Below are positions 1 to 64,000 of a stretch of DNA of 64,000 bases, one piece after another. The DNA comes from Ensifer adhaerens (GTDB lineage: Bacteria > Pseudomonadota > Alphaproteobacteria > Rhizobiales > Rhizobiaceae), in contig NZ_LAZS01000010.1 of the NCBI RefSeq assembly GCF_002007205.1, forward strand, positions 62,001 to 126,000, written 5' to 3'. The notes under the pieces were generated by a model that had not been told where the DNA came from, did not search any database, and saw only the letters and a program-made list of their open reading frames with translations. Made by a program: the position numbers and the translations under genes. Position 1 is the first letter of the stretch. Each line of letters begins with the position of its first letter.

Positions 1-782
1 TGACGCCTGATCAGGGGTCGGTGACCTTCGACAATGGCGAGGGGCCGGTCGATGTGCTGAAGGTGCAGGGCGACGACCTGAAGACCATGCGATCCAAGAT
101 CCAGATGGTCTTCCAGGATCCGGTCTCCTCGCTCTCGCCGCGTATGACCGTCAAGAACATCCTCAGCGAACCGCTCGAGATCCACGGGCGCGGAACGGGA
201 AAATCGCGCGAAGAAACGGTGCGTTCGCTGCTGCAGGCCGTCGGCCTCGATCAACGCTTCATCAACCGTTATCCGCACAGCTTCTCCGGTGGCCAACGCC
301 AACGCATCGGCATCGCCCGGGCTCTCGCGCTGGTGCCCGAACTGCTGATCTGCGACGAGCCGGTTTCCGCACTCGACGTCTCCGTCCAGGCGCAAATCCT
401 CAACCTTCTGAAGGACCTGCAGAAGGAACTGGGTCTGACCTGCCTGTTCATCTCGCACAATCTCGCGGTTGTCGACTACATGGCGGACCGCATCGCCGTG
501 ATGTGCGCCGGCCGCATCGTCGAGCTCGCGCCGCGCGAGGTGCTGATGCGTAAACCGGTGCATCCCTATACCAAGTCGCTGCTGGCGGCGGTTCCCTATC
601 CGGATCTCGACCGGCCGCTCGATTTCGACCGGCTGAAGGATAGCGAAGGATCGGATATGCGGCGCTGGGGACCGCAGTTCCGGGACGACGATGCTGGCGA
701 CGCGCTGACCCCCGCGGACCTCGGTGGCGACCACTTCGTTCTGGCGCGCCGATCCGTGGATGCAAGGGAGTTACGGCCATGA
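1..782 (+). CDS. Oligopeptide-type ABC transporter ATP-binding protein (5' partial)
   Basis: This is the C-terminal part of an ATPase that would energise uptake of a peptide-like solute by the genes that follow. The frame is open to the left window edge, so the start and the Walker A loop lie outside. Visible motifs are a Q-loop (VFQDPVSSLSPRMTV), the signature SFSGGQRQRIGIARAL, Walker B LLICDEPVSALDV and the H-loop LFISHNLAVV. The HPYTKSLLAAVP segment near the C-terminus is typical of the oligopeptide/dipeptide (Opp/Dpp) ATPase subfamily. The stop overlaps the next ATG by four bases (ATGA), so it is co-translated with the binding protein. The family assignment is firm; the substrate is not known. 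Confidence 0.93.
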   Translation, partial: TPDQGSVTFDNGEGPVDVLKVQGDDLKTMRSKIQMVFQDPVSSLSPRMTVKNILSEPLEIHGRGTGKSREETVRSLLQAVGLDQRFINRYPHSFSGGQRQRIGIARALALVPELLICDEPVSALDVSVQAQILNLLKDLQKELGLTCLFISHNLAVVDYMADRIAVMCAGRIVELAPREVLMRKPVHPYTKSLLAAVPYPDLDRPLDFDRLKDSEGSDMRRWGPQFRDDDAGDALTPADLGGDHFVLARRSVDARELRP

Positions 783-2680
783 TCACCCGCCGAACTGTAC
801 TGGCATTGCTTGCGACCGTGGCTCTGCCGACGCGGCTCTTCGCCGCTCCCAGCGAGCCAGCGTTCCTTGAGAAGCTGATTGCCGACGGCAAGCTGCCGCC
901 GCTTGCCGAGCGCTTGCCCAAGACGCCACGTGTCATCAACGTCGCGGCCATGGGGCGCCAGCCCGGCAAGTACGGCGGCGAGGTGCGCATGCTCATCGGC
1001 AGCGCCAAGGACATTCGCCTGATGACGATCTACGGCTATGCCCGTCTGGTCGGTTTCGACGAAACGCTGAAGATCGAAGCGGATGTCCTCGAAAGCTTCG
1101 AGGGTGTCGAGGATCGCATCTTCACCTTCCATATCCGCGAAGGTCACAAATGGTCCGACGGCACGCCGCTGACGTCGGAGGATTTCCGCTATTGCTGGGA
1201 CGACGTGCTCAACAACGAGAAGCTGAGCCCGGCCGGACTGCCGACGGCGCTGGTCATGGATGGTGAGCCCGCCAAGTTCGAAATCATCGACGAGCGCACG
1301 GTTCGCTATTCCTGGTCGACGCCCAATCCGGACTTCCTGCAGAAGCTTGCCGGCCCCCAGCCGCTGGTGGTGGTGGTGCCGTCGGCCTACCTCAAGCAGT
1401 TCCACGAGAAGTATCAGGAGGAGGACAAGCTCAAGGCCCTGATGAAGGAGGAGCGGGTCAAGAAATGGAGCCAGCTGCATATGCGCATGGCTCGTTCCTA
1501 CCGTCCGGAGAACCCGGACCTGCCGACGCTTGATCCCTGGCGCAACACGACGCCGCTTCCAGCCGAACAATTCGTCTTCGAACGCAATCCCTATTATCAT
1601 CGTGTCGACGAGAACGGCCTGCAGCTACCTTATATCGACAAATTCGTGCTCAGCGTCAGCTCGTCGGCATTGATCCCGGCCAAGACCGGCACCGGCGAAA
1701 GCGACCTGCAGGCGACCGGTATCGACTTCGTCGACTATACCTTCCTCAAGGATTCCGAGAAACGCTATCCGGCGAAGGTGCTGCTGTGGAAGAAGACGCA
1801 AGGCTCGCGCCTGGCGCTCCTTCCCAACCTCAACTGCTCGGATGCGGTCTGGCGGCCGCTATTGCAGGATGTGCGCGTTCGCCGCGCCCTGTCGCTTGCC
1901 ATCGATCGCACCGAAATCAACAAGGCGGTGTTCTACGGGTTGACGAAAGAGAGCGCCGACACGGTCCTGCCCGAGAGCCCGCTCTTCCGACCCGAGTTCG
2001 CCAACGCCTGGGTCGCCCATGATCCGGCGCAGGCCAATGCGCTGCTCGACGAAGCGGGTCTCACCAAGAAGGGCAGCGACGGCATCCGTATTCTCTCCGA
2101 CGGCCGCGCGGCGCAGATCGTCGTGGAAACGGCCGGGGAAAGCACGCTCGAGACGGACGTGCTGCAACTCATCACCGACTACTGGCAGAAGATCGGGATA
2201 TCGCTCTTCATCCGCACCTCGCAGCGCGACACGTTCCGCAGCCGCGCCGTCGGCGGCGAGATCATCATGTCGATGTGGTTCGGCATAGACAACGGCGTGC
2301 CTACGGCGAGCATGAACCCCGGGCAGCTCGCGCCGACCGCGGACGACCAGCTGCAATGGCCGGTCTGGGGGCTGAACTACCTTTCCCACGGCGAAATGGG
2401 CCAGGCTCCGGACCTTCCGGCAGCTGTCGAACTGACGGAACTGCTGCAGCGCTGGCGCCATTCGTCCGAGGACGCGGAGCGAACGGAGATATGGGGCCGG
2501 ATGCTCTCGATCTACACCGACCAGGTCTTCTCGATCGGCATCGTCAACGCTTCGCTCCAGCCGATCCTCGTGGCGAACAAGCTGAAGAACGTGCCTGACA
2601 CGGCGCTCTACGGCTTCGACCCCACGTGTTATTTCGGTGTCTACAAACCCGACACCTTCTGGATCGAACAGGAAGGCTGA
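779..2680 (+). CDS. Extracellular solute-binding protein, oligopeptide ABC transporter (SBP_bac_5)
   Basis: Periplasmic substrate-capture component of the importer encoded by the flanking genes; 633 residues, slightly long for the family. An N-terminal signal peptide (MITRRTVLALLATVALPTRLFA, shown here in two parts: charged RR at residues 4-5, then a hydrophobic core to about residue 20) is followed by family-5 binding-protein sequence. This includes the domain-I stretch FTFHIREGHKWSDGTPLT and a later RVRRALSLAIDRTEINKA. The ATG overlaps the stop of the ATPase gene. The ligand could be a peptide, an opine or a sugar-linked compound, and nothing in the sequence decides this. The nearby glycosyltransferases may be coincidental neighbours. 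Confidence 0.9.
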   Translation: MITRRTVLALLATVALPTRLFAAPSEPAFLEKLIADGKLPPLAERLPKTPRVINVAAMGRQPGKYGGEVRMLIGSAKDIRLMTIYGYARLVGFDETLKIEADVLESFEGVEDRIFTFHIREGHKWSDGTPLTSEDFRYCWDDVLNNEKLSPAGLPTALVMDGEPAKFEIIDERTVRYSWSTPNPDFLQKLAGPQPLVVVVPSAYLKQFHEKYQEEDKLKALMKEERVKKWSQLHMRMARSYRPENPDLPTLDPWRNTTPLPAEQFVFERNPYYHRVDENGLQLPYIDKFVLSVSSSALIPAKTGTGESDLQATGIDFVDYTFLKDSEKRYPAKVLLWKKTQGSRLALLPNLNCSDAVWRPLLQDVRVRRALSLAIDRTEINKAVFYGLTKESADTVLPESPLFRPEFANAWVAHDPAQANALLDEAGLTKKGSDGIRILSDGRAAQIVVETAGESTLETDVLQLITDYWQKIGISLFIRTSQRDTFRSRAVGGEIIMSMWFGIDNGVPTASMNPGQLAPTADDQLQWPVWGLNYLSHGEMGQAPDLPAAVELTELLQRWRHSSEDAERTEIWGRMLSIYTDQVFSIGIVNASLQPILVANKLKNVPDTALYGFDPTCYFGVYKPDTFWIEQEG

Positions 2681-2681
2681 C

Positions 2682-3680
2682 ATGCTGCGATATATTCTCT
2701 GGCGTATCGCGGCGATGGCTCCGACCCTCCTCATCATTTCCGCTCTTGTCTTCACCATCATCGAGCTGCCGCCGGGCGACTACTTCGAGAGCTATGTCGC
2801 CGAGATCAAGGCGCAGGGCGAAGGCGTCGACATGGAGCAGATCGAGGCGCTCCGGAAGGAGTACGGCTTCGACCAGCCGCCGGTCCTGCGATATGTCTAT
2901 TGGCTCGGCGGCATGCTGCAGGGCGATTTCGGCTATTCCTTCGAGTACGAGCTTCCGGTGAGCGCCGTCGTCGGCGACCGCCTGTGGCTGACGATCCTCG
3001 TCTCCTTCGTCACCATCATCTTCACCTGGCTGATCGCCTTTCCGATCGGCATCTACTCGGCGACCCATCAATATAGCTGGGGAGACTACGGCCTCTCGCT
3101 GATGGGCCTGATCGGCATCGCCATCCCCAACTTCATGCTGGCGCTGATCCTGATGTATTTCGCCAATATCTGGTTCGGGATCTCGATCGGCCACCTGATG
3201 GACCAGAAGTATCTGGCCGAGCCGATGAGCTGGGAGAAAGCGAAGTCGATCCTCGAACACATCTGGATACCGGTCATCATCGTCGGGGCGGCGGGAACCG
3301 CCGGCATGATCCGGCGCCTGCGCGCCAACCTGCTCGACGAGTTGCAGAAGCAGTATGTGGTGACGGCGCGCGCCAAGGGGCTGTCGCCGATGCGCACACT
3401 GGTGAAGTATCCGCTGCGCATGGCGCTTAACTTCTTCATCTCGGATATCGGGTCGATCCTGCCGGCGATCATTTCCGGCGCTGAAATCACAGCGATCGTG
3501 CTGTCGCTCGAGACGACCGGCCCGATGTTGATCAAGGCGTTGCAGAGCCAGGACATGTATCTTGCCGGGTCCTTCCTGATGTTCCTGGCCTTCCTGACGG
3601 TGATCGGCGTGCTGATCTCCGACATAGCGCTCGCCATCCTCGATCCCCGAATTCGGCTGCAAGGCAGGAGCACCAAGTGA
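2682..3680 (+). CDS. Oligopeptide ABC transporter permease (DppB/OppB-like)
   Basis: Inner-membrane permease, 332 residues with about six membrane segments. The start MLRYILWRIAAMAPTLLII is the classic DppB-type beginning, one base after the preceding stop, which is why I prefer the ATG at 2682 over the upstream in-frame ATG at 2637 inside the binding-protein gene. The coupling (EAA-like) loop is visible as YVVTARAKGLSPMRTLVKYP near residue 230. It has a longer periplasmic stretch after TM1 than the E. coli proteins. Its stop overlaps the next start (GTGA). It should pair with the following permease to form the channel. Confidence 0.9.
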   Translation: MLRYILWRIAAMAPTLLIISALVFTIIELPPGDYFESYVAEIKAQGEGVDMEQIEALRKEYGFDQPPVLRYVYWLGGMLQGDFGYSFEYELPVSAVVGDRLWLTILVSFVTIIFTWLIAFPIGIYSATHQYSWGDYGLSLMGLIGIAIPNFMLALILMYFANIWFGISIGHLMDQKYLAEPMSWEKAKSILEHIWIPVIIVGAAGTAGMIRRLRANLLDELQKQYVVTARAKGLSPMRTLVKYPLRMALNFFISDIGSILPAIISGAEITAIVLSLETTGPMLIKALQSQDMYLAGSFLMFLAFLTVIGVLISDIALAILDPRIRLQGRSTK

Positions 3681-4852
3681 CGTCATTTCTTCCGGCGCCC
3701 GGCGAGCCTATGCCACATTACGTATCGACCGCCCCGTTCGACCCCTATTCCGTCGAGGCGATGACGGACGAGCAGGTGCGTGTCAATCAGGCGTCCCAGT
3801 TGCGGCTGATGTGGTGGAAGTTCCGCCGCCACCGGCTCGCGCTTGCTTCCGGCATTTTTCTTGCCGCGCTCTACCTGATGATCGTCGTCTGCGAGTTTCT
3901 GGCGCCTTACAACCTGCATACGCGCAACATGGACTATATCTACGCTCCGCCGCAGGCGGTGCACCTCTTCCATGAGGGCACGTTCGTCGGACCCTTCGTC
4001 TACGGCCGCACGATGACGCTGGATATGGAAACGCTGAAGCGCAACTACGCCGACGATACCAAGGACGTGCAGCGGCTTCGCTTCTTCTGCCGCGGCGACG
4101 GCTATCGTTTCTGGGGCCTGTTCGAGAGCAACGTGCATTTCGTCTGCCCCGCGGAAGGCGGTCAAGCCTTCTTTCTCGGAACGGATCGCCTCGGTCGCGA
4201 CGTGCTGTCGCGCATCATCTATGGCGCGCGGATTTCGCTGACGATCGGCCTGCTCGGCATCACCGTGAGCTTCGTGCTCGGTATCGTCATCGGCGGCCTC
4301 GCCGGCTATCACGGCGGCGTCTTCGACCTCGTCGTCCAGCGCGTGATCGAGGTGCTGCAGTCGATCCCGAGCATTCCGCTCTGGCTGTCGCTGGCGGCGA
4401 TCATGCCGGCGACCTGGAGTCCGATCTTCATCTATCTGGCGATCACGATCATCCTCGGCCTGCTCGATTGGACCGGGCTTGCCCGCGCCGTACGCTCGAA
4501 GCTGCTGGCGCTGCGCGAGGAGGACTATGTGCTTGCGGCCCAGCTGATGGGCGCAAGGAGCAGCCGCATCATCGGCCGGCATCTCGTCCCCGGTTTCATG
4601 TCGCACCTGATTGCCACCGCGACGATCTCGATTCCTGGCATGATCCTCGGCGAGACGGCGCTCAGCTTCCTCGGCCTCGGTCTCAGGCCACCCATCACCA
4701 GCTGGGGTATTCTGCTGACGGAGGCAAAAAGCGTCAGCGTCATTGCTTTCTATCCCTGGCTCCTATTTCCCACAATTCCGGTCATTCTTGTGATTTTGGC
4801 GTTCAACTTCTTGGGAGATGGCTTGCGTGACGCGGCCGATCCCTACAAATGA
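3677..4852 (+). CDS. Oligopeptide ABC transporter permease (DppC/YejE-like)
   Basis: Second permease of the importer, 391 residues. A GTG start overlaps the previous stop; an in-frame ATG at 3710 is an alternative. After the first membrane helix (residues about 55-75) there is an insert of roughly 100 residues with two Cys, predicted periplasmic. The usual FFLGTDRLGRDVLSRIIYGARIS signal (cited as LGTDRLGRDVLSRIIYGAR) and the coupling loop EEDYVLAAQLMGARSSRII follow. An extended region between TM1 and the LGTD motif is known in YejE-type members. The C-terminus FNFLGDGLRDAADPYK is standard for the family, so the gene looks intact. Confidence 0.9.
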   Translation: MTSFLPAPGEPMPHYVSTAPFDPYSVEAMTDEQVRVNQASQLRLMWWKFRRHRLALASGIFLAALYLMIVVCEFLAPYNLHTRNMDYIYAPPQAVHLFHEGTFVGPFVYGRTMTLDMETLKRNYADDTKDVQRLRFFCRGDGYRFWGLFESNVHFVCPAEGGQAFFLGTDRLGRDVLSRIIYGARISLTIGLLGITVSFVLGIVIGGLAGYHGGVFDLVVQRVIEVLQSIPSIPLWLSLAAIMPATWSPIFIYLAITIILGLLDWTGLARAVRSKLLALREEDYVLAAQLMGARSSRIIGRHLVPGFMSHLIATATISIPGMILGETALSFLGLGLRPPITSWGILLTEAKSVSVIAFYPWLLFPTIPVILVILAFNFLGDGLRDAADPYK

Positions 4853-4921
4853 AGCCCGGATTGACGCGGCCGTACTGCCAGCGTGAATGGTTCATCGTAC
4901 CCTGAGCGAAAGGTTTCTTGC

Positions 4922-6139
4922 ATGATGCGGCGTTTCGAAGATGCCCGGATCCTCATGTATAGCCATGACACGTTCGGGCTCGGACACCTGAGGCGTTGCC
5001 GTACGATCGCGCATTCGCTGGTGGAAGACTATCGCGGTTTGAACATCCTGATCATTTCCGGCGCGACGATCGCGGGTGCCTTCGACTACCGCGCGCGCGT
5101 GGATTTCGTGAAGATCCCGAGCGTCATCAAGCTGCACAATGGCGACTATACCTCGCTCGATCGCCACATCGAACTCGACGAGACTTTGAAGATGCGCCAG
5201 GCGATCATTCGCCATACGGCCGAGACGTTCAAGCCGGACATCTTCATCGTCGACAAGGAGCCGATGGGCTTGCGCGGCGAGGTCGAGGAGACGCTCACCT
5301 ACCTGAAAGCGCACGGCACGACGCTGGTCCTCGGCCTGCGCGAAGTCATGGATGCGCCGCATCTCCTGGAGGCGGAGTGGAAGCGGCGCGACACCATGCG
5401 CAAGATCGAGCAATATTACGATACGATCTGGGTCTACGGCCCGCCGGATTTCTACGACCCGCTCACCGAACTCGACGTGCCGCCAGCGGTAAGGGAACGG
5501 ATGAACTTCGTCGGCTTCCTGCAGCGCAGCGTCCCGCGCGAGGAATTGCCGGGACACAAGCCTGAGGGCGACTACATCCTCGTCACCACGGGTGGTGGCG
5601 GCGACGGCGCCGACCTCATCCACGACGTCATTCACGCCTATCAGGAAGACCCTGAGCTTACGCACAAGGCACTGATCGTGCTCGGCCCCTACATGCCGGT
5701 CAAGAAGCGGGAGAAGCTGATCCGCAAGGGCAGCAAGATCCCCTATATCAAGGTGATCGAGTTCGACAACCGCATGGAGGAACTCATCGCCGGCGCGAAA
5801 GGCGTCGTCGCGATGGGCGGTTACAACACCTATTGCGAAATTCTCTCCTTCGACAAGCCGGCGCTGATCGTACCGCGCATCCAGCCGCGCGAGGAGCAAT
5901 TGATCCGTGCCCGTCGTGCCGCCGAGCTGGGCTTGGTCGAGATGCTGCTGCCTAACGAGGCGGAGGATCCGCTGCGGCTGGCGGCAGCGCTGAAGGCGCT
6001 GCCCTATCGCGCTCCGCCGTCGAAAAGCAGCGCCAACGGCCTGCGGCTGGAAGGTCTCGTGCACATCTCCGAAATCGTCAGCAGATGGCTGCAACGGTCA
6101 TCCGCCGACCACCTGAACATCGTGAAGAAATCGAGCTGA
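4922..6139 (+). CDS. MurG-like (GT-B) glycosyltransferase
   Basis: Predicted cytoplasmic glycosyltransferase of the GT-B fold, 405 residues, resembling the predicted glycosyltransferases grouped with MurG (COG4671-like). The N-terminal motif DTFGLGHLRRCRTIAHSL matches the acceptor-side GxGHxxR loop. The C-terminal donor-side motif is VAMGGYNTYCEILSFDKPAL, followed by PREEQLIRARRAAELGL. I chose the ATG at 4922 because GAAAGG lies about 8 bases upstream; an in-frame GTG at 4883 lacks this. It is first in a three-glycosyltransferase block (gap of 4 bases to the next gene) and is paralogous to the third member at 7388. Donor and acceptor sugars are unknown. Confidence 0.85.
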   Translation: MMRRFEDARILMYSHDTFGLGHLRRCRTIAHSLVEDYRGLNILIISGATIAGAFDYRARVDFVKIPSVIKLHNGDYTSLDRHIELDETLKMRQAIIRHTAETFKPDIFIVDKEPMGLRGEVEETLTYLKAHGTTLVLGLREVMDAPHLLEAEWKRRDTMRKIEQYYDTIWVYGPPDFYDPLTELDVPPAVRERMNFVGFLQRSVPREELPGHKPEGDYILVTTGGGGDGADLIHDVIHAYQEDPELTHKALIVLGPYMPVKKREKLIRKGSKIPYIKVIEFDNRMEELIAGAKGVVAMGGYNTYCEILSFDKPALIVPRIQPREEQLIRARRAAELGLVEMLLPNEAEDPLRLAAALKALPYRAPPSKSSANGLRLEGLVHISEIVSRWLQRSSADHLNIVKKSS

Positions 6140-6143
6140 AGCA

Positions 6144-7388
6144 TTGCCGACAGACCGCAAGATTGCAGTCGTGCTGAAGGGCTACCCGCGTCTTTCGGAA
6201 ACATTCATCGCCCAGGAACTGCTTGGCCTCGAGCGGGCCGGGATCGAGTTGGTCCTGATCTCGCTCCGGCGTCCGACGGACGGCAAGCGCCACCCGGTCC
6301 ATGACGAAATCCGCGCCGACGTCCACTACCTGCCGGAATATCTGCACGAGGAGCCCCTAAGGGTCTTGCGCGGCCTCGTGCGCTGCCTGCCGAAGCCTGG
6401 CATCTGGCGCGCCCTTGGCCTGTTTTTCAAGGACCTGCCCCGCGATTTCAGCCGCAACCGCTTTCGCCGGCTCGGCCAAGCACTGGTGCTTGCCGCCGAA
6501 TGGCCAGGTGAGCCGGGCTGGCTGCATGCGCACTTCATCCATACCCCTGCCTCGGTGACGGCCTATGCCAGCGTGATCGCCGGCACGCCGTGGACATGTT
6601 CGGCGCATGCGAAGGACATCTGGACCTCACCCGACTGGGAGCTTTCCGAAAAGCTCGGCCTGGCGCGCTGGACCGTGACCTGCACGCGCATGGGGTACGA
6701 ACATCTCCGCAGCCTCGCGAGCGACAAGAAGAGGGTCCATCTGAGCTATCACGGCCTCGACCTTGATCGTTTCCCGCGTTTCGACGGCGCGCATTCCGAT
6801 CGAACGGGTTTCGATCCCGCCGATCCCGTCCGCATCGTCAGCGTCGGCCGTGCCGTTGGAAAAAAGGGCTATGACGTGCTGCTGAAGGCGCTCGCCCAGC
6901 TTCCGGCGGAGCTTCATTGGCGGTTCGAACATATCGGCGCGGGCGAACTGACGGGGCAGTTGAAGACCCTCGCAAAGGAGCTCGGCATCTCGGACCGCGT
7001 CGTCTGGAAGGGTGCGCTCGACCAGACCGATGTGCTTGCGCACTATCGGGCAAGCGACATTTTCGCGCTCGCCTGCCGGATCACCGCGGACGGCGACCGG
7101 GATGGGCTGCCGAACGTGCTCGTGGAAGCATCGAGCCAGCGACTGGCCTGTGTTTCGACCGCCATATCCGGCGTTCCGGAACTTCTCGAAGATGGCGAAA
7201 ACGGCCGTGTCGTTCCGTCGGAGGATTCGCAGGCGCTTGCGGTCGCGCTCGAGGAGCTGATCCGCAATCCGACGCTTCGCCACCGGTTCGGCGACGCTGC
7301 CGAGCGCAAGGTTCGCGGGCAGTTCGACCACCACACCAGCATCGAACAACTCGCCGGCCTGTTTGCCAGCGAATGGAGAGCTGCCTGA
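6144..7388 (+). CDS. Glycosyltransferase family 4
   Basis: Retaining GT-B glycosyltransferase of 414 residues, probably acting on a lipid-linked sugar at the inner membrane. It starts with TTG four bases after the previous stop; the N-terminal KIAVVLKGYPRLSETFIAQE is the conserved beginning of exopolysaccharide GT4 enzymes. The C-terminal half carries VGRAVGKKGYDVLLKAL and the donor-binding region GDRDGLPNVLVEASSQRLAC, where the second Glu of the E-x7-E motif is not obvious. Its stop overlaps the start of the next glycosyltransferase (TGATG), so the three genes are almost certainly translated together. Confidence 0.88.
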   Translation: MPTDRKIAVVLKGYPRLSETFIAQELLGLERAGIELVLISLRRPTDGKRHPVHDEIRADVHYLPEYLHEEPLRVLRGLVRCLPKPGIWRALGLFFKDLPRDFSRNRFRRLGQALVLAAEWPGEPGWLHAHFIHTPASVTAYASVIAGTPWTCSAHAKDIWTSPDWELSEKLGLARWTVTCTRMGYEHLRSLASDKKRVHLSYHGLDLDRFPRFDGAHSDRTGFDPADPVRIVSVGRAVGKKGYDVLLKALAQLPAELHWRFEHIGAGELTGQLKTLAKELGISDRVVWKGALDQTDVLAHYRASDIFALACRITADGDRDGLPNVLVEASSQRLACVSTAISGVPELLEDGENGRVVPSEDSQALAVALEELIRNPTLRHRFGDAAERKVRGQFDHHTSIEQLAGLFASEWRAA

Positions 7389-8524
7389 TGGGTGCACGTC
7401 GCGTCTTCTTCTACGTACAGCACCTGCTCGGCATCGGCCATCTGGCGCGGGCAAGCCGGATCGCGAGCGCATTGGCGGCCGGGGGCTACGAAGTGACCGT
7501 CGTTACGGGCGGCAGCCCGGTGCCGGGTTTTCCGGGAAGTGACGTGAAGCATGTCGCCCTGCCGCCGGTGCTCGCCGGCGACAAGGGGTTTACCGGTCTT
7601 GCCGATGGCGAGGGAAACCCGGTGAGCGAGGATTTCAAGCAAAAGCGCCGGGATCTCCTGATCGAGGCGTTCCTCGCCTGCAATCCTGATATCGTCATCT
7701 TCGAAGCCTTTCCCTTTGGCCGCCGCCAGATGCGTTTCGAGCTGATGCCGCTGCTGGAGGTGATCGAGAAGCAGGATCCGCGGCCTCTCGTTGCCGCATC
7801 GCTGCGCGATATCCTGCAGGAGCGGACGAAGCCTGGGCGCGCCGAGGAAACCCTCGACGTGGTCAGGGCGCATTTCGACCTCGTGCTCGTGCACGGCGAT
7901 CCTGCCTTCGCGCGGCTGGAGGAGACCTATCCCTATTCGGCGGAGATCAAGGACAAGATCGTCTATACCGGTCTTGTGGCCGGCAATGCGCCGGAGCCAC
8001 CGGCCGAAAGGTTCGACGTGCTCGTCTCGGCCGGCGGCGGGGCGGTTGGCAAGGAACTGATCGGCGCTGCGTTGCAGGCAGCCGGGCTGCTGGCGAGCGA
8101 CCTCAAATGGTGCCTGATAACCGGGCCGAACCTGCCGCAGAACGACTATGACGCCTTTGCGGCCGCAGCGCCCGCAAACGTGCACCTGTTCCGTTTCCGC
8201 AAGGATTTCGCGAGTCTGCTTTCGGGTACACGGCTCTCCGTTTCCCAGGCCGGCTACAACACCGTCTGCGACATCTTCCGTGCCGGCTGTGCGTCGCTGC
8301 TCATCCCCTTCGTCGCCGGCGGCGAGACCGAGCAGTCGACCCGCGCGGCACGGCTTGAAAAGCTCGGCCTTGCCGGGGTTCTGCCTGAGGCGGAGGTAAC
8401 ACCCGAGCGCTTGGCGCGGGATATCGAGGCGATGCTTGAGCGGCCGAGGCCGGACATTCCGCCGCTCGATCTCGACGGCGCGACAAAGACGGCCGAAATC
8501 CTCGATCGCCACGCGCGCGCTTGA
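7388..8524 (+). CDS. MurG-like (GT-B) glycosyltransferase, paralogue of the gene at 4922
   Basis: Predicted GT-B glycosyltransferase of 378 residues. The start is fixed by the TGATG overlap with the preceding gene and by FFYVQHLLGIGHLARASRIA, the GxGHxxR acceptor loop. The donor half has DVLVSAGGGAVGKELIGAAL and VSQAGYNTVCDIFRAGCASL, closely parallel to GGYNTYCEILSF in the gene at 4922. It ends the + strand block and converges on the methyltransferase gene at 8574. Substrate unknown; role in polysaccharide or glycolipid assembly is inferred from the neighbours. Confidence 0.85.
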   Translation: MGARRVFFYVQHLLGIGHLARASRIASALAAGGYEVTVVTGGSPVPGFPGSDVKHVALPPVLAGDKGFTGLADGEGNPVSEDFKQKRRDLLIEAFLACNPDIVIFEAFPFGRRQMRFELMPLLEVIEKQDPRPLVAASLRDILQERTKPGRAEETLDVVRAHFDLVLVHGDPAFARLEETYPYSAEIKDKIVYTGLVAGNAPEPPAERFDVLVSAGGGAVGKELIGAALQAAGLLASDLKWCLITGPNLPQNDYDAFAAAAPANVHLFRFRKDFASLLSGTRLSVSQAGYNTVCDIFRAGCASLLIPFVAGGETEQSTRAARLEKLGLAGVLPEAEVTPERLARDIEAMLERPRPDIPPLDLDGATKTAEILDRHARA

Positions 8525-8551
8525 CGCTGCGCCAGGAGCGGCGGGGAGGGG

Positions 8552-8570
8552 AGCCCCGATCAATGGGGCT
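8552..8570. terminator. Small inverted repeat between convergent genes
   Basis: AGCCCC, a seven-base loop and GGGGCT sit in the 49-base gap between two convergent genes. There is no clear T-run on either side, so a terminator role is only suggested by position. Confidence 0.3.
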
Positions 8571-8573
8571 TGA

Positions 8574-9248
8574 TCAGATCGTGCCGATCAGCATGAAACG
8601 GGTGTATTTTTTGGTCGGCAGCGCACCGGCGAATTCGACCGTCGTCAGTGCCGCCTGCTTGGCGAATTCCTCGACCGAGGCGACGCAGTTGATATGGGTT
8701 GGCTCACTGAAATAGTCGTTGGACTGCAGCAGCACCCGCGTGCCGGCCGGAATGCGATCGAGCCACGCTTTGAGGTCTGCGATATGCTCGCAGCTCGTGT
8801 TGATCACCAGGTCCGCCGCCAGCGCTGCGTAGTCGATTGCATACATGTCGGCGGTCACGGCACGAAACTTTTCCGGGAAGGCGGCGTTCAGCGTCCGGGC
8901 CACGGCCTCGACATCCGGGTCGATGTCGAAGCTGTCGACGGCCGCCACGTCGAAGCGCCGGTCTTCCAGCAGCATGGCGCCGAGAATGCCGTACCAGCCG
9001 CCGAGGATCGCGATCCTGGCATAGGAGGGGCCGGTGACCTCAAAGAGCGTATCGCGCGCCCAGACCTTGCAGGCGACCTGCTTGTGGTTGAACGCATTGG
9101 CGATTTGGGCGTCGGGATGCTTGGCAATCACCCGGCCAATCCCTTCGATCAGCGGACTGCGCGTGTAGGCGGCGATGCCACGCGTCAGATCAAAGGCATG
9201 CTCGTACCAATCGCTGGTTTGGCAGGGGGGATGGCTGGTGTGTTTCAT
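8574..9248 (-). CDS. Class I SAM-dependent methyltransferase-like protein
   Basis: Protein of 224 residues with a Rossmann-type SAM-binding pattern: motif I appears as IAILGGWYGILGAMLLE near residue 75 and an acidic motif II as VAAVDSFDIDPDVEAVA. Motif IV may be ADLVINTSCEHI. The start at 9248 (MKHTSHPP) is preferred to an upstream in-frame start because the extra 20 residues are low-complexity and no ribosome site precedes them; the site at 9248 is itself weak. It is transcribed away from the ABC-like gene at 9553, across a 304-base gap. Target unknown; a sugar or small-metabolite substrate is possible. Confidence 0.7.
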   Translation of the reverse strand: MKHTSHPPCQTSDWYEHAFDLTRGIAAYTRSPLIEGIGRVIAKHPDAQIANAFNHKQVACKVWARDTLFEVTGPSYARIAILGGWYGILGAMLLEDRRFDVAAVDSFDIDPDVEAVARTLNAAFPEKFRAVTADMYAIDYAALAADLVINTSCEHIADLKAWLDRIPAGTRVLLQSNDYFSEPTHINCVASVEEFAKQAALTTVEFAGALPTKKYTRFMLIGTI

Positions 9249-9552
9249 GCCGTCGTTGTAAGCTGCGCATCGAGCGAGTGCAATAACGGCGTGTGCTTTC
9301 AAGAGCATCGGCCTCTGCCGGTTGACGATAGGGCCGCCTGTTGGAAACCGCGTCCATTGCAGATTTCCCTCGCACCTGCATAATCGATCAACCGGATTCG
9401 GCGCCGGGCGGAATATGCAGGCGTCCCTCCACGATCGCGGGCCATAGGGCAGCCATCCGGAGGCGTCGCCGAAGAGTGATGCGTGCTGGGGACATATGGC
9501 AACCCAGCCCGCCAGCAGCAGTCGTGTTCAATAGGGTCCTATCGCCAGTAAC
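9249..9552. other. Divergent intergenic region
   Basis: 304 bases between the start of the methyltransferase (minus) and the start of the ABC-like gene (plus). It must hold promoters for both. I see a short near-palindrome ATAGGGTCCTAT just upstream of the ABC gene (about 9530-9541) and no convincing small gene or strong ribosome site. Confidence 0.4.
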
Positions 9553-12243
9553 ATGGAACCACGCCTTTCCCGCTATATCTGGACCCACACGCGCAAGGAC
9601 CAGCTCTGGATCCTGGTTGTCGTCGCGCTGTCGATGATCCCCTACTTCCTGTCCTTCGATCTGCCGAAGCAGATCGTCAACGGACCGATCCAGGGCGATG
9701 GCTTCGACAGTCCGGAGGCCACGCAGGCCTTCCTGTCGATATCCTTCGACCTGCCGTACCTCGGCACGATCAACGTCTTTGACGGATTCCAGCTTGGCCG
9801 CGAAGGCATGCTGCTTGCCCTAAGCCTGGTCTTCCTGGCCCTGGTGGTGGTCAACGGCCTGTTCAAGTTCTATATCAACACGTTCAAGGGTCGGCTCGGC
9901 GAGCGGCTCCTGCGGCGTATCCGTTTCGAGCTCGTCGATCGGGTCTTGCGCTTCCCGCCCAGCCACTTCAAGCGGGTGAAGCCGGCCGAAATCGCAACGA
10001 TGATCAAGGACGAGGTCGAGCCGCTCGGCGGCTTCACCGGCGACGCCTTCGTCTCGCCCGCCCTGCTCGGCGGCCAAGCCCTAACTGCGCTCGTGTTCAT
10101 CCTCCTGCAGAGCTTCTGGCTCGGGCTGATCGCAACGCTGATCGTCGCGGTACAGGCGATCATCATCCCGCGCATGCGCAAGCGGCTCCTCGTGCTTGGA
10201 CGCGAGCGGCAGTTGACGGCGCGCGAGCTCTCCGGCCGCGTCAGTGAAATCGTCGACGGTATCGGCGCGATCCGCGGCCACGACACGTCGAACTACGAGC
10301 GCGCCGACATCGCGGCGCGGCTCGGGCGGATCTTCAAGATCCGCTACGACCTCTACCAGTGGAAATTCCTCGTCAAGTTCATCAACAACTTCCTGGCGCA
10401 GGTCACGCCGTTCCTGTTTTATGCGATCGGCGGCTATTTTGCCCTGCAGGGGCGCCTCGACATCGGCCAGCTCGTCGCCGTCATCGGCGCCTACAAGGAC
10501 CTGCCGGGCCCGCTGAAGGAACTGATCGACTGGGACCAGGCCCGCCAGGACGTCCAGGTGAAATATGCGCAGGTCGTCGAGCAGTTCAGCGTCGACACGC
10601 TGCTCGATCCAAAGGTCCAGGCGGTGGCGACGGCGGCTGCCGTGCCGCTCGCCGGCCCGCTTGCCGCCGTCAACGTGACGGTGATCGACGACGGCGGCTC
10701 GACCCTGCTTGACCACGTGTCGCTGCAGGTCCAGCCGGGCGAGAAATTGGCGCTGATGGGCGGCGGCGAAGTGCTCGCCGAGGCTTTCGGCCGGCTCGTC
10801 TGGCCGGCAAGCGGCAAGGTGGTCGTCGGTGGCCAGGATATTCTGGAAATGCCGGAGTCAGTGACCGGCCGGCGGATCGCCTACGCTTCGTCCGACGTCT
10901 ACGTCTTCCAGGGCAGTCTCGGCGACAACATCCTTTACGGGCTGAAACATGCGCCGCTGACGGACCTGGTCTATGAGGGCGAGCGCGCATCGCATCGCAA
11001 GTGGGAGGTGACGGAGGCGCGGCTTGCCGGCAACCCGCACCTCGACGTTGAAAGCGACTGGATCGACTATCAATCTGCCGGCGCGAACGGGCCGGACGAT
11101 CTGCTCGTCCAGATCCGGCCGGTTCTCGACGCCGTGCTTCTGACCAACGACGTCATGGCGCTGGCGGTGCGTTCGACCATCGATCCGCACCGGCATGCGG
11201 AGTTTGCCGCTGGTATCGTCGAGATGCGCAGCGCGCTCAGGCAGCGCCTGGAGACGGAAAAGCTCAGCGATCTCGTCGTGTTCTTCGAGCCCGGGACCTA
11301 CAATGTCGAGGCGACGATCGGTGAAAACATGCTCTTCGGCACCATCACCGACCAGGCGATGTGGGCGGACGCGCTCGAGCACCACCCGTTCTTCAAGACG
11401 ATCCTGCAACGGGTCGGCCTGCGCGACACCTTCTACGAGATGGGCATCGAGATCGCCGAGAACGTCGTCGAACTGTTCCGCGACCTGCCGCCGGATCACC
11501 CGTTCTTCCAGCAGCTGACCTTCATGACCGCCGAAGAAATCCCGGTCTATGAAGTCATCCTTCAGAAGGTGCGCACGAAGGGCAAGGGCGAGGTTTCCGA
11601 GGACGACCAGATCAAGGTGATCAGGCTGTGCTTCGATTACATCGAGCCGCGGCACCGCTTCGGTCTGTTGACGGATGAGGTGATGGCGAAGATCGTGGCC
11701 GCGCGGCGCGAGTTCGACGAAGGCCTGCCGGCCGATCTCGCCGGCATGATCGAGCATTACCGTCCGAACCGCTTCATCGCCTCCGGCAGCATCATCGACA
11801 ACGTGCTCTTCGGGCGTATCGGTCACAAACATGCCGACGGATCGGAGAAAATCCGCGCCATCGTTCGGGATCTCTTCGAGGCGGGCGGCCTCTACAACGA
11901 AGTGCTCGCCTTCGGCTTCGACTTCAATGTCGGCGCCGGCGGCAAGCGGTTGACGGCCGCGCAACGACAGAAGCTCGACCTTGCGCGCGCGCTGATCCGC
12001 AATTGTGACTACTACATCTTCAATCAGCCGCTGCTGGCGCTCGACCAGCGCGTCCAGGAGCAGGTCGTTCGCAATGTCTTCGCGATGCTCGACCAGAGCG
12101 GGCGCGACCCGGCGATCGTCTGGGTTCTCGCCAATCCGGCGCTGACCGACCTCTTCGATCGCGTCGCCCAGTTCGAAAACGGTCGCCTGGTGAACGACGC
12201 CAATGTGGATGAACGACCTGACTATAAGGAAATGGCATCTTGA
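9553..12243 (+). CDS. ABC-exporter-like protein with degenerate nucleotide-binding domain
   Basis: 896 residues. Residues about 15-330 form an ABC exporter transmembrane domain (hydrophobic segments near 16-34, 85-104, 172-205 and 282-300, with the coupling-helix region ERLLRRIRFELVDRVLRFPP). The rest looks like a nucleotide-binding domain that has lost every catalytic motif. Walker A is LMGGGEVLAEA (401-411) with no Lys. The signature reads GGKRLTAAQRQ (796-806). Walker B is YYIFNQPLLALD with no acidic pair, and the switch His is absent (VWVLANPA). A Q-loop-like element (G, S/T or A, I/L, then DN or EN, then I/M/V-L-Y/F-G) occurs three times: at 454-463, 587-596 and 745-754. About 280 extra residues lie between the first and third copies. 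A cyclic-nucleotide-binding protein follows. I infer a non-transporting or regulated membrane protein. Confidence 0.8.
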   Translation: MEPRLSRYIWTHTRKDQLWILVVVALSMIPYFLSFDLPKQIVNGPIQGDGFDSPEATQAFLSISFDLPYLGTINVFDGFQLGREGMLLALSLVFLALVVVNGLFKFYINTFKGRLGERLLRRIRFELVDRVLRFPPSHFKRVKPAEIATMIKDEVEPLGGFTGDAFVSPALLGGQALTALVFILLQSFWLGLIATLIVAVQAIIIPRMRKRLLVLGRERQLTARELSGRVSEIVDGIGAIRGHDTSNYERADIAARLGRIFKIRYDLYQWKFLVKFINNFLAQVTPFLFYAIGGYFALQGRLDIGQLVAVIGAYKDLPGPLKELIDWDQARQDVQVKYAQVVEQFSVDTLLDPKVQAVATAAAVPLAGPLAAVNVTVIDDGGSTLLDHVSLQVQPGEKLALMGGGEVLAEAFGRLVWPASGKVVVGGQDILEMPESVTGRRIAYASSDVYVFQGSLGDNILYGLKHAPLTDLVYEGERASHRKWEVTEARLAGNPHLDVESDWIDYQSAGANGPDDLLVQIRPVLDAVLLTNDVMALAVRSTIDPHRHAEFAAGIVEMRSALRQRLETEKLSDLVVFFEPGTYNVEATIGENMLFGTITDQAMWADALEHHPFFKTILQRVGLRDTFYEMGIEIAENVVELFRDLPPDHPFFQQLTFMTAEEIPVYEVILQKVRTKGKGEVSEDDQIKVIRLCFDYIEPRHRFGLLTDEVMAKIVAARREFDEGLPADLAGMIEHYRPNRFIASGSIIDNVLFGRIGHKHADGSEKIRAIVRDLFEAGGLYNEVLAFGFDFNVGAGGKRLTAAQRQKLDLARALIRNCDYYIFNQPLLALDQRVQEQVVRNVFAMLDQSGRDPAIVWVLANPALTDLFDRVAQFENGRLVNDANVDERPDYKEMAS

Positions 12244-12334
12244 TGTAATATTAATGTCAGGGCACGAGCATATGGTCCCGCCGCGATGCGGGAGGCAAGT
12301 TGCTCCCGACGGGAACTCGGAGACACGGATTGTG

Positions 12335-12799
12335 ATGTTGCTCAAAGATGAAGTGGAAATGCTGCGCCGAATAACCCTGTTCTCAGGATTGCCGCCGGCA
12401 AAGCTGAAACTTCTGGCCTTCACGTCCGACCGGGTCATGTACAGCGCCGGCGAAGCGCTGTTCTATCAGGGTGACATTGGCGATGCGGCCTATGTCATTC
12501 TTTCCGGCAAGGCGGAGGTGCTCATCAATACGGCGGGTGGGCCCTTCAAGATCGCCGAAGTCGAACAGAATTCGATCGTTGGTGAAATCGCCATCCTCTG
12601 CAATACGCCACGCACCGCAACGGTGCGCACCAGCACCCCGCTCGAAGCCCTGCGCATCCGCAAGGACGATTTCCTCAAGCTTCTGGCCGACTTCCCCGAA
12701 ATGGCGGTAGAAATCATGCGCGTTCTCGCCGACCGCCTTGCGCAAACGACGGCGGAGTTGAGCGAGGCACGCGGCCCGCGCGAGCCTGTGGACGCCTGA
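12335..12799 (+). CDS. Stand-alone cyclic-nucleotide-binding (Crp-type) domain protein
   Basis: 154-residue soluble protein consisting of one cNMP-binding fold with no helix-turn-helix. The phosphate-binding cassette is well conserved: GDAAYVILSGKAEVLI, then VGEIAILCNTPRTATVRT with the Gly-Glu pair and the Arg that contacts the cyclic phosphate. The start at 12335 is supported by GGAG about 12 bases upstream and by MLLKDEVEMLRRITLFSGL; a GTG one codon upstream is possible. Two short GC-rich hairpins lie just before it (around 12276-12312). It directly follows the degenerate ABC gene and is likely co-transcribed, suggesting ligand sensing for that protein. Absence of a DNA-binding domain argues against a direct transcription factor. 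Confidence 0.85.
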   Translation: MLLKDEVEMLRRITLFSGLPPAKLKLLAFTSDRVMYSAGEALFYQGDIGDAAYVILSGKAEVLINTAGGPFKIAEVEQNSIVGEIAILCNTPRTATVRTSTPLEALRIRKDDFLKLLADFPEMAVEIMRVLADRLAQTTAELSEARGPREPVDA

Positions 12800-12934
12800 C
12801 AAAAGCGCTTCGTGACGGCGCGATCCCCCCGGGAAGATGCGAGCGATGACGTGGGCGGCAGTCATTCGCCCTCGGCATACGAGCCCTTCGCAAAATCGAT
12901 TCCGCTTCGTCGGGATATGGGTTAGAGAAACGCC

Positions 12935-13696
12935 ATGCGTTCGATCACCTATTTCCACAAGACCGTCCAGTTTCCCGACAAGCCGGAAAAGAAGCGCTTT
13001 TTCGCGCGGTTGCAGAACGGTGACTGGGAGCCTTGCACGTTCCAGAACATCGCGCGCCTGGTCGACGGCAAGACGACTTTCGTCGACATCGGCGGCTGGA
13101 TCGGCGTGACCCCCTATTGGGCGGCGCAGATTGCCGACAACGTCATCACAGTGGAGCCCGACCCCGTCTGCTTCGGCATTCTCAAGGAGATGCAGCTCGA
13201 GAATCGTGGCGAGGTGCAGGTCATCAATGCCGCGCTCTCGGAGGATGACGTTCTCGTGCTGCACTCCGTCGGTGGCGGTTTCGGCAGCTCCGAAACATCG
13301 GCCTTGATCGCCGACGACGACGGCGAGGCGATCCGTGCGCGGACCGTGACGATCGCGGCACTCCAGGAGATGGCCCGGACCGAAAGGCTCTGTTTCAAGA
13401 TTGACATCGAAGGCTACGAGTATCGTGCGCTGGACCAGTTCCGCATGATCGACCGGAGGCGGACGGCCGGCGTGTTGCTGGCGGTTCATCCGCAGATCCT
13501 GTTTGCGTCGCTGGAGGGTTCCAGGCTGTCGCGTGTCCTTCGCACGATGTCCGCCACCGTAGGCTTGATCCGCAGCCTGAAGGGTTTCCGTCTCGACAAC
13601 CCCTCGGCGATCTGGACGGCGCTGCGCAAATCGATCGCGCGCGGGGAGTTCCGCGGCTTCGACCTGCTGTTCGTGGCGCGAGATCGCACCCGCTGA
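12935..13696 (+). CDS. FkbM-family methyltransferase
   Basis: 253-residue SAM-dependent methyltransferase of the FkbM type, which commonly O-methylates sugars in polysaccharide loci. Motif I is TTFVDIGGWIGVTPYWAAQ (residues about 47-65), followed by VITVEPDPVCFGIL. The FkbM hallmark CFKIDIEGYEYRALDQFRM occurs near residue 153. The ATG at 12935 is 136 bases after the cNMP-domain gene, with a weak ribosome site. It could modify a sugar made by the locus that follows. Family call firm, substrate unknown. Confidence 0.85.
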   Translation: MRSITYFHKTVQFPDKPEKKRFFARLQNGDWEPCTFQNIARLVDGKTTFVDIGGWIGVTPYWAAQIADNVITVEPDPVCFGILKEMQLENRGEVQVINAALSEDDVLVLHSVGGGFGSSETSALIADDDGEAIRARTVTIAALQEMARTERLCFKIDIEGYEYRALDQFRMIDRRRTAGVLLAVHPQILFASLEGSRLSRVLRTMSATVGLIRSLKGFRLDNPSAIWTALRKSIARGEFRGFDLLFVARDRTR

Positions 13697-13812
13697 CGAG
13701 CCGCTGACGGCTCAAGTCCCACCATGCACGAGATACGAGACTGGCAATGCTCCGGGCATTTGCCGAGAGCCCGAACGATCTTCGGTCGGTTAACCATGCC
13801 CCCGCGTAAAGT

Positions 13813-13819
13813 TAATTCT
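13813..13819 (+). promoter_or_regulatory. TAATTCT element upstream of the small membrane protein
   Basis: An AT-rich patch (GTTAATTCTTCGTTTAAAG) stands out from the GC-rich surroundings about 90 bases upstream of 13906. The TAATTCT core recurs upstream of the amidotransferase and chain-length genes. A TGGTTAACCA palindrome lies nearby at about 13787-13796. Function unproven. Confidence 0.3.
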
Positions 13820-13905
13820 TCGTTTAAAGATGTTACTTCCGGTGGTATAAGCTTGCTGCTGCTATTTCCTGGTTTTGGTTGTGGAGCGTCGAGGAGGGCG
13901 GCCGC

Positions 13906-14109
13906 ATGTCCTGGGTATACATTGCCGGCGTCGCCTATGGCCTGACGGCATTTTTTCTCGTGGCGATGACCTATCTCGAAGGATTGCAGGCGCGTGCGCC
14001 CTGGAATATGTACCGGCTCGCCGGGCTTCTGGTCTGCGTTTTCTGGCCGATCCTGTTTCTGTATCTGATGCTCACGATGGCATCGAAAAGAAGAATTCCG
14101 GAGCGCTGA
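13906..14109 (+). CDS. Small two-helix membrane protein
   Basis: 67 residues with two predicted transmembrane helices (about 3-20 and 36-57) separated by a short polar loop; the C-terminus KRRIPER is positively charged and probably cytoplasmic. The start is set by a strong GAGGAGGG ribosome site at 13891-13898, eight bases before the ATG. An upstream in-frame GTG would place the site inside the gene. It sits between the FkbM gene and the amidotransferase at 14256. I do not recognise a family; it may be an accessory subunit of the polysaccharide machinery. Confidence 0.65.
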   Translation: MSWVYIAGVAYGLTAFFLVAMTYLEGLQARAPWNMYRLAGLLVCVFWPILFLYLMLTMASKRRIPER

Positions 14110-14158
14110 CAGCGAGGGCCTGCGGCGCTTATCCCGAACGCGGCGCCCGAACCGCAGT

Positions 14159-14204
14159 ATTTACCATACAACCAGAAAATGCCGGAGATTAACCCATAAT
14201 TCTG
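14159..14204 (+). promoter_or_regulatory. Putative shared regulatory element upstream of the amidotransferase gene
   Basis: ATTTACCATACAACC (14159-14173) differs at only two positions from ATTCACCGTACAACC at 23640-23654 upstream of the chain-length gene. AACCCATAATTCTG (14191-14204) matches AACCCTAATTCTG there apart from one extra base. The repetition at two promoters of the same locus suggests a common regulator or sigma-factor contact. Confidence 0.4.
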
Positions 14205-14255
14205 TCATGCGGTTTATGGTCCGGCGGTGATCGAACGGTGTGAAAGTATCTCGGC

Positions 14256-16193
14256 ATGTGCGGTTACGGTGGCTATTTCGGCTCGGTCCCGGAGGCGGAA
14301 ATCCTTCTCAAGAGGATGGTCGCTGCGATCGCGCATCGCGGCCCGGACGAAAACGGTATTCTCGCCGCGCCGGAAGCAGGGCTCGCCCACGCGCGGCTGT
14401 CGATCGTTGGTCTTGGCGACGGGCAGCAGCCGATGTCCGACGAAACAGGCGACCTTTCGATCGCCTTCAACGGCGAGATCTTCAACTATGTCGAACTGCG
14501 CGAGGATCTGCGCGCCAAGGGGCGCCGATTCCGCACGACGAGCGACACCGAGGTCATCCTGCACCTCTACGCTGTGATGGGCGAGGCGTGCCTGTCCGTC
14601 CTCAACGGCGATTTTTCCTTCGCGATCTGGGATCGGCGCCGCCAGCGCATGGTGTTGGCGCGCGACCGCATGGGTGTGCGCCCGCTGTTTTACACGACCC
14701 ATGGCGGCACATTCTATTTCGCCTCCGAAATCAAGGCGCTGCTTCAGGTTCCCGGAATTTCCGCCGAGCTCGATCCGGTTGCGCTCGACCAGATCTTTAC
14801 CCTCTGGGCGCCAATCGCGCCGCGGACGGGCTTTCGCGGCATTGAGGAGCTCGAGCCGGCTCACCTGATGATCGTCGAAAAGGGCAAGACGTCGATCCGC
14901 CCCTATTGGCAGCTCGACTACCCTGGCCACGACGCGCCGCCGCTGTTTGCAGATGAGCGTAGCGCCGCCGAGGAATTGCGCGCCCTCCTCACCGATGCGA
15001 CCCGGATCCGGATGCGGGCCGATGTGCCCGTCGGCTCCTATCTCTCGGGCGGGCTCGACAGCTCCATCGTCTCGGCTCTGGCAGCCGGAATGGCGCCTCA
15101 GGGTCTGCGCACGTTTTCCGTGACGTTCGATAGCGCCGAGCACGACGAGAGCGCCTTCCAGATGGAAATGGCGACAGCGCTCGGAACCCATCACAGCGCG
15201 GTCGCCTGTCGCGCCGGCGACATCGCGAAGGTTTTTCCGCAGGTCGTCCGTTTCGCAGAACGGCCGATCATCCGCACGGCACCGGCGCCGCTTTACCAGC
15301 TCTCCGGCCTCGTTCGCGAACAGGGGTTGAAAGTGGTGCTGACGGGCGAGGGCGCCGACGAGGTCTTCGCCGGGTACGATATCTTCAAGGAGGCGCGGGT
15401 GCGCCGCTTCTGCGGCCGCCAGCCCGGCTCGCGAATCCGCCCGCACCTGTTCCGCAAGCTCTACCCCTATCTGCCGGGTCTGCAGCAGCAATCGGCGGAA
15501 TATCTCGCCGCCTTCTTCGGCGCAGGCGACGTGCCGCTCGATGATCCGCTTTTCTCGCACCGTCCGCGGTTCAAGAGCACGGCCGCGACCAAGATCTTCT
15601 TTTCTCCCGATCTTCGCGCCACGCTGAAGGACTACGACGCGGCCGAAGATCTGGCGAGCAGGCTTCCTGCCGCCTTCGGCCGCTGGCATCCGCTGCACCA
15701 GGCGCAATATCTTGAGAGCCGTTTCCTTCTGCCCGGATACATTCTCTCCAGCCAGGGCGACCGCATGGCCATGGCGCACGGGATCGAGGGGCGCTTTCCG
15801 TTCCTGGACCACCGTCTCGTCGAGTTCGCGACGCGCCTGCCGCCGGAAATGAAACTGAAGGGGCTGGTGGAAAAGCACATCCTGCGCGAGGCGACGAAGG
15901 ATCTGCTGCCGCCGACCATCGGTCAACGCACCAAGCAGCCCTACCGCGCGCCCGACAGCCATTCCTTCACCGGCCCCGGCGAACTGGATTACGTTCGCGA
16001 GGCCATGAGCGAGACGCGCATCGGCGACAGCGGTCTGTTCAATGCCAAGGCCGTGGTCAAGCTCTATGAGAAGTGCCAGTCGCAACCGGCGACCGGCTTC
16101 AGGGACAATGCCGCCTTCGTCGGTATCCTGTCGACGCAGCTTTGGCTGCAGACCTTTACCGGCACCAGCATCCGCGCCGCTCGAGCGGCCTGA
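14256..16193 (+). CDS. asnB: Asparagine-synthase-type glutamine amidotransferase (polysaccharide-associated)
   Basis: 645 residues with an N-terminal glutaminase domain (Cys2 after Met1 in MCGYGGYFG, then HRGPDENG and FNGEIFNYVEL) and a C-terminal ATP-pyrophosphatase synthase domain (SYLSGGLDSSIVSAL at about 260-274, GEGADEVFAGYDIF further on). All expected catalytic features are present. Biochemically it should transfer ammonia from glutamine to an AMP-activated carboxylate. In this setting the acceptor may be a uronic acid or acyl group rather than aspartate, as known for WbpS-type enzymes. Length and context match the amidotransferase of exosortase-associated polysaccharide clusters. It is followed at 22 bases by the carrier-protein gene. 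Confidence 0.88.
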   Translation: MCGYGGYFGSVPEAEILLKRMVAAIAHRGPDENGILAAPEAGLAHARLSIVGLGDGQQPMSDETGDLSIAFNGEIFNYVELREDLRAKGRRFRTTSDTEVILHLYAVMGEACLSVLNGDFSFAIWDRRRQRMVLARDRMGVRPLFYTTHGGTFYFASEIKALLQVPGISAELDPVALDQIFTLWAPIAPRTGFRGIEELEPAHLMIVEKGKTSIRPYWQLDYPGHDAPPLFADERSAAEELRALLTDATRIRMRADVPVGSYLSGGLDSSIVSALAAGMAPQGLRTFSVTFDSAEHDESAFQMEMATALGTHHSAVACRAGDIAKVFPQVVRFAERPIIRTAPAPLYQLSGLVREQGLKVVLTGEGADEVFAGYDIFKEARVRRFCGRQPGSRIRPHLFRKLYPYLPGLQQQSAEYLAAFFGAGDVPLDDPLFSHRPRFKSTAATKIFFSPDLRATLKDYDAAEDLASRLPAAFGRWHPLHQAQYLESRFLLPGYILSSQGDRMAMAHGIEGRFPFLDHRLVEFATRLPPEMKLKGLVEKHILREATKDLLPPTIGQRTKQPYRAPDSHSFTGPGELDYVREAMSETRIGDSGLFNAKAVVKLYEKCQSQPATGFRDNAAFVGILSTQLWLQTFTGTSIRAARAA

Positions 16194-16215
16194 ACCCATT
16201 GGGAAAGGAAACGAA

Positions 16216-16482
16216 ATGACGGAAACCATCAAGGACAAGGTCAGGGCCTTTGTCGTCGAGAACTTCCTGTTCGGCGATACCTCTTACGATCTCGCCGACG
16301 GCGCCTCGCTGATCGAGAACGATATCATCGACTCGACCGGCGTTCTCGAACTCGTCGCCTTCATCGAAGACCAGTTCGGCATCGCCATGGCTGACGCCGA
16401 CATCGTGCCCTCGAACCTCGATTCGCTTGCGCGCATATCGGCCTTCATCGAGGCAAAGGCCGGAGTGCCGGCCACGGCCTAA
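16216..16482 (+). CDS. Acyl carrier protein
   Basis: 88-residue acidic four-helix carrier protein. The phosphopantetheine attachment site is Ser40 in IIDSTGVLELVAFIEDQFG; the usual Leu after Ser is replaced by Thr, which is common in non-fatty-acid carriers. GGAAACGAA precedes the ATG. It lies between the amidotransferase and the AMP-forming ligase, 20 bases before the latter. It most likely holds an acyl or aminoacyl group activated by that ligase for transfer to a sugar, rather than serving bulk fatty-acid synthesis. Confidence 0.88.
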   Translation: MTETIKDKVRAFVVENFLFGDTSYDLADGASLIENDIIDSTGVLELVAFIEDQFGIAMADADIVPSNLDSLARISAFIEAKAGVPATA

Positions 16483-16502
16483 CCAAGACCCGAGGGCGTT
16501 CC

Positions 16503-18053
16503 ATGCGGTTCGAGCAATTTCTCATCGGCAATGCGGCAAGGCATGCGGCCAAGACGGCGCTGGTCACCGATCGCAAGCGCCTCAGCTACGGCGAGTTCGA
16601 CGATCTGTCGAGCCGACTGGCGGCCGCGCTGGCAAGGGCAGGCGTCAAGCGCAACGACCGCGTCCTCGTGTTCATGGACAATTGCTGGGAGGCGGCCGTC
16701 TCGATCTTTGCGATCCTGAAGGCGGGCGCGACCTTCAGTCCGATCAACGCCTCGACCAAGGCGGACAAGCTCGCCTACATCATCGACGACTGCGAGGCGG
16801 CTGCGATCCTGACGCAGGCCAAGCTGATGCCGGTGGTGGCAGACGCCCGGGCGCAGAGCAGCGGCAAGGCCGATATCTTCGTCGCATCGACCGCAGCGCC
16901 CAATGGCCAGTCGCCCTCAGGCGCAGTCTCCTTCGAGGACTGTCTGTCGGCGCAGGCAGCGCCGGTGCCGCATGGCGGCATCGACGTCGATCTGGCGATG
17001 CTCATCTACACGTCGGGTTCGACCGGGCGCCCGAAGGGCGTGATGATGACCCATCGCAATATCGATGCGGCGTCGGAATCGATCACCACCTACCTGCGCA
17101 ACGAGCACGACGACATCATCCTCAACGTGCTGCCGCTCGCCTTCGACTACGGCCTCTACCAGTTACTGATGGCGATCCGGCTCGGTGCGACGCTGGTGCT
17201 CGAAAAGTCCTTCGCCTTCCCGCATGCGATCTTCGAGCGCATCCGCGAAGAGCGCGTCACCGGCTTCCCGCTGGTGCCGACGATGGCGGCGATGATCCTG
17301 CAGATGCGTGACCTGGAGCCGGGGTTCCTGCCGAGCTTGCGCTACCTCTCCAATACGGCAGCCGCCCTGCCGCCGCCGCACATCGCGCGCCTGCGCGAAC
17401 TCTTCCCGGGCGCGCGGCTCTATTCGATGTACGGGCTGACGGAGTGCAAGCGCTGTACCTACCTGCCGCCGGAAGAGCTTGATCGTCGGCCGGGCTCCGT
17501 CGGCATCGCCATCCCCAATACGGAAGCCTTCGTCGTCGACGACGAGGGCAGCCGCGTGCCGCCGGGCGTTGCCGGCGAACTCGTCATTCGCGGACCACAT
17601 GTCATGCAGGGCTACTGGCGCAATGATGCAGCGACCGAGCGCATGCTGCGGCCCGGGCCGAACCCGTGGGAAAAGGTGCTCTATACCGGCGACCTCTTCC
17701 AGACCGACGAGGAAGGTTTCCTCTATTTCGTCGGCCGCAAGGACGACATCATCAAGACCCGCGGCGAGAAGGTCGCGCCGAAGGAAGTCGAGACCGTGCT
17801 GCATGCCCATCCCGGCATTGCCGAGGCGGTCGTCATCGGCATGCCGGATCCGGTTCTCGGCCATGCCATTGCCGCGCTTGTGGTGCGCACGGATCCTGAC
17901 CTCACCGACAAGGACATCATCCGCCACTGCACCCGCCACCTCGAAGACTTCATGGTGCCGAAGATCATCGAATTCCGCACCGAACTGCCAAAGACGGATA
18001 CGGGCAAGGTCAGCCGCCGCCTTGCCGCCGAGACGATGGAGCCTGCACAATGA
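16503..18053 (+). CDS. AMP-forming acyl-CoA/acyl-ACP ligase (polysaccharide-associated)
   Basis: 516-residue member of the acyl-activating (ANL) superfamily. The P-loop-like motif is LIYTSGSTGRPKGVMMTHRN (about 167-186), the A5 motif SMYGLTECKRCTYLPPEEL, the A7 aspartate motif YTGDLFQTDEEGFLYFVGR and the A8 hinge KDDIIKTRGEKVAPKEVE. The catalytic Lys is in KTDTGKVSRR near the C-terminus. It should adenylate a carboxylic acid and load it on the adjacent carrier protein. Length and neighbours match the AMP-forming ligase of exosortase-type polysaccharide clusters. Its stop overlaps the next ATG (ATGA). Confidence 0.9.
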   Translation: MRFEQFLIGNAARHAAKTALVTDRKRLSYGEFDDLSSRLAAALARAGVKRNDRVLVFMDNCWEAAVSIFAILKAGATFSPINASTKADKLAYIIDDCEAAAILTQAKLMPVVADARAQSSGKADIFVASTAAPNGQSPSGAVSFEDCLSAQAAPVPHGGIDVDLAMLIYTSGSTGRPKGVMMTHRNIDAASESITTYLRNEHDDIILNVLPLAFDYGLYQLLMAIRLGATLVLEKSFAFPHAIFERIREERVTGFPLVPTMAAMILQMRDLEPGFLPSLRYLSNTAAALPPPHIARLRELFPGARLYSMYGLTECKRCTYLPPEELDRRPGSVGIAIPNTEAFVVDDEGSRVPPGVAGELVIRGPHVMQGYWRNDAATERMLRPGPNPWEKVLYTGDLFQTDEEGFLYFVGRKDDIIKTRGEKVAPKEVETVLHAHPGIAEAVVIGMPDPVLGHAIAALVVRTDPDLTDKDIIRHCTRHLEDFMVPKIIEFRTELPKTDTGKVSRRLAAETMEPAQ

Positions 18054-19060
18054 ACATCAGAACGACTGAGGGCGCCGGCCCGTTTTCGGCCGAAACCCTG
18101 ACGATCGACCATGCGGTCGAGACCGATCGCATCGTTGCAGCGCTGCGCGAGCAGTTGCGCTCCATGAAGAAGCGCGGCCTGGTGCTCGGGCTTTCGGGCG
18201 GCATCGACTCCAGCGTTTCTGTCGCGCTTGCGGTGCGCGCCGTGGGCGCCAAGAACGTCTTCTGCCTGTTCATGCCGGAAAACGATTCCGATCCGGAAAG
18301 CCTTCGCTTCGGCCGGCTGGTCGCCGAAACCTTCGGCGTCGAGGCGATCGTCGAGGATATCGGCCCGGCGCTCAAGGCCATGGGTTGCTACGAGCGCCGC
18401 GACGCCTTCATCCGCGAGCTGGTTCCGGAATATGGCGACGGATGGGCGTCAAAAATCGTCATCGCCAACGCCCTGGAAGGTGAGGGGTACAACATATCGT
18501 CGCTGGTGGTGCAGAGCCCCGAGGGCGTGCAGTCGAAACACCGTATGCCGCCGTCGGTCTATCTCGGCATCGTCGCCGCCACCAACATGAAGCAGCGCAC
18601 CCGCAAGCAGGTCGAATATTACCATGCCGACCGGCTGAACTTCGCCGTGCTCGGCACGCCGAACCGGCTGGAATACGACCAGGGCTTCTTCGTCAAGAAC
18701 GGCGACGGCGCTGCCGACGTCAAACCGATCGCCCATCTTTACAAGTCGCAGGTCTATGCGCTTGCCGCCCATCTTGGGGTTCCCGAGGAAGTGCGCCGCC
18801 GCCCGCCGACGACCGACACCTATTCGCTGGAGCAGACGCAGGAGGAGTTCTATTTCTCCCTGCCTTACGACCGCATGGACCTCTGCCTCTATGGCCTCAA
18901 CCATGGCATCGAGATCGACGTCGTTGCCAAGGCGGCGGGCCTGAGCGTCGTCCAGGTCGAAAGGGTCTGGGCCGATATTGCAGCCAAGCGCAAGGCGACG
19001 CGTTACCTGCATCTCGGACCGCAACTGGTGCGGCCCGTGGAGGAGATTGCCGGCTATTGA
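18050..19060 (+). CDS. nadE: NAD synthase-like ATP-pyrophosphatase (synthetase domain only)
   Basis: 336 residues. The PP-loop LVLGLSGGIDSSVSVALAV (about 44-62) and the downstream DGAADVKPIAHLYKSQVYAL plus RRPPTTDTYSLEQTQEEF follow the NAD-synthetase pattern. The N-terminal nitrilase-type glutaminase domain found in the ~550-residue glutamine-dependent enzymes is missing. It would need free ammonia or a partner such as the amidotransferase at 14256. Its ATGA overlap with the acyl ligase ties it to this operon, so it may amidate an adenylated intermediate of the polysaccharide pathway rather than supply housekeeping NAD. That reassignment is an inference. Confidence 0.8.
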   Translation: MNIRTTEGAGPFSAETLTIDHAVETDRIVAALREQLRSMKKRGLVLGLSGGIDSSVSVALAVRAVGAKNVFCLFMPENDSDPESLRFGRLVAETFGVEAIVEDIGPALKAMGCYERRDAFIRELVPEYGDGWASKIVIANALEGEGYNISSLVVQSPEGVQSKHRMPPSVYLGIVAATNMKQRTRKQVEYYHADRLNFAVLGTPNRLEYDQGFFVKNGDGAADVKPIAHLYKSQVYALAAHLGVPEEVRRRPPTTDTYSLEQTQEEFYFSLPYDRMDLCLYGLNHGIEIDVVAKAAGLSVVQVERVWADIAAKRKATRYLHLGPQLVRPVEEIAGY

Positions 19061-19085
19061 GGCTTGGCCGGACCGCCGGCCATCG

Positions 19086-20198
19086 TCAATCGAAGTTGCC
19101 GCCGATCAGCCGGCTCCAATATTCGCCGGAAATGCCGTTGAAGAAGCCCTGTCCGTCGCGGCAGGCTTCGACAATGGCCTGGTCGCGCGAATGCACGACG
19201 GTCGAGGCGACATGCACGAAAGCGATGCGACGGCCGAGCATGGCTTCCATCAGCGCCGGTTGCGTGCGTCCGCGCAAGCCCGCAAGACCGCGTCGCGACG
19301 CCTCGTCGACCAGGCAGTCGATGACCGGCCCCGCCTGCCCTGGCCGCGCCAGGATCTGCAGTACCCGACCGATTTCACCGGCTTTGGCGTAGTAGGCGAA
19401 GGCGCCGACGACGGCGCCCGTGCGGGCTGTCACCAGCGCGTAGACGAGTTCACCCTGCTCGGGCTTCTTTTCGGCATCGGCAAGGATGTGATTGAGCTGG
19501 CCGTCGCTCCATTCGGGGCGAAGCGGAAACGGCGCGGTGAACTGGTCGACGACGGCGGCAAAACCGCCGCGGTCGGTTTCGATCGCGGTGAAGCCGGCCG
19601 GTGCCGCACCCGCTTCGGGCAGGGCGGACCAGCGCTGTTCGCCTTGGCCCATGCGCTTGCGATAGAACCTGTCGAGCGCGCGCGCGAAGGGGGCGGCGAG
19701 GCGGGCGGGCTTGATGCGGTTCGAAGCGACGCTGAGGCTGAAGGTCGCCGGACGGATGACGCGCACCCAGTCGAGGCTGTACTGCGGCAGAACCACGCCG
19801 CGAAGCCGCGTCCACATCTGCACGGAAACTTCGCTTGCCGTTTCGCTGAACGACAGATCCTGCGGACCGGCGAGGAATGCCTTCATCAGGCGCGCTCCGG
19901 CCAGGGGATCGCTCTCGCGGTCTTCCGCCATCAGCGAGCCGCAGATCGCCGCGCGCAAGTGCCGGCCGTTCAGTATCATCGGCAGCGCATTGACACCGAC
20001 GAAGCCGGTAATGCGACCCGCGTCATTCACATGCACCAGCGGTCTGATTTCCGGGTCACAGCCTGGTCCGTCGAGATAGAGTTGCCGCATGTAGTCGGCG
20101 AGGGCGGGCGAAGCGGCCCGCTCGTCGCGGAACACCCGCTGGAACATTCCGGCGACGGCTGGAACGTCGGCGTTCTCTAGCGAACGAATTTCGCTCAT
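19086..20198 (-). CDS. GNAT-like acyltransferase, paralogue of the gene at 22452
   Basis: 370-residue soluble protein that opens like an N-acetyltransferase (IRSLENADVPAVAGMFQRVF) and appears to hold two GNAT-like halves. The second contains ELVYALVTARTGAVVGAFAY and GRVLQILARPGQAGPVIDCL. The C-terminus GEYWSRLIGGNFD matches SESWSRLLTDF of the protein encoded at 22452, and the N-termini also align. Its start overlaps the stop of the methyltransferase gene at 20195 (ATGA), so the two minus-strand genes form an operon converging on the NAD-synthase-like gene. A possible role is acyl transfer to a sugar using acyl-ACP from the neighbouring genes; unproven. Confidence 0.65.
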   Translation of the reverse strand: MSEIRSLENADVPAVAGMFQRVFRDERAASPALADYMRQLYLDGPGCDPEIRPLVHVNDAGRITGFVGVNALPMILNGRHLRAAICGSLMAEDRESDPLAGARLMKAFLAGPQDLSFSETASEVSVQMWTRLRGVVLPQYSLDWVRVIRPATFSLSVASNRIKPARLAAPFARALDRFYRKRMGQGEQRWSALPEAGAAPAGFTAIETDRGGFAAVVDQFTAPFPLRPEWSDGQLNHILADAEKKPEQGELVYALVTARTGAVVGAFAYYAKAGEIGRVLQILARPGQAGPVIDCLVDEASRRGLAGLRGRTQPALMEAMLGRRIAFVHVASTVVHSRDQAIVEACRDGQGFFNGISGEYWSRLIGGNFD

Positions 20199-20935
20199 CG
20201 AGACTGCTCTCCGGTGCCGGCCTCTGCCGGGCCGGCGATCTTCTGGACGATGGCGACGCGCGGCTTGCCGTCGCGGTCGGTGGCGAAGGTGACCGGGGCA
20301 TAGGCTTTCGCCCTGGAGAGAAGTGCGGCTGCCTGCCGCTCCTGGCCTTCGCCGAACTCGAACAAAAGCCAGCCTCCCGGTTTCAGGAAAGCAAGCGCGT
20401 CCCGGATCAGGCGCTGATGGATGGAAATGCCGTAGGGGCCGCCGTCAAAGGCTTCGCGTGGCTCGTTCTCCAGCAGATGCGCCCTGTCTCCCTCCAGCCG
20501 CCCGGTCGAGATATAGGGCGGGTTGCAGACCACCATGTCGATCCCGCCTTGGAGGTCGTCGCCTTCTAGCGCCGAGAAAAGATCGCCCTGCCGGATCGAG
20601 ACGCGTGACCCGAGGCCGAGCCGGTCAACGTTGCGGCGGGCAAGCGCCACAGTGCTGTCCGTCAGGTCCGCCCCCCAGACGCGCGCCGAGGGGATCTCGC
20701 CGGCGATACCAAGAGCAAGATTGCCGGAACCGCAACACATGTCGATGATGGCGACGTCCGAGGGGCCGCCTTCAAGGATCGACACGGCCTTTCGGCCAAG
20801 AAGCTCCGTTTCTTCCCGTGGCACCAGGACGTCGGGCGCAAGTTCCAGTTCGACACCCATGAACCGGTGCAATGTCGCGGCCCGGTCTTTAGTCGGTCCG
20901 TCGTTCGGATAGCTGTCGTCTTGCGCCACGGCCAC
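20195..20935 (-). CDS. PrmC/HemK-like N5-glutamine methyltransferase without N-terminal domain
   Basis: 246-residue methyltransferase. It has the PrmC landmarks VLVPREETELLGRKAV (about 36-51), SAM motif DMCCGSGNLALGIAGE and the amide-substrate motif NPPY at 138-141, then HLLENEPREAFDGGPYG. In the housekeeping release-factor enzyme the R-x-ETE motif sits near residue 90, after a helical domain that grips the release factor. Here it is at about residue 40, so that domain is absent. This suggests another substrate, perhaps an amide made by the nearby amidotransferases. It is transcribed with the GNAT-like gene and divergently from the flippase. Confidence 0.75.
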   Translation of the reverse strand: MAVAQDDSYPNDGPTKDRAATLHRFMGVELELAPDVLVPREETELLGRKAVSILEGGPSDVAIIDMCCGSGNLALGIAGEIPSARVWGADLTDSTVALARRNVDRLGLGSRVSIRQGDLFSALEGDDLQGGIDMVVCNPPYISTGRLEGDRAHLLENEPREAFDGGPYGISIHQRLIRDALAFLKPGGWLLFEFGEGQERQAAALLSRAKAYAPVTFATDRDGKPRVAIVQKIAGPAEAGTGEQSR

Positions 20936-21142
20936 TCCTCATGTCGCTGGAAAACTCTGTAGACGTGCGGACCGGAGACTAGTGTAATTGAGTAAACGAA
21001 GCTGAAATACAATTGCGGCGAGCACGTTAACCGCGCAATCATTTCTGCCTGTTACCGTGCGCGTGATCAGTGGCGGGTGCTCGCTGTCATTGAACGTTGT
21101 TTCTTCGTGGCAATGACAGGTTGAGATCAAGGGCAGATCGGA

Positions 21143-22462
21143 ATGGCTTCGCAAGGTGTGAAGGAACGTGCGCACAGGCCGTTCCTCTCGATGATCATAT
21201 CCTATGCTGCATCCGGCGGCAGCCTTGTCATTGGCTCGGCTGCCCAACTCGTGACCTTCGCGATCCTCGCGCGCTTTCTCGGCGTACATGAGTTCAGCGT
21301 CTTCGTCGCAATCACGGCCGTTGCCAACATCGCGGTGCACCTGTGTGGCCTCGGCGCGATGGAATGCCTGGTGCGGCGCGTCGCGCGCGACCGCAGCATG
21401 TATCCGCAGATGCTCGGCCACAATATCATCCTGACCGCGATCAGCGGCGTGCTGCTGGTGGTGCTTGGCGCGGCGGTGTTGCCGTTCTTCTTCACGCTCT
21501 CGCCCGATCCCGCGACCAACGTCGCGGTGATCACCTTGATGCTCCTGACCAACATCATCTTCGTGCGGGTCATCGTGCTGGCGGAGCAGATCTTTCTTGC
21601 GCATTCCAATTTTGCCTCGGCCAACAAGGTGGTCGTCGGTTTCGCCCTGGCGCGCACCATAGCCGCAGCGCTCGCCTGCATCGCCTTCGGGGTCGCAACG
21701 GTCGCCTCCTGGGCCGTGTGGCAGTTCGTGTGCCACGTGATCGTGGCGCTCGGCTGCTGGCGGGCCGTCAAAGGGTTGGGACGCCCGCGTTATGGCATCG
21801 TGCGGGAAGAGCTGCCGCTCGGGCTTTATTTCAGCATCCCGTTCATCCTGCGCGCCGTCCGGCAGAACGCCGACCTTCTGGTCTTGAGCATAGTGGCAAG
21901 CGCCGAGGTGATGTCCAGCTACAGCGTCGCGCGGCGCATGCTGGAGAGCAGCTACCTGTCGGTCGAGGCCTTGAACCGGCTGATCTATCCGGGCTCGGCA
22001 AAGGCGACGGCGGCCGGCCTGCACCATGCCTTCGAGCGTGTGCGCAAGGTGCTGTTTGCCGCCACCTCGATCAGCATCGCTGCTGCCGTCGCCGTCTTCG
22101 TGCTGGCGCCGGTGCTGCCCTATCTCTTCGGCAAGGACTACGTCTCCCTCGTCGCCTTCGTCCGCATCCTGTGCTGGGTCGTGGTGCCGATCGCCATGTG
22201 GTCGGTGGCGATGGAGGCGCTTGGCGCGTCCGGCCATCACCCGGCGCGCGCTTCGGTCATGGGGCTTGGCAGCGTGCTTGGTGCGGCACTCACTGCCTGG
22301 GCCACCTGGTACGCGCCGCCGGCCGGCACCTTCATCTCCTTCTATGTCATCGAGACGGCGATGGTGATCGTCTCATGGGCAGTCTTCCTGCGCTTCGTGC
22401 GGCGCGATCGGGAGCAGGCCGGCGCTGCATCCTTGTCGGCAGGGGTGGCGCATGGAGGCTGA
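21143..22462 (+). CDS. Polysaccharide flippase (Wzx/MATE-type)
   Basis: 439-residue integral membrane protein with about 12 predicted helices and the general pattern of the oligosaccharide flippases. The N-terminus ISYAASGGSLVIGSAAQLVT leads into TM1-2, and FSIPFILRAVRQNADLLVLS marks the second half. It would move lipid-linked repeat units from the cytoplasmic to the periplasmic face before polymerisation. The downstream gene starts inside its last codons (22452), so they are translationally coupled. Presence of a flippase with the Wzz- and ligase-like genes indicates a Wzx/Wzy-type pathway. Confidence 0.85.
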   Translation: MASQGVKERAHRPFLSMIISYAASGGSLVIGSAAQLVTFAILARFLGVHEFSVFVAITAVANIAVHLCGLGAMECLVRRVARDRSMYPQMLGHNIILTAISGVLLVVLGAAVLPFFFTLSPDPATNVAVITLMLLTNIIFVRVIVLAEQIFLAHSNFASANKVVVGFALARTIAAALACIAFGVATVASWAVWQFVCHVIVALGCWRAVKGLGRPRYGIVREELPLGLYFSIPFILRAVRQNADLLVLSIVASAEVMSSYSVARRMLESSYLSVEALNRLIYPGSAKATAAGLHHAFERVRKVLFAATSISIAAAVAVFVLAPVLPYLFGKDYVSLVAFVRILCWVVVPIAMWSVAMEALGASGHHPARASVMGLGSVLGAALTAWATWYAPPAGTFISFYVIETAMVIVSWAVFLRFVRRDREQAGAASLSAGVAHGG

Positions 22463-23600
22463 ACTCGGGAAAATCCAGTCGGCAAGATCGCTCGGGCGGG
22501 AAATGCCCCGGACGGGAAACGTACGCGCCATGGAGCCCCGGGATATCCCCGCCGTCAGCAGCATGTTCACCCGGATTTTTCGCAAGCGCGAGCAGGAGGC
22601 GAGCCCGGAGCTTCAGAACTATCTCGAGACCATTTTCTTCGGGAGCCCGCTTTACGCGCCGGAAAACGGCAGCATCGTCTATGACGACGGGACCGGCGGC
22701 ATCGGCAGCGCCATTCTGGCGATTCCCATGGAGTTCACGGTCAACGGCCGCCGAACGGTGGCGAAACTTCTCTGCGCCTTCATGTCCGAAGGCAAGGCGG
22801 GTGCGGTCGGCGCCGCCTGCCTGGCGCGCGCAATGCGAGCCACAAGGCAGGACATGTGCTTCTCCGACAACTCGTCCCCGGTCAGTGCCGATCACTGGGT
22901 CGCCGGCGGCGGCGTCGTGCTGCCGATCCAGAGCCTCGATTGGCGCCGCTCCTTCCGGCCGTTCAGAGCATGGGGGTTGACGGTTGGCAGGCAAGTCCGC
23001 CTGCTTAGATCCCCTATACTTTCCAAGCCGCTCGCCCTTGCCGACCGGCTTCTGCGTCACCGTCGCCCCCGCACGAAGCCCGGCGCCGTGGCCGGCTGCA
23101 CGACGCATGCCATCGACCCCGCCGCCTTCCTCGATCTTGCCGAACCCATGCTGCAGCGATTTGCCGTCAGGCCCGTCTGGTCGCGAAGCGAATTCGACTG
23201 GCTGGTGATGGTCGCGCGGCTGAACACACCACTTGGCGACCTTCTCTGCCGGGAGGTGCGCGACGAAAGCGGGCGCGTCATCGGCGCCTATCTCTACTTC
23301 GGCAGGGCCAGTGAGAGGGCGACGGTGCTCAACGTCGTCTGCGAGGCCGGCCGCGAGTTCGCCGTCACCGCACAGATGTTCCACGCGCTTGACGCCGACG
23401 GTTATGCACTCGCCGTCGGCAGCTCGCAGCCGTTCCTCATGAATGCGATCTCGCGCCAGAGGTGGTTGTCCTTCCACCATCGCGGCTATTTCTGCATGGT
23501 GACGCGGCATGCGGATCTGAAAGACGCCGCCCAGCGCAACGATATCTATGTCGGCGGCCTGGCATCGGAGAGTTGGAGCCGGTTGCTGACCGACTTCTGA
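22452..23600 (+). CDS. GNAT-like acyltransferase, paralogue of the gene at 19086
   Basis: 382-residue soluble protein. The opening AMEPRDIPAVSSMFTRIFRK aligns with the start of the protein encoded at 19086, and both end in a WSRL motif. The middle shows SEGKAGAVGAACLARAMRAT, similar to a GNAT cofactor-binding helix region, and a second GNAT-like half with GRVIGAYLYFGRASERATVL. AGGGG six bases before the ATG and the overlap with the flippase stop support this start. It is followed by a strong inverted repeat. Likely an acyl donor-dependent modifying enzyme for the polysaccharide; the exact reaction cannot be read from the sequence. Confidence 0.65.
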   Translation: MEAELGKIQSARSLGREMPRTGNVRAMEPRDIPAVSSMFTRIFRKREQEASPELQNYLETIFFGSPLYAPENGSIVYDDGTGGIGSAILAIPMEFTVNGRRTVAKLLCAFMSEGKAGAVGAACLARAMRATRQDMCFSDNSSPVSADHWVAGGGVVLPIQSLDWRRSFRPFRAWGLTVGRQVRLLRSPILSKPLALADRLLRHRRPRTKPGAVAGCTTHAIDPAAFLDLAEPMLQRFAVRPVWSRSEFDWLVMVARLNTPLGDLLCREVRDESGRVIGAYLYFGRASERATVLNVVCEAGREFAVTAQMFHALDADGYALAVGSSQPFLMNAISRQRWLSFHHRGYFCMVTRHADLKDAAQRNDIYVGGLASESWSRLLTDF

Positions 23601-23607
23601 CGCGATG

Positions 23608-23635
23608 CGTTAAACGGCAATCCTGCCGTTTAACG
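23608..23635 (+). terminator. Perfect 12-bp inverted repeat after the acyltransferase gene
   Basis: CGTTAAACGGCA, four loop bases (ATCC), then TGCCGTTTAACG. It lies 7 bases after the stop at 23600 and is followed by GAATATTC, not by a T-run. It may be a terminator or a regulator-binding palindrome for the chain-length gene downstream. Confidence 0.5.
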
Positions 23636-23639
23636 GAAT

Positions 23640-23663
23640 ATTCACCGTACAACCCTAATTCTG
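23640..23663 (+). promoter_or_regulatory. Putative shared regulatory element upstream of the chain-length gene
   Basis: ATTCACCGTACAACC followed directly by CTAATTCTG; both parts recur at 14159-14204 upstream of the amidotransferase gene. It lies 65 to 90 bases before the chain-length start, between the inverted repeat and the coding region. Confidence 0.4.
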
Positions 23664-23727
23664 CGATAGAAGGCGGCTCGTGGGGTCACGATCTTCGCGT
23701 CTTGATGGGCGTGCGTGAGGGATGCTT

Positions 23728-25368
23728 ATGTATAGGCCGGACGAGGCCGGAAAACAGGGAGCCAGCCAACCGGCACGCGAGCAGCGTGCGCCGGTCGAGC
23801 GAGGCTCGTTGCTCGATCTGCTCTCGTCGGACCTCCATGAAGCGAGGCCCACGGCAGATGGGTCCGCAGCGGACGAACCGACCGAGGTCCAGCGACAATC
23901 CAGGGATATTCCCAAAGCCACGACACGCCAGGCGGATGTGGCTCGGCCCGTGATCGGCGCGGCCGATGGACGTCGCGACAGTTACTTTCCCGGCTTGAGC
24001 GGCCTCAGCAGGATCGGCGTCGACGATATCATCGGCTGGTTGCGCGACGGGCTTCTCTGGATCGTGTTGGCGCTCGTCCTATGTGTGGGCGCCGCGCTCG
24101 CCTATGCGATGACGGCGACGCCCCGCTACACGGTCTATACCGATATCGTCGTCGATCCTTCCAACCTCAATGTCGTCAGCGACGATGTCTTCACCACCAA
24201 TCCGCAGCGCGATGCGCAGTTGCTGGAGGTGGAAAGCAAGCTGCGCATCCTGACGTCGCGCAACGTGCTGTCGCGGGTGATCACGCAACTGCGCCTCAGC
24301 GAGGACCCGGAATTCGTGAAGCCCTCGGCCTTCGCAGCGCTGAAGAACCTCTTCTCGACGAAGGCGGAGCAACAGGCCGGAAACGAGCTTTCCGCTATGC
24401 GGGCGCTGTCGGAGCGGGTCGAGGCCCGGCGCGAGGAGCGGTCCTTCGTGGTGGTGATGAAGGTCTGGAGCGAAGAGGCGGCGAAGGCGGTGACGCTGTC
24501 GGATGCGATCGTTGCGGCCTTCGAGCAGGAGCTGTTTCAGTCTGCCGCCGAGAGCGCCGGTCGTGTCGCGCAGAGCCTCAACGCGCGGCTCGACGAGCTG
24601 CGCCACAACGTAACCGAGGCGGAGCGGGCAGTGGAGGATTTCCGCCGCAAGAACGGCCTGCAATCGACCAATGACGGCCAGCTCGTCAGCAACCAGCTTT
24701 CGAACGAACTCAACACCCAGGTTCTCGACGCCCAGCAGCGCTTCATCCAGGCGGACACGCGCTACCGGCAGATGAACGACGCGATCGCGCAAGGGCGGAC
24801 CGCGAGCGCCTCGGAGTTCGAATCCGTCAACATGACGAACGTGCGCGAGCAGTACAACGTGCTGCAGCAGCAGATCGCCTCCATGCAGCGCACCTATGGC
24901 GAGCGTCACCCGCGTCTCGTCAACGCGCGCTCGGAGCGCGCGAACCTGGAGTCAGCCATGGCCGACGAGGCCCGCCGTATCCTCGACCGTGCCAAGGCGG
25001 ACACGGACCGGGAGCAGAAGGCATTCGCCGCCTTGCGTGCCAAGGCGAACGACGAGAAGTCGAACGTGTTTTCCGACAACGAGGCGCAGGTCCAGCTTCG
25101 CGACCTGGAGCGGGATGCGCGCGCCAAGGCCGCCATCTACGAAACCCATCTGGCGCGCGCGCAACAGATCACCGAGCGCCAGCAGATCGATACGACCAAT
25201 GTCCGCGTCATCTCGCGCGCGCTGCCGCCGAATTCGCGAAGCTGGCCGCCGCGCACGATCGTGCTTCTGGCCGGCGGCGCGATCTTCGGCCTCGCGCTTG
25301 GCATCGGCCTCGCCGTGACGCTCGGGCTCTGGCGTTTCCTGCGCGGACGCCGGCCGGCAACGGTTTGA
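23728..25368 (+). CDS. Wzz/GumC-type polysaccharide chain-length determinant
   Basis: 546 residues. A polar N-terminal extension of about 110 residues precedes TM1 (LLWIVLALVLCVGAALAYAM), then a long periplasmic segment rich in Arg/Glu/Ala/Gln heptads (coiled coil, about 240-480), and TM2 (TIVLLAGGAIFGLALGIGLA) after the Pro-rich LPPNSRSWPPR. No tyrosine-kinase domain follows, so it is a kinase-less co-polymerase. Of two nearby ATGs, the one at 23728 has GAGG eight bases upstream, whereas for 23722 the spacing is too short. It controls polymer length in the Wzx/Wzy pathway. Confidence 0.87.
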   Translation: MYRPDEAGKQGASQPAREQRAPVERGSLLDLLSSDLHEARPTADGSAADEPTEVQRQSRDIPKATTRQADVARPVIGAADGRRDSYFPGLSGLSRIGVDDIIGWLRDGLLWIVLALVLCVGAALAYAMTATPRYTVYTDIVVDPSNLNVVSDDVFTTNPQRDAQLLEVESKLRILTSRNVLSRVITQLRLSEDPEFVKPSAFAALKNLFSTKAEQQAGNELSAMRALSERVEARREERSFVVVMKVWSEEAAKAVTLSDAIVAAFEQELFQSAAESAGRVAQSLNARLDELRHNVTEAERAVEDFRRKNGLQSTNDGQLVSNQLSNELNTQVLDAQQRFIQADTRYRQMNDAIAQGRTASASEFESVNMTNVREQYNVLQQQIASMQRTYGERHPRLVNARSERANLESAMADEARRILDRAKADTDREQKAFAALRAKANDEKSNVFSDNEAQVQLRDLERDARAKAAIYETHLARAQQITERQQIDTTNVRVISRALPPNSRSWPPRTIVLLAGGAIFGLALGIGLAVTLGLWRFLRGRRPATV

Positions 25369-25379
25369 AGAGGGGCGGC

Positions 25380-26708
25380 ATGACCAGCGCCGTCTACCTT
25401 GAACAAACCCCGGCGGATGTGCTGCGCCAGCGCATCGGCACGGTGCTTTTCATGGCGACGTTCCTGTTCTTCTGGATCTCGACCACGCCTTTCGTCGATC
25501 TGACCGGCGAGGCGGTGCTCGACCCGTCGGCCGGCAACTCCAACCGGCTCAACCAGATCGTATCGCTGCTTCTCTTTGCCGGCATGTTTGCCTACGGTCT
25601 CGCGCATCCGATGCGCAACATCATTCTGCAGCCGCGGCCGCTGCTCGCCGTACTTTACGTCTGGTTTCTATTCGTCTCGGTGATTTCGGCCTATCCGATG
25701 CTGGGCATCAAGGGCACGGTGCTCGCGGTGATGGTGACGATCAACGCCAGCGTCTACCTGCTCTTGCCGAAGTCGGAGAGACACTTCGCGGCGATGCTCG
25801 GCGTCGGAACGCTGTTCATGCTTGCCGTCGCCTATTACGGCATCGTCTTCAAACCCACGCTTGCAATCCATCAGGCATCGGAACTGCGCGAGCCGATGAA
25901 TGCCGGCCTGTGGCGCGGTCATTTCCCGCACAAGAACAGTGCTGCGGCGGCGATGGTGATCGCCGCCTTCTTCGGCCTCTACGTGATGAACGTCTGGTCG
26001 CGGCTTGCCGGTATCGCGATCGTGCTTCTGGCCTTCAACTTCCTGCTACACACGGGTGGCAAGACATCGACGGCGATGCTGCCGGCGATCGTGCTGCTCG
26101 CGTGGATCTTCGAACGATTTCGATTCCTGCGCATCCCGATCGTCATCGGCGGCGTCGGCCTGTTCAACCTTTTTGCCGTCGGCTCGGCGGTGTTCACGCC
26201 GCTCAGCGAGTTCATCACCGATCTGGGCATCGACGCCACGTTCACCAATCGGGCCGATATCTGGCGCTTCGCCTTCAGTGCGCTCGCCGAACAGCCGATC
26301 ACCGGCTACGGCTTCAAGGCCTTCTGGCAGACATCGGAACTCGTCAACAGCGGCGGGTCGATCGAGACCTGGGCGGTGGCGGCCGCCAACGGCCACAATT
26401 CCTACCTCGACATCGCCCTGATGACCGGCTTTCCGGGCTTGTTCCTGACGGTGATCTGGTTGTTGGTGCTGCCGCTGCGAAACATTGCGCGCCTGGCGCC
26501 GGCCGAGGAGCACTCGCATCTCACGCGCCTCTACGTCCGCGTCTGGCTCTACACGATCTTCAATGCCGGCCTTGAGAGCCTCTTCTTCGAGGGCGGCAAT
26601 CTTCTCTGGTTCACCTTCCTGTTCTCGCTTTACGGCTTGCACCTTCAGTCGCGGGCGGTGCTTTCGCTCGCACCGCAGCAGATAAAATCCGGAGCCGCCT
26701 ATGCCTGA
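25380..26708 (+). CDS. O-antigen ligase / Wzy-like polymerase membrane protein
   Basis: 442 residues, about ten predicted helices. The periplasmic loop has RGHFPHKNSAAAAMVIAAFF, and AAANGHNSYLDIALMTGFPG gives the His-Asn-x-Tyr motif typical of the O-antigen ligase / polymerase superfamily. AGAGGGG just upstream supports the ATG at 25380. It follows the chain-length gene by 11 bases and overlaps the deacetylase start. It should polymerise or ligate repeat units in the periplasm; ligase and polymerase cannot be separated by sequence alone, though no other Wzy candidate is seen in the locus. Confidence 0.82.
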   Translation: MTSAVYLEQTPADVLRQRIGTVLFMATFLFFWISTTPFVDLTGEAVLDPSAGNSNRLNQIVSLLLFAGMFAYGLAHPMRNIILQPRPLLAVLYVWFLFVSVISAYPMLGIKGTVLAVMVTINASVYLLLPKSERHFAAMLGVGTLFMLAVAYYGIVFKPTLAIHQASELREPMNAGLWRGHFPHKNSAAAAMVIAAFFGLYVMNVWSRLAGIAIVLLAFNFLLHTGGKTSTAMLPAIVLLAWIFERFRFLRIPIVIGGVGLFNLFAVGSAVFTPLSEFITDLGIDATFTNRADIWRFAFSALAEQPITGYGFKAFWQTSELVNSGGSIETWAVAAANGHNSYLDIALMTGFPGLFLTVIWLLVLPLRNIARLAPAEEHSHLTRLYVRVWLYTIFNAGLESLFFEGGNLLWFTFLFSLYGLHLQSRAVLSLAPQQIKSGAAYA

Positions 26709-27462
26709 CGTCATGCAAACGATCGACGGCCTGGTGGACCGCATCGCCAACCGGCTGATCTGGCGCTTCGCCGCGACGCCGCGCGACGTCAGGACCGACG
26801 TGCCGCTCGTTTCCTTCACCTTCGACGACGTGCCGGACACGGCACTTCACAACGGCGCCTCAATCCTCGAACGTCATGGCGTCCGCGGCACGTTCTATAT
26901 CGCCGGCGGGCTTTCGGGGCGCGTCGAAACGGATCGCACCCTGATCTCGCCTGAGGGCTGCGCCGAACTCGCCCACCGGGGGCACGAGGTCGGCTGTCAC
27001 ACCTATTCCCATAACAAGATCAGGCGTTTGGGCGTGGACGGGCTTGCCCGCGATCTTGATCGCAATGCCGCCTACCTCCAGCGGAGCGGCGTCGGCCCGG
27101 CCGCAACCAACTTCGCCTTTCCCTACAACGCCGCCTGGCCGCTGGCGCGCCGGGAGCTGGGGCGGCGTTACCGCACCTGCCGTGCGGCTGGCGAGAGCGT
27201 CAACCGCACCGCCGTCGATCCGCTGATGCTGAAGGCCGTCGAGATCCGGCAGCCGGAGGCGGACGCCCAGGCGCTCACGGGCTGGATCGACGATGTCGTT
27301 GATCGGCCAGGTTGGCTCGTGTTCTTCACCCACGACATCGCCGCGCGTCCGACGCCCTATGGATGCACGCCCGAGACGTTCGAGCACCTGGTTCGCTATG
27401 CGGTAACCAAGGACTGTGTCGTGTTGCCCGTCGAACAGGCGCTTGACAGGCTCGGCTGGTAG
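26701..27462 (+). CDS. Polysaccharide deacetylase (NodB-like domain)
   Basis: 253-residue carbohydrate esterase family 4-type protein. Motif 1 reads VSFTFDDVPDTALHNG, with the two metal/base Asp residues but Val in place of the common Gly. Motif 2 is GHEVGCHTYSHNKIRRLG, giving the His-x3-His metal pair. FFTHDIAARPTPYGCTP holds the C-terminal His motif. There is no signal peptide, so it should act in the cytoplasm on N-acetylated sugar precursors or lipid-linked sugars. The start overlaps the end of the ligase-like gene. Confidence 0.85.
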   Translation: MPDVMQTIDGLVDRIANRLIWRFAATPRDVRTDVPLVSFTFDDVPDTALHNGASILERHGVRGTFYIAGGLSGRVETDRTLISPEGCAELAHRGHEVGCHTYSHNKIRRLGVDGLARDLDRNAAYLQRSGVGPAATNFAFPYNAAWPLARRELGRRYRTCRAAGESVNRTAVDPLMLKAVEIRQPEADAQALTGWIDDVVDRPGWLVFFTHDIAARPTPYGCTPETFEHLVRYAVTKDCVVLPVEQALDRLGW

Positions 27463-27471
27463 GAGGGCGGG

Positions 27472-28716
27472 ATGTCGGGGCGCGGGAACGGCGACAACAG
27501 GCTGCTCGCCATCAACAATTACTTCTATCGCCGCGGCGGGGCGGAGGCGGTCTTTTTCGACCACATGAAGATGTTTTCGGACATCGGCTGGGACGTGGTG
27601 CCCTTCGCCATGCAGCACGAGGACAACGAAATCTCGCCATGGTCCGAGTACTTCGTCTCCGAGATCGAGTATGGCCGGCGCACCAATCTTTTGCGCAAGG
27701 TCGTGCAGGCGGCGAGCGTCATCTACTCGCGCGAAGCGCAGAAGAACGTCAGCCGGCTGATCGAGCGCGCACGGCCCTCGGTCGCGCATGCGCACAACGT
27801 CTACCATCACCTGTCGCCCGCGATCTTCTCGACGCTGAAGGCGGCCGGCATCCCCGTTGTCATGACGGCCCATGATCTGAAGCTTGCTTGTCCGTCCTAC
27901 AAGATGCTGCGTGACGGCGCCGTTTGCGAAGACTGTCGCGGCGGGCATATCTACAACGTCTTGCGCCACCGCTGCATCAAGGGGGAGACGACGCTGAGCG
28001 CGGTCGTGCTCGCCGAAACCGTGGTCCATCGCGGGCTCGGTCTTTATCGCAACAAGGTGGATCGCATCGTCGTTCCGAGCAGGTTCTACGTCGAGAAGCT
28101 GGTCGACTGGGGCTGGCCGCGTGAGCAGATGGTCCATATCCCGAACTTCGTCGATGTCGACGACTACTCCGCCGACTGGGCCGAGGGAGACTACTTCGTC
28201 TTTGCCGGGCGCCTGGCGCCGGAGAAGGGGCTGGGGACGCTGATACGGGCGGCGGCGGCATCGGGGCAACGACTGGTGATCGCCGGAACCGGCCCCGAGG
28301 AAACGATGCTGCGGCAACTCGCCGGGCAGACCGGCGCCGACGTGCGCTTTGCGGGCTATCTCTCAGGAGAAGCCCTGCACCGTCTGATCGGGCAGTCGCG
28401 GGCACTGGTTCTGCCGTCCGAATGGTACGAGAACGCACCGATCAGCATACTCGAAGCCTATGCGCTCGGCCGGCCGGTGATCGGGGCAAAGATCGGCGGC
28501 ATTCCCGAGATGATCCGCGAGGGCGAGACGGGCATGACCGCGCTTTCGGGCGATGCCGACGATCTGGCCCGCGCTCTGTCGGCAATGGCAGCCCTGCCGC
28601 CCGCGACACGCGCTGCTATGGGTATTTCGGGCCGGCGCTGGATCGCCAGCGAATTCTCGGCTGCCGCCTATCGGGAAAGGACAATTGACGTTTATGCCAA
28701 GCTCGGCGCCGTCTGA
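27472..28716 (+). CDS. Glycosyltransferase family 4
   Basis: 414-residue GT-B enzyme. The N-terminal domain begins with NYFYRRGGAEAVFFDHMKMF, with the conserved Gly-Gly loop. The C-terminal donor domain has FVFAGRLAPEKGLGTLIRAA and SEWYENAPISILEAYALGRP with an intact E-x7-E arrangement. A small internal Cys cluster (CPSYKMLRDGAVCEDCRGG, followed by HRCIK) resembles the metal- or structure-related Cys seen in some exopolysaccharide GT4 enzymes. AGGAGGG just before the ATG is a strong ribosome site. It adds a sugar to the lipid-linked repeat unit; the linkage is unknown. Confidence 0.88.
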   Translation: MSGRGNGDNRLLAINNYFYRRGGAEAVFFDHMKMFSDIGWDVVPFAMQHEDNEISPWSEYFVSEIEYGRRTNLLRKVVQAASVIYSREAQKNVSRLIERARPSVAHAHNVYHHLSPAIFSTLKAAGIPVVMTAHDLKLACPSYKMLRDGAVCEDCRGGHIYNVLRHRCIKGETTLSAVVLAETVVHRGLGLYRNKVDRIVVPSRFYVEKLVDWGWPREQMVHIPNFVDVDDYSADWAEGDYFVFAGRLAPEKGLGTLIRAAAASGQRLVIAGTGPEETMLRQLAGQTGADVRFAGYLSGEALHRLIGQSRALVLPSEWYENAPISILEAYALGRPVIGAKIGGIPEMIREGETGMTALSGDADDLARALSAMAALPPATRAAMGISGRRWIASEFSAAAYRERTIDVYAKLGAV

Positions 28717-28868
28717 TCACGACCGCCATTAACGTTACGATACAATTTGTAGTAACCTGGGCTCGCTCTATGGTTTTGGGTCATTTATATAAGAGGTGAG
28801 TGAAATATCTTGGCGATGGACAAGTATATCGCCCCGGTAAACGCAACGGGCAACCTTCGAGGCGACAC

Positions 28869-30161
28869 ATGAGCAGAAAGTCTGATGTATCGCAAAGTCA
28901 TCGCCAGCAACCGACTGTCATTGCGCAGGAGCTGGCGCAGACCGGACTGTCGGACGGGGCCGGCGGGCTGCCTCGGCGTGGCCCCACGCTCGCCAGTCGG
29001 CAGCAGGGCCTGCCCGTTCAGAGCGGCGCGCTGGCCGCGCGCGGTGAGCGCAGGCGCGTGATGATGCTGGGCTTGCGCGGCATCCCCAATGTTCAGGGCG
29101 GCGTCGAGAAACACGTCGAAATGCTGGCAGGCAAACTGCTTGGCTACGGCTGGGACGTCGAGGTCGTCGGGCGGCGTCGCTATCTCGAACAGCGCGACAG
29201 CTATGCCTGGAATGGCGTGGAGGTCGTGCCGCTCTGGGCGCCGCGCCGGATGGCGCTGGAAGCAATCGTCCATACCTTCCTCGGTGTCTGGCTCGCGGCC
29301 TGGCGGCGTCCGGATGTCCTGCACATCCACGCCATCGGCCCCGCGCTGATGACGCCGCTTGCGCGCCTGCTCGGGCTGAAGGTCGTCGTGACCCACCATG
29401 GCTACGACTACGACAGGCAGAAGTGGGGCGGTTTTGCCAGGCGGACGCTGAAGCTCGGCGAGTTCCTGGGCATGCGGTTTTCCAACGGGCGCGTGGCGAT
29501 CTCGAAGGACATCGCCGAGACGATGCGCGTTCGACACCATGTCGCCATGACGCTGGTCCCGAATGGTGTCCAGGTCACACCGCCGACCGGCGACGCCGGC
29601 GCTCTTGCGGAGTTTGGCCTGGAACGGCGGCGTTACATCCTGCTCGCCGCCCGGCTCGTTCCGGAAAAGCGGCAACTCGATCTCATCCGCGCTTTCGCCA
29701 AGTGCGGTTTGGCCGATACGAAGCTCGTCCTTGCCGGCGGCGCGGAGTTCGAAACGCCCTATGTCAAGGAAGTGAGGGCGCTCGCGCGCGAGGTGCCGGG
29801 TGTGGTGCTCACGGGCTTCCAGACGGGCGACAGGCTGGCGGAACTCTTCGCCAATGCCGCCCTTTTCGTCCTGCCGTCCAGCCACGAAGGCATGCCGATC
29901 GCGTTGCTCGAGGCGATGGCCTACGGGCTGCCGGTCCTGGCGAGCGATATCGTCGCCAATCAGGAACTGGAGCTGGCGCCCGACGAGTATTTCCCGCTGG
30001 GCGACGTCGATGCATTGGCGTCCGGTATCATGGATAAGCTCGCAGCGCCGCTGAGCGACGACGAGGTGCGCGAACGGGCGGCACACGCGGAAGCCGCCTA
30101 CAGTTGGACAAATGTGGCGCAACGGACCGCGGCGGTGTATAGCGCGTTGCTGGCGAAATAG
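28869..30161 (+). CDS. Glycosyltransferase family 4 with N-terminal polar extension
   Basis: 430 residues. The first 55 or so are polar, Gln/Arg/Ser/Gly-rich and probably disordered. The catalytic part then starts with MMLGLRGIPNVQGGVEKHVE, a typical beginning for rhamnosyl- or mannosyl-type GT4 enzymes. The donor domain has YILLAARLVPEKRQLDLIRA and SSHEGMPIALLEAMAYGLPV. GAGGCG seven bases before the ATG at 28869 favours this start; a GTG at 28800 would add 23 residues. The AT-rich upstream region (28722-28800) makes it likely that this gene has its own promoter. Confidence 0.87.
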   Translation: MSRKSDVSQSHRQQPTVIAQELAQTGLSDGAGGLPRRGPTLASRQQGLPVQSGALAARGERRRVMMLGLRGIPNVQGGVEKHVEMLAGKLLGYGWDVEVVGRRRYLEQRDSYAWNGVEVVPLWAPRRMALEAIVHTFLGVWLAAWRRPDVLHIHAIGPALMTPLARLLGLKVVVTHHGYDYDRQKWGGFARRTLKLGEFLGMRFSNGRVAISKDIAETMRVRHHVAMTLVPNGVQVTPPTGDAGALAEFGLERRRYILLAARLVPEKRQLDLIRAFAKCGLADTKLVLAGGAEFETPYVKEVRALAREVPGVVLTGFQTGDRLAELFANAALFVLPSSHEGMPIALLEAMAYGLPVLASDIVANQELELAPDEYFPLGDVDALASGIMDKLAAPLSDDEVRERAAHAEAAYSWTNVAQRTAAVYSALLAK

Positions 30162-30327
30162 CCGGACCTTCGCGTCTGGCGTGTCGCCTGCCGGAGCTTT
30201 CTTCGTGCGTCCTCGCACACGGCTCCGTTCAAGAATGCGACCGCGCCTTCGCAACCCGATGAACGCGCCGTCGCCGATGGTTCGATGATTGCCGTGCCTC
30301 GCACGCCTCCTGGAAGACAAGCTGACA

Positions 30328-30690
30328 ATGACCCTCAAACGCGCCGCCGGCCTTTTCGCATGGATCCTTCTTGCCGTGATTGCCTATTCGACGATGTCCC
30401 CGCTCGATCTCAGGCCGCGCATCGGGCATCTGGTCCATCTCGAACGGTTCGGCGCCTTCGGCCTGCTGGGTCTGTTGTTCGCGATCGCCTATCCGCGCCG
30501 GCTGGGGCTCTTGCTGGTTCTGGTCTTTGCGACTGCGATCGGCTTCGAGCTGTTGCAGATGGCCTCGGCCGATCGCCACGCGCGCGTGACGGACGTGGCG
30601 GTCAAGCTTCTTGGGGGTGCCTGCGGCGTCTTTGGCGGCTGGTTTCTCCATCGCTTTCGCATGCCGCTGCTGCGGCTGCTCGGGCGGTAA
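30328..30690 (+). CDS. VanZ-like membrane protein
   Basis: 120 residues with four predicted helices. It starts with MTLKRAAGLFAWILLAVIAY, followed by HLVHLERFGAFGLLGLLFAI and AIGFELLQMASADRHARVTD. The His-Glu-Arg-F, E-x-x-Q and R-x-x-D residues are those conserved in the VanZ family. VanZ-like proteins accompany some exopolysaccharide clusters; their biochemical role is unclear. It lies between two glycosyltransferase genes, with an in-frame upstream start at 30289 rejected because GGAAGACA precedes 30328. Confidence 0.75.
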   Translation: MTLKRAAGLFAWILLAVIAYSTMSPLDLRPRIGHLVHLERFGAFGLLGLLFAIAYPRRLGLLLVLVFATAIGFELLQMASADRHARVTDVAVKLLGGACGVFGGWFLHRFRMPLLRLLGR

Positions 30691-30771
30691 ACCAAAACGC
30701 AAAACATCGCCGGTAAGATCGGCGGCAACCGGAGCAGGTCTGTCTGCGCTCCGTCGGGACTGGGGGATCGC

Positions 30772-31770
30772 GTGGCAGTATCCGTCATCATCAAGACGCT
30801 GAACGAAGAGAAGCGCATTGCCGCGACCATCGAAAGCGCGCTGAAGGCGCTCGAAATCGTTGGCGGCGAGGTCATCGTCGCCGACAGCGGGTCCAAGGAC
30901 AGGACGGTGGAGATCGCCTCGCGCTATCCTGTTGTGATCGCCCAGATCAGCCCGCCGGCGCTTCCCAGTTGCGGCATCGGTCCTCAACTAGGGTTTCAGT
31001 ATTCCCGCCATGCGCATATCTGCCTTCTCGACGGCGACATGCTGCTGGACGAGGATTTCCTCGAAGTGGCCGAGGCGTTCCTTGCCGACGACCCGCAGGT
31101 CGCGGGCGTTACCGGCCATGTGCAGGAGATGCTGACCTCCAATCTCGAATTTTCACGGCGGGTCACGCGCAATGCCCCGGAAAACCGCATCGGCGCGATC
31201 GACCGCATGAATGGCGGCGGCCTCTATCGCCGCTCGGCGATCGAAGCGGTCGGTTATCTCTCCGACCGCAATCTCCACGGTTATGAGGAGTTCGACCTCG
31301 GTATCCGGCTCAGAAGCGCCGGCTGGACGCTGCATCGCCTCGACCGGCGCTTTGTCCAGCATTTCGGCCATACGGACAATTCCTACCGCCTGCTCGTGCG
31401 CCGCTGGAAGAGCAAGTATCTGTTTGGCATCGGCGAGTTGCTGCGCGCTTCGCTCGGCCAGCCCTATTTCTTCCAACTCATCAGAGAACTGCCGGAGCTC
31501 AAGCTTTGGGCGCTCGTCTATCTCTGGTGGGCGGCGTCGCTGGCGATCCTGCTGTTCGTGCCCGATAAACTCCTTGCGCTCGGCATCGTTCTTGCAGTCC
31601 TCGCCGGCGTGGTCGGGCTGATGAGCCTGCGCAAGGGTGGATTCAGCATGGGGCTTTACACCGTCGTTGCCTGGTTCTTTCATGCAGCAGCGCTGCCGGT
31701 CGGCTTCTTCCGGGCGCGCCGGAAGCCGGATGCGCCGATCGAAAGCCAGTTGCTCGGAGCTCCGGCATGA
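30772..31770 (+). CDS. Glycosyltransferase family 2
   Basis: 332-residue inverting GT-A enzyme. It opens with a GTG start (GGGGGA ribosome site) and VSVIIKTLNEEKRIAATIES. The nucleotide-binding Asp motifs are VIVADSGSKDRTVEIASRYP and CLLDGDMLLDEDFLEVAEAF. GYEEFDLGIRLRSAGWTLHR carries the likely catalytic Asp. The C-terminal third has two or three predicted membrane helices (about 245-310), which would anchor it at the inner membrane. The stop overlaps the start of the glycosidase-like gene (ATGA). Confidence 0.87.
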   Translation: MAVSVIIKTLNEEKRIAATIESALKALEIVGGEVIVADSGSKDRTVEIASRYPVVIAQISPPALPSCGIGPQLGFQYSRHAHICLLDGDMLLDEDFLEVAEAFLADDPQVAGVTGHVQEMLTSNLEFSRRVTRNAPENRIGAIDRMNGGGLYRRSAIEAVGYLSDRNLHGYEEFDLGIRLRSAGWTLHRLDRRFVQHFGHTDNSYRLLVRRWKSKYLFGIGELLRASLGQPYFFQLIRELPELKLWALVYLWWAASLAILLFVPDKLLALGIVLAVLAGVVGLMSLRKGGFSMGLYTVVAWFFHAAALPVGFFRARRKPDAPIESQLLGAPA

Positions 31771-33935
31771 TGTGGCGGCCGTTGCTGGCGGCCGCGGCGG
31801 CGCTTGTCGTAGTCAGCTCGCCAGCCCAGGCGTCCGACCAGTGGCTACCCGTCCGGGAAGTTTCGCTCGAGCTTGGGGCAGGCAGCCCCCTCGATTTCTC
31901 CTCTTTCCTGCCGAACGGCGCGATCGATGCGGAACATCGCTTGGTTGCGGGCGCCGGCGGCCGGCTCGCCTTCGCGAAGTCGCCTGAAAAGCCGGAGCGG
32001 ATGCTCTGCGCATCGCTTGCCTGGAGCCCGGCTTCCGGCGGCTTTCCGGATCACGAGACCGCCGACCGCTATGCGCGGCAGCTGGCGATGCGCGGCTACA
32101 ATCTCGCCCGGCTGCATTTCGTCGATGGCAGTCTGATGTTCGGCCGCGACCGGGACTTCGACTTCGACCCCGAGACGCTCGACCGCATCCACTACCTGCT
32201 GGCAGCGCTGAAGAAGAACGGCATCTACTGGATGATGGACGGCCTGTCGTCGCTGCGCGGCGTCTATGGCGGTTTCGACGATCGCTGGGACGACGGCGGA
32301 AACCTTAAGCTCGAGCTCTTTGTCGACGAGCGGGCCTTCGATCACTGGAAGCGCATGCAGGAGACGATCCTCGGGCGCGTGAACCCCTACACGGGCGTGG
32401 CGCCGATCCGCGACGACGCGCTGGCGGTCGTCATTCTCGCCAACGAAAACGGGATGGAGTTCGACACCGTCGTGCACGACCGGCCGGGCAAGCCGCCCTA
32501 CGATCCGCAACTTGCCAAGCCGTTCAACGACTGGCTGGCCAAACGCTACGGATCGACCGACGCCTTAGCCAAGGCGTGGCCCGACCTTCGGTCCGATGAG
32601 AGAATCGAGGCGGGATCCGTCGCACTGCCGGCCGACCGCTACGTCGACAGCCCGCGGCTGCGCGACCTGCAGGCCTTCTTCACCGAGACGGAAGAGGCCA
32701 TGACCGCGCGCATGAGCGCCGTGCTGCGTGGGCTCGGTTACCGCGGCCTGATCAGCAACTACAACAACTGGCCGACGGTGCAGGCGTCGCTCAGCCGGCG
32801 CGGCCTCGAAGCCGTGACCATGAACACCTATCATGACTGGGTCAGCGGCTATGCGCCGGGAAGCAAGACCACGCAGATAAGCTCGATTGCCGACGGCGTA
32901 AACTATATCCGCATGCTCGCGGCGACGCGCTGGCTCGGCCGGCCGTTCCTCGTCAGCGAATACGATCATCTGTTCTGGAACCGCTACCGCTACGAGGCGG
33001 GACTGGCGATGCCGGCCTATGCGGCGCTGCAAGGCTGGGACGCGCTTTGCCGCCATGGCCATGGCCCGATCGTTCTTACTTATGGCGAGCCGTTCCCGCA
33101 CAAGAAGGCGATGCTGCCTTATGCCATCGCGCTCGATCCCGTCGCACGCGCCGGCGAGACGTTATCGGCGCTGCTCTATCGCCGCGGCGACGTGGCGACT
33201 TCGGCTGTGACGGTTCCGTTTGCGGTGCGCGGAGAAGAAGACCTTTCCGACGACATGCAGGCCCGCGAGCCCGAGCGCCTCACGGACCTCGCGCTGGTCG
33301 GGCGGATCGGCCTTGAAGACGGCACCCGGCTCGGTGACGGACCGGCGGTGATGCAGCCGCGTCAGCAAGACGGCGAAGGGGTGCTTGAAAGTCTGCGCCA
33401 AAGCGGTGCGCTTGCGGATGACAACGGCACCAGCATCGATGCCGGCATCTATGAGAGCAGCACCGGCCAGATCCAGTTGAACCGCTTTGCCGGGCAATTG
33501 CGCGTCGTGACTGACGGGACGGAGGCTGCCGCGTTCTCGTCGCTGCGGGAGCCGCTCGCTCTCGGCCTGCTCAGGATCGAGCAGGCCGACGGCAACGCGC
33601 TCATTGCGCTGTCGGCGCTCGATCCGGACGCCTCGCTCAGCACGAGCCGGCGCTTCCTGCTGATCTTTGCAACCGACGCCCAAAACACCGGCATGACGTT
33701 TCGCGACACCGAGGAGAAGGTGATCGAAGATTTTGGACGGCTGCCGGTCCGGCTTCGTGAAGGCTATGTCGATCTCGCGCTTGCGAGGACCGCAAAGAGC
33801 TGGAGCGTTTCGCCGGTGGGCCTCGATGGCAAGGTGCATCCGGCTGTGGCGCAAGGCGCAGGCGACATTGCCTTCAGGCTTTCCAATGACGGCCCTTCCG
33901 GCCCGACGACCTATTTCCTCCTCGAACTGCGATAG
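31767..33935 (+). CDS. Secreted glycoside-hydrolase-like protein (clan A type)
   Basis: 722 residues with a signal peptide (hydrophobic stretch 6-20, cleavage likely near SPAQA at 19-23). The central part resembles a clan GH-A (beta/alpha)8 barrel. GYNLARLHFVDGS, the acid/base-like VVILANENGMEF with Asn-Glu, and the nucleophile-like FLVSEYDHLFWNRYR with Glu fit that clan. The C-terminal part (about 490-722) is probably a beta-sandwich. It ends the glycosyltransferase operon, where exported glycosidases often trim or release the polymer. Exact GH family uncertain. Confidence 0.7.
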   Translation: MMWRPLLAAAAALVVVSSPAQASDQWLPVREVSLELGAGSPLDFSSFLPNGAIDAEHRLVAGAGGRLAFAKSPEKPERMLCASLAWSPASGGFPDHETADRYARQLAMRGYNLARLHFVDGSLMFGRDRDFDFDPETLDRIHYLLAALKKNGIYWMMDGLSSLRGVYGGFDDRWDDGGNLKLELFVDERAFDHWKRMQETILGRVNPYTGVAPIRDDALAVVILANENGMEFDTVVHDRPGKPPYDPQLAKPFNDWLAKRYGSTDALAKAWPDLRSDERIEAGSVALPADRYVDSPRLRDLQAFFTETEEAMTARMSAVLRGLGYRGLISNYNNWPTVQASLSRRGLEAVTMNTYHDWVSGYAPGSKTTQISSIADGVNYIRMLAATRWLGRPFLVSEYDHLFWNRYRYEAGLAMPAYAALQGWDALCRHGHGPIVLTYGEPFPHKKAMLPYAIALDPVARAGETLSALLYRRGDVATSAVTVPFAVRGEEDLSDDMQAREPERLTDLALVGRIGLEDGTRLGDGPAVMQPRQQDGEGVLESLRQSGALADDNGTSIDAGIYESSTGQIQLNRFAGQLRVVTDGTEAAAFSSLREPLALGLLRIEQADGNALIALSALDPDASLSTSRRFLLIFATDAQNTGMTFRDTEEKVIEDFGRLPVRLREGYVDLALARTAKSWSVSPVGLDGKVHPAVAQGAGDIAFRLSNDGPSGPTTYFLLELR

Positions 33936-34015
33936 GGCGCACCGCGCACCGGGGGATCAATGAATGGCCACGATGTCAGCCTATGCTCTGCCGCTTTCAC
34001 GCACAGGAGGATGAG

Positions 34016-34435
34016 ATGAGAATATCGGAAGCCATGCATCCCGGCGCTCGCTGGATCTCTCCCGAAACCGATCTCAAGACGATTGCGCGCATCATGCGCG
34101 ACGAGGACATCGGCGCGTTGCCGGTTGGCGAAAACGACCGCCTGATCGGCATGGTCACGGACCGCGACATCGCGCTTCGCGCCTTCGCCAACGGGCGCGA
34201 TCCGGCGTCGATGACGGCGCGGGATGTGATGACGAGGGATATCGTTTATTGCCGGACCGACGAGTCGATCGAGCATGCCGTCCACCTGATGGAGGCCAAG
34301 CAGGTTCGCAGGCTGCCGGTGATCAACGCGGACAAACGCATGGTTGGCATGTTGTCGCTCGGCGACGTGTCGCATGCGGGCAGCCGGGAACTCTCCGGCG
34401 AACTCGCAAAGGCCGTTACGGCCCATCACGTCTGA
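34016..34435 (+). CDS. Two-CBS-domain protein
   Basis: 139-residue soluble protein made of two CBS motifs: residues about 1-60, with MRISEAMHPGARWISPETDL and DRDIALRAFANGRDPASMTA, and about 70-130, with VMTRDIVYCRTDESIEHAVH and VRRLPVINADKRMVGMLSLG. CBS pairs bind adenine nucleotides. The ATG at 34016 is fixed by a perfect AGGAGG five bases upstream; the ATG at 34011 is out of frame. It is alone, with a likely terminator right after it. Function is probably sensory or regulatory, target unknown. Confidence 0.85.
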   Translation: MRISEAMHPGARWISPETDLKTIARIMRDEDIGALPVGENDRLIGMVTDRDIALRAFANGRDPASMTARDVMTRDIVYCRTDESIEHAVHLMEAKQVRRLPVINADKRMVGMLSLGDVSHAGSRELSGELAKAVTAHHV

Positions 34436-34447
34436 GGACGTTTTTTT
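34428..34447 (+). terminator. Short hairpin plus T-run after the CBS gene
   Basis: ACGTC, loop TGAG (which contains the TGA stop), GACGT, then a run of seven further T residues. The stem is short, but the T-run directly after it fits an intrinsic terminator. Confidence 0.5.
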
Positions 34448-34452
34448 AGAGA

Positions 34453-34479
34453 TTGCGGCGCCTTGTAACGGCGCCGCAA
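34453..34479. terminator. Perfect 10-bp inverted repeat between convergent genes
   Basis: TTGCGGCGCC, seven loop bases, GGCGCCGCAA. It lies between the convergent CBS and OmpW-like genes. It lacks a T-run on the side needed for the minus-strand gene, so the role is likely but not certain. Confidence 0.5.
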
Positions 34480-34499
34480 ACCATTTCGTTCGAAGGCGA

Positions 34500-35207
34500 T
34501 CAGAAGCGGTAGCTGATACCGGTGCCGATCAGCCACGGGTCGAGCTTGACCTTGCCGCTGACGGCGCCGGCACCGGGCAAGGTTGCGTTGACCTCCGGCT
34601 CCAGGAACAGCTTCTTCACGTCGAAGTTCAGGCCCCAGTGGTCGTCGAGCTTGATGTCGACGCCGGCCTGCAGCGCCACGCCGAAGGTATTTTTCATGTT
34701 GAAGCTCGTGAAGTCACCGCGCGGCTTCTCGTTGTAGAACATCGTGTAGTTCACGCCCGCGCCGACATAGGGCTTGATCTCGTCCGTCACATTGAAATGG
34801 TACTGCAGCGTCAGCGTCGGCGGCAGCAGCCAGGCCTTGCCGATCTCGCCGAGGCCGGCGATCGAGCCGCTGCCGCGTGCCGTGTGCGGCGTGGTGCCGA
34901 GGATCAGTTCGGCGGCGATGTTGTCGGTGAAGAAATAGGTGATGTCGAGTTCCGGCACGACGGAGTTGCTGACGCCGACCTTCTCGCCGTCGAGCGCGGC
35001 GCCGTTCAGATAGAGCGTGCCCTTGTCGTCGGGCAGGACGGCGAGCGCGCGGCCGCGGATCATCCACGGCCCCGGCTCGCTGGCGAGAGGCGTTTCCGGT
35101 GCCGCGACCGCGCCCGGCTCGGAGATATCTGCCGCCGTCGCGATCGCGAGCGACGCCGCAAGTGCGGCGAAAAGGACGGCAGATGGCAGAATGGCGCGAG
35201 TAGGCAT
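34500..35207 (-). CDS. ompW: OmpW-family outer-membrane protein
   Basis: 235-residue predicted eight-stranded beta-barrel. A signal peptide covers about residues 1-26 (ILPSAVLFAALAASLAIATA). LDITYFFTDNIAAELILGTT, TLTLQYHFNVTDEIKPYVGA and the terminal GTGISYRF with its C-terminal Phe are typical of OmpW. It may pass small hydrophobic compounds across the outer membrane. The ATG at 35207 is preferred to 35294 because the signal peptide begins right after it. The gene converges on the CBS gene and is preceded by a 194-base gap holding nothing I recognise beyond a likely promoter. Confidence 0.87.
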   Translation of the reverse strand: MPTRAILPSAVLFAALAASLAIATAADISEPGAVAAPETPLASEPGPWMIRGRALAVLPDDKGTLYLNGAALDGEKVGVSNSVVPELDITYFFTDNIAAELILGTTPHTARGSGSIAGLGEIGKAWLLPPTLTLQYHFNVTDEIKPYVGAGVNYTMFYNEKPRGDFTSFNMKNTFGVALQAGVDIKLDDHWGLNFDVKKLFLEPEVNATLPGAGAVSGKVKLDPWLIGTGISYRF

Positions 35208-35401
35208 GATTTCCGGACCCCCAGAAGAAAGTTGAACATCGCCGGTCAGGGCGTTCGGCGGCAGGGATTCTGCGGCCGGCGGCACTATGCTCAAGACGGG
35301 CGTCTCAGCGGTTGTCCTGGATCAATGCGCGCGCGAATCATCAAGCCCTTGGGGACAAAGGCGGATTCGCCTGAGGAAGCGGGGTCCGCGCCAACCCCTC
35401 G

Positions 35402-36145
35402 TCAAGCGGGCATGCGCGGTATGCTGGCAAGAAGGCGCTGGGTATAGGGATGCTTCGGGGAGGCCAAAATGTCGCGGGTCTTGCCGCGCTCGACCACCCG
35501 GCCGCGCTCGAGGATTACCATCTCCTCGCAAAGGGCGGCGACGACGCCGAGATCGTGCGAGACGAAAACCAGCGTCAGCTTTTCGGCGAGCGTCTTGAAC
35601 AGTTCGACGATGCGGATGCGGGTGGAAAGATCGAGCGCGCTCACCGCCTCGTCCGCCAGCACGATCTGAGGCCCTGCGACGATGGCGCGGGCAATGGCGA
35701 TGCGCTGGCGCTGGCCGCCGGAAAACTCGTGCGGATAGCGACCAAGCGCATCGGCAGGAAGTCCGACCGCGTCGAGCGCCTCGGCGACGGCCCGCGTCCG
35801 ATCACCCGGGATCCGCAACGACCTGAGCGGTTCGCCAATAATGTCGATCACCCGCTGGCGCGGGTCGAGGGAGGAGTAGGGATCCTGGAAGACCGGCTGC
35901 ACCGCGCGGCGATAGCGCTGCATGAAGGTGCTGTTGCGGGTATCGAGGATCTCCTCGCCAAAGCGAATGGCGCCGCTCGTTGGGCGGATGAGCCCGAGCA
36001 TCAGTCGCAGCAGCGTCGTCTTGCCGGAGCCGGACTCGCCGACGAGACCGACGCTCACCCCCGGCCGCACCGATATGGAGACGTTGTCGAGGGTGGTTTG
36101 CTGGCGGGAGTAGCCGAAGCTGACGTTTTGAAGGTCGAGCATCAT
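35402..36145 (-). CDS. Dipeptide-type ABC transporter ATP-binding protein (DppF-like)
   Basis: 247-residue complete ATPase: Walker A GLVGESGSGKTTLLRL, Q-loop VFQDPYSSLDPRQRV, signature EFSGGQRQRIAIARAI, Walker B IVLADEAVSALD and H-loop LVFVSHDLGVVAAL. It is the last gene of a five-gene importer operon read leftward and overlaps the preceding ATPase gene by four bases. It ends ILASPKHPYTQRLLASIPRM, the opposite-end landmark of the peptide-importer ATPases. It forms the ATPase heterodimer with the 36142 product. Substrate unassigned. Confidence 0.92.
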   Translation of the reverse strand: MMLDLQNVSFGYSRQQTTLDNVSISVRPGVSVGLVGESGSGKTTLLRLMLGLIRPTSGAIRFGEEILDTRNSTFMQRYRRAVQPVFQDPYSSLDPRQRVIDIIGEPLRSLRIPGDRTRAVAEALDAVGLPADALGRYPHEFSGGQRQRIAIARAIVAGPQIVLADEAVSALDLSTRIRIVELFKTLAEKLTLVFVSHDLGVVAALCEEMVILERGRVVERGKTRDILASPKHPYTQRLLASIPRMPA

Positions 36146-36954
36146 GATCCGGTTGTCCCGAGTGCTTCGTCGAACAGGCGGGCGGCCTCGACCAGAGTTT
36201 TGGTATAATCGTGGTGCGGCTTGTCGAAAACCGTGCCGACCGGGCCCTCCTCGATGGCAAAACCGTTCTTCAGCACGATCACGCGTTCGACCACCTGGGC
36301 GACGACGGGCAGGTCGTGGCTGATGAAGAGCAGCGCCATGCCGGTCTCGCGCACCAACTGGTCCAGCAGTTTCAGGATTTCCGCCTGGGTCGTCACGTCG
36401 AGGGCCGTCGTCGGTTCGTCGGCGATCAAGATCTTCGGGCGGCAGGCGAGCGCCATGGCAATCGCCACGCGCTGGCGCTGGCCGCCGGACACTTCGTGCG
36501 GGTAGGAATTGATGATGCGGTCGGGCTGCGGCAGCGCCACCTTGTCGATGAGGTCGCGGACTTCACGACCAATGGCGTCCTTCGATGCCGTGCCGCCGTC
36601 CCGCTCCAGGCGCCGGCGAACCGGTTCGGCGATCTGTCGGCCGATCTTCATCAGCGGATCGAGCGCGGTCAGTGGTTCCTGGAAGACAACGGCTGCGGCG
36701 ACGCCGCGCAGGCGGTTCATCACCTTGTCGGCGGCGCCGACGACTTGCTGTCCGTCGAGCGTGATCGAACCGGTGACAGCGATGGATGGCGGCAGCAGGC
36801 CGGTTGCCGCCATCGCCGTCATCGACTTGCCGGAACCGGATTCACCGATCAGGCCGATGCGCTCGCCGGGACGGATTGTAAAGGAAAGGTCGGAGACCAG
36901 CGGCTTGTCACCGGTGCGGATGGTGAGGCCGCGAATGTCGAGCAGCGCTGTCAT
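36142..36954 (-). CDS. Dipeptide-type ABC transporter ATP-binding protein (DppD-like)
   Basis: 270-residue ATPase with Walker [18 protein letters not shown]-loop [20 protein letters not shown], signature [16 protein letters not shown], Walker [14 protein letters not shown] and H-loop [15 protein letters not shown]. All residues needed for ATP hydrolysis are present. It overlaps both neighbours by four bases. It lacks the long C-terminal extension with Cys found in some DppD proteins, so it is on the short side of the family. Confidence 0.92.
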
Positions 36955-37802
36955 CGCGATCTCCCTCGTGTCGGATCGGCGATATCGCGAAGACCGTCGG
37001 CGAGAAGGTTCATGCCGATGACAAGGGCGACGAGCGCGAGACCGGGCGCGATTGCGCCGATCGGTGCGGTATAGACCGTCCCCTGTGCTTCCTGCAGCAG
37101 CCGTCCCCAGGAGGCGTTCGGCGGCGGCGCGCCGAGACCGAGATAGGAGAGCGACGCTTCGGCAATGACCGCAAGGCCGAACTGCAGGGCGAAGTTGATC
37201 GAGAGAGTCGGCCAGATATTGGGAAGCACATGGCGGAAGACGACGCCGACCCAGGACGTGCCAGACGTGCGCGAAGCGACGATGTAGTCCTGCCGCAGCA
37301 CGCGCTTGGCGAGGATGCGGGTCAGCCGCGCGACGATGGCGGAGATGGCAAGTCCGAGCGCGAGGATCGCCGTCCAGAGGCTGGCGCTGTCGCTGGCCGC
37401 CACCACCAGCATGGCCAAAAGCAGGGTCGGGAAGGCGATCAGGATATCGAGCGTCGCGGCCATCACGTCGTCGGCAAGGCGCGTCGCGAAGGCGGCGACA
37501 ACGCCGAGGCTGACGCCGATCATCGCGCCGATCGCGATCGCGCCGATGCCGACCAGCAGCGCCGTGCGCGCGCCGATCATCAGTTGGGTGAGCAGGTCGC
37601 GGCCCAGCCGGTCGGTGCCGAGCCAGTGCAACAGCGACGGCGCTTCGAGCCGGCCGCCCGAGGCGTTCAGCGGATCATAAGGCGTCCAGAACAGCGTCAG
37701 CACTGCAACGGAGAGATTGATGCCGACAAGCACGAGGCCGACGGTAAGGGCGAGCGAATGCCGACGCTTGCGCGCGGAAACGGATGTCTCGACGGGGCTC
37801 AT
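36951..37802 (-). CDS. Dipeptide-type ABC transporter permease (DppC-like)
   Basis: 283-residue inner-membrane permease with about six helices. LHWLGTDRLGRDLLTQLMIG is the DppC hallmark after TM1, and RQDYIVASRTSGTSWVGVVF is the coupling loop. The end LLADGLRDIADPTRG is standard. It is ATGA-coupled to both the preceding permease and the following ATPase. Together with the permease at 37799 it forms the translocation path. Confidence 0.92.
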   Translation of the reverse strand: MSPVETSVSARKRRHSLALTVGLVLVGINLSVAVLTLFWTPYDPLNASGGRLEAPSLLHWLGTDRLGRDLLTQLMIGARTALLVGIGAIAIGAMIGVSLGVVAAFATRLADDVMAATLDILIAFPTLLLAMLVVAASDSASLWTAILALGLAISAIVARLTRILAKRVLRQDYIVASRTSGTSWVGVVFRHVLPNIWPTLSINFALQFGLAVIAEASLSYLGLGAPPPNASWGRLLQEAQGTVYTAPIGAIAPGLALVALVIGMNLLADGLRDIADPTRGRSR

Positions 37803-38764
37803 GCGTTGCCTCCGACGGCCCGTTCGCGCAGACGCGGATCGATGAGGCGCTGGGTGAGGTCGGCGGCAAAACCGATCAGCAGCACCAGCAGAGTGGAGAT
37901 GAACAGTACGCCCTGAACGTTCGGGTAGTCCCGCTGCTCGATCGCGAGCAGCAGCATCGAGCCGAGGCCCGGCAGCGCGAAGACGCGTTCGACGACGACG
38001 GCGCCAAGCAATGTGGTTGCAAGCTCGATGCCGAGGATGGAGACGATCGGTACGGCACCATTGCGGATGCCGTGGCGGATCAGCGCTTCCGGAAAACTGG
38101 CGCCGAGGGCGCGTGCGGTGCGCAGGTAGTCGCTGCCGAGAACGTCCTGGGTGGCGGATCGGACGTATCGCAGCAGCGACGCGCCCATGACGAGACCGAT
38201 CGTCATGACGGGCAGCGCGAGCGCATAAAGCACCTGTCCCTCGTTCTGCCAGCCGCGACGGGGAAAGCCGCCGGAAGGGAACAGCCGGAAGGTAACGGCA
38301 AAAACCGTGACGAGCAGGATGCCGACCCAGAAGACGGGGATGGCGATGCCGAGTTGCGAGACAGTCGAAATCAGCCCGCCATACCAGCGATCGGCCTTGA
38401 CGGCGGAGAGGATGCCGAGCGGCACGGCGATCAGGATGGCAAGCACGAAACCCATTAGCGCCAGCGGGACGGTGACGGTCAGCCGCGCAGCGATCTCTTC
38501 GATCACTGGCTTGCCGCTGACGAAGGAGGTGCCGAGGTCGAAGCGGGCGAGGCTGCCGGCAAAGCGCAGGAACTGCTGCCAGAGCGGCAGGTTCGAACCG
38601 ACCTGTTCACGCGCCTTCTCGATCTGCGCGGCATCGGCGCCGACGGAGAGGAGCGCATTGGCGGGGTCGCCGGGCAGCAGGCGCAACAACACGAACAGCA
38701 CCACCGCGGCGATCAGCAGCGACAGGATGAGAATGGCAAGGCGGCGGACGAGATAGGTGAGAAT
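37799..38764 (-). CDS. Dipeptide-type ABC transporter permease (DppB-like), apparent ATT start
   Basis: 321-residue permease. The family-conserved start region ILTYLVRRLAILILSLLIAA lies upstream of any ATG, GTG or TTG in frame. The first normal start codon, GTG at 38704, would remove about 20 residues of TM1. The codon at 38764-38762 is ATT, placed eight bases after AAAGGA, exactly where the family expects Met. The nearest ATG (38772) is out of frame and meets a stop after 19 codons. Either the gene uses a rare ATT start or there is a one- or two-base sequence error. Coupling loop and LLRLLPGDPANALLSV are intact. Confidence 0.85.
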   Translation of the reverse strand: MLTYLVRRLAILILSLLIAAVVLFVLLRLLPGDPANALLSVGADAAQIEKAREQVGSNLPLWQQFLRFAGSLARFDLGTSFVSGKPVIEEIAARLTVTVPLALMGFVLAILIAVPLGILSAVKADRWYGGLISTVSQLGIAIPVFWVGILLVTVFAVTFRLFPSGGFPRRGWQNEGQVLYALALPVMTIGLVMGASLLRYVRSATQDVLGSDYLRTARALGASFPEALIRHGIRNGAVPIVSILGIELATTLLGAVVVERVFALPGLGSMLLLAIEQRDYPNVQGVLFISTLLVLLIGFAADLTQRLIDPRLRERAVGGNA

Positions 38765-38971
38765 GGCTGCATTCCTTTCTTCTCACGGGGGCCGTGATCA
38801 GAGAGCTGGCTTTTGCACCAAAAAGATCGGGCAGGCTAGAGCATCCCTGGGGGCGCCTGTGGAACGCGGGAAGATGCCTAGACGAATTGGTTAAACGCAG
38901 TCGGCCCCCGGAAGGGATCCAGGGGCTGCCGTGTCAGTGACCGGAGCTAATGCGCCGGATGGTGGTGCCGC

Positions 38972-40510
38972 TTACTGTTCGCTCTTCTTGATGCCGTAGG
39001 CGAAGAACTGCGAGTTGAGGCCGTTCACCGGGTAACCCGATACGGCCGAGCTCGAGACGACGATCTGTGGGTAGAGGTAGAGCCAGTTGCTGGCGGCGTC
39101 CTCGGCGATGATCGTGTTGGCTTCCTTAAGCTTGGCGGTCTGCTCGTTGGTGTTGGCGGCGGCTTCCGACGCCTTGATCAGATCGACGACCTTGGGGTTG
39201 TTGTAGCCCCAGTAGAAGTCCGGGTTGCCGTAGAAGACGATGTCGCGGTGGTTGACGTGCTCCTGCAGTGTCGCCTGGAAGTCATGTGCCTTATAGACCT
39301 TGGTGTACCACTCGTTGGCGGTGATCACGTTGATCTCGACCTTGATGTTGACCTTGGCGAGTTCGCTCTGGATGAACTGGGCGACGATCGGATGCGGGTC
39401 GTAGTTCGGCGTGTCGAGCTTGAAGCTGAAGCCATCGGCAAAGCCCGCTTCCTTCAAGAGCGCCTTGGCGCTTTCGACGTCATAGGCGTCGACGGCGGTC
39501 AGATCCACGTACCAGGGATCGGTCGGCGGAACAAAGGAGCCGATCAGCGTGCCGTATTCGCCCCAGATCGAGGTGAGCAGCTTCTTGTCGTCGATGGCGC
39601 GGGCAATCGCCTTGCGGACCTTGACGTTGTCGAAGGGAGCGACGCGATCGTTGAAGGCGAGCAGTTCCTTGGTGGTCGACTGGCCGGCGGTGACGGTGAA
39701 GTCGGGATTGTCCTTGAACTGGGCGATCGAGTCCGGGCTCTGGACGCTGGTGATGATATCGACGGCGCCGGTCAGGAGCGCATTGTTGAGCGCGGTCGCG
39801 TCGGTGAAGTACTGGAAGACGACTTCGCCGTTGGTCGGGGCGGTGCCCCAGTATTTGTCGTTGCGGGTCAGCGCCAGCGACGAGCCGCGGCGCCATTCGT
39901 CGAGGCGGTAGGGGCCGGTGCCGTCCTCGCCGGCGTTCAGGTCCTTCGCCGCATCGTTGACGATCCAGACGTAGCTCAGATTGTAAGGCAGCGAGATCGA
40001 GCGCGCCGACAGCTTAACGACGACGGTCTGATCGTCGGGCGTCTCGATCGCGCTGATCGTCGCGAGGCTCTTCTTGCGCGAGCTCTTGGATTGCTCTGAA
40101 GTCACGCGCTCGATGCTATATTTGACGTCGGCCGCCGTCAGCGGATCGCCGGAGTGGAAGGTGACGCCGGAGCGAAGCTTGAAGGTATAGGCGAGGCCGT
40201 CTTCGCTGACGCTCTGCTCGGCCACGAGACCCGGCTGAACGTCGCCGGCATCGGTCAAGGTGAACAGGGCTTCATAGACATTGCCGTTGAAGGCTTCGTT
40301 GATGCCCTGGCCGGCGCCGGCGGTGTTGTCGAGGTTCTGCGGCTCATAGAGCGAGCCGATCGTGATCGAGGCGTTGGGATCGAATTTCGCGTCCTCGGCG
40401 AAGACGGCCGTGCTCGACGAGAGAGCGAGCGCCAGCGTGGCGGCTCCCAAAGCGCCAACCCGCAGACCCTGTCCCGAGATCTTGCCCGAGGCGATGATAG
40501 TACCAGTCAT
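38972..40510 (-). CDS. Dipeptide-type ABC transporter substrate-binding protein
   Basis: 512-residue periplasmic binding protein (SBP_bac_5) and first gene of the five-gene importer. The start at 40510 is supported by AGGAG eight bases upstream; in-frame starts further up lack this. An export signal is present at about residues 15-40 (ALGAATLALALSSSTAVFAE). FTFK-like LAYTFKLRSGVTFHSGDPLT, and RKAIARAIDDKKLLTSIWGE are family landmarks. A 207-base gap with no recognised feature separates it from the permease, so a processing or attenuation site there is possible. Confidence 0.9.
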   Translation of the reverse strand: MTGTIIASGKISGQGLRVGALGAATLALALSSSTAVFAEDAKFDPNASITIGSLYEPQNLDNTAGAGQGINEAFNGNVYEALFTLTDAGDVQPGLVAEQSVSEDGLAYTFKLRSGVTFHSGDPLTAADVKYSIERVTSEQSKSSRKKSLATISAIETPDDQTVVVKLSARSISLPYNLSYVWIVNDAAKDLNAGEDGTGPYRLDEWRRGSSLALTRNDKYWGTAPTNGEVVFQYFTDATALNNALLTGAVDIITSVQSPDSIAQFKDNPDFTVTAGQSTTKELLAFNDRVAPFDNVKVRKAIARAIDDKKLLTSIWGEYGTLIGSFVPPTDPWYVDLTAVDAYDVESAKALLKEAGFADGFSFKLDTPNYDPHPIVAQFIQSELAKVNIKVEINVITANEWYTKVYKAHDFQATLQEHVNHRDIVFYGNPDFYWGYNNPKVVDLIKASEAAANTNEQTAKLKEANTIIAEDAASNWLYLYPQIVVSSSAVSGYPVNGLNSQFFAYGIKKSEQ

Positions 40511-40977
40511 GTCCCAAACTCCTGCATTATGCCTGTCACGCGGATCCCGCGGCCATCCGAATGTACGCTGCGGATGATTGCGATGCATCATACTTATTCT
40601 CTAGTAATTTAGTGGGAAAATTGGTTCCTTTTGTCCGACGAAGTTGAAAATTGTACCCCGGCAAATGGCGATGCTGGCGAAGGCGATTCCGGTTTTTCCG
40701 AAAAACTGGTCGCCGAGATATATCAGAAGGAGTGGATCAAACCCCTTCGAAATGGGAGGCGATGGTGCAGGCGCTTTCGCCGGTTGCCGTTTGTCCGCTC
40801 TGTCGAGCCAGGTCGCAAAAATCTCGCCCCCTTGAGGGCTTGGCGGATTGTCGTCCACAATCGATTTCCCTCGATAATTGCAAAATGCAACGAGTCGACA
40901 AAAGGATTCGACAGTCAGAGGATTCTGATATATCGGCTGATTAATCGTTTAATCATGCGATAGCGGAAACCACTGAC
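40511..40977. other. Divergent intergenic region with palindromes near the LacI gene
   Basis: 467 bases between the binding-protein gene (minus) and the lacI-type gene (plus). The left end holds the ribosome site of the binding protein. The right half is AT-rich and carries TTGCA-AAA-TGCAA (40878-40890), a GTCGA/TCGAC inverted repeat just after it, and the operator listed separately. A 110-codon open frame from 40631 has no ribosome site or recognisable domain and I do not call it. Confidence 0.5.
40938..40955. promoter_or_regulatory. LacI-type operator palindrome
   Basis: TGATTAA-TCGT-TTAATCA is a perfect 7-bp inverted repeat around a central CG-containing spacer, typical of LacI-family operators. 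It lies 23 bases before the TTG start of the LacI-type gene, so autoregulation is the natural reading. The whole purine operon starts with that gene and would be controlled with it. Confidence 0.65.
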
Positions 40978-42057
40978 TTGGCGCGTTCCGGACCAAAACT
41001 GACGAGGATTGCCAGAACGCTCGGCGTGTCCGCGGCCACGGTTTCGAACGCGCTCTCCGGCAAGGGCCGCGTCTCCGCCGAGATGGTGGAAAAGATCCGC
41101 GCGACCGCTGCCGAGCTCGGCTATGTGCCGAGCCAGGCGGGCAGGGCGCTTCGCACCGGCCGCACCGGCGTTCTCGGCCTTGTCCTTCCCGATATTGCCA
41201 ATCCGCTCTTCCCGCAGATCGCCCAGGCGATCGAACTTGCTGCATCCTCCTCCGGCTACGGCGTGCTGATCGCGGACTCGCGCGGCGACGTCTCGACCCA
41301 GACCAAGGCGATCGAGCGCCTGATCGATCGCGACGTCGACGGACTGGTGATCGTGCCGCGGCGCGGCACGCGCATTGCCGATGTCGGCTGTCCGGTCGCC
41401 GTCATCGATACGCCCTCGACGCCGGGCAACACGGTTGCCGCCGACCATTGGGGCGGCGGCCGGCAGATCGCCGAGCATCTGAAGGCGCTCGGGCACCGCC
41501 GCGTGCTGATCATCGGCAACAATCCGGCTTCCAACGTGCAGAACGACCGCGCCGGCGGCATCCGCTCGGTTTTCGGCGAGGGAACCCATACCGATACGCT
41601 CTGGATCGAGCCGCTGGAAAAGGTGGCCGGCAAGGGCTGTCCGCTCGGGCTCGCCGATATGGTGGCGGAAGGCTACACCGCGTTTGCCTGCATCTCCGAT
41701 CTCCATGCGCTCCGGGCGCTGACCGAATTGCAGCGCGCCGGCATCAACGTTCCGGAGAAGGCGAGCGTCACCGGTTTCGACGACCTGATCTGGTCGCCGG
41801 TCATCACGCCGGCGCTGACGACCGCGCGCATGGACATGACCGAGATTGCGGCCATCGCGGTTGCAGCCCTCGTGAAGGCGATCAGCGAGCGCGACCCGTC
41901 CGATCCCGCGATCGGCGCACCGGTCACCGCCGAGACATCCAAGGTGCCGATGCACCTGGTCATCAGGCAATCGGCCGCCGCACCGCCGGCGTTTCAACCC
42001 GTTCATACCACCGTCACCGCAGCCACATCCGTCACCGAAGGAGGACACCAGCCTTGA
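40978..42057 (+). CDS. LacI-family transcriptional regulator of the purine-salvage operon
   Basis: 359-residue repressor. The helix-turn-helix is at the N-terminus (LTRIARTLGVSAATVSNALS, residues about 8-27), followed by the hinge helix and a periplasmic-binding-like domain (TGVLGLVLPDIANPLFPQIA to the C-terminus). It starts at a TTG; no ATG fits the conserved N-terminus. The last 35 residues are a Thr/Ala-rich tail longer than usual for the family. A palindromic operator lies just upstream. Its stop overlaps the TTG start of the binding-protein gene, so the regulator is the first gene of the operon it probably controls. A purine or nucleoside effector is inferred. Confidence 0.9.
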   Translation: MARSGPKLTRIARTLGVSAATVSNALSGKGRVSAEMVEKIRATAAELGYVPSQAGRALRTGRTGVLGLVLPDIANPLFPQIAQAIELAASSSGYGVLIADSRGDVSTQTKAIERLIDRDVDGLVIVPRRGTRIADVGCPVAVIDTPSTPGNTVAADHWGGGRQIAEHLKALGHRRVLIIGNNPASNVQNDRAGGIRSVFGEGTHTDTLWIEPLEKVAGKGCPLGLADMVAEGYTAFACISDLHALRALTELQRAGINVPEKASVTGFDDLIWSPVITPALTTARMDMTEIAAIAVAALVKAISERDPSDPAIGAPVTAETSKVPMHLVIRQSAAAPPAFQPVHTTVTAATSVTEGGHQP

Positions 42058-43076
42058 AGAAGTTTCTGCTTGCCTCGAGCGCGCTCTTGCTCGTTACCGC
42101 CCCTGCCGTATCCGCTCAGGAAAAGACGCTCACCATCTCCGTCTACGGCTTTGCCCAGGACGCCTTCAAGGAACTGGTCTATACGCCGTTCGAACAGAAG
42201 TGCGGCTGCAAGCTCGTCGTCGAGACCGGCAACAGCGTCGAGCGCCTGGCGAAGATGGAAGCCAACAAGGCAAGCCCGGTCGTCGACATGGCCGTCGTCT
42301 CGATGGCTGATGCGCTCTCCGCCACCCGCGCCGATCTCATCGAAAAGATCGACACCTCGAAGCTCCAGAACTTCAACAAGCTCTATGACCTCGCCAAGGA
42401 TCCGAACGGCGACGGCATGAGCGTCGGCTACACCTTCTATGCGACCTCGATCGTCTATCGCTCGGACAAGATGGAAGTGAACTCCTGGGCCGATCTTCTG
42501 AGCGATGAGAACGCCAGCCACGTCGCCTTCCCGAACGTCACCACCAACCAGGGCCCGCCGGCGCTCTACATGGTCGGCGAAGCCATCGGCAAGAACACGC
42601 CTGATCTCAAGGAAGCGATTGCTGCCGTCGGCGCCAAGAAGGACGACATCGTCACCTTCTACGTCAAGTCCTCGCAGCTCGTGCAGCTGATGCAGCAGGA
42701 AGAAATCTGGGCGGCACCGATCGGCCGCTTCTCCTGGGAAGGTTTCACCAAGCTCGGCCTGCCGATCAAGTGGGCAACGCCCAAGGAAGGCCAGACCGGC
42801 GGCATGAACGTCATGGTGCTGACCAAGGGCAGCAAGAACCAGGATCTGGCGCTTCAGTTCATGGACTTCTGGCTCTCGACCGAAATCCAGACGGCACTGG
42901 CCGAAAAGCTGGTCGACAGCCCGGCCAACAAGGACGTCAAGGTTTCGCCCGAGATCGCCGAGAACCTGACCTATGGCGAAGAGACGGTAAAGAACCTGAA
43001 GCTGATCCCGTCGGCCGTCGCCCTCGACAACCGCGAAGCGTGGCTGTCGGAGTGGAACGCCCAGGTCGGCCAGTAA
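42054..43076 (+). CDS. PotD/Fbp-type ABC substrate-binding protein
   Basis: 340-residue periplasmic binding protein. It starts with a TTG that overlaps the LacI stop (TTGA) and has GAAGGAGG ten bases upstream; KKFLLASSALLLVTAPAVSA is a clear signal peptide. The mature part has NSVERLAKMEANKASPVVDM and SVGYTFYATSIVYRSDKMEV, the pattern of spermidine/iron/thiamine-type (cluster D) binding proteins. Since a nucleoside hydrolase and adenine deaminase are co-encoded, the ligand may be a nucleoside or purine, though the family does not usually bind these. Confidence 0.87.
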   Translation: MKKFLLASSALLLVTAPAVSAQEKTLTISVYGFAQDAFKELVYTPFEQKCGCKLVVETGNSVERLAKMEANKASPVVDMAVVSMADALSATRADLIEKIDTSKLQNFNKLYDLAKDPNGDGMSVGYTFYATSIVYRSDKMEVNSWADLLSDENASHVAFPNVTTNQGPPALYMVGEAIGKNTPDLKEAIAAVGAKKDDIVTFYVKSSQLVQLMQQEEIWAAPIGRFSWEGFTKLGLPIKWATPKEGQTGGMNVMVLTKGSKNQDLALQFMDFWLSTEIQTALAEKLVDSPANKDVKVSPEIAENLTYGEETVKNLKLIPSAVALDNREAWLSEWNAQVGQ

Positions 43077-43180
43077 GTCCAAGCCATTGCGACCTCCACC
43101 GGCGGATCGTGATCGCCGGTGGAGACCTCATGCGACGGGCGCGATGAGACGCGCCCAGGAATGCCTTGAAAGGAAGAAGG

Positions 43181-44008
43181 ATGTTCCAGAACCGCGCCGA
43201 AGCCCTGGCGCTCGCTCTGCCCGCAGCGGTCTTTGCGGCGATCGTCTTTCTGGCGCCGGTCGTGATCCTGCTGGCGGAAGGCTTTCGCAGCGCCGACAGC
43301 TGGTCGCTGTCGGCCTATACGACCTTCTTTTCCGATCCGCTGAACCGCACCGTCTTCCTGCGCACCTTCCGGCTCGGCCTGATGGTTACCGTCGTTTCGG
43401 CGGTCATCGGCTATGCCGCCGCCTTTGCCATCGTCAATCTGACGCCGCGCAACAAGGGACAGATGATCGGCCTTGTCGTGCTGCCGCTGATGATCTCGTC
43501 GGTTGCCCGCACCTATGCCTGGATCGTCATTCTCGGCCGCACCGGCATCGTCAACCAGGCGCTCCAGCTCGTCGGTCTTTCGGACGAACCGATCCGGTTT
43601 CTCTTTACGGAAACCGCCGTGTTCATCGGCCTCTTGCAGCTGTTCCTGCCGCTGATGATCCTGTCCTTGATCAGCGCGCTCGAGAACATGCCGAAGGATG
43701 CAATTCCCGCCGCCCGCGTTCTCGGCGCCAACTGGTTCCAGGTGTTCTTCAAGGTGATCCTGCCGCTGACCAAGGAAGGTCTCGTGATCGGCGGAACGCT
43801 CGTCTTCACCGGCTCGCTCACCGCCTATATCACGCCGGCGATCCTCGGCGGCTCCAAGGTGCTGATGCTCGAAACGCTGCTCTATCAGCGCGTCACAGTC
43901 GCCAATGATTTTGTCGCAGCCAGCGTCATCGCCTTCATCCTGATCGTCATGAGCTTTGCCGCAAACCTTCTCCTGAAACGGCTTGCCACTGCGAGGAACA
44001 AGCGATGA
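43181..44008 (+). CDS. ABC transporter permease (PotB-like)
   Basis: 275-residue permease with about six helices. The start at 43181 follows AAGGA at six bases; a start 15 bases upstream is less well placed. LALALPAAVFAAIVFLAPVV is TM1, and AIPAARVLGANWFQVFFKVI is the coupling loop. The end overlaps the next permease by four bases. It matches the PotB/ thiamine-type permeases in size and order. It pairs with the 44005 product. Confidence 0.9.
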   Translation: MFQNRAEALALALPAAVFAAIVFLAPVVILLAEGFRSADSWSLSAYTTFFSDPLNRTVFLRTFRLGLMVTVVSAVIGYAAAFAIVNLTPRNKGQMIGLVVLPLMISSVARTYAWIVILGRTGIVNQALQLVGLSDEPIRFLFTETAVFIGLLQLFLPLMILSLISALENMPKDAIPAARVLGANWFQVFFKVILPLTKEGLVIGGTLVFTGSLTAYITPAILGGSKVLMLETLLYQRVTVANDFVAASVIAFILIVMSFAANLLLKRLATARNKR

Positions 44009-44784
44009 CACCTCGTATCTTTACTCCGCTCGTCCTCTTCCTGGTGATCGGCTTCCTGATCGGACCGTTCTTCATCATCGTTGCCGCGTCGCTCTCGGGC
44101 GGCGAGACGCTGGCCTTCCCACCGCAGGGCTTCTCGCTCAAATGGGTCGCCAAGGTCTTCACGGTCGAGAGCTTCCAGGAGAGTTTTGCAATCTCGATGC
44201 TGCTGGCGATCGGCGGAACGGCGGCCGCTCTCGTGCTCGGCGTTCCCGCCTCCTACGCCCTGTCGCGCTACAAGCTGCCTTTCGGCGAAACCATCCGCAC
44301 GATCGTGTCGCTGCCAATCATCGTGCCCGGCATCATCGTCGGCCTGGCGCTCTTGCGCTACATCGTCGTGCCCTTTGGCCTCAACATCACGCTGACACTG
44401 TTCCTCGCCCACACGGCGCTGGTTCTGCCCTATGCGGTGCGGGTCGTCTCGGCGAGCCTCAACAACCTGCGCTCCGATATCGAGGAGGCGGCGGTGCTGC
44501 TCGGCTCCTCGCGCGCCGGCGCCTTCTTCCGGGTGGTGATGCCGAACATCCGCAGCGGTATTCTTGCCGCCTTCATTCTCGGCTTCGTGACGAGCTTCAA
44601 CCAGGTGCCGGTGTCGCTCTTCCTCTCCGGCCCGGGTGTGCGCACGCTGCCGATCGACATGCTCTCCTATATGGAGATCACCTACGACCCGTCGGTTGCC
44701 GCTCTTTCCGCGCTGCTCGCCTTCATGTCCATCGGCATCGTCTTCCTTGCCGAACGCTTCCTGGGATTCTCTCGCTATGTCTGA
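44005..44784 (+). CDS. ABC transporter permease (PotC-like)
   Basis: 259-residue permease, second of the pair. TM1 is FTPLVLFLVIGFLIGPFFII and the coupling loop is DIEEAAVLLGSSRAGAFFRV. TLPIDMLSYMEITYDPSVAA near the C-terminus is a PotC-family landmark. The start overlaps the previous stop (ATGA) and the stop lies inside the start of the ATPase gene. Intact by length and motif order. Confidence 0.9.
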   Translation: MTPRIFTPLVLFLVIGFLIGPFFIIVAASLSGGETLAFPPQGFSLKWVAKVFTVESFQESFAISMLLAIGGTAAALVLGVPASYALSRYKLPFGETIRTIVSLPIIVPGIIVGLALLRYIVVPFGLNITLTLFLAHTALVLPYAVRVVSASLNNLRSDIEEAAVLLGSSRAGAFFRVVMPNIRSGILAAFILGFVTSFNQVPVSLFLSGPGVRTLPIDMLSYMEITYDPSVAALSALLAFMSIGIVFLAERFLGFSRYV

Positions 44785-45805
44785 CGCCCCCTTCCTCAGC
44801 CTTGAAAAACTGACGCTCGCCTATGGCGATACCGTTGCGGTGAAGGACCTCGACCTTTCGATCCGCAAGGGCGAACTGGTGGCATTCCTTGGGCCCTCCG
44901 GTTGCGGCAAGACCACGACGATGCGTTCGATCGCCGGCCTGTTGTCGCCGGCCTCCGGCGCAATCAAGCTCGACGGCGCCGATATCACCCGCGTTTCCGC
45001 CAATAAGCGCTCGGTCGGCCTCGTCTTCCAGTCCTATGCGCTGTTTCCGCACCTGACCGTGTTCGAGAACGTCGCTTTCGGCCTGCGGCTGAAGAAACTG
45101 CCGGCAGCCGAGATCGAGAGCAGGGTGACCGCCGGCCTGAAGTCGGTCGGGCTTTCGAATTTTTCTGCGCGCAAGCCGGGCGAACTCTCAGGTGGCCAGC
45201 AGCAGCGCGTGGCGCTGGCGCGCTCGATGGTCATGGAGCCGAAGGTGCTGCTTCTCGACGAGCCGCTGTCGAACCTCGACGCTCGCCTGCGCCTCGAAAT
45301 GCGCACGGAACTGCAGCGTGTGCAGAAGGAAACGGGCGTGACGATGATCTTCGTCACCCATGACCAGGGCGAGGCTCTGTCGCTGGCGGACCGCATCGTC
45401 GTCATGCTCAATGGCGCGATCGAGCAGATCGGCACGCCCGAGGATATCTACAATCGCCCGATTTCGCGCTTCGTCGCCGACTTCGTCGGTTTCGAAAACA
45501 TCTTTGCCGTCGAGGGCGGCAAGCTCAAGGCCGGCAACGGCCCGATCGATCTTTCCGGATCCCTGCCGCCTGACACGGCAGGGCTTGCGTGGCGTCCGCG
45601 CATGGTGACCCTTGGTTCAGGTCCTTTCCAAGGCACCGTGCGCGGAGCCTCTTTCTCCGGCAGCACGCGCGAGTACCTGCTCGATACGCCGCTCGGCGCC
45701 ATCAAGGCGGAGGAGGATGCAGCACTTGCAGCCCGTGAAACCGGTTCTGCCATTGCCTTCGACCTGCCGGTCGAGAAGGCCGCACGCCTCAAGAAGTTCG
45801 GGTAA
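44777..45805 (+). CDS. ABC transporter ATP-binding protein (PotA-like)
   Basis: 342-residue ATPase with Walker A FLGPSGCGKTTTMRSIAGL, Q-loop VFQSYALFPHLTVFENVAFG, signature ELSGGQQQRVALARSMVMEP, Walker B LLLDEPLSNLDARLRL and H-loop MIFVTHDQGEALSLADRIVV. The C-terminal TOBE-type regulatory domain begins near residue 245 (LAWRPRMVTLGSGPFQGTVR). It starts inside the last codons of the permease gene. It completes the importer that precedes the nucleoside hydrolase. Confidence 0.92.
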   Translation: MSDAPFLSLEKLTLAYGDTVAVKDLDLSIRKGELVAFLGPSGCGKTTTMRSIAGLLSPASGAIKLDGADITRVSANKRSVGLVFQSYALFPHLTVFENVAFGLRLKKLPAAEIESRVTAGLKSVGLSNFSARKPGELSGGQQQRVALARSMVMEPKVLLLDEPLSNLDARLRLEMRTELQRVQKETGVTMIFVTHDQGEALSLADRIVVMLNGAIEQIGTPEDIYNRPISRFVADFVGFENIFAVEGGKLKAGNGPIDLSGSLPPDTAGLAWRPRMVTLGSGPFQGTVRGASFSGSTREYLLDTPLGAIKAEEDAALAARETGSAIAFDLPVEKAARLKKFG

Positions 45806-45811
45806 GCTCCG

Positions 45812-46732
45812 ATGGGTGTCTGGATCGATACGGACATGGGGTTCGACGACATTGCCGCCGTGCTTGTCGTCCTTCATGCCGGTGAAGAGATCGACGGCGT
45901 GTCGCTCGTCTTCGGCAACACGCCGCTTGACCAGGTGAAGCGCAATGCCGCCAGCGCGATGCTTGCCTTCGGCTGGAATTTTCCCATTCACGAGGGTCGC
46001 ACCCTGCCGGTGCTCGGCAAGCTCGAGACCGCCGAACGCATCCTTGGCGAAGCCGGCATGCCAACGGCTGGATTGACCCTGCCGGAGGCGGACGCCTTGC
46101 CGGTTAGCGACGCCTTTGCGGCCTTTTGCGCCTGGCTCGACGGGGAGGGGCCGAAGCGCATTCTGGCGCTCGGACCGCTCACCAATCTCGCTGCCCTTTG
46201 CCTTGCCCGTCCGGACTTGGCCAGCCGCATCACCGACCTCACCTGGATGGGTGGCGGCGTCACCAGCGGCAACCACACGGCTTCCGCCGAATTCAACGCC
46301 TTTGCCGATCCGGAAGCGCTGGCGATCGTGATTGCGCACGGCCTGCCGCTGCGCATGGTCGATCTCGATCTCTGCCGCAAGGTCTTTGCCTATCCCGACG
46401 ATGTCGCGTCGATCCGCGCGGCCGGCGGCGCCAATGCGGCGCTGCTCGCCGATCTGCTCGCCGGCTACATCTCCATCGGCACCAGCCGCGGCCGCCCGGG
46501 CATGGCGATCTATGACCCTTCAGCCGCCGTTGCCTTCGTCAATCCGGGGGCTGTGTCCTTCCGAAGTGCGCGCATTGATGTCGAACTCGGCGGAACCTTA
46601 ACGCGTGGGCGCACCGTCGTCGAAACCCGCGCGAGCGACGTGACCTTCAATGCGGAATACGCCGTCGATGCCCATGTCGAGACCACGCGGGCGCAGATCC
46701 TGGGTGCTTTGATGAAGGAAGCGCAGAAATGA
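45812..46732 (+). CDS. Nucleoside hydrolase
   Basis: 306-residue ribohydrolase that should split nucleosides into base and ribose. The calcium-binding N-terminal motif is WIDTDMGFDDIAAVLVVLHA, close to the family DTDPGxDD. ILALGPLTNLAALCLARPDL and GGVTSGNHTASAEFNAFADP are further family signatures. The C-terminal Asp motif reads MAIYDPSAAVAF, where the His-Asp of many members is Tyr-Asp, so substrate class cannot be assumed. It starts seven bases after the ATPase gene and overlaps the next start. The product base would feed the adenine deaminase that follows. Confidence 0.88.
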   Translation: MGVWIDTDMGFDDIAAVLVVLHAGEEIDGVSLVFGNTPLDQVKRNAASAMLAFGWNFPIHEGRTLPVLGKLETAERILGEAGMPTAGLTLPEADALPVSDAFAAFCAWLDGEGPKRILALGPLTNLAALCLARPDLASRITDLTWMGGGVTSGNHTASAEFNAFADPEALAIVIAHGLPLRMVDLDLCRKVFAYPDDVASIRAAGGANAALLADLLAGYISIGTSRGRPGMAIYDPSAAVAFVNPGAVSFRSARIDVELGGTLTRGRTVVETRASDVTFNAEYAVDAHVETTRAQILGALMKEAQK

Positions 46733-48516
46733 GCGCCCTGCAGCAGCCTCAGGACTTGATGGACGCAGCGCTCCGCACCCGTGCGGTGGCGGCAGCGCGC
46801 GGCGCAGGACCGTTCGATGTCCTGATATCGGGCGGCACGCTCGTCGACGTGGTCACGGGCGAGCTACGTCCGGCCGACATCGGCCTCGTCGGACCATTGA
46901 TCGCCAGTGTTCACGAAACGGGGGCGCGCAGTGATGCGGTAACGGTCATCGATGCGAGTGGTGCCTTCATATCCCCCGGTCTGATCGACACGCACATGCA
47001 TGTCGAAAGCTCGATGGTGACGCCGGCGGCCTATGCCAATGCCGTGCTGCCGCGTGGCGTCACCACCGTCGTCTGGGATCCGCACGAGTTCGGCAATGTG
47101 AACGGCGTTGCCGGTGTGCGCTGGGCCGCAGATGCCATCCGCGGTCTGCCGTTGCGTACAGTCCTGCTGGCGCCCTCCAGCGTGCCGTCGGCACCCGGCC
47201 TGGAGCTGGCCGGTGCCGATTTCGACGCTGATGTGATTGCCGAAATTCTGCGCTGGCCGGAAATCGGCGGTATCGCCGAAATGATGAACATGCGCGGCGT
47301 CATCGATGGCGAGGCGCGGATCACCGGCATCGTTCAGGCGGGGCTCGCCGCCGGCAAGCCGGTCAACGGCCATGCGCGCAGCCTTGCCGGCTCTGATCTC
47401 CAGGCCTTCGTGACCGCCGGCGTCAGCTCCGACCACGAGCTTGTCTCCGGCGACGACCTGCTGGCAAAGCTCAGGGCAGGGCTTTCGATCGAACTGCGCG
47501 GCTCCCACGACCACCTGCTGCCGGACTTCGTCAAAACACTCAACAGCTTGGGCCATCTTCCTCAGACGGTGACGCTTTGCACCGACGACGTTTTCCCCGA
47601 CGATCTCGCCCGTGCGGGCGGTCTCGACGATGTCGTTCGCCGGCTGGTGCGTTACGGCCTGCCGGTCGAATGGGCGCTCCGGGCGGCAACGCTGAACGGC
47701 GCCGTCCGGCTCGGCCGTCACGACCTCGGGCTTGTGGCGCCAGGGCGTCGGGCGGACATCGTGATCTTCGAAGATCTCGCTGATTTCCGTGCGCGCACGG
47801 TCATCGTCGACGGCAAGGCGATTGCAGGCGCCGGACGGATGATCGAACCGCTCGACGGCATCGCCGCCGAGGCGCTGCATGGCACGATGAAGATTGCTCC
47901 CCTTTCGACGCACGATTTTTGTATTCCCGCCGATGGCACCAAGGTCCGCGTTGCGACCATCGACCGGCCGCGCTTCACCCAGTGGGGCGAAGCAGTTGCC
48001 AAGGTCGAGAACGGCTTCGTCGTTCCGCCCGAGGGTACGACCCTGATCGCGGTCGCGCACCGCCACGGGCGTGCTGAAAGCCGGCCACGCGTTGGTCTGT
48101 TGTCGAGTTGGGGCGCCTGGCGTGGGGCCTTCGCCACCACGGTCTCGCATGACAGCCACAACCTCACCGTCTTTGGCGGAAACGCCGCGGATATGGCAGT
48201 CGCTGCCAACGCGGTGATTGCGGCCGGTGGCGGCATGGCCGTTGCGTCCGGAGGCAAGGTCGACGCGCTCCTGCCTTTGCCGCTCGCCGGATTGGTCTCG
48301 GAAGAGCCGCTGGAAGAGGTGGCCTCGGGCTTTGCCGCGCTCCGCGAAGCGGTCGGTCGCATCGTTGACTGGCAGCCGCCCTATCTGGTTTTCAAGGCCT
48401 GCTTCGGCGCGACGCTCGCCTGCAATGCCGGCCCGCACCAGACCGATCGCGGCATCGCCGACGTGGCGACGGGCAAGGTCATGGAAAGCCCGATCCTTGA
48501 GGTTCTTGAAGCATGA
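46729..48516 (+). CDS. ade: Adenine deaminase
   Basis: 595-residue amidohydrolase-superfamily enzyme converting adenine to hypoxanthine and ammonia. The metal site is in SPGLIDTHMHVESSMVTPAA, followed by VVWDPHEFGNVNGVAGVRWA, NGHARSLAGSDLQAFV, GVSSDHELVSGDD and VTLCTDDVFPDDLARAGGLD. Length matches the bacterial Ade family. The start overlaps the nucleoside hydrolase stop (ATGA). It is the last gene of the operon; a strong inverted repeat follows 3 bases after the stop. Confidence 0.93.
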   Translation: MSALQQPQDLMDAALRTRAVAAARGAGPFDVLISGGTLVDVVTGELRPADIGLVGPLIASVHETGARSDAVTVIDASGAFISPGLIDTHMHVESSMVTPAAYANAVLPRGVTTVVWDPHEFGNVNGVAGVRWAADAIRGLPLRTVLLAPSSVPSAPGLELAGADFDADVIAEILRWPEIGGIAEMMNMRGVIDGEARITGIVQAGLAAGKPVNGHARSLAGSDLQAFVTAGVSSDHELVSGDDLLAKLRAGLSIELRGSHDHLLPDFVKTLNSLGHLPQTVTLCTDDVFPDDLARAGGLDDVVRRLVRYGLPVEWALRAATLNGAVRLGRHDLGLVAPGRRADIVIFEDLADFRARTVIVDGKAIAGAGRMIEPLDGIAAEALHGTMKIAPLSTHDFCIPADGTKVRVATIDRPRFTQWGEAVAKVENGFVVPPEGTTLIAVAHRHGRAESRPRVGLLSSWGAWRGAFATTVSHDSHNLTVFGGNAADMAVAANAVIAAGGGMAVASGGKVDALLPLPLAGLVSEEPLEEVASGFAALREAVGRIVDWQPPYLVFKACFGATLACNAGPHQTDRGIADVATGKVMESPILEVLEA

Positions 48517-48518
48517 TT

Positions 48519-48551
48519 TTCACAGGTCGCCGAAGTAAGGCGACCTGTGAA
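48519..48551. terminator. Perfect 13-bp inverted repeat after adenine deaminase
   Basis: TTCACAGGTCGCC, loop GAAGTAA, GGCGACCTGTGAA, starting just after the ade stop. The T-run is missing on the + side, but the length and position make it the likely end of the purine operon. It also faces the convergent M20 gene. Confidence 0.6.
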
Positions 48552-48650
48552 GACCCGTCCGCTAGGCGGAGCGCCTCAATATTCAAGAAAACGCTCTAAA
48601 GCCTTGAGATTGCCAGCTTCCGATCGATTTCGCGGATCGCCGGACACCGC

Positions 48651-49826
48651 TTACTCGGCGCGTTCCAGCTCCTGCTCCACCAGGGTCGACCAGAAGGCGA
48701 CGCCCGGACCGATCGCCGCGTCGTTGAAATCATAGGCGGTGTTGTGGTGCAGCGCGCCGTCGACGGCGGGGCCGTTGCCGAGCCAGACGTAACAGCCGGG
48801 GGCTTCGAGCCCGAAGAAGGCGAAGTCGTCGCCGGCGGTCGAAGGCGGGAACGCCGTGCGGGTCCTGTCGCCGAAGACGGCGCGTGCGGCCTTCAGAGCA
48901 CGGGCGCTGGCATCGGCCTCGTTGACGACCGGCGGAATGCGGCGTTCGAATTCGTATTCGACGGAAATCCCGTACATCTCCGCCGTGCCGCGCGCCAACC
49001 GGCCGATCTCCGTCTCAAGCTGATCGCGGACTTCGGGCGTATAGGCACGCGCCGTGCCGCCGATCTCGACGATATCCGGAATGACGTTGAGCGCCTTCGA
49101 GTCGCCGGCGCGCACGGAGCAGGCGCTGACGACGGCGGGCTGCAAGGGGTCGACGACGCGGCCGACGATCGATTGCAGCGAGGCGAGGAATGTGCCTGAT
49201 GCCGTTACCGGGTCGCGGCCGAGATGCGGCTTGGCGCCATGGGTGCCGACACCGCGGAAGGTGAGCCGCCAGCTATCCGAAGAAGCAAGCTGCGGGCCGG
49301 CGACGACAGCCATTTCGTCCGGATCAAGGCCGGGCATGTTGTGTAGGCCGTAAATTGCGTCGCAGGGGAAGAGGGTAAACAGCCCGTCCTCGACCATGCG
49401 CTTCGCACCGCCGCGGCCTTCTTCGGCGGGCTGGAAGATGAAATGCACGGTGCCGGAGAAATTGCGGGTCTTCGCCAGATGGCGGGCAGCGCCGAGCAGC
49501 ATTGCCGTGTGGCCGTCATGGCCGCAGGCATGCATCTTGCCGGCCTCGCGGGATTTGTAGGGACGGTCGGCGATCTCCGGCATGGCGAGCGCATCCATAT
49601 CGGCGCGAAGACCGATCGAGCGCGTGCCGTTGCCCACTTGCAGGGTGCCGACGACACCGGTTTTTCCCAAGCCCCGGTGTACCTTTAGGCCCGCATCCTC
49701 AAGCCATTCGGCAACGAGGTCGCTGGTGCGCACTTCCTCGAAGCCCAGTTCCGGATGGGCATGCAGGTCGCGACGGAAATCGGTGAGGAAGGAGAGGTCG
49801 TCGGCAATTCCGTCTGGCAGGCGCAT
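48651..49826 (-). CDS. M20-family amidohydrolase
   Basis: 391-residue metal-dependent amidohydrolase of the M20D type (hippurate/aminoacyl hydrolase-like). Landmarks are DFRRDLHAHPELGFEEVRTS, GLRADMDALAMPE, the metal site KMHACGHDGHTAMLLGAARH and the catalytic Glu pair in FQPAEEGRGGAKRMVEDGLF. The lid-domain His is in FRGVGTHGAKPHLGRDPV. The ATG at 49826 with GGGAA upstream gives the normal family length; upstream in-frame ATGs at 49880 and 49922 add an unconserved tail. It reads toward the purine operon and may act on an N-acyl amino acid. Confidence 0.87.
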   Translation of the reverse strand: MRLPDGIADDLSFLTDFRRDLHAHPELGFEEVRTSDLVAEWLEDAGLKVHRGLGKTGVVGTLQVGNGTRSIGLRADMDALAMPEIADRPYKSREAGKMHACGHDGHTAMLLGAARHLAKTRNFSGTVHFIFQPAEEGRGGAKRMVEDGLFTLFPCDAIYGLHNMPGLDPDEMAVVAGPQLASSDSWRLTFRGVGTHGAKPHLGRDPVTASGTFLASLQSIVGRVVDPLQPAVVSACSVRAGDSKALNVIPDIVEIGGTARAYTPEVRDQLETEIGRLARGTAEMYGISVEYEFERRIPPVVNEADASARALKAARAVFGDRTRTAFPPSTAGDDFAFFGLEAPGCYVWLGNGPAVDGALHHNTAYDFNDAAIGPGVAFWSTLVEQELERAE

Positions 49827-50019
49827 CGGCAGGCATTCCCATGTTTCATCCGGCGAAGGGCTTGTGAATTCCGCGCGCATTGTCGGCTCGGCGGTGCCCT
49901 TTCGGTTTGATCGAAGTCGCAAACGGTATAGACGAAAACGGTCGGAACCAGAACAGTAAGCCGGCCTTTTTGATCGCCTTTCATTCTAGGGCGAAAGCGT
50001 GCAGACGAGGACGTAACCG

Positions 50020-50700
50020 ATGCAGCCCCACGACTTCTGGCAAGAAATCTATCCGCCGAAAAGCTTCGACATTCAGGCGGGTTATCGCGATTTCTTCCCG
50101 GCGACACTCAATGACGGACGGCAGATCCTCTTGCCGATCCGTCCGCTTGCCGACGGCAAGCATGCGCTCGCCTCGCTGATCGTCAATCAGGCAAGTTTTG
50201 CCGTCGAAGACGCGCTGGCAACGGAACTCGCGGCAAAGCTCGCGGCCTACGAGCCCGAAGTCGTCGCCGGCCTGCCGACACTTGGTCTCACGCTAGCGTC
50301 TGCCGTCGCCCGCAAGCTCGGCCACAGCCGCTACGTGCCGCTCGGGACCTCCAGAAAATTCTGGTATGTCGACGACCTGTCGGTGCCGCTTTCCTCGATC
50401 ACGACGCCTGACCAGAAGAAGCGGCTCTATGTCGATCCGCGCATGCTGCCGCTGCTTGAGGGCAAACGCGTGGCGCTGATCGACGATGTCATTTCCAGCG
50501 GCACGTCGATCGTTGCCGGGCTGACCCTCATGGAGGCCTGCGGCATCGAACCCGTCGCGATCGGCGCCGCCATGCTGCAGACCGAGCGCTGGCATCACCC
50601 GCTCGCCGCGCGTGCACCACATTGGCCCGAGCGTGTCGTCGGAGTGTTTCAAACGCCCCTGCTTCAGCGGCGTGACGACGGCAGCTGGCACGCCGCCTGA
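50020..50700 (+). CDS. Phosphoribosyltransferase-domain protein
   Basis: 226-residue soluble protein with the type I PRPP-binding motif KRVALIDDVISSGTSIVAGL at about residues 149-168, containing the two acidic residues and the SSGTS loop. EVVAGLPTLGLTLASAVARK is the upstream PPi-loop region. The flexible-loop region around YVDDLSVPLSSITTPDQKKR contains a Lys pair. It would use PRPP to convert a free base to its nucleotide, which fits next to a purine operon, though the base is not evident. It is transcribed divergently from the M20 gene. Some members of this class act as regulators rather than enzymes. Confidence 0.78.
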   Translation: MQPHDFWQEIYPPKSFDIQAGYRDFFPATLNDGRQILLPIRPLADGKHALASLIVNQASFAVEDALATELAAKLAAYEPEVVAGLPTLGLTLASAVARKLGHSRYVPLGTSRKFWYVDDLSVPLSSITTPDQKKRLYVDPRMLPLLEGKRVALIDDVISSGTSIVAGLTLMEACGIEPVAIGAAMLQTERWHHPLAARAPHWPERVVGVFQTPLLQRRDDGSWHAA

Positions 50701-50769
50701 ATTCCTTTTCACCAAACGCCTGCCGCGATAGATTTGTCTATCTGCTCGGGACGTTACGAAAGGACTTGC

Positions 50770-51171
50770 ATGCGGTTCATCAATCCGATCCCTTTCGTCC
50801 GCGACATCGATCACTCCCGGGAATTCTACGAGAAGATTGTTGGCCTGACGGTTCGCGAGGATTTCGGTAACTTCGTCCTCTTCGAAGGCGGCTTTGCGAT
50901 CCATGAAGGACGTTCGCTGGAGCGGACCGTCTGGCGAACAGAGTTTGGTTCGAATGAACCCTACGGGCGGCGAAATCTGCTGCTTTATTTCGAGCACGCC
51001 GACGTCGATGCGGCTTTCGCGCGCATTGCGCCGCATGTGGACCTGATCCATCCGGTCGCGCGTCAGGCATGGGGCCAGTGCGTATTCCGCTTCTACGACC
51101 CGGACCGGCATGCGATCGAGATCGGAGAGCCGCAGGTGCCGGAATCGCCAACCGACCCGGAGAAACCCTAA
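50770..51171 (+). CDS. VOC-family (glyoxalase/dioxygenase fold) protein
   Basis: 133-residue protein that begins IPFVRDIDHSREFYEKIVGL and ends with QCVFRFYDPDRHAIEIGEPQ, the two halves of a VOC fold with the metal-ligand Glu near the end. AAAGGA about eight bases before the ATG at 50770 supports this start over one at 50734. It lies 69 bases after the phosphoribosyltransferase gene and converges with the copper island. Function within the superfamily cannot be assigned. Confidence 0.8.
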   Translation: MRFINPIPFVRDIDHSREFYEKIVGLTVREDFGNFVLFEGGFAIHEGRSLERTVWRTEFGSNEPYGRRNLLLYFEHADVDAAFARIAPHVDLIHPVARQAWGQCVFRFYDPDRHAIEIGEPQVPESPTDPEKP

Positions 51172-51203
51172 ACTTACTGAGGCGCTGGCTTCATTGAAAT
51201 CCA

Positions 51204-51231
51204 AGGCGCCCTCGCCGTCGCGAAGGCGCCT
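51204..51231. terminator. Inverted repeat between convergent genes
   Basis: AGGCGCC and GGCGCCT with a GC-rich loop between, in the 97-base gap where the VOC gene and the copper island converge. No T-run is seen; position is the main argument. Confidence 0.3.
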
Positions 51232-51268
51232 GGAATTGTGCGCTATCCTTCAGAGGGCGAAGCGCGGC

Positions 51269-51733
51269 TTAGTTCGCTGGGCGAACCTGATAGTAAACCG
51301 TCGACTTCGCGCCGCCTGCCTTGGCGATCGTGTAGACGTCGTAGGAGGCCTTCGGATCGTTGCCCATGCCGAGCGAGCCTGAGGGCATGCCGGGCACGGC
51401 GATGCCGGCGACATCAGGCTTTTCAGCCAGCAGCTTCTTGACCGCTTCGAGCGGCACGTGCCCTTCGATGACATAGCCGTCGATGACGGCGGTATGGCAG
51501 CCTTCCACGTCGGCGGGAACCGCGAAGCGCGTCTTGATCACCGACATGTCGGCCTCGTCGTGCACCTCGACCTTGTAGCCGGCCGCTTCCATCGCGTCCG
51601 CCCATTCCTCGCAGCAGCCGCATTGCGGATCCTTGTAGACGGCCATGGTGCCGGTTGCCGCCACTGCGCCTGTTGCCAAGAGGGTGATGCCCGCAATCGT
51701 GCCTGCAACGAAATGCCTGCGTAACACGTTCAT
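51269..51733 (-). CDS. DUF411 exported metal-associated protein
   Basis: 154-residue periplasmic protein, last gene of the copper island. A signal peptide covers about residues 1-25 (FVAGTIAGITLLATGAVAA). The DUF411 signature is YKDPQCGCCEEWADAM with three Cys close together, and a fourth is in DVEGCHTAVIDGYVIEGHVP. The family is regularly found with copper resistance genes, and the Cys motif could bind Cu(I). TVYYQVRP near the end is conserved. It follows the CusF-like gene after 83 bases. Confidence 0.88.
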   Translation of the reverse strand: MNVLRRHFVAGTIAGITLLATGAVAATGTMAVYKDPQCGCCEEWADAMEAAGYKVEVHDEADMSVIKTRFAVPADVEGCHTAVIDGYVIEGHVPLEAVKKLLAEKPDVAGIAVPGMPSGSLGMGNDPKASYDVYTIAKAGGAKSTVYYQVRPAN

Positions 51734-51816
51734 CGAACACTCCTTTCCATTCTTCCTGATTTTAAGGATTGTGAAGCCCGGGTCGCCAGATGTCGACCCG
51801 GGCGGTTTGCCGCAGC

Positions 51817-52110
51817 TTACTTGATCTCGGTCACTGTCAGCTTGCCGTTGACCCGATCGGCGACGAATTCGATCGCAGCGCCTTCCTTGAGTTTGGCGAG
51901 CACCGCGTCGTCATTGACGCGGAACACCATGGTCATGGCCGGCATGTCCAGGTTCTTCAGGTCCTCATGGGCGATCGTCACCTTCTTGGCCTTGGTGTCG
52001 AGCTTCTTGACGACGCCCTTGGTGAATTCCGCTGCGTGAGTGGGAAGGGCAAATGTGGCGGCGGAAACGGCAAGCGTGAGCGCTGCGAAAAGTTTGCCTA
52101 TGGTCTTCAT
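51817..52110 (-). CDS. CusF-like periplasmic copper-binding protein
   Basis: 97-residue exported protein with a signal peptide (LFAALTLAVSAATFALPTHA) and a small OB-like fold. The metal site region is HEDLKNLDMPAMTMVFRVND, with the Met-x-x-Met-x-Met cluster and His that bind Cu(I) in CusF. In E. coli, CusF hands copper to CusCBA; here no cusB or cusA gene is in the window. It is separated by 26 bases from the cupredoxin gene, so they are co-transcribed. Confidence 0.88.
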   Translation of the reverse strand: MKTIGKLFAALTLAVSAATFALPTHAAEFTKGVVKKLDTKAKKVTIAHEDLKNLDMPAMTMVFRVNDDAVLAKLKEGAAIEFVADRVNGKLTVTEIK

Positions 52111-52136
52111 GGTTTCGTCCTTTCCTGTAATCGGAG

Positions 52137-52625
52137 TTACTTCTTCACGACGTCGAGCGGGCCGTGCATGCCGGCGTCGTAGTGGCCCGGCACCAGGCAG
52201 GCGAATTCGAAGGTGCCGTCATTGGTGAAGGTCCAGTAGATGTCGCCGGACTTGCCGGGCTCGAGCCGGATGGCGTTCGGGTCGTCGTGCTCCATGTCGG
52301 GGAATTTCTCCATGGTGATCTTGTGTTCCTGGATGGTTGCCTTGTCGTCGAGCACGAATTCATGCGCGAGCTCGCCGGCGTTCTTGATGGCGAAATGCAC
52401 CGTCTGGCCCTGGCGAACCTTGATGGTCGAGGGCGTGAAGATCATCTTGCCGTCGTCGGTTTCCTTCATGGTGACGCGGATCGTCTGCGTCGACTTCTTG
52501 CTGTCGCCGGGCTCGCCGATCGACACCTTGTCGTGGCCGCCGGCATGGCTGCCGCTGGCAAAGGCCTGGGAGGAAAGGGCGGAGGCGACAACGAGCGCCA
52601 GAGCGAGTGCTGATTTCTTCATCAT
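52137..52625 (-). CDS. Exported cupredoxin (type 1 copper protein)
   Basis: 162-residue periplasmic cupredoxin. The signal peptide is KKSALALALVVASALSSQAF. Type 1 copper ligands are seen as His in GELAHEFVLDD and Cys, His and Met in FACLVPGHYDAGMHGPLDVV. A His-rich GSHAGGHD follows the signal cleavage site. AGGA six bases upstream selects the ATG at 52625 (tandem ATG at 52622). It could pass electrons or Cu(I) to the multicopper oxidase encoded 48 bases upstream. Confidence 0.9.
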   Translation of the reverse strand: MMKKSALALALVVASALSSQAFASGSHAGGHDKVSIGEPGDSKKSTQTIRVTMKETDDGKMIFTPSTIKVRQGQTVHFAIKNAGELAHEFVLDDKATIQEHKITMEKFPDMEHDDPNAIRLEPGKSGDIYWTFTNDGTFEFACLVPGHYDAGMHGPLDVVKK

Positions 52626-52672
52626 ATGGTTCCTGATGGATTTGAAAGAGTTCATTACAGTCGGCCGTCCTC

Positions 52673-54010
52673 TCACGGTTTCGGCGTGATCACGGTCTTG
52701 GCATCCTTGGCCCGCGTCGGCTCCGGCAATGCGCCGGTCCATTCCCAGGCCTGTGTTCCCGGCGGGTTTTCGTACCAGCCGGGGTCGCTGTAATCGCCGG
52801 CGGAGATACCTTCGCGCACCTTCACCACCGAGAACATGCCGCCCATCTCCAGCGCGCCGTGCGGACCCCAGCCGGTCATCATCGGGATCGTGTTGTCGGG
52901 GAGCGGCATTTCCATTTCGCCCATGTCGGCCATGCCGGCCGTACCCATGGGCATGTAGTCGGGCTTCACCTTGCGGATCTTTTCCGCGACCGATTTCTTG
53001 TCGGCGCCGATGAAGGTCGGGATATCGTGGCCCATCGCGTTCATCGTGTGGTGCGACTTGTGGCAATGGATCGCCCAGTCGCCCTCGTACTTGGCGTCGA
53101 ACTCGTAGGCGCGCATGGCGCCGACGGGGATGTCGATCGACACTTCCGGCCAGCGTGCCTCCGGGCGCACCCAGCCGCCATCGGTGCAGGTCACCTCGAA
53201 GTCGTAGCCGTGCATGTGGATCGGATGGTTGGTCATGGTGAGGTTGCCGACCCGCACTCGTACCCGATCGTTCTTGGACACGACCAGGGGGTCGATGTCC
53301 GGGAAGATCCGGCTGTTCCAGCACCACATGTTGAAGTCGGTCATTTCCATGATCCGCGGCACATAGGTGCCGGGATCGATGTCGTAGGCATTGAGCAGGA
53401 ACACGAAGTCGCGGTCGACCCGCATGAAGTTCGGATCCTTCGGATGCACCACGAAGAAGCCCATCATGCCCATGGCCATCTGCACCATCTCGTCGGCGTG
53501 CGGGTGGTACATGAAGGTGCCCGACTTCACGAGGTCGAACTCGTAGACATAGGTCTTGCCGGCCGGGATATGCGGCTGCGACAGTCCGCCGACGCCATCC
53601 ATGCCCGATGGCAGAATCATGCCGTGCCAGTGGATAGTGGTATGTTCCGGCAGCTTGTTGGTGACGAAGATCCGCACGCGGTCGCCTTCGACCGCCTCGA
53701 TCGTCGGGCCCGGCGACTGGCCGTTATAGCCCCAGAGATAGGCGGTCATGCCATCGGCCATCTCGCGTTCGACCGGCTCGGCGACGAGGTGGAATTCCTT
53801 GACGCCGTTGTTGATGCGGTGCGGCAGCGTCCAGCCGTTCAAGGTGACGACCGGGTTGTAGTCGGGTCCGCTCGTCGGCACGAGCGGCTTCTGGGTTGCG
53901 GCATTGTCCATGCTTGCCGCTTCGGGCAGGCCGGAGTTTGAGGTTTGCGCCCAGGCGGCGGTCGAAACGAGAGCAGCACCAGCGCCGAGGAAGTTTCTTC
54001 TGTTGAACAT
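52673..54010 (-). CDS. Multicopper oxidase, Tat-exported
   Basis: 445-residue three-domain laccase-like enzyme that probably oxidises Cu(I) to the less toxic Cu(II) in the periplasm. The N-terminus FNRRNFLGAGAALVSTAAWA carries a twin-Arg export motif. All four copper motifs are present: HTTIHWHGMILPSG, GTFMYHPHADEM, NHPIHMHGYDFEV and DWAIHCHKSHHTMNAMGHD, the last holding the Cys-His electron path and the Met-rich type 1 site. Met-rich GMADMGEMEMPLPDNTIPMM follows and may bind Cu(I). AAGGATC places the start at 54010, 14 bases after the outer-membrane-factor gene. Confidence 0.93.
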   Translation of the reverse strand: MFNRRNFLGAGAALVSTAAWAQTSNSGLPEAASMDNAATQKPLVPTSGPDYNPVVTLNGWTLPHRINNGVKEFHLVAEPVEREMADGMTAYLWGYNGQSPGPTIEAVEGDRVRIFVTNKLPEHTTIHWHGMILPSGMDGVGGLSQPHIPAGKTYVYEFDLVKSGTFMYHPHADEMVQMAMGMMGFFVVHPKDPNFMRVDRDFVFLLNAYDIDPGTYVPRIMEMTDFNMWCWNSRIFPDIDPLVVSKNDRVRVRVGNLTMTNHPIHMHGYDFEVTCTDGGWVRPEARWPEVSIDIPVGAMRAYEFDAKYEGDWAIHCHKSHHTMNAMGHDIPTFIGADKKSVAEKIRKVKPDYMPMGTAGMADMGEMEMPLPDNTIPMMTGWGPHGALEMGGMFSVVKVREGISAGDYSDPGWYENPPGTQAWEWTGALPEPTRAKDAKTVITPKP

Positions 54011-54024
54011 CTTTATGATCCTTC

Positions 54025-55482
54025 TCAATGCCCTGCGCCGCCGGCTTCCGCCGCTGCGGGAGCAGCCGCGCCTCCAGCCGATCCACCCAATCCGCCACCG
54101 TGGATGGCCGTCATCAGGTCGGCATCGGCCAGCCAGAAATCGCGCTTTGCGTTGACGGAGAGCACGGTCGAATTGACCTTGGCCCTGACGTCGGCGAGCA
54201 GCTCGAAGGTGCTGGTGATCATGCCGTTGTAGCTGAGCGTCGCTTCTTCCTCGATCTTGGTGCGCAGCGGCACGACATTGTTGCGGTAGTGCCGTGCGAT
54301 GTCGTAGCGCGAGCGATAGGCCTCATAGGCGGAGCGTGCTTCCGAGCGGATGTTGACCGCCTTTTCCGCCAGCAGGTTCGCCGAGCGCATATGGGCAAGC
54401 TCGGCCTTGCGCATGCGCGCATTGCCGCTGTCGAAGATCGGGATGACGAATTCGAGCTCGAACTGGCCGGTCGTCTCGACCTTAGTGCCATGATCCTCCT
54501 TCTCCCGTTCCGCCTCCGCGCCGGCGACGAGTTCCAGGTCGGTCACGTAGCGGGTCGCCTCGGTGAGCTTGTAGGACTTGGCCACGGCTTCGAGATCGAG
54601 GCGGGCGATCTGCAGGTCGACGCGGCGCTTCAGCGCTTCCGCCTCGATGCTGTACTGGCGGGCCAGCGTCTTCGGCAGGTTCGGCAGGCGGTTCGGCACC
54701 TGGTAGTCGACATCGCTACTCCAGAGGCCCATCAGCCTCGTGAGGTTTTCCTTGGCAAGGCGGGCCGCAAGCCGGGCCTCAGCCGCTTGGCCCGCGAGTT
54801 CAGCGTTGAAGACGTGTTCGCGCGCCTGGTTGCCCTTGCCCATTGCGCCGGTCTCGCCGAGTTTTGCGGCAAGCTCGGAGGAGGCGTCAGCCGCCGCCTG
54901 GGCCTGTTTCAACTGCCCGACGGTTTCCCATGCGGCGACCGCTTCGATCCAGGCGCGGCGGGTCTCGGCGGCCAGCTGCAACGTGCTGAGCGCGGCGTTG
55001 AGCTGTGCCTGGCGGAAGCGCGCATCGGCAATCGCGATGGTCTTGTCGCGGGTGAGCAGCGCCAGGATATTGGTGGTGACGAGACCCTCGATCGCCTTGT
55101 AGGCCCTGAGTTCCGGCGTTCCGATGCCGGTGGTGCCGATCGAGACGGTCGGGTTGAGGAACAACGTCGCCTGCCAGGCATCCGCCGCAGCGTCGCCGAG
55201 GTCGGCATAGGCTGCCTGCAAGCCCTTATTGTTGAGAAGTGCGACCTGAACGGCGGTGTCGGCGTCGATGGTCTTGCGCTTCAGCAGCGCCTTGACCTCG
55301 GCATTGACCTTGTCCGCCTGTTCACGGTTCTGGATCCAGACGCTCTTTTTGGTCGCTGCCGTCGAGACCTTGGCGTCGACGGTCGTGAAGCCCGCGTCCT
55401 TGGCCGAGTATTCGGTCACGCATCCGGCGAGCACGAGCGGCAGACCGATTGCTGTCGCGAGGTTGAGCTTGCGAAGCCTCAT
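54025..55482 (-). CDS. TolC/CusC-family outer-membrane factor, lipoprotein
   Basis: 485 residues with a lipoprotein signal peptide (GLPLVLAGCVTEYS, lipobox Cys20). The long alpha-helical body has Ala/Glu/Arg-rich segments repeated in two halves, as in TolC-type channels (AALLNNKGLQAAYADLGDAA and a second AEALKRRVDLQIARLDLEAV). It would form the outer-membrane tunnel of an efflux complex. No periplasmic adaptor or RND pump gene is in the window. The start overlaps the small lipoprotein stop (ATGA). Its C-terminal tail is Ala/Gly-rich. Confidence 0.85.
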   Translation of the reverse strand: MRLRKLNLATAIGLPLVLAGCVTEYSAKDAGFTTVDAKVSTAATKKSVWIQNREQADKVNAEVKALLKRKTIDADTAVQVALLNNKGLQAAYADLGDAAADAWQATLFLNPTVSIGTTGIGTPELRAYKAIEGLVTTNILALLTRDKTIAIADARFRQAQLNAALSTLQLAAETRRAWIEAVAAWETVGQLKQAQAAADASSELAAKLGETGAMGKGNQAREHVFNAELAGQAAEARLAARLAKENLTRLMGLWSSDVDYQVPNRLPNLPKTLARQYSIEAEALKRRVDLQIARLDLEAVAKSYKLTEATRYVTDLELVAGAEAEREKEDHGTKVETTGQFELEFVIPIFDSGNARMRKAELAHMRSANLLAEKAVNIRSEARSAYEAYRSRYDIARHYRNNVVPLRTKIEEEATLSYNGMITSTFELLADVRAKVNSTVLSVNAKRDFWLADADLMTAIHGGGLGGSAGGAAAPAAAEAGGAGH

Positions 55483-55709
55483 GACGCGTCTCCCTTGGCG
55501 GTCGACTGTGCGTCGTTGAGCGGTCCCCAGGCCTTGGGGCCGGTCGGCTCGCGATGGGTATAGCCCGAAATGGGGCTGCGATATTGCGTGCTTCGAATGC
55601 CGCTCGTGCTATTGGCGGGATCGCCAAGGCTCGAGACCTCGGCAGGCAATGTGGCAGCGCATCCGCCCAGGACGATGGGCAGGAGCGCCATGGAAAACAA
55701 ACGTTTCAT
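55479..55709 (-). CDS. Small lipoprotein of the copper island
   Basis: 76-residue exported lipoprotein; the signal is KRLFSMALLPIVLGGCAATL with lipobox Cys17 or nearby. The mature part contains the short proline-rich SPISGYTHREPTGPKAWGPL. It overlaps the outer-membrane-factor gene by four bases, so it is likely a partner of that channel. I do not recognise a wider family. The start at 55709 is preferred to the codon pair at 55715 because of the signal-peptide register. Confidence 0.75.
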   Translation of the reverse strand: MKRLFSMALLPIVLGGCAATLPAEVSSLGDPANSTSGIRSTQYRSPISGYTHREPTGPKAWGPLNDAQSTAKGDAS

Positions 55710-55907
55710 GGTCAAACCTGAAATGTGAATGGCAGAGGTCGGCGATCGACCGGATGAAACCGGGCGGGCCTTGTCGCGGACCGCGCTAGAGGTGGGACGA
55801 GCGTCTCATCGACACGCAGAAACCACGGCAGCGCCTTGCACCGCTGCAGAACCTTCAGTCGTCTGGGACCAAAGGGAACCTGCAGCAGCGGTCACGAATT
55901 CACGAAA

Positions 55908-56297
55908 TCAGGCTCTTGGGGGACGATGAAGGCCGTCGAGCTCACCGGGAGTGAACTGCGGGTGCGGGCCGAAATTGCGGACGGAGCGCGGGAAAGCGGG
56001 GTGGCTGCCATCGGCATCGGCAAGGACGGCAACGGCGGCGCAGAAGGTCTTGCAGCAATCCTTCTTCTCGGCCTTGCCGTTTTGTTCTGCCGGCTTCACC
56101 TTGCCCTTGTCGAGGCTCGGGCAATGCTCGGCCGCTGCCTGCGCCGGATCGGCGGATGCCTCGATCTGCATCGCGCCGTGGGCGGCCGCATGCATCATGC
56201 CGGAAGCGGTGGAAAAGGGCAGCACCGCCAGCGACAAAGCGATCGCCAGCTTCAGCACCATCAGCAAACGCAGATATGTGGTTCGCACCTTCTCCAT
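55908..56297 (-). CDS. Exported Cys/His-containing protein of the copper island
   Basis: 129 residues with an N-terminal membrane or signal segment (LRLLMVLKLAIALSLAVLPF) and then AHGAMQIEASADPAQAAAEH, followed by CPSLDKGKVKPAEQNGK and KKDCCKTFCAAVAVLADADG. The closely spaced His and four Cys suggest metal binding in the periplasm. I do not recognise a named family, though similar small proteins occur in copper operons. The start at 56297 gives the signal segment directly; an upstream in-frame start adds 20 polar residues. It lies between CueR and the small lipoprotein, with 198 bases before the latter. Confidence 0.65.
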   Translation of the reverse strand: MEKVRTTYLRLLMVLKLAIALSLAVLPFSTASGMMHAAAHGAMQIEASADPAQAAAEHCPSLDKGKVKPAEQNGKAEKKDCCKTFCAAVAVLADADGSHPAFPRSVRNFGPHPQFTPGELDGLHRPPRA

Positions 56298-56392
56298 GAT
56301 CGATCCGTAGAAACGCCTTTGATTCCTGTCAATGCGGCTTGCGCTCGGCGCCGTCACGAATGCGTGAGGCCCGCGATGCGCAGGTCTTGTCG

Positions 56393-56863
56393 TCAGCCGT
56401 ACCGCCGGTTGCGGACCGGATCGATGCCGGCCGTACCGAAGCGGGCGGGCTCCGTTGCCTTCGCCGGCGCGTTCGTGGCATCGGCGAGATCATCGAGAAT
56501 AGGACAATCCGGGCGTCCGTCGCCATGGCAATGGGCGGCGAGGTGTTTGAGCGTCCGGCTCATCGCCTTCAGTTCCTCGGCCTTGCGCTCCAGGATCTCG
56601 ACATGTTCGAGCGCGATCTTCTTGACCTCGCCGCTGGCACGCGACCGGTCGCGCCAGAGCGCCAGGAGGTCCGTCATCTGCTCGACGGTGAAGCCGAGAT
56701 CGCGCGAGCGGCGGATGAAGCGCAGCGTATGGACGTCGTTGTCGCCATAGTTGCGATAACCGGCTTCGCTGCGGTCGGCTTGCGGGATGAGGCCGATTGT
56801 CTCGTAGTAGCGGATCATTTTCGTCGAGACGCCGGAGGCGCGTGAGGCTTCGCCGATATTCAT
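56393..56863 (-). CDS. cueR: Cu(I)-responsive MerR-family regulator CueR/HmrR
   Basis: 156-residue activator. The winged helix is at the N-terminus (MNIGEASRASGVSTKMIRYY and GYRNYGDNDVHTLRFIRRSR), followed by the long dimer helix. Copper ligands are the two Cys in HCHGDGRPDCPILDDLAD near the C-terminus, spaced as in CueR. The start at 56863 matches the family N-terminus; the 23 upstream residues of the longer frame are unconserved. It lies 98 bases after the copper ATPase gene. It should activate the promoter at 59515-59539. Confidence 0.92.
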   Translation of the reverse strand: MNIGEASRASGVSTKMIRYYETIGLIPQADRSEAGYRNYGDNDVHTLRFIRRSRDLGFTVEQMTDLLALWRDRSRASGEVKKIALEHVEILERKAEELKAMSRTLKHLAAHCHGDGRPDCPILDDLADATNAPAKATEPARFGTAGIDPVRNRRYG

Positions 56864-56961
56864 GATGTCATCCTTGTTACCGCGTTGCGGCCATTCGCTA
56901 CGAATATAAGGGCTCTCCCCGGCTTCCGCCATGCAGGCGAGAGCCGGGCAGATTGTCGAGC

Positions 56962-59478
56962 CTAGGCCGCCGGTGCTGCGGCGACCGGGCGAAAACCCCT
57001 GAGCCGCAAGGCGTTGCCCAGCACGAAGACGCTCGATAGCGCCATGGCACCGGCCGCAAAGATCGGCGACAGCAGCAGCCCATAGGCCGGGTAGAGCGCG
57101 CCGGCAGCAACCGGGATCAGCACCGCGTTATAGGCGAAGGCCCAGAACAGGTTCTCCTTGATGTTGCGGATCGTCGCCTTGGACAGCGCGATCGCATTCG
57201 GCACGCCCAAGAGGTCGCCGGACATCAGCACCACGTCGGCGCTCTCGATGGCGACGTCCGTGCCGGTGCCGATCGCCAGGCCGACATCGGCTTCGGCGAG
57301 CGCCGGCGCATCGTTGATGCCGTCGCCGACGAAGGCGACCGCGCGTCCGCCCTGCTTCAACTTCTTCAGCGCCGCGACCTTACCATCCGGCAGGACTTCT
57401 GCGATGACCTCGTCGATGCCGAGCTTGGCGGCGATCGCCTCCGCGGTGCGGCGGTTGTCGCCGGTGATCATCGCGACCTTCAGGCCGAGATCGTGCAGCA
57501 TGCGGATCGCCTGCGGCGTCGTTTCCTTGATCGGGTCGGCAACCGCGATGATCGCCGCCAACTTGCCGTCGATCGCCGCATAGAGCGGGCTCTTGCCTTC
57601 CGAGCCGAGACGCGCCGCCTGCTCGGCGAAAGCCGAGACGTCGAGCTTCAACTGCTTCATCAGCCGGTCGGCACCGACATGGACGGTGCGGCCCGCCACT
57701 TCGGCGCTGGCGCCGAAACCGGGGATTGCCTCGAACCTGGCCGGTTCGGCGATCATGAGCCCCTTTGCCTTCGCCGCTTCGACGATCGCCTCGGCGATCG
57801 GGTGTTCGGAGCGGGTTTCGACGGCGGCCACCAGCGTCAGCACGGCGTCGCGATCGAAGCCCTCGGCGGTTTCGAGGTCGGTCAGTTCCGGCCGCCCCTT
57901 GGTCAAGGTGCCGGTCTTGTCGACGGCGATGACCGCGGCGTTGCGCAGCGTCTGCAGGGCCTCGCCCTTGCGGAAGAGCACACCCATTTCGGCGGCGCGG
58001 CCGGTGCCGACCATGATCGAGGTCGGCGTGGCAAGACCCATGGCGCAGGGGCAGGCGATGATCAGCACGGCGACGCCGTTGACGAGCGCGAAGGTCAACG
58101 CCGGATCGGGGCCGAAGACCAGCCAGATGCCGAAGGTCAGAAGCGCGATCGCGATGACGGCCGGCACGAACCAGGCGGTGACGCGGTCGACCAGCGACTG
58201 GATCGGCAGCTTTGCGCCCTGCGCCTGCTCGACCATCTTGATGATCTGCGCCAGCACCGTGTCGGCGCCGACCTTGGTGGCGCGGAATGTGAAGGAGCCG
58301 GTCTTGTTGATCGTGCCGCCGACTACTTCGCTGCCGGCCCCCTTTTCGACCGGAACCGGTTCGCCCGTGATCATCGATTCGTCGACATAGGAGTTGCCGT
58401 CGATGACGCTGCCGTCGACCGGTACCCGGTCGCCGGGGCGCACGACGACGGTGTCGCCGGCGTTGACGTCGGAAAGCGGCACTTCGATCGTCTCGCCGTC
58501 GCGGATCACGCGGGCGGTCTTTGCCTGCAGTCCCATCAGATGCTTGATCGCCTCGGAGGTCCGGCCCTTGGCGCGCGCCTCGAGGAACCGGCCGAGCAGG
58601 ATCAAGGTGACGATGACGGCTGCAGCTTCATAGTAGACGTTGGCGGTACCGTCGGGCAGAAGGTCCGGCGCGAATGTGGCAACGACCGAGTAGACCCAGG
58701 CGGCGGACGTGCCGATCGCGACCAGCGAGTTCATGTCGGGCGCCAGGCGGAAGAGGGCGGGGACACCCTTCTGGTAGAAACGCAGGCCCGGGCCGAAGAG
58801 CACCAGCGTCGTCAGCACGAACTGCAGATACCAGCTTTCCTGCATGCCGATATTGTTCATGACGAATTCGTGCACGCCCGGGATGAAGTGCGAGCCCATT
58901 TCAAGCACGAAGATCGGCAGCGTCAGGACACCGGCAATCAGCAGCGCGCGCGCAAGCTTTCGCGTCTCCTGTTCGCGCTTCTCGCCTTCGCGATCGACGC
59001 TTTCGTCGCCGGTGATGCGCTTGGCGGCGTAGCCGGCAAGGCGGACCGCCTCTTCGAGCGAGGCTGCGGTGGCGATGCCCTTCGTCACGCGGACGGAGGC
59101 GCGTTCGGTCGCGAGATTGACATTGGCTTGGCTGACGCCCGGCACCGTCTTCAGCGCCTTTTCGATGCGCGCGACGCAGGACGCGCAGGTCATGCCTTCG
59201 ATGGTGAGCTCGATCGTGTCTTCGGCCGCACCGTAACCGGCGTTCTCGATCGCCTTGACGATATCGGCCGACTTGGTGCTGGCATCGAAGCGGACGTCAG
59301 CGCGTTCCGTTGCAAGGTTGACCGAGGCTTCGGTGACACCAGGCACAGCGCGAATCGCCTTTTCGACGCGCGCCACACAGGATGCGCAGGTCATGCCCTC
59401 GACGGGAATGCTGGCGCTCAATGCCGCGGCGGACATCGCTTCGAGATCGTTCGTTCTAAGGGGGGTCACAGATCCCAT
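56962..59478 (-). CDS. copA: Copper-exporting P-type ATPase
   Basis: 838-residue P1B-type ATPase that pumps Cu(I) out of the cytoplasm; called actP in some rhizobia. Two heavy-metal-associated domains carry [15 protein letters not shown] and [15 protein letters not shown] near the N-terminus. The membrane copper site is [13 protein letters not shown]. Phosphorylation Asp is in [11 protein letters not shown], with [23 protein letters not shown] and [17 protein letters not shown]. The start at 59478 has GGAGC upstream in a 322-base divergent gap containing a CueR-type promoter. All catalytic motifs are intact. Confidence 0.96.
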
Positions 59479-59800
59479 GATCGTGCTCCTTTCTCTGTCT
59501 TTTGTCGCAAGATGGAGCTTCCAACGATGGGAAGGTCAAGGGCGCAAAAGAGATTTCTGCACGCCATCTTCAGAGCGGCAGGGAGAGGTCTGCCAGCGCA
59601 GCGGTAATGGCCCGCGATGCACGATGGAAGCCGCCTTGACGCAAGCTCAGCCGCGAGGCCCGGCAGGTTTGTCAAGGCGCAGTTCGAATGGCTCCCGGCT
59701 TGCCGGCGATCGCAAGGCTGCGACCGTGCCTCGGGTGCCTCTTGCGAGTGAACTGCATCGGATCCATCCTGTAGAAGTTGCGTCCCATAGGGAGGTTAGG
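59479..59800. other. Divergent intergenic region holding the copper ATPase promoter
   Basis: 322 bases between the copper ATPase (minus) and the monooxygenase-fold gene (plus). The left third holds the CueR-type promoter described separately. The right end holds GGAGG for the gene at 59801. I see no further gene. Confidence 0.6.
59515..59539 (-). promoter_or_regulatory. CueR-type promoter of the copper ATPase gene
   Basis: Read on the minus strand: TTGACC (-35), overlapping the operator ACCTTCC-N8-GGAAGCT, then CATCTT as -10 about 19 bases after the -35. The long spacer with the palindrome inside it is the hallmark of MerR/CueR-activated promoters. It lies about 40 to 60 bases upstream of the ATG at 59478. 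Confidence 0.85.
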
Positions 59801-60100
59801 ATGACGGCTTATAATTGTGTCCGTTTCCGCGTGAGACCCGGTCAAGAGGAACGGTTTGAGCAACTTTTTCGCAGCGCTGGTCGCGACTTTGAAGGCTTGC
59901 GGAAGATGGCGCTCAGCAAGGCAGCGGATGGATCGTATTTCTCAATTGCCGAATGGCAAAGCCTTGAGGCGATCGCCGCGGCGCGACCCATGATGAAGGC
60001 GAATCTCGACACGTTCCGCGATACGCTCCTGGAACTCAGTCAGGATCTCGGGGTCACGGACCCGATTTCCGGCGAGGCGATCTTCGAAATGGCGCGCTAG
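59801..60100 (+). CDS. Antibiotic-biosynthesis-monooxygenase-fold (ABM) protein
   Basis: 99-residue alpha/beta ferredoxin-like protein. VRFRVRPGQEERFEQLFRSA and SYFSIAEWQSLEAIAAARPM match the ABM pattern. GGAGG six bases before the ATG fixes the start; the long open frame upstream of it lies opposite the copper ATPase promoter region and is not used. The protein may be a quinol monooxygenase or a small binding protein. It lies divergently from the copper island and ends before a 277-base gap with no recognised gene. Confidence 0.75.
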   Translation: MTAYNCVRFRVRPGQEERFEQLFRSAGRDFEGLRKMALSKAADGSYFSIAEWQSLEAIAAARPMMKANLDTFRDTLLELSQDLGVTDPISGEAIFEMAR

Positions 60101-60377
60101 AGAAATGTTGCTGCGCAAGGTGTGACGGCAACAGTTCCGTCGGTTGGTTGACGGGGAGGTCGGCCTTGGCTGCTAAGGCCGCGGACCTGATGACAGTGAT
60201 GTCGTCGGCTTGCGAACGCGTGGGGCAGCATCAGAACCGGCACGACATCTAGCGCCGGATTTTGGATGGGTTGAGAGTAGAACACTGCGACGAAGGCGCG
60301 ATGACGGGTTGAGGTCACCGCAGGCAATGGCTATGTCGTGCCGCACACATGCGTCACGAACCATAAGGCCATTCGGA

Positions 60378-61316
60378 ATGATCCCAGACTTTCTCGTTAC
60401 CCATTCCGGTGGTTTCCACGCCGATGAGTTGCTTTCCAGTGTCATCCTCACGCGACTTTTCCCTAAGGCTCGCCTCGTTCGCAGCCGGGCGGCGGAATGG
60501 CTGAAGCCGGGGGCGGACCGCATCATCTATGATGTCGGCGGCCAGTATGATGCGGCAGCCGGGCTGTTCGATCACCATCAGCGTGGAGCGCCGGTTAGAG
60601 AGGATGGTCAGCCCTACAGTTCGTTCGGGCTGGTCTGGAAGCATTACGGGCGCGCCTATCTGGCAGCGCTCGGTGTTCCCGAAGCGCATGTCGAGGCGGT
60701 GCACGCCGCCTTCGATACGCGCTTCGTGCTGCCGGTCGATCTGGTCGACAACGGCGCGCTCGACCCCTCCGTGGCCGGGCCTTTGGCGGGGCTGACGCTG
60801 TCGGCGCTGCTGGAAACCTTGAAGCCTGTCTTCGACGAATCCGGCCAGGAGGCCGAGGATCGCAGTTTCCAACAAGCGCTTTCGATCGCGCGCGCGTTCG
60901 TCGAGGCCGGCGTGTCTCAGCGCGCCGCAAAACTTAGGGCCGAGGCGCTCGTGCTTGAGCAGATCGCCCTTGCCGGTGAAGGCCGGGTGCTCGAACTGCC
61001 GCGGGGCATGCCTTTTCGCCCGGCGATCGTGAAAGCTGGCGCCGACCACCTGCTGTTCGTTGTCCATCCGCGCGAAAACGACTGGTGCCTGACGGGCATT
61101 CGCAAGGCCGACGAAGGGTTCGAGCTGCGCGCCGATCTGCCGGCGGCCTGGGCGGGCCTCACGAACGGCGCGTTGGAAGCGGCGTGTGGCGTGCCGGGCG
61201 CGAGCTTTTGCCACAATGGCCGCTTCATCGCGGCAGCAGCGACGCGCGAGGCAGCACTCGCCATGGCCGATCTCGCCGTCAAGGAAGCAACGTCGGCGGA
61301 TCGCGGTCAGATCTAA
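60378..61316 (+). CDS. MYG1/UPF0160-family DHH-like hydrolase
   Basis: 312-residue soluble protein. VTHSGGFHADELLSSVILTR is the N-terminal signature, and YDAAAGLFDHHQRGAPVRED gives the Asp-His-His of DHH-type phosphoesterases. Eukaryotic MYG1 is an RNA exonuclease; bacterial relatives are mostly uncharacterised. The ATG at 60378 fits the conserved N-terminus, though the ribosome site (AAGG at about ten bases) is modest. It converges on the GlxA-type regulator. Function here is unknown beyond a metal-dependent hydrolase. Confidence 0.85.
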   Translation: MIPDFLVTHSGGFHADELLSSVILTRLFPKARLVRSRAAEWLKPGADRIIYDVGGQYDAAAGLFDHHQRGAPVREDGQPYSSFGLVWKHYGRAYLAALGVPEAHVEAVHAAFDTRFVLPVDLVDNGALDPSVAGPLAGLTLSALLETLKPVFDESGQEAEDRSFQQALSIARAFVEAGVSQRAAKLRAEALVLEQIALAGEGRVLELPRGMPFRPAIVKAGADHLLFVVHPRENDWCLTGIRKADEGFELRADLPAAWAGLTNGALEAACGVPGASFCHNGRFIAAAATREAALAMADLAVKEATSADRGQI

Positions 61317-61383
61317 CGGAACTGACGAGCCGGCGGCAGCGGCTAAAGCCTGTGCGCCGTCGGCCGGATCGCTTGAGGACGGG

Positions 61384-62379
61384 TCACGCCGAAAGCGTGG
61401 CCCTGAACTTGCTCGGCGACTGACCGTAGGTTTTCGCAAAAATTCGCGAGAAGTGGCCGGCGTTCTCGAAGCCGACCTCGAGCGCGATGTCGATCAGCGG
61501 CGCCTTTGTCTGCGTCAGCAGATGCTTGGCGCGCTCCAGCCGAAATTTCCGGTAGACAAGTGCAGGCGACATCTTCGCCTTGTCCATGAAAAGGCGTTCC
61601 AGCTGCCGCCGGGACAAGCCGACGGACGCCGCCAGCTCCGGGATCGATAACGTATTGTCGGTGTGCTGCTCCATGATGATGAGGGCGGCGTTGAGGCGCG
61701 GGTCGTTGCTCTCGATCGCCAGCGGCTTTCGCGGCTGGACATGAAGATGCGTGCGGGCCTTGTCGATCTGCAGCACCTCCAGCGCATTGCGCTCCGCTTC
61801 CTTGCTGATGTGCAGGCGCACAATATGCGCTGCCATGTCGGCCGCACTGCTGCCGCCCGCGCACGACCCGCGGGTGCGATCGAGATTGAAGAGCCGGTCC
61901 GAACGAACCTTGAGTTCGGGGAAACGTTCGCGGAACGCCTGGTAATGAAGCCAGCTCACGCAAACCGTGTGCCCGGTCATCAGCCCGGCTTCGGCAAGCA
62001 CGAAGGTCCCCGTGCACAGGCCGATCAACGGCACCTTGCGCTCGGCTGCCTTCTTGAGGAAGCGGACTGTGTCGTCGTCGATCGGGTGCCGGTTGTTGAG
62101 CAGGCCGCCGACAACGACGATGTAGTTGAATGCGGCGGGATCGACGAGGTCTGATGTCGGCGCCACCTGCACCCCGCAACTGGAGGCGATGAGATGCCTC
62201 GTGTTGCCGAGCACCTGCCAGTCGGCGCGGATGCGGCCGGACTTGTCGAGCTGGTCGCTCGCGAGCCGCAACGTGTCGATGAAGAGAGCGAATGCCGAAA
62301 GGGTGAAGGACCGGGCCAAAACGAAACCGATCTTGAGACGGTCGGCTTCTGCCTCTTTGGATTTGATGGTCGTCGTCAT
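61384..62379 (-). CDS. GlxA-type AraC-family regulator with GATase1-like domain
   Basis: 331 residues. The N-terminal half is a class I glutamine-amidotransferase/DJ-1-like sensor domain (FNYIVVVGGLLNNRHPIDDD, then LIGLCTGTFVLAEAGLMTGH). The C-terminal half has two AraC helix-turn-helix motifs (LSIPELAASVGLSRRQLERL and APLIDIALEVGFENAGHFSR). The start at 62379 gives MTTTIKSKEAEADRLKIGFV; longer in-frame starts have no support. Relatives in rhizobia regulate catabolism of choline-, carnitine- or amino-acid-derived compounds, but no target gene is adjacent here. Confidence 0.88.
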   Translation of the reverse strand: MTTTIKSKEAEADRLKIGFVLARSFTLSAFALFIDTLRLASDQLDKSGRIRADWQVLGNTRHLIASSCGVQVAPTSDLVDPAAFNYIVVVGGLLNNRHPIDDDTVRFLKKAAERKVPLIGLCTGTFVLAEAGLMTGHTVCVSWLHYQAFRERFPELKVRSDRLFNLDRTRGSCAGGSSAADMAAHIVRLHISKEAERNALEVLQIDKARTHLHVQPRKPLAIESNDPRLNAALIIMEQHTDNTLSIPELAASVGLSRRQLERLFMDKAKMSPALVYRKFRLERAKHLLTQTKAPLIDIALEVGFENAGHFSRIFAKTYGQSPSKFRATLSA

Positions 62380-62962
62380 TTGCCGTTCATGCTCGCGCCG
62401 CCAAGATCTCCCGTTCCTTGTCGAGCTTGCTCGGGACGGGAAGCCGCTGGCGGCAGAGACCTGCCTTTCGATGTCCATGGAACCGGGGTCGCTTTCCTCC
62501 AGCGCTCCCATGGAGTGGCGCGGGAAGTCGACGCCCGGACGAAGGCGTCTTCCGCCGCATCATAACGAAGTGGCTGGCCTCAGATTGCTCTCGTCACGAC
62601 TTGCGCCGCTACGGTTACGAACATGGCCGCCAGGGTCAGCGCCGCACCGAAACGTGCAACCTTCATCCGGCGTTCCCGTGAACCGCTCCAATCATACCCC
62701 ATTTTTCCGCTCCCTCGCGACCGGGCCAGAACGCGAACCGCAGGCCTGGCACGTCACGGCTCCGAGTTGCCGGTCATGCTGCAGCGATCCCGTCGACCGT
62801 GTCAAGCTTCCCGCGGCGCCAGCGATTTGCAGCGCAGAGTCCTGTGCCGGTGCGCAAAGGAAATTGGGTGCGAGGGCGCAAACCCCCTAGTTGTGCGGGG
62901 AGCCTCTTTCTGCCGTTGTGATAGTTTTCCCGCTTGGTATGATTTTTAAAGGGAGGGCGAAG
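62380..62962. other. Divergent intergenic region
   Basis: 583 bases between the GlxA-type gene (minus) and the 65-residue protein (plus). It contains the likely micro-protein at 62580-62666. The last 60 bases become AT-rich (GATTTTTAAAGGGAGGG), probably a promoter and ribosome site for the gene at 62963. I see no other feature I can support. Confidence 0.5.
62580..62666 (-). CDS. Probable 28-residue hydrophobic micro-protein
   Basis: Reading the minus strand from ATG at 62666: MKVARFGAALTLAAMFVTVA followed by AQVVTRAI and TGA. It has a basic start, one hydrophobic helix of about 17 residues and a basic end, like a single-pass membrane or short exported peptide. GGGAA about 8 bases upstream could be a weak ribosome site. 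It lies 200 bases upstream of the GlxA-type gene on the same strand. No homology can be claimed. Confidence 0.45.
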   Translation of the reverse strand: MKVARFGAALTLAAMFVTVAAQVVTRAI

Positions 62963-63160
62963 ATGCCCGGCACATTCTCTACCGCCGACATGGACGCGAT
63001 CAAACAGCAGCACGAGGAATGGTGTCGTGCGAACGACACCGACCCGAACAGTCCCGCAGGAATAGAGAAGGCCATGCAGATGCTGGCGAACTATGGCGGC
63101 AGCGCCAGCCGGCAACCGTCCGCGCAACCGGAGGCGGGGCGCGCCAAGGCGCGCGCGTGA
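62963..63160 (+). CDS. Small hypothetical protein
   Basis: 65-residue polar protein. GGGAGGG seven bases before the ATG is a strong ribosome site and rejects the longer frame from 62891. The visible sequence has FSTADMDAIKQQHEEWCRAN, then a Pro-rich stretch, and an Arg/Ala-rich C-terminus. No membrane segment or known domain is recognised. It stands alone between the GlxA-type regulator and the LacI-type gene. Confidence 0.65.
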   Translation: MPGTFSTADMDAIKQQHEEWCRANDTDPNSPAGIEKAMQMLANYGGSASRQPSAQPEAGRAKARA

Positions 63161-63336
63161 TCGCTACGTAGATCCCCGTCTTTTGGCAGTCCGCGTGCCC
63201 GTGCTCGGCAGCGTGGAGGGAAGGCGACCGCCGAGTACGCTCGGCAGCTGGGCTTTGGCGAGACGTGTCACGCGCTCGCGATCAGGCGCCGCTCCCCAGT
63301 TTTTGGGGCGCGCACGTCAAAAGTGCGGATCTCGGT

Positions 63337-64000
63337 TCAGAGGTTCTCCTTGAGAAGGACCTCGATTCTGATCTTGTCCTGTGCGGCGTGCGGTTCGCGC
63401 AAATCGGCCCGTGCGCGCATGATGCGTATGGCGCTGCGCACGGCGTGCCCCGGGTCCTGGGCGATGACGGCGTCGATGTTCCCATCGTGCAGGCCGCGCT
63501 CGCTGAAGGGGGTACGTTCGTGGACGACGACCGTGATCTTTTGCAAATCGGTGAAGGACGCAGCGCCCTCAAGCGGGATCCTGGCCTCGGAGCTCAGCAC
63601 GTAGATTGCCGCAACTTCCTGATTGTTTTCGAGAACTCTCTGGAGGATCTGGGTGGCTCTGCGGGCGTCGCCATGCGTTTCGATCGAGGGAAGACACTGC
63701 AGGTGGGAGAACTGTGAATTGACGACATCGTCGAAGCCAAGGCGCCGCTCGATGCTGTCCAGAGACTGCATGGTCTCGGCCACGATCAGGACCTTCCCGG
63801 CCCTCTGGCCGACAAATCGACCGATGATCTTGGCCGCCGTCGCACCGGCGGCGTAGTTGTCCACGCCGACAAAATCGGCGGTCGGGAGCTTTTCCTGTCC
63901 GGAAAGGAACTGCACGAACTTGACGCCGCGCTCGATCAGGCGGCCGATCGCGTCGCGGACCTGCGGCGATTCCGGCGCCATCATCGCGATCCCGTCGAAT
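63337..64000 (-). CDS. LacI-family regulator or sugar-binding protein (partial, N-terminus missing)
   Basis: Minus-strand frame open to the right window edge; 221 codons are visible. The fragment is the effector-binding half of a periplasmic-binding-like fold: RGVKFVQFLSGQEKLPTADF, then VGVDNYAAGATAAKIIGRFV, and IDAVIAQDPGHAVRSAIRIM. It ends in EVLLKENL, as many LacI-type repressors do. The DNA-binding domain, if present, would lie beyond 64000. A ribose-type binding protein is the main alternative, though it would not usually end this way. Confidence 0.78.
   Translation of the reverse strand, partial: FDGIAMMAPESPQVRDAIGRLIERGVKFVQFLSGQEKLPTADFVGVDNYAAGATAAKIIGRFVGQRAGKVLIVAETMQSLDSIERRLGFDDVVNSQFSHLQCLPSIETHGDARRATQILQRVLENNQEVAAIYVLSSEARIPLEGAASFTDLQKITVVVHERTPFSERGLHDGNIDAVIAQDPGHAVRSAIRIMRARADLREPHAAQDKIRIEVLLKENL

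Follow-up and report, generated by a model that had tools for sequence, protein, structure and literature searches.

The window, that is, the whole stretch of DNA analysed here (64,000 nucleotides from Ensifer adhaerens), contains near its left end a row of importer and glycosyltransferase genes, followed by the gene of an exporter-like protein and the gene of a stand-alone cyclic-nucleotide-binding (cNMP) protein. The genes of the region are as follows.

3..4852, plus strand: Opp/Yej-type importer genes, frequent neighbours of the exporter-like gene (Pfam, NCBIfam, homology), namely a solute-binding protein at 779-2680, permeases at 2637-3680 and 3677-4852, and an ATPase cut by the window edge
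4883..6139, plus strand: GT_A, glycosyltransferase (PF04101), which co-occurs with the exporter-like protein (Pfam, homology)
6144..7388, plus strand: GT_B, glycosyltransferase (PF00534)
7388..8524, plus strand: GT_C, glycosyltransferase (PF04101)
8574..9308, minus strand: methyltransferase-like gene, situated between those of GT_C and the exporter-like protein (Pfam)
9553..12243, plus strand: exporter-fold protein with a degenerate, internally expanded nucleotide-binding domain (NBD), 896 aa (open reading frame, Pfam, alignment)
12335..12799, plus strand: stand-alone cyclic-nucleotide-binding protein, 154 aa (Pfam, homology)
12581..12622, plus strand: phosphate-binding-cassette signature of the cNMP protein, GEIAILCNTPRTAT (alignment)

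The exporter-like gene is open over 896 codons. Its product matches the ABC membrane domain (PF00664 ABC_membrane) at residues 87-311 with 68 bits against the cut-off of 28. The ABC_tran match at 386-477 is partial, covering profile positions 1-80 of 137, and the second half of the NBD, near 735-888, is matched by NCBIfam models. A profile alignment with a canonical exporter encoded by the same genome covers the N-terminal half through the first of three Q-loop-like elements, passes over most of an inserted region and restarts ahead of a degenerate signature. No peptidase family is seen among the Pfam matches of the protein, and the DNA repeats inside the gene are short and uninformative. The parts of the gene, all on the plus strand, are listed below.

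9553..10602, plus strand: membrane domain, residues 1-350, with PF00664 at 87-311 (Pfam, dN/dS)
10633..10962, plus strand: N-terminal half of the NBD, residues 361-470, from the degenerate Walker A (G405, E406) to the first Q-loop-like element
10912..10941, plus strand: first Q-loop-like element, residues 454-463 (profile alignment)
10963..11757, plus strand: inserted region, residues 471-735 (profile searches)
11197..11451, plus strand: repeat unit with the second Q-loop-like element, residues 549-633 (hhalign)
11311-11340, plus strand: second Q-loop-like element, residues 587-596
11674..11922, plus strand: repeat unit with the third Q-loop-like element, residues 708-790 (hhalign)
11785-11814, plus strand: third Q-loop-like element, residues 745-754
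11758..12222, plus strand: C-terminal half of the NBD, residues 736-890, with LTAAQ, NQ and A860 (alignment)

By the PF00664 membrane domain and the order of landmarks in the NBD, the protein resembles type I (MsbA-like) ABC exporters, and its best NCBIfam match is MsbA (E 2.4e-42, 145 bits versus the cut-off of 602). Unlike them, it has no Walker A Lys, Walker B D-E pair, LSGGQ or switch His, and it carries about 280 extra residues with two more copies of the Q-loop/helical segment. Compared with the canonical exporter of the same genome, G405 occupies the position of the Walker A Lys, and E406 that of the following Ser/Thr; S447 is found at the position of the Q-loop Gln, LTAAQ (800-804) stands for LSGGQ, N824-Q825 for the Walker B D-E pair, and A860 for the His of the switch (H-loop). 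An exporter membrane domain in a protein without the Walker A Lys, the Walker B acidic pair, LSGGQ and the switch His was exactly what the sequence-only reading had described, and the agreement extends to individual residues. Thus none of the catalytic features that define ABC exporters was found, yet the protein shares the fold family and common descent with them.

The extent of this loss was assessed in an alignment of 172 relatives of more than 800 aa, matched by BLAST at E 1e-80 or better. Some of the rows are one gene entered twice; at less than 85% identity, 93 of the 172 rows are left. Seven catalytic marks were scored. Lys is kept in 48 of the 172 rows, Ser/Thr in 6, Gln in 16, SGGQ in 0, the Walker B Asp in 16 and Glu in 44, and the switch His in 23. 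No row has all seven marks together, the maximum being five (K, T, D, E and H in L146), and the combination of K, D, E and H is seen in three rows (L101, L118, L146). At that, in a different set of 93 rows, those with at least 60% identity to the window protein, every mark is at zero, save one Glu in one row. On a quick membrane-domain tree of 93 rows, with 31 of the 90 inner branches unsupported, the Lys label requires 15 changes. Given this number and the graded counts of the marks, the decay of the ATPase was gradual and repeated, with the window group as its end state. Hence the earlier proposal of a decayed ATPase agrees with the family-wide pattern, and we infer that the window protein probably neither binds nor hydrolyses ATP.

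The three Q-loop-like elements, GSLGDNILYG (454-463), ATIGENMLFG (587-596) and GSIIDNVLFG (745-754), lie exactly where the initial inspection had placed them. The Asn residues 459, 592 and 750, one per element, are invariant in all 172 rows. The segments 549-633 and 708-790 form a repeat with 83 aligned columns and hhalign probability 98.8. Among 119 random segment pairs, the four top scores (36.7 to 69.9) all overlap this repeat, and the next score is 30.9. Direct hhalign comparisons of the first element with the second (16 columns, score 29.3, probability 85) and with the third (22 columns, score 30.9, probability 88) are weak, the scores being not above those of the best other random pairs. 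On the other hand, each of the three element regions independently aligns to a profile of the Q-loop/helical segment built from 13 ABC proteins of the same genome, both exporters and others, with probabilities 97.9, 92.3 and 97.1, as opposed to at most 2.7 for four control regions. Hence the elements are above chance by profile, and the suggestion that a part of the NBD had been duplicated may be stated more precisely: the Q-loop/helical segment is present three times, throughout the family. In active exporters this segment is where the NBD contacts the membrane domain's coupling helices. Since the triplication is common to all aligned rows, while the catalytic loss is graded and repeated, complete loss postdates the expansion.

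The possibility that the inserted region contains a known domain was considered and rejected. A profile search of PDB with this region produced no matches up to E 10, and the matches to seven Pfam and four NCBIfam families are weak and single, each occurring in one of the 32 members, with the best E 0.0057.

The gene immediately downstream was noted earlier as encoding a stand-alone cNMP-binding protein, and its product indeed matches PF00027 (E 1.3e-20, 73.6 bits versus the cut-off of 27.5). The start is likely at 12335 and not at 12203; the frame is also open from 12203, and in S. meliloti the annotated counterpart has a length of 465 nt. A cNMP gene is located within 2.6 kb of the exporter-like gene, midpoint to midpoint, in 155 of the 172 rows, in 154 of them downstream and on the same strand. 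In another 12 rows the cNMP domain is fused to the exporter-like protein, making 167 rows with this domain nearby or fused. The fusion is C-terminal in three annotated plasmid relatives (Sulfitobacter, Azospirillum, Ruegeria), and on the quick membrane-domain tree of 93 rows the fusion label is one change. No cNMP gene was found near the exporter-like gene in five rows, three of which have only about 1.4 kb of downstream sequence, the other two, L141 and L145, having longer flanks.

Of the signature positions in the binding pocket of the cNMP domain, Gly and Arg are present in all 166 aligned domains, Glu in 159, and Thr following the Arg in 154; in the window protein the signature is intact, with both Glu and Arg. 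The pocket Glu and Arg are the residues in contact with ribose and phosphate, and in eukaryotic kinases a Thr after this Arg favours cGMP. The fold can take other ligands as well, as the cNMP domain of HetC binds ppGpp (available part of PMC10986499).

An adenylate/guanylate cyclase gene (L181, 10458-11807) ends about 2.2 kb before the start of the window. In S. meliloti, R. etli and Mesorhizobium-type loci, where the gene orders differ, full-length relatives of this cyclase are found close to the unit. A cyclase of this one subfamily lies within 11 kb in 9 of the 77 near and 4 of the 40 distant loci described below. The genome has 32 cyclase-domain matches, and by our estimate chance alone would place some cyclase within 11 kb in about one locus out of ten, so the link between the cyclase and the unit is suggestive only.

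Conservation of the neighbourhood was counted by homology searches in loci with flanks of at least 6 kb (77 of 82 near and 40 of 50 distant). GT_A, GT_B and GT_C are all found within 11 kb in 76 of the 77 near loci. Of the 40 distant loci, 20 have at least two glycosyltransferases of the set, and in 20 none is adjacent; hence no link other than that to the cNMP protein is nearly obligate. The distant loci often add a further glycosyltransferase, GT_D (18/40), a histidine phosphatase (17/40) and a deacetylase-like protein (16/40). The methyltransferase-like gene is present in 33 of the 77 near and in none of the 40 distant loci. A plasmid row from Sulfitobacter comprises a nucleotide-sugar dehydrogenase, four glycosyltransferases, a histidine phosphatase, a deacetylase and a cNMP-fused exporter-like protein; this stretch has 10 features in all and no second exporter.

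At the level of genomes, the exporter-like family is found in 128 of 385 sampled alphaproteobacterial genomes and 85 of 277 genera (E 1e-60), and GT_A in 126 of the 385 genomes. Both are present in 122 genomes, the exporter-like protein alone in 6, GT_A alone in 4, and neither in 253, which yields phi of 0.94 from raw counts, with shared ancestry not removed. For the sheath of the type VI secretion system, an unrelated patchy family used as a control, phi is -0.11 (337 of the 385 genomes). In the taxonomic family of the host, 70 of 151 genomes have the exporter-like protein. A draw from the whole phylum yielded matches in 27 of 398 genomes (E 1e-50), all 27 from the same class or closer.

The cluster may be compared with the msbA2 operon of S. 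meliloti (SMb21188-SMb21191), for which polysaccharide export was proposed (accessible part of PMC3687685). Both feature an exporter gene together with glycosyltransferases, two of them in the msbA2 operon on pSymB. According to the same text and the genome records, msbA2 is at about 938 kb of pSymB, and the exporter-like gene is at 841.7-844.4 kb of pSymB of strain 2011, these being different records. Identity of the two loci was rejected, as both the gene content and the position differ.

The gene is retained by selection. It is present in all 16 genus-group genomes, free of internal stops and at least 88% identical; the best plasmid matches (97% identity) come from E. adhaerens plasmids about 1.7 Mb in size. 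For the whole gene, dN/dS is 0.046-0.056 in comparisons with five relatives sharing 93-98% identity; a sixth relative, at 87%, gives 0.079, and for relatives at 76-79% identity, where dS is 0.8-1.0, the value is 0.14-0.18. In five further pairs of relatives it is 0.037-0.057 in four and 0.26 in one (L029/L028). An active exporter from these genomes served as a control, with per-domain values of 0.037-0.126 in 15 comparisons. Hence the exporter-like gene is under purifying selection, its dN/dS for the six same-genus relatives falling within the range of an active exporter. This also agrees with the earlier statement that the gene is not a simple pseudogene.

The sequence-only reading regarded intact Walker motifs in homologues as an argument for recent inactivation. 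Such homologues exist in part, as far as the Lys in 48 of the 172 rows is concerned. Nevertheless, recent inactivation is rejected, as the loss is common to all near relatives and dN/dS is low.

Taking these data together, on balance we lean towards the explanation that the protein is a non-hydrolytic member of the exporter fold, its state set by the cNMP partner, acting in a surface-glycan module. The sequence decay, the triplication, purifying selection, the pairing with the cNMP protein and the co-occurrence with glycosyltransferases are direct observations. The product of 9553-12243 would be a pseudo-ABC exporter that presumably forms a homodimer and whose NBDs have ceased to hydrolyse ATP. 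The cytoplasmic cNMP-binding protein (12335-12799), or its equivalent fused to the C-terminus in some relatives, would dock on the exporter-like protein and provide the conformational input in place of ATP, with the triplicated Q-loop/helical segment as the likely platform for docking and force transmission. With the conserved glycosyltransferases, the two proteins would form a surface-glycan module, in which passage of the product, its flipping or its assembly depends on the level of the cyclic nucleotide. The direction and the substrate, as well as the identity of the cyclic nucleotide, are here matters of inference; the role may be moving the glycan, flipping a lipid-linked intermediate, or helping assembly. 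A possible and more tentative generalization is that the family, throughout the class, has abandoned ATP and consists of cNMP-gated transporters, flippases or channels for the glycan made by the partner glycosyltransferases, with the triplicated module receiving the signal.

If true, this would be an exporter turned into a ligand-gated device controlled by a second messenger, and an NBD without catalytic marks, maintained by selection in about one third of the sampled alphaproteobacteria and linked to a sensor of the cyclic-nucleotide type, would demonstrate re-purposing of the exporter fold. The glycosyltransferases linked to it suggest a pathway for a surface glycan, and the testable question is what an exporter membrane domain does without ATP hydrolysis. 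In the literature searched we found a description neither of this pathway nor of the family, although the S. meliloti locus tags covered may not include that of this gene, so that relevant papers may have been missed.

The initial inspection had suggested a sensor-scaffold pair. The pairing holds in 167 of the 172 rows; the scaffold, however, is one option, and a gated transporter or channel fits equally. In the strict form of the scaffold explanation, the membrane domain moves nothing and merely holds the cNMP sensor and the glycosyltransferases at the membrane. It fits the same sequence evidence as the explanation we favour. However, of all parts of the protein the membrane domain evolves most slowly, with dN of 0.004-0.030 compared to 0.011-0.139 for the NBD and insert segments in six same-genus relatives. 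The ratio of the NBD dN to the membrane-domain dN in these six comparisons is about 2 to 9 (from rounded values), versus 0.70-2.68 in the control exporter. Moreover, relatives consisting of the membrane domain alone persist in copper islands of Roseobacter-group plasmids. Both facts suggest that the membrane domain has its own activity, and we consider a pure scaffold or receptor unlikely. This explanation overlaps the assembly option of the favoured one.

Alternatively, the protein could be the degenerate half of a heterodimeric exporter of the TM287/288 type, whose partner with a working ATPase is encoded elsewhere. Degenerate sites are common in type I exporters, where they are paired with a canonical site; in particular, TM287/288, TmrAB and CFTR have a degenerate nucleotide site beside a retained canonical one (PMC7756269, as far as its available text goes). 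The window protein is similar to these in that non-consensus catalytic residues are kept by selection. It differs from the systems described in that text in that its single NBD is itself degenerate and internally triplicated, and no canonical partner recurs nearby. With 150 or more ABC_tran matches in the genome, potential partners are available. In heterodimeric exporters the half with the consensus site is often encoded by an adjacent gene. However, among the loci, to which this search was confined, a canonical-exporter frame including the membrane part occurs in only one of the 50 distant (L125) and one of the 82 near (L076). The expansion and the loss of nearly all marks exceed what a single degenerate site would entail, and the fused cNMP domains suggest self-contained units. 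Hence a heterodimer seems improbable, about as much as the pure scaffold.

Still more doubtful is the explanation that the protein remains a weak or unorthodox ATPase, or an exporter sensing ATP. The Walker A Gly 404 is retained in 162 of the 172 rows, and the Lys, Walker B Glu and His counts given above (48, 44 and 23 rows) and the five of seven marks in L146 are consistent with it. Some relatives, those with the Lys and L146 above all, may bind or slowly hydrolyse ATP. On the other hand, the Ser/Thr after the Lys is absent in 166 rows and SGGQ in all 172, and the 93 nearest rows lack every mark but a single Glu.

Finally, a decaying relic or pseudogene, to which the lost motifs and an in-frame stop in one distant relative (G225) might point, is practically untenable given the 16 of 16 genus genomes free of internal stops, the low dN/dS and the positions invariant across the class.

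A precedent for a link between an exporter fold and a cNMP-type domain is provided by HetC, a peptidase-containing exporter in which an ATPase residue is essential and for which ligand control was proposed (PMC10986499, in the part accessible). TIGR03896, bacteriocin-type transport-associated protein, is also of the cNMP type; the cNMP protein of the window matches it at E 1e-12, and is not a member of this family at 48 bits versus the cut-off of 161. According to the accessible text on HetC, that protein has a C39 peptidase and an N-terminal cNMP domain, whereas the family of the exporter-like protein has lost the ATPase marks and has its cNMP domain either as a separate protein or at the C-terminus.

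Among the aligned rows, four relatives of the exporter-like gene (loci L131, L101, L118 and L146) still have four or five of the seven marks scored for catalysis, and they could help to date the loss of ATP use. Three relatives on plasmids of the Roseobacter group consist of the membrane domain only, with a length of 412–489 aa and no Pfam match to ABC_tran:

L180:11773-13077, membrane-domain-only relative
L229:5773-7011, membrane-domain-only relative
L230:5797-7266, membrane-domain-only relative

They are adjoined by genes for copper oxidase, copper-binding protein and azurin.

A compact version of the module, with its genes on the same strand, is found on a Sulfitobacter indolifex plasmid:

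L232:605-11105, compact module

Its last gene encodes the cNMP-fused form and is followed by a transposase. In locus L133 the cNMP match, judged by its midpoint position, seems to overlap the exporter-like gene rather than lying downstream. The minus strand at window 10858-12438 carries, antisense to the exporter-like gene, an open frame only, of 526 codons.

The window also contains a second cluster, of polysaccharide type:

window 14256-28716, asparagine-synthase-like, AMP-binding, NAD-synthase-like, Wzz, Wzy/O-antigen-ligase-like, polysaccharide deacetylase and glycosyltransferase genes

Its first genes adjoin the unit in locus L012 too; they are absent beside the unit in the examined stretch of S. 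meliloti. A cyclase gene is situated near the exporter-like cluster, and its relatives are near the unit in other lineages as well:

L181:10458-11807, adenylate/guanylate cyclase gene, its end lying some 2.2 kb ahead of the window's first nucleotide
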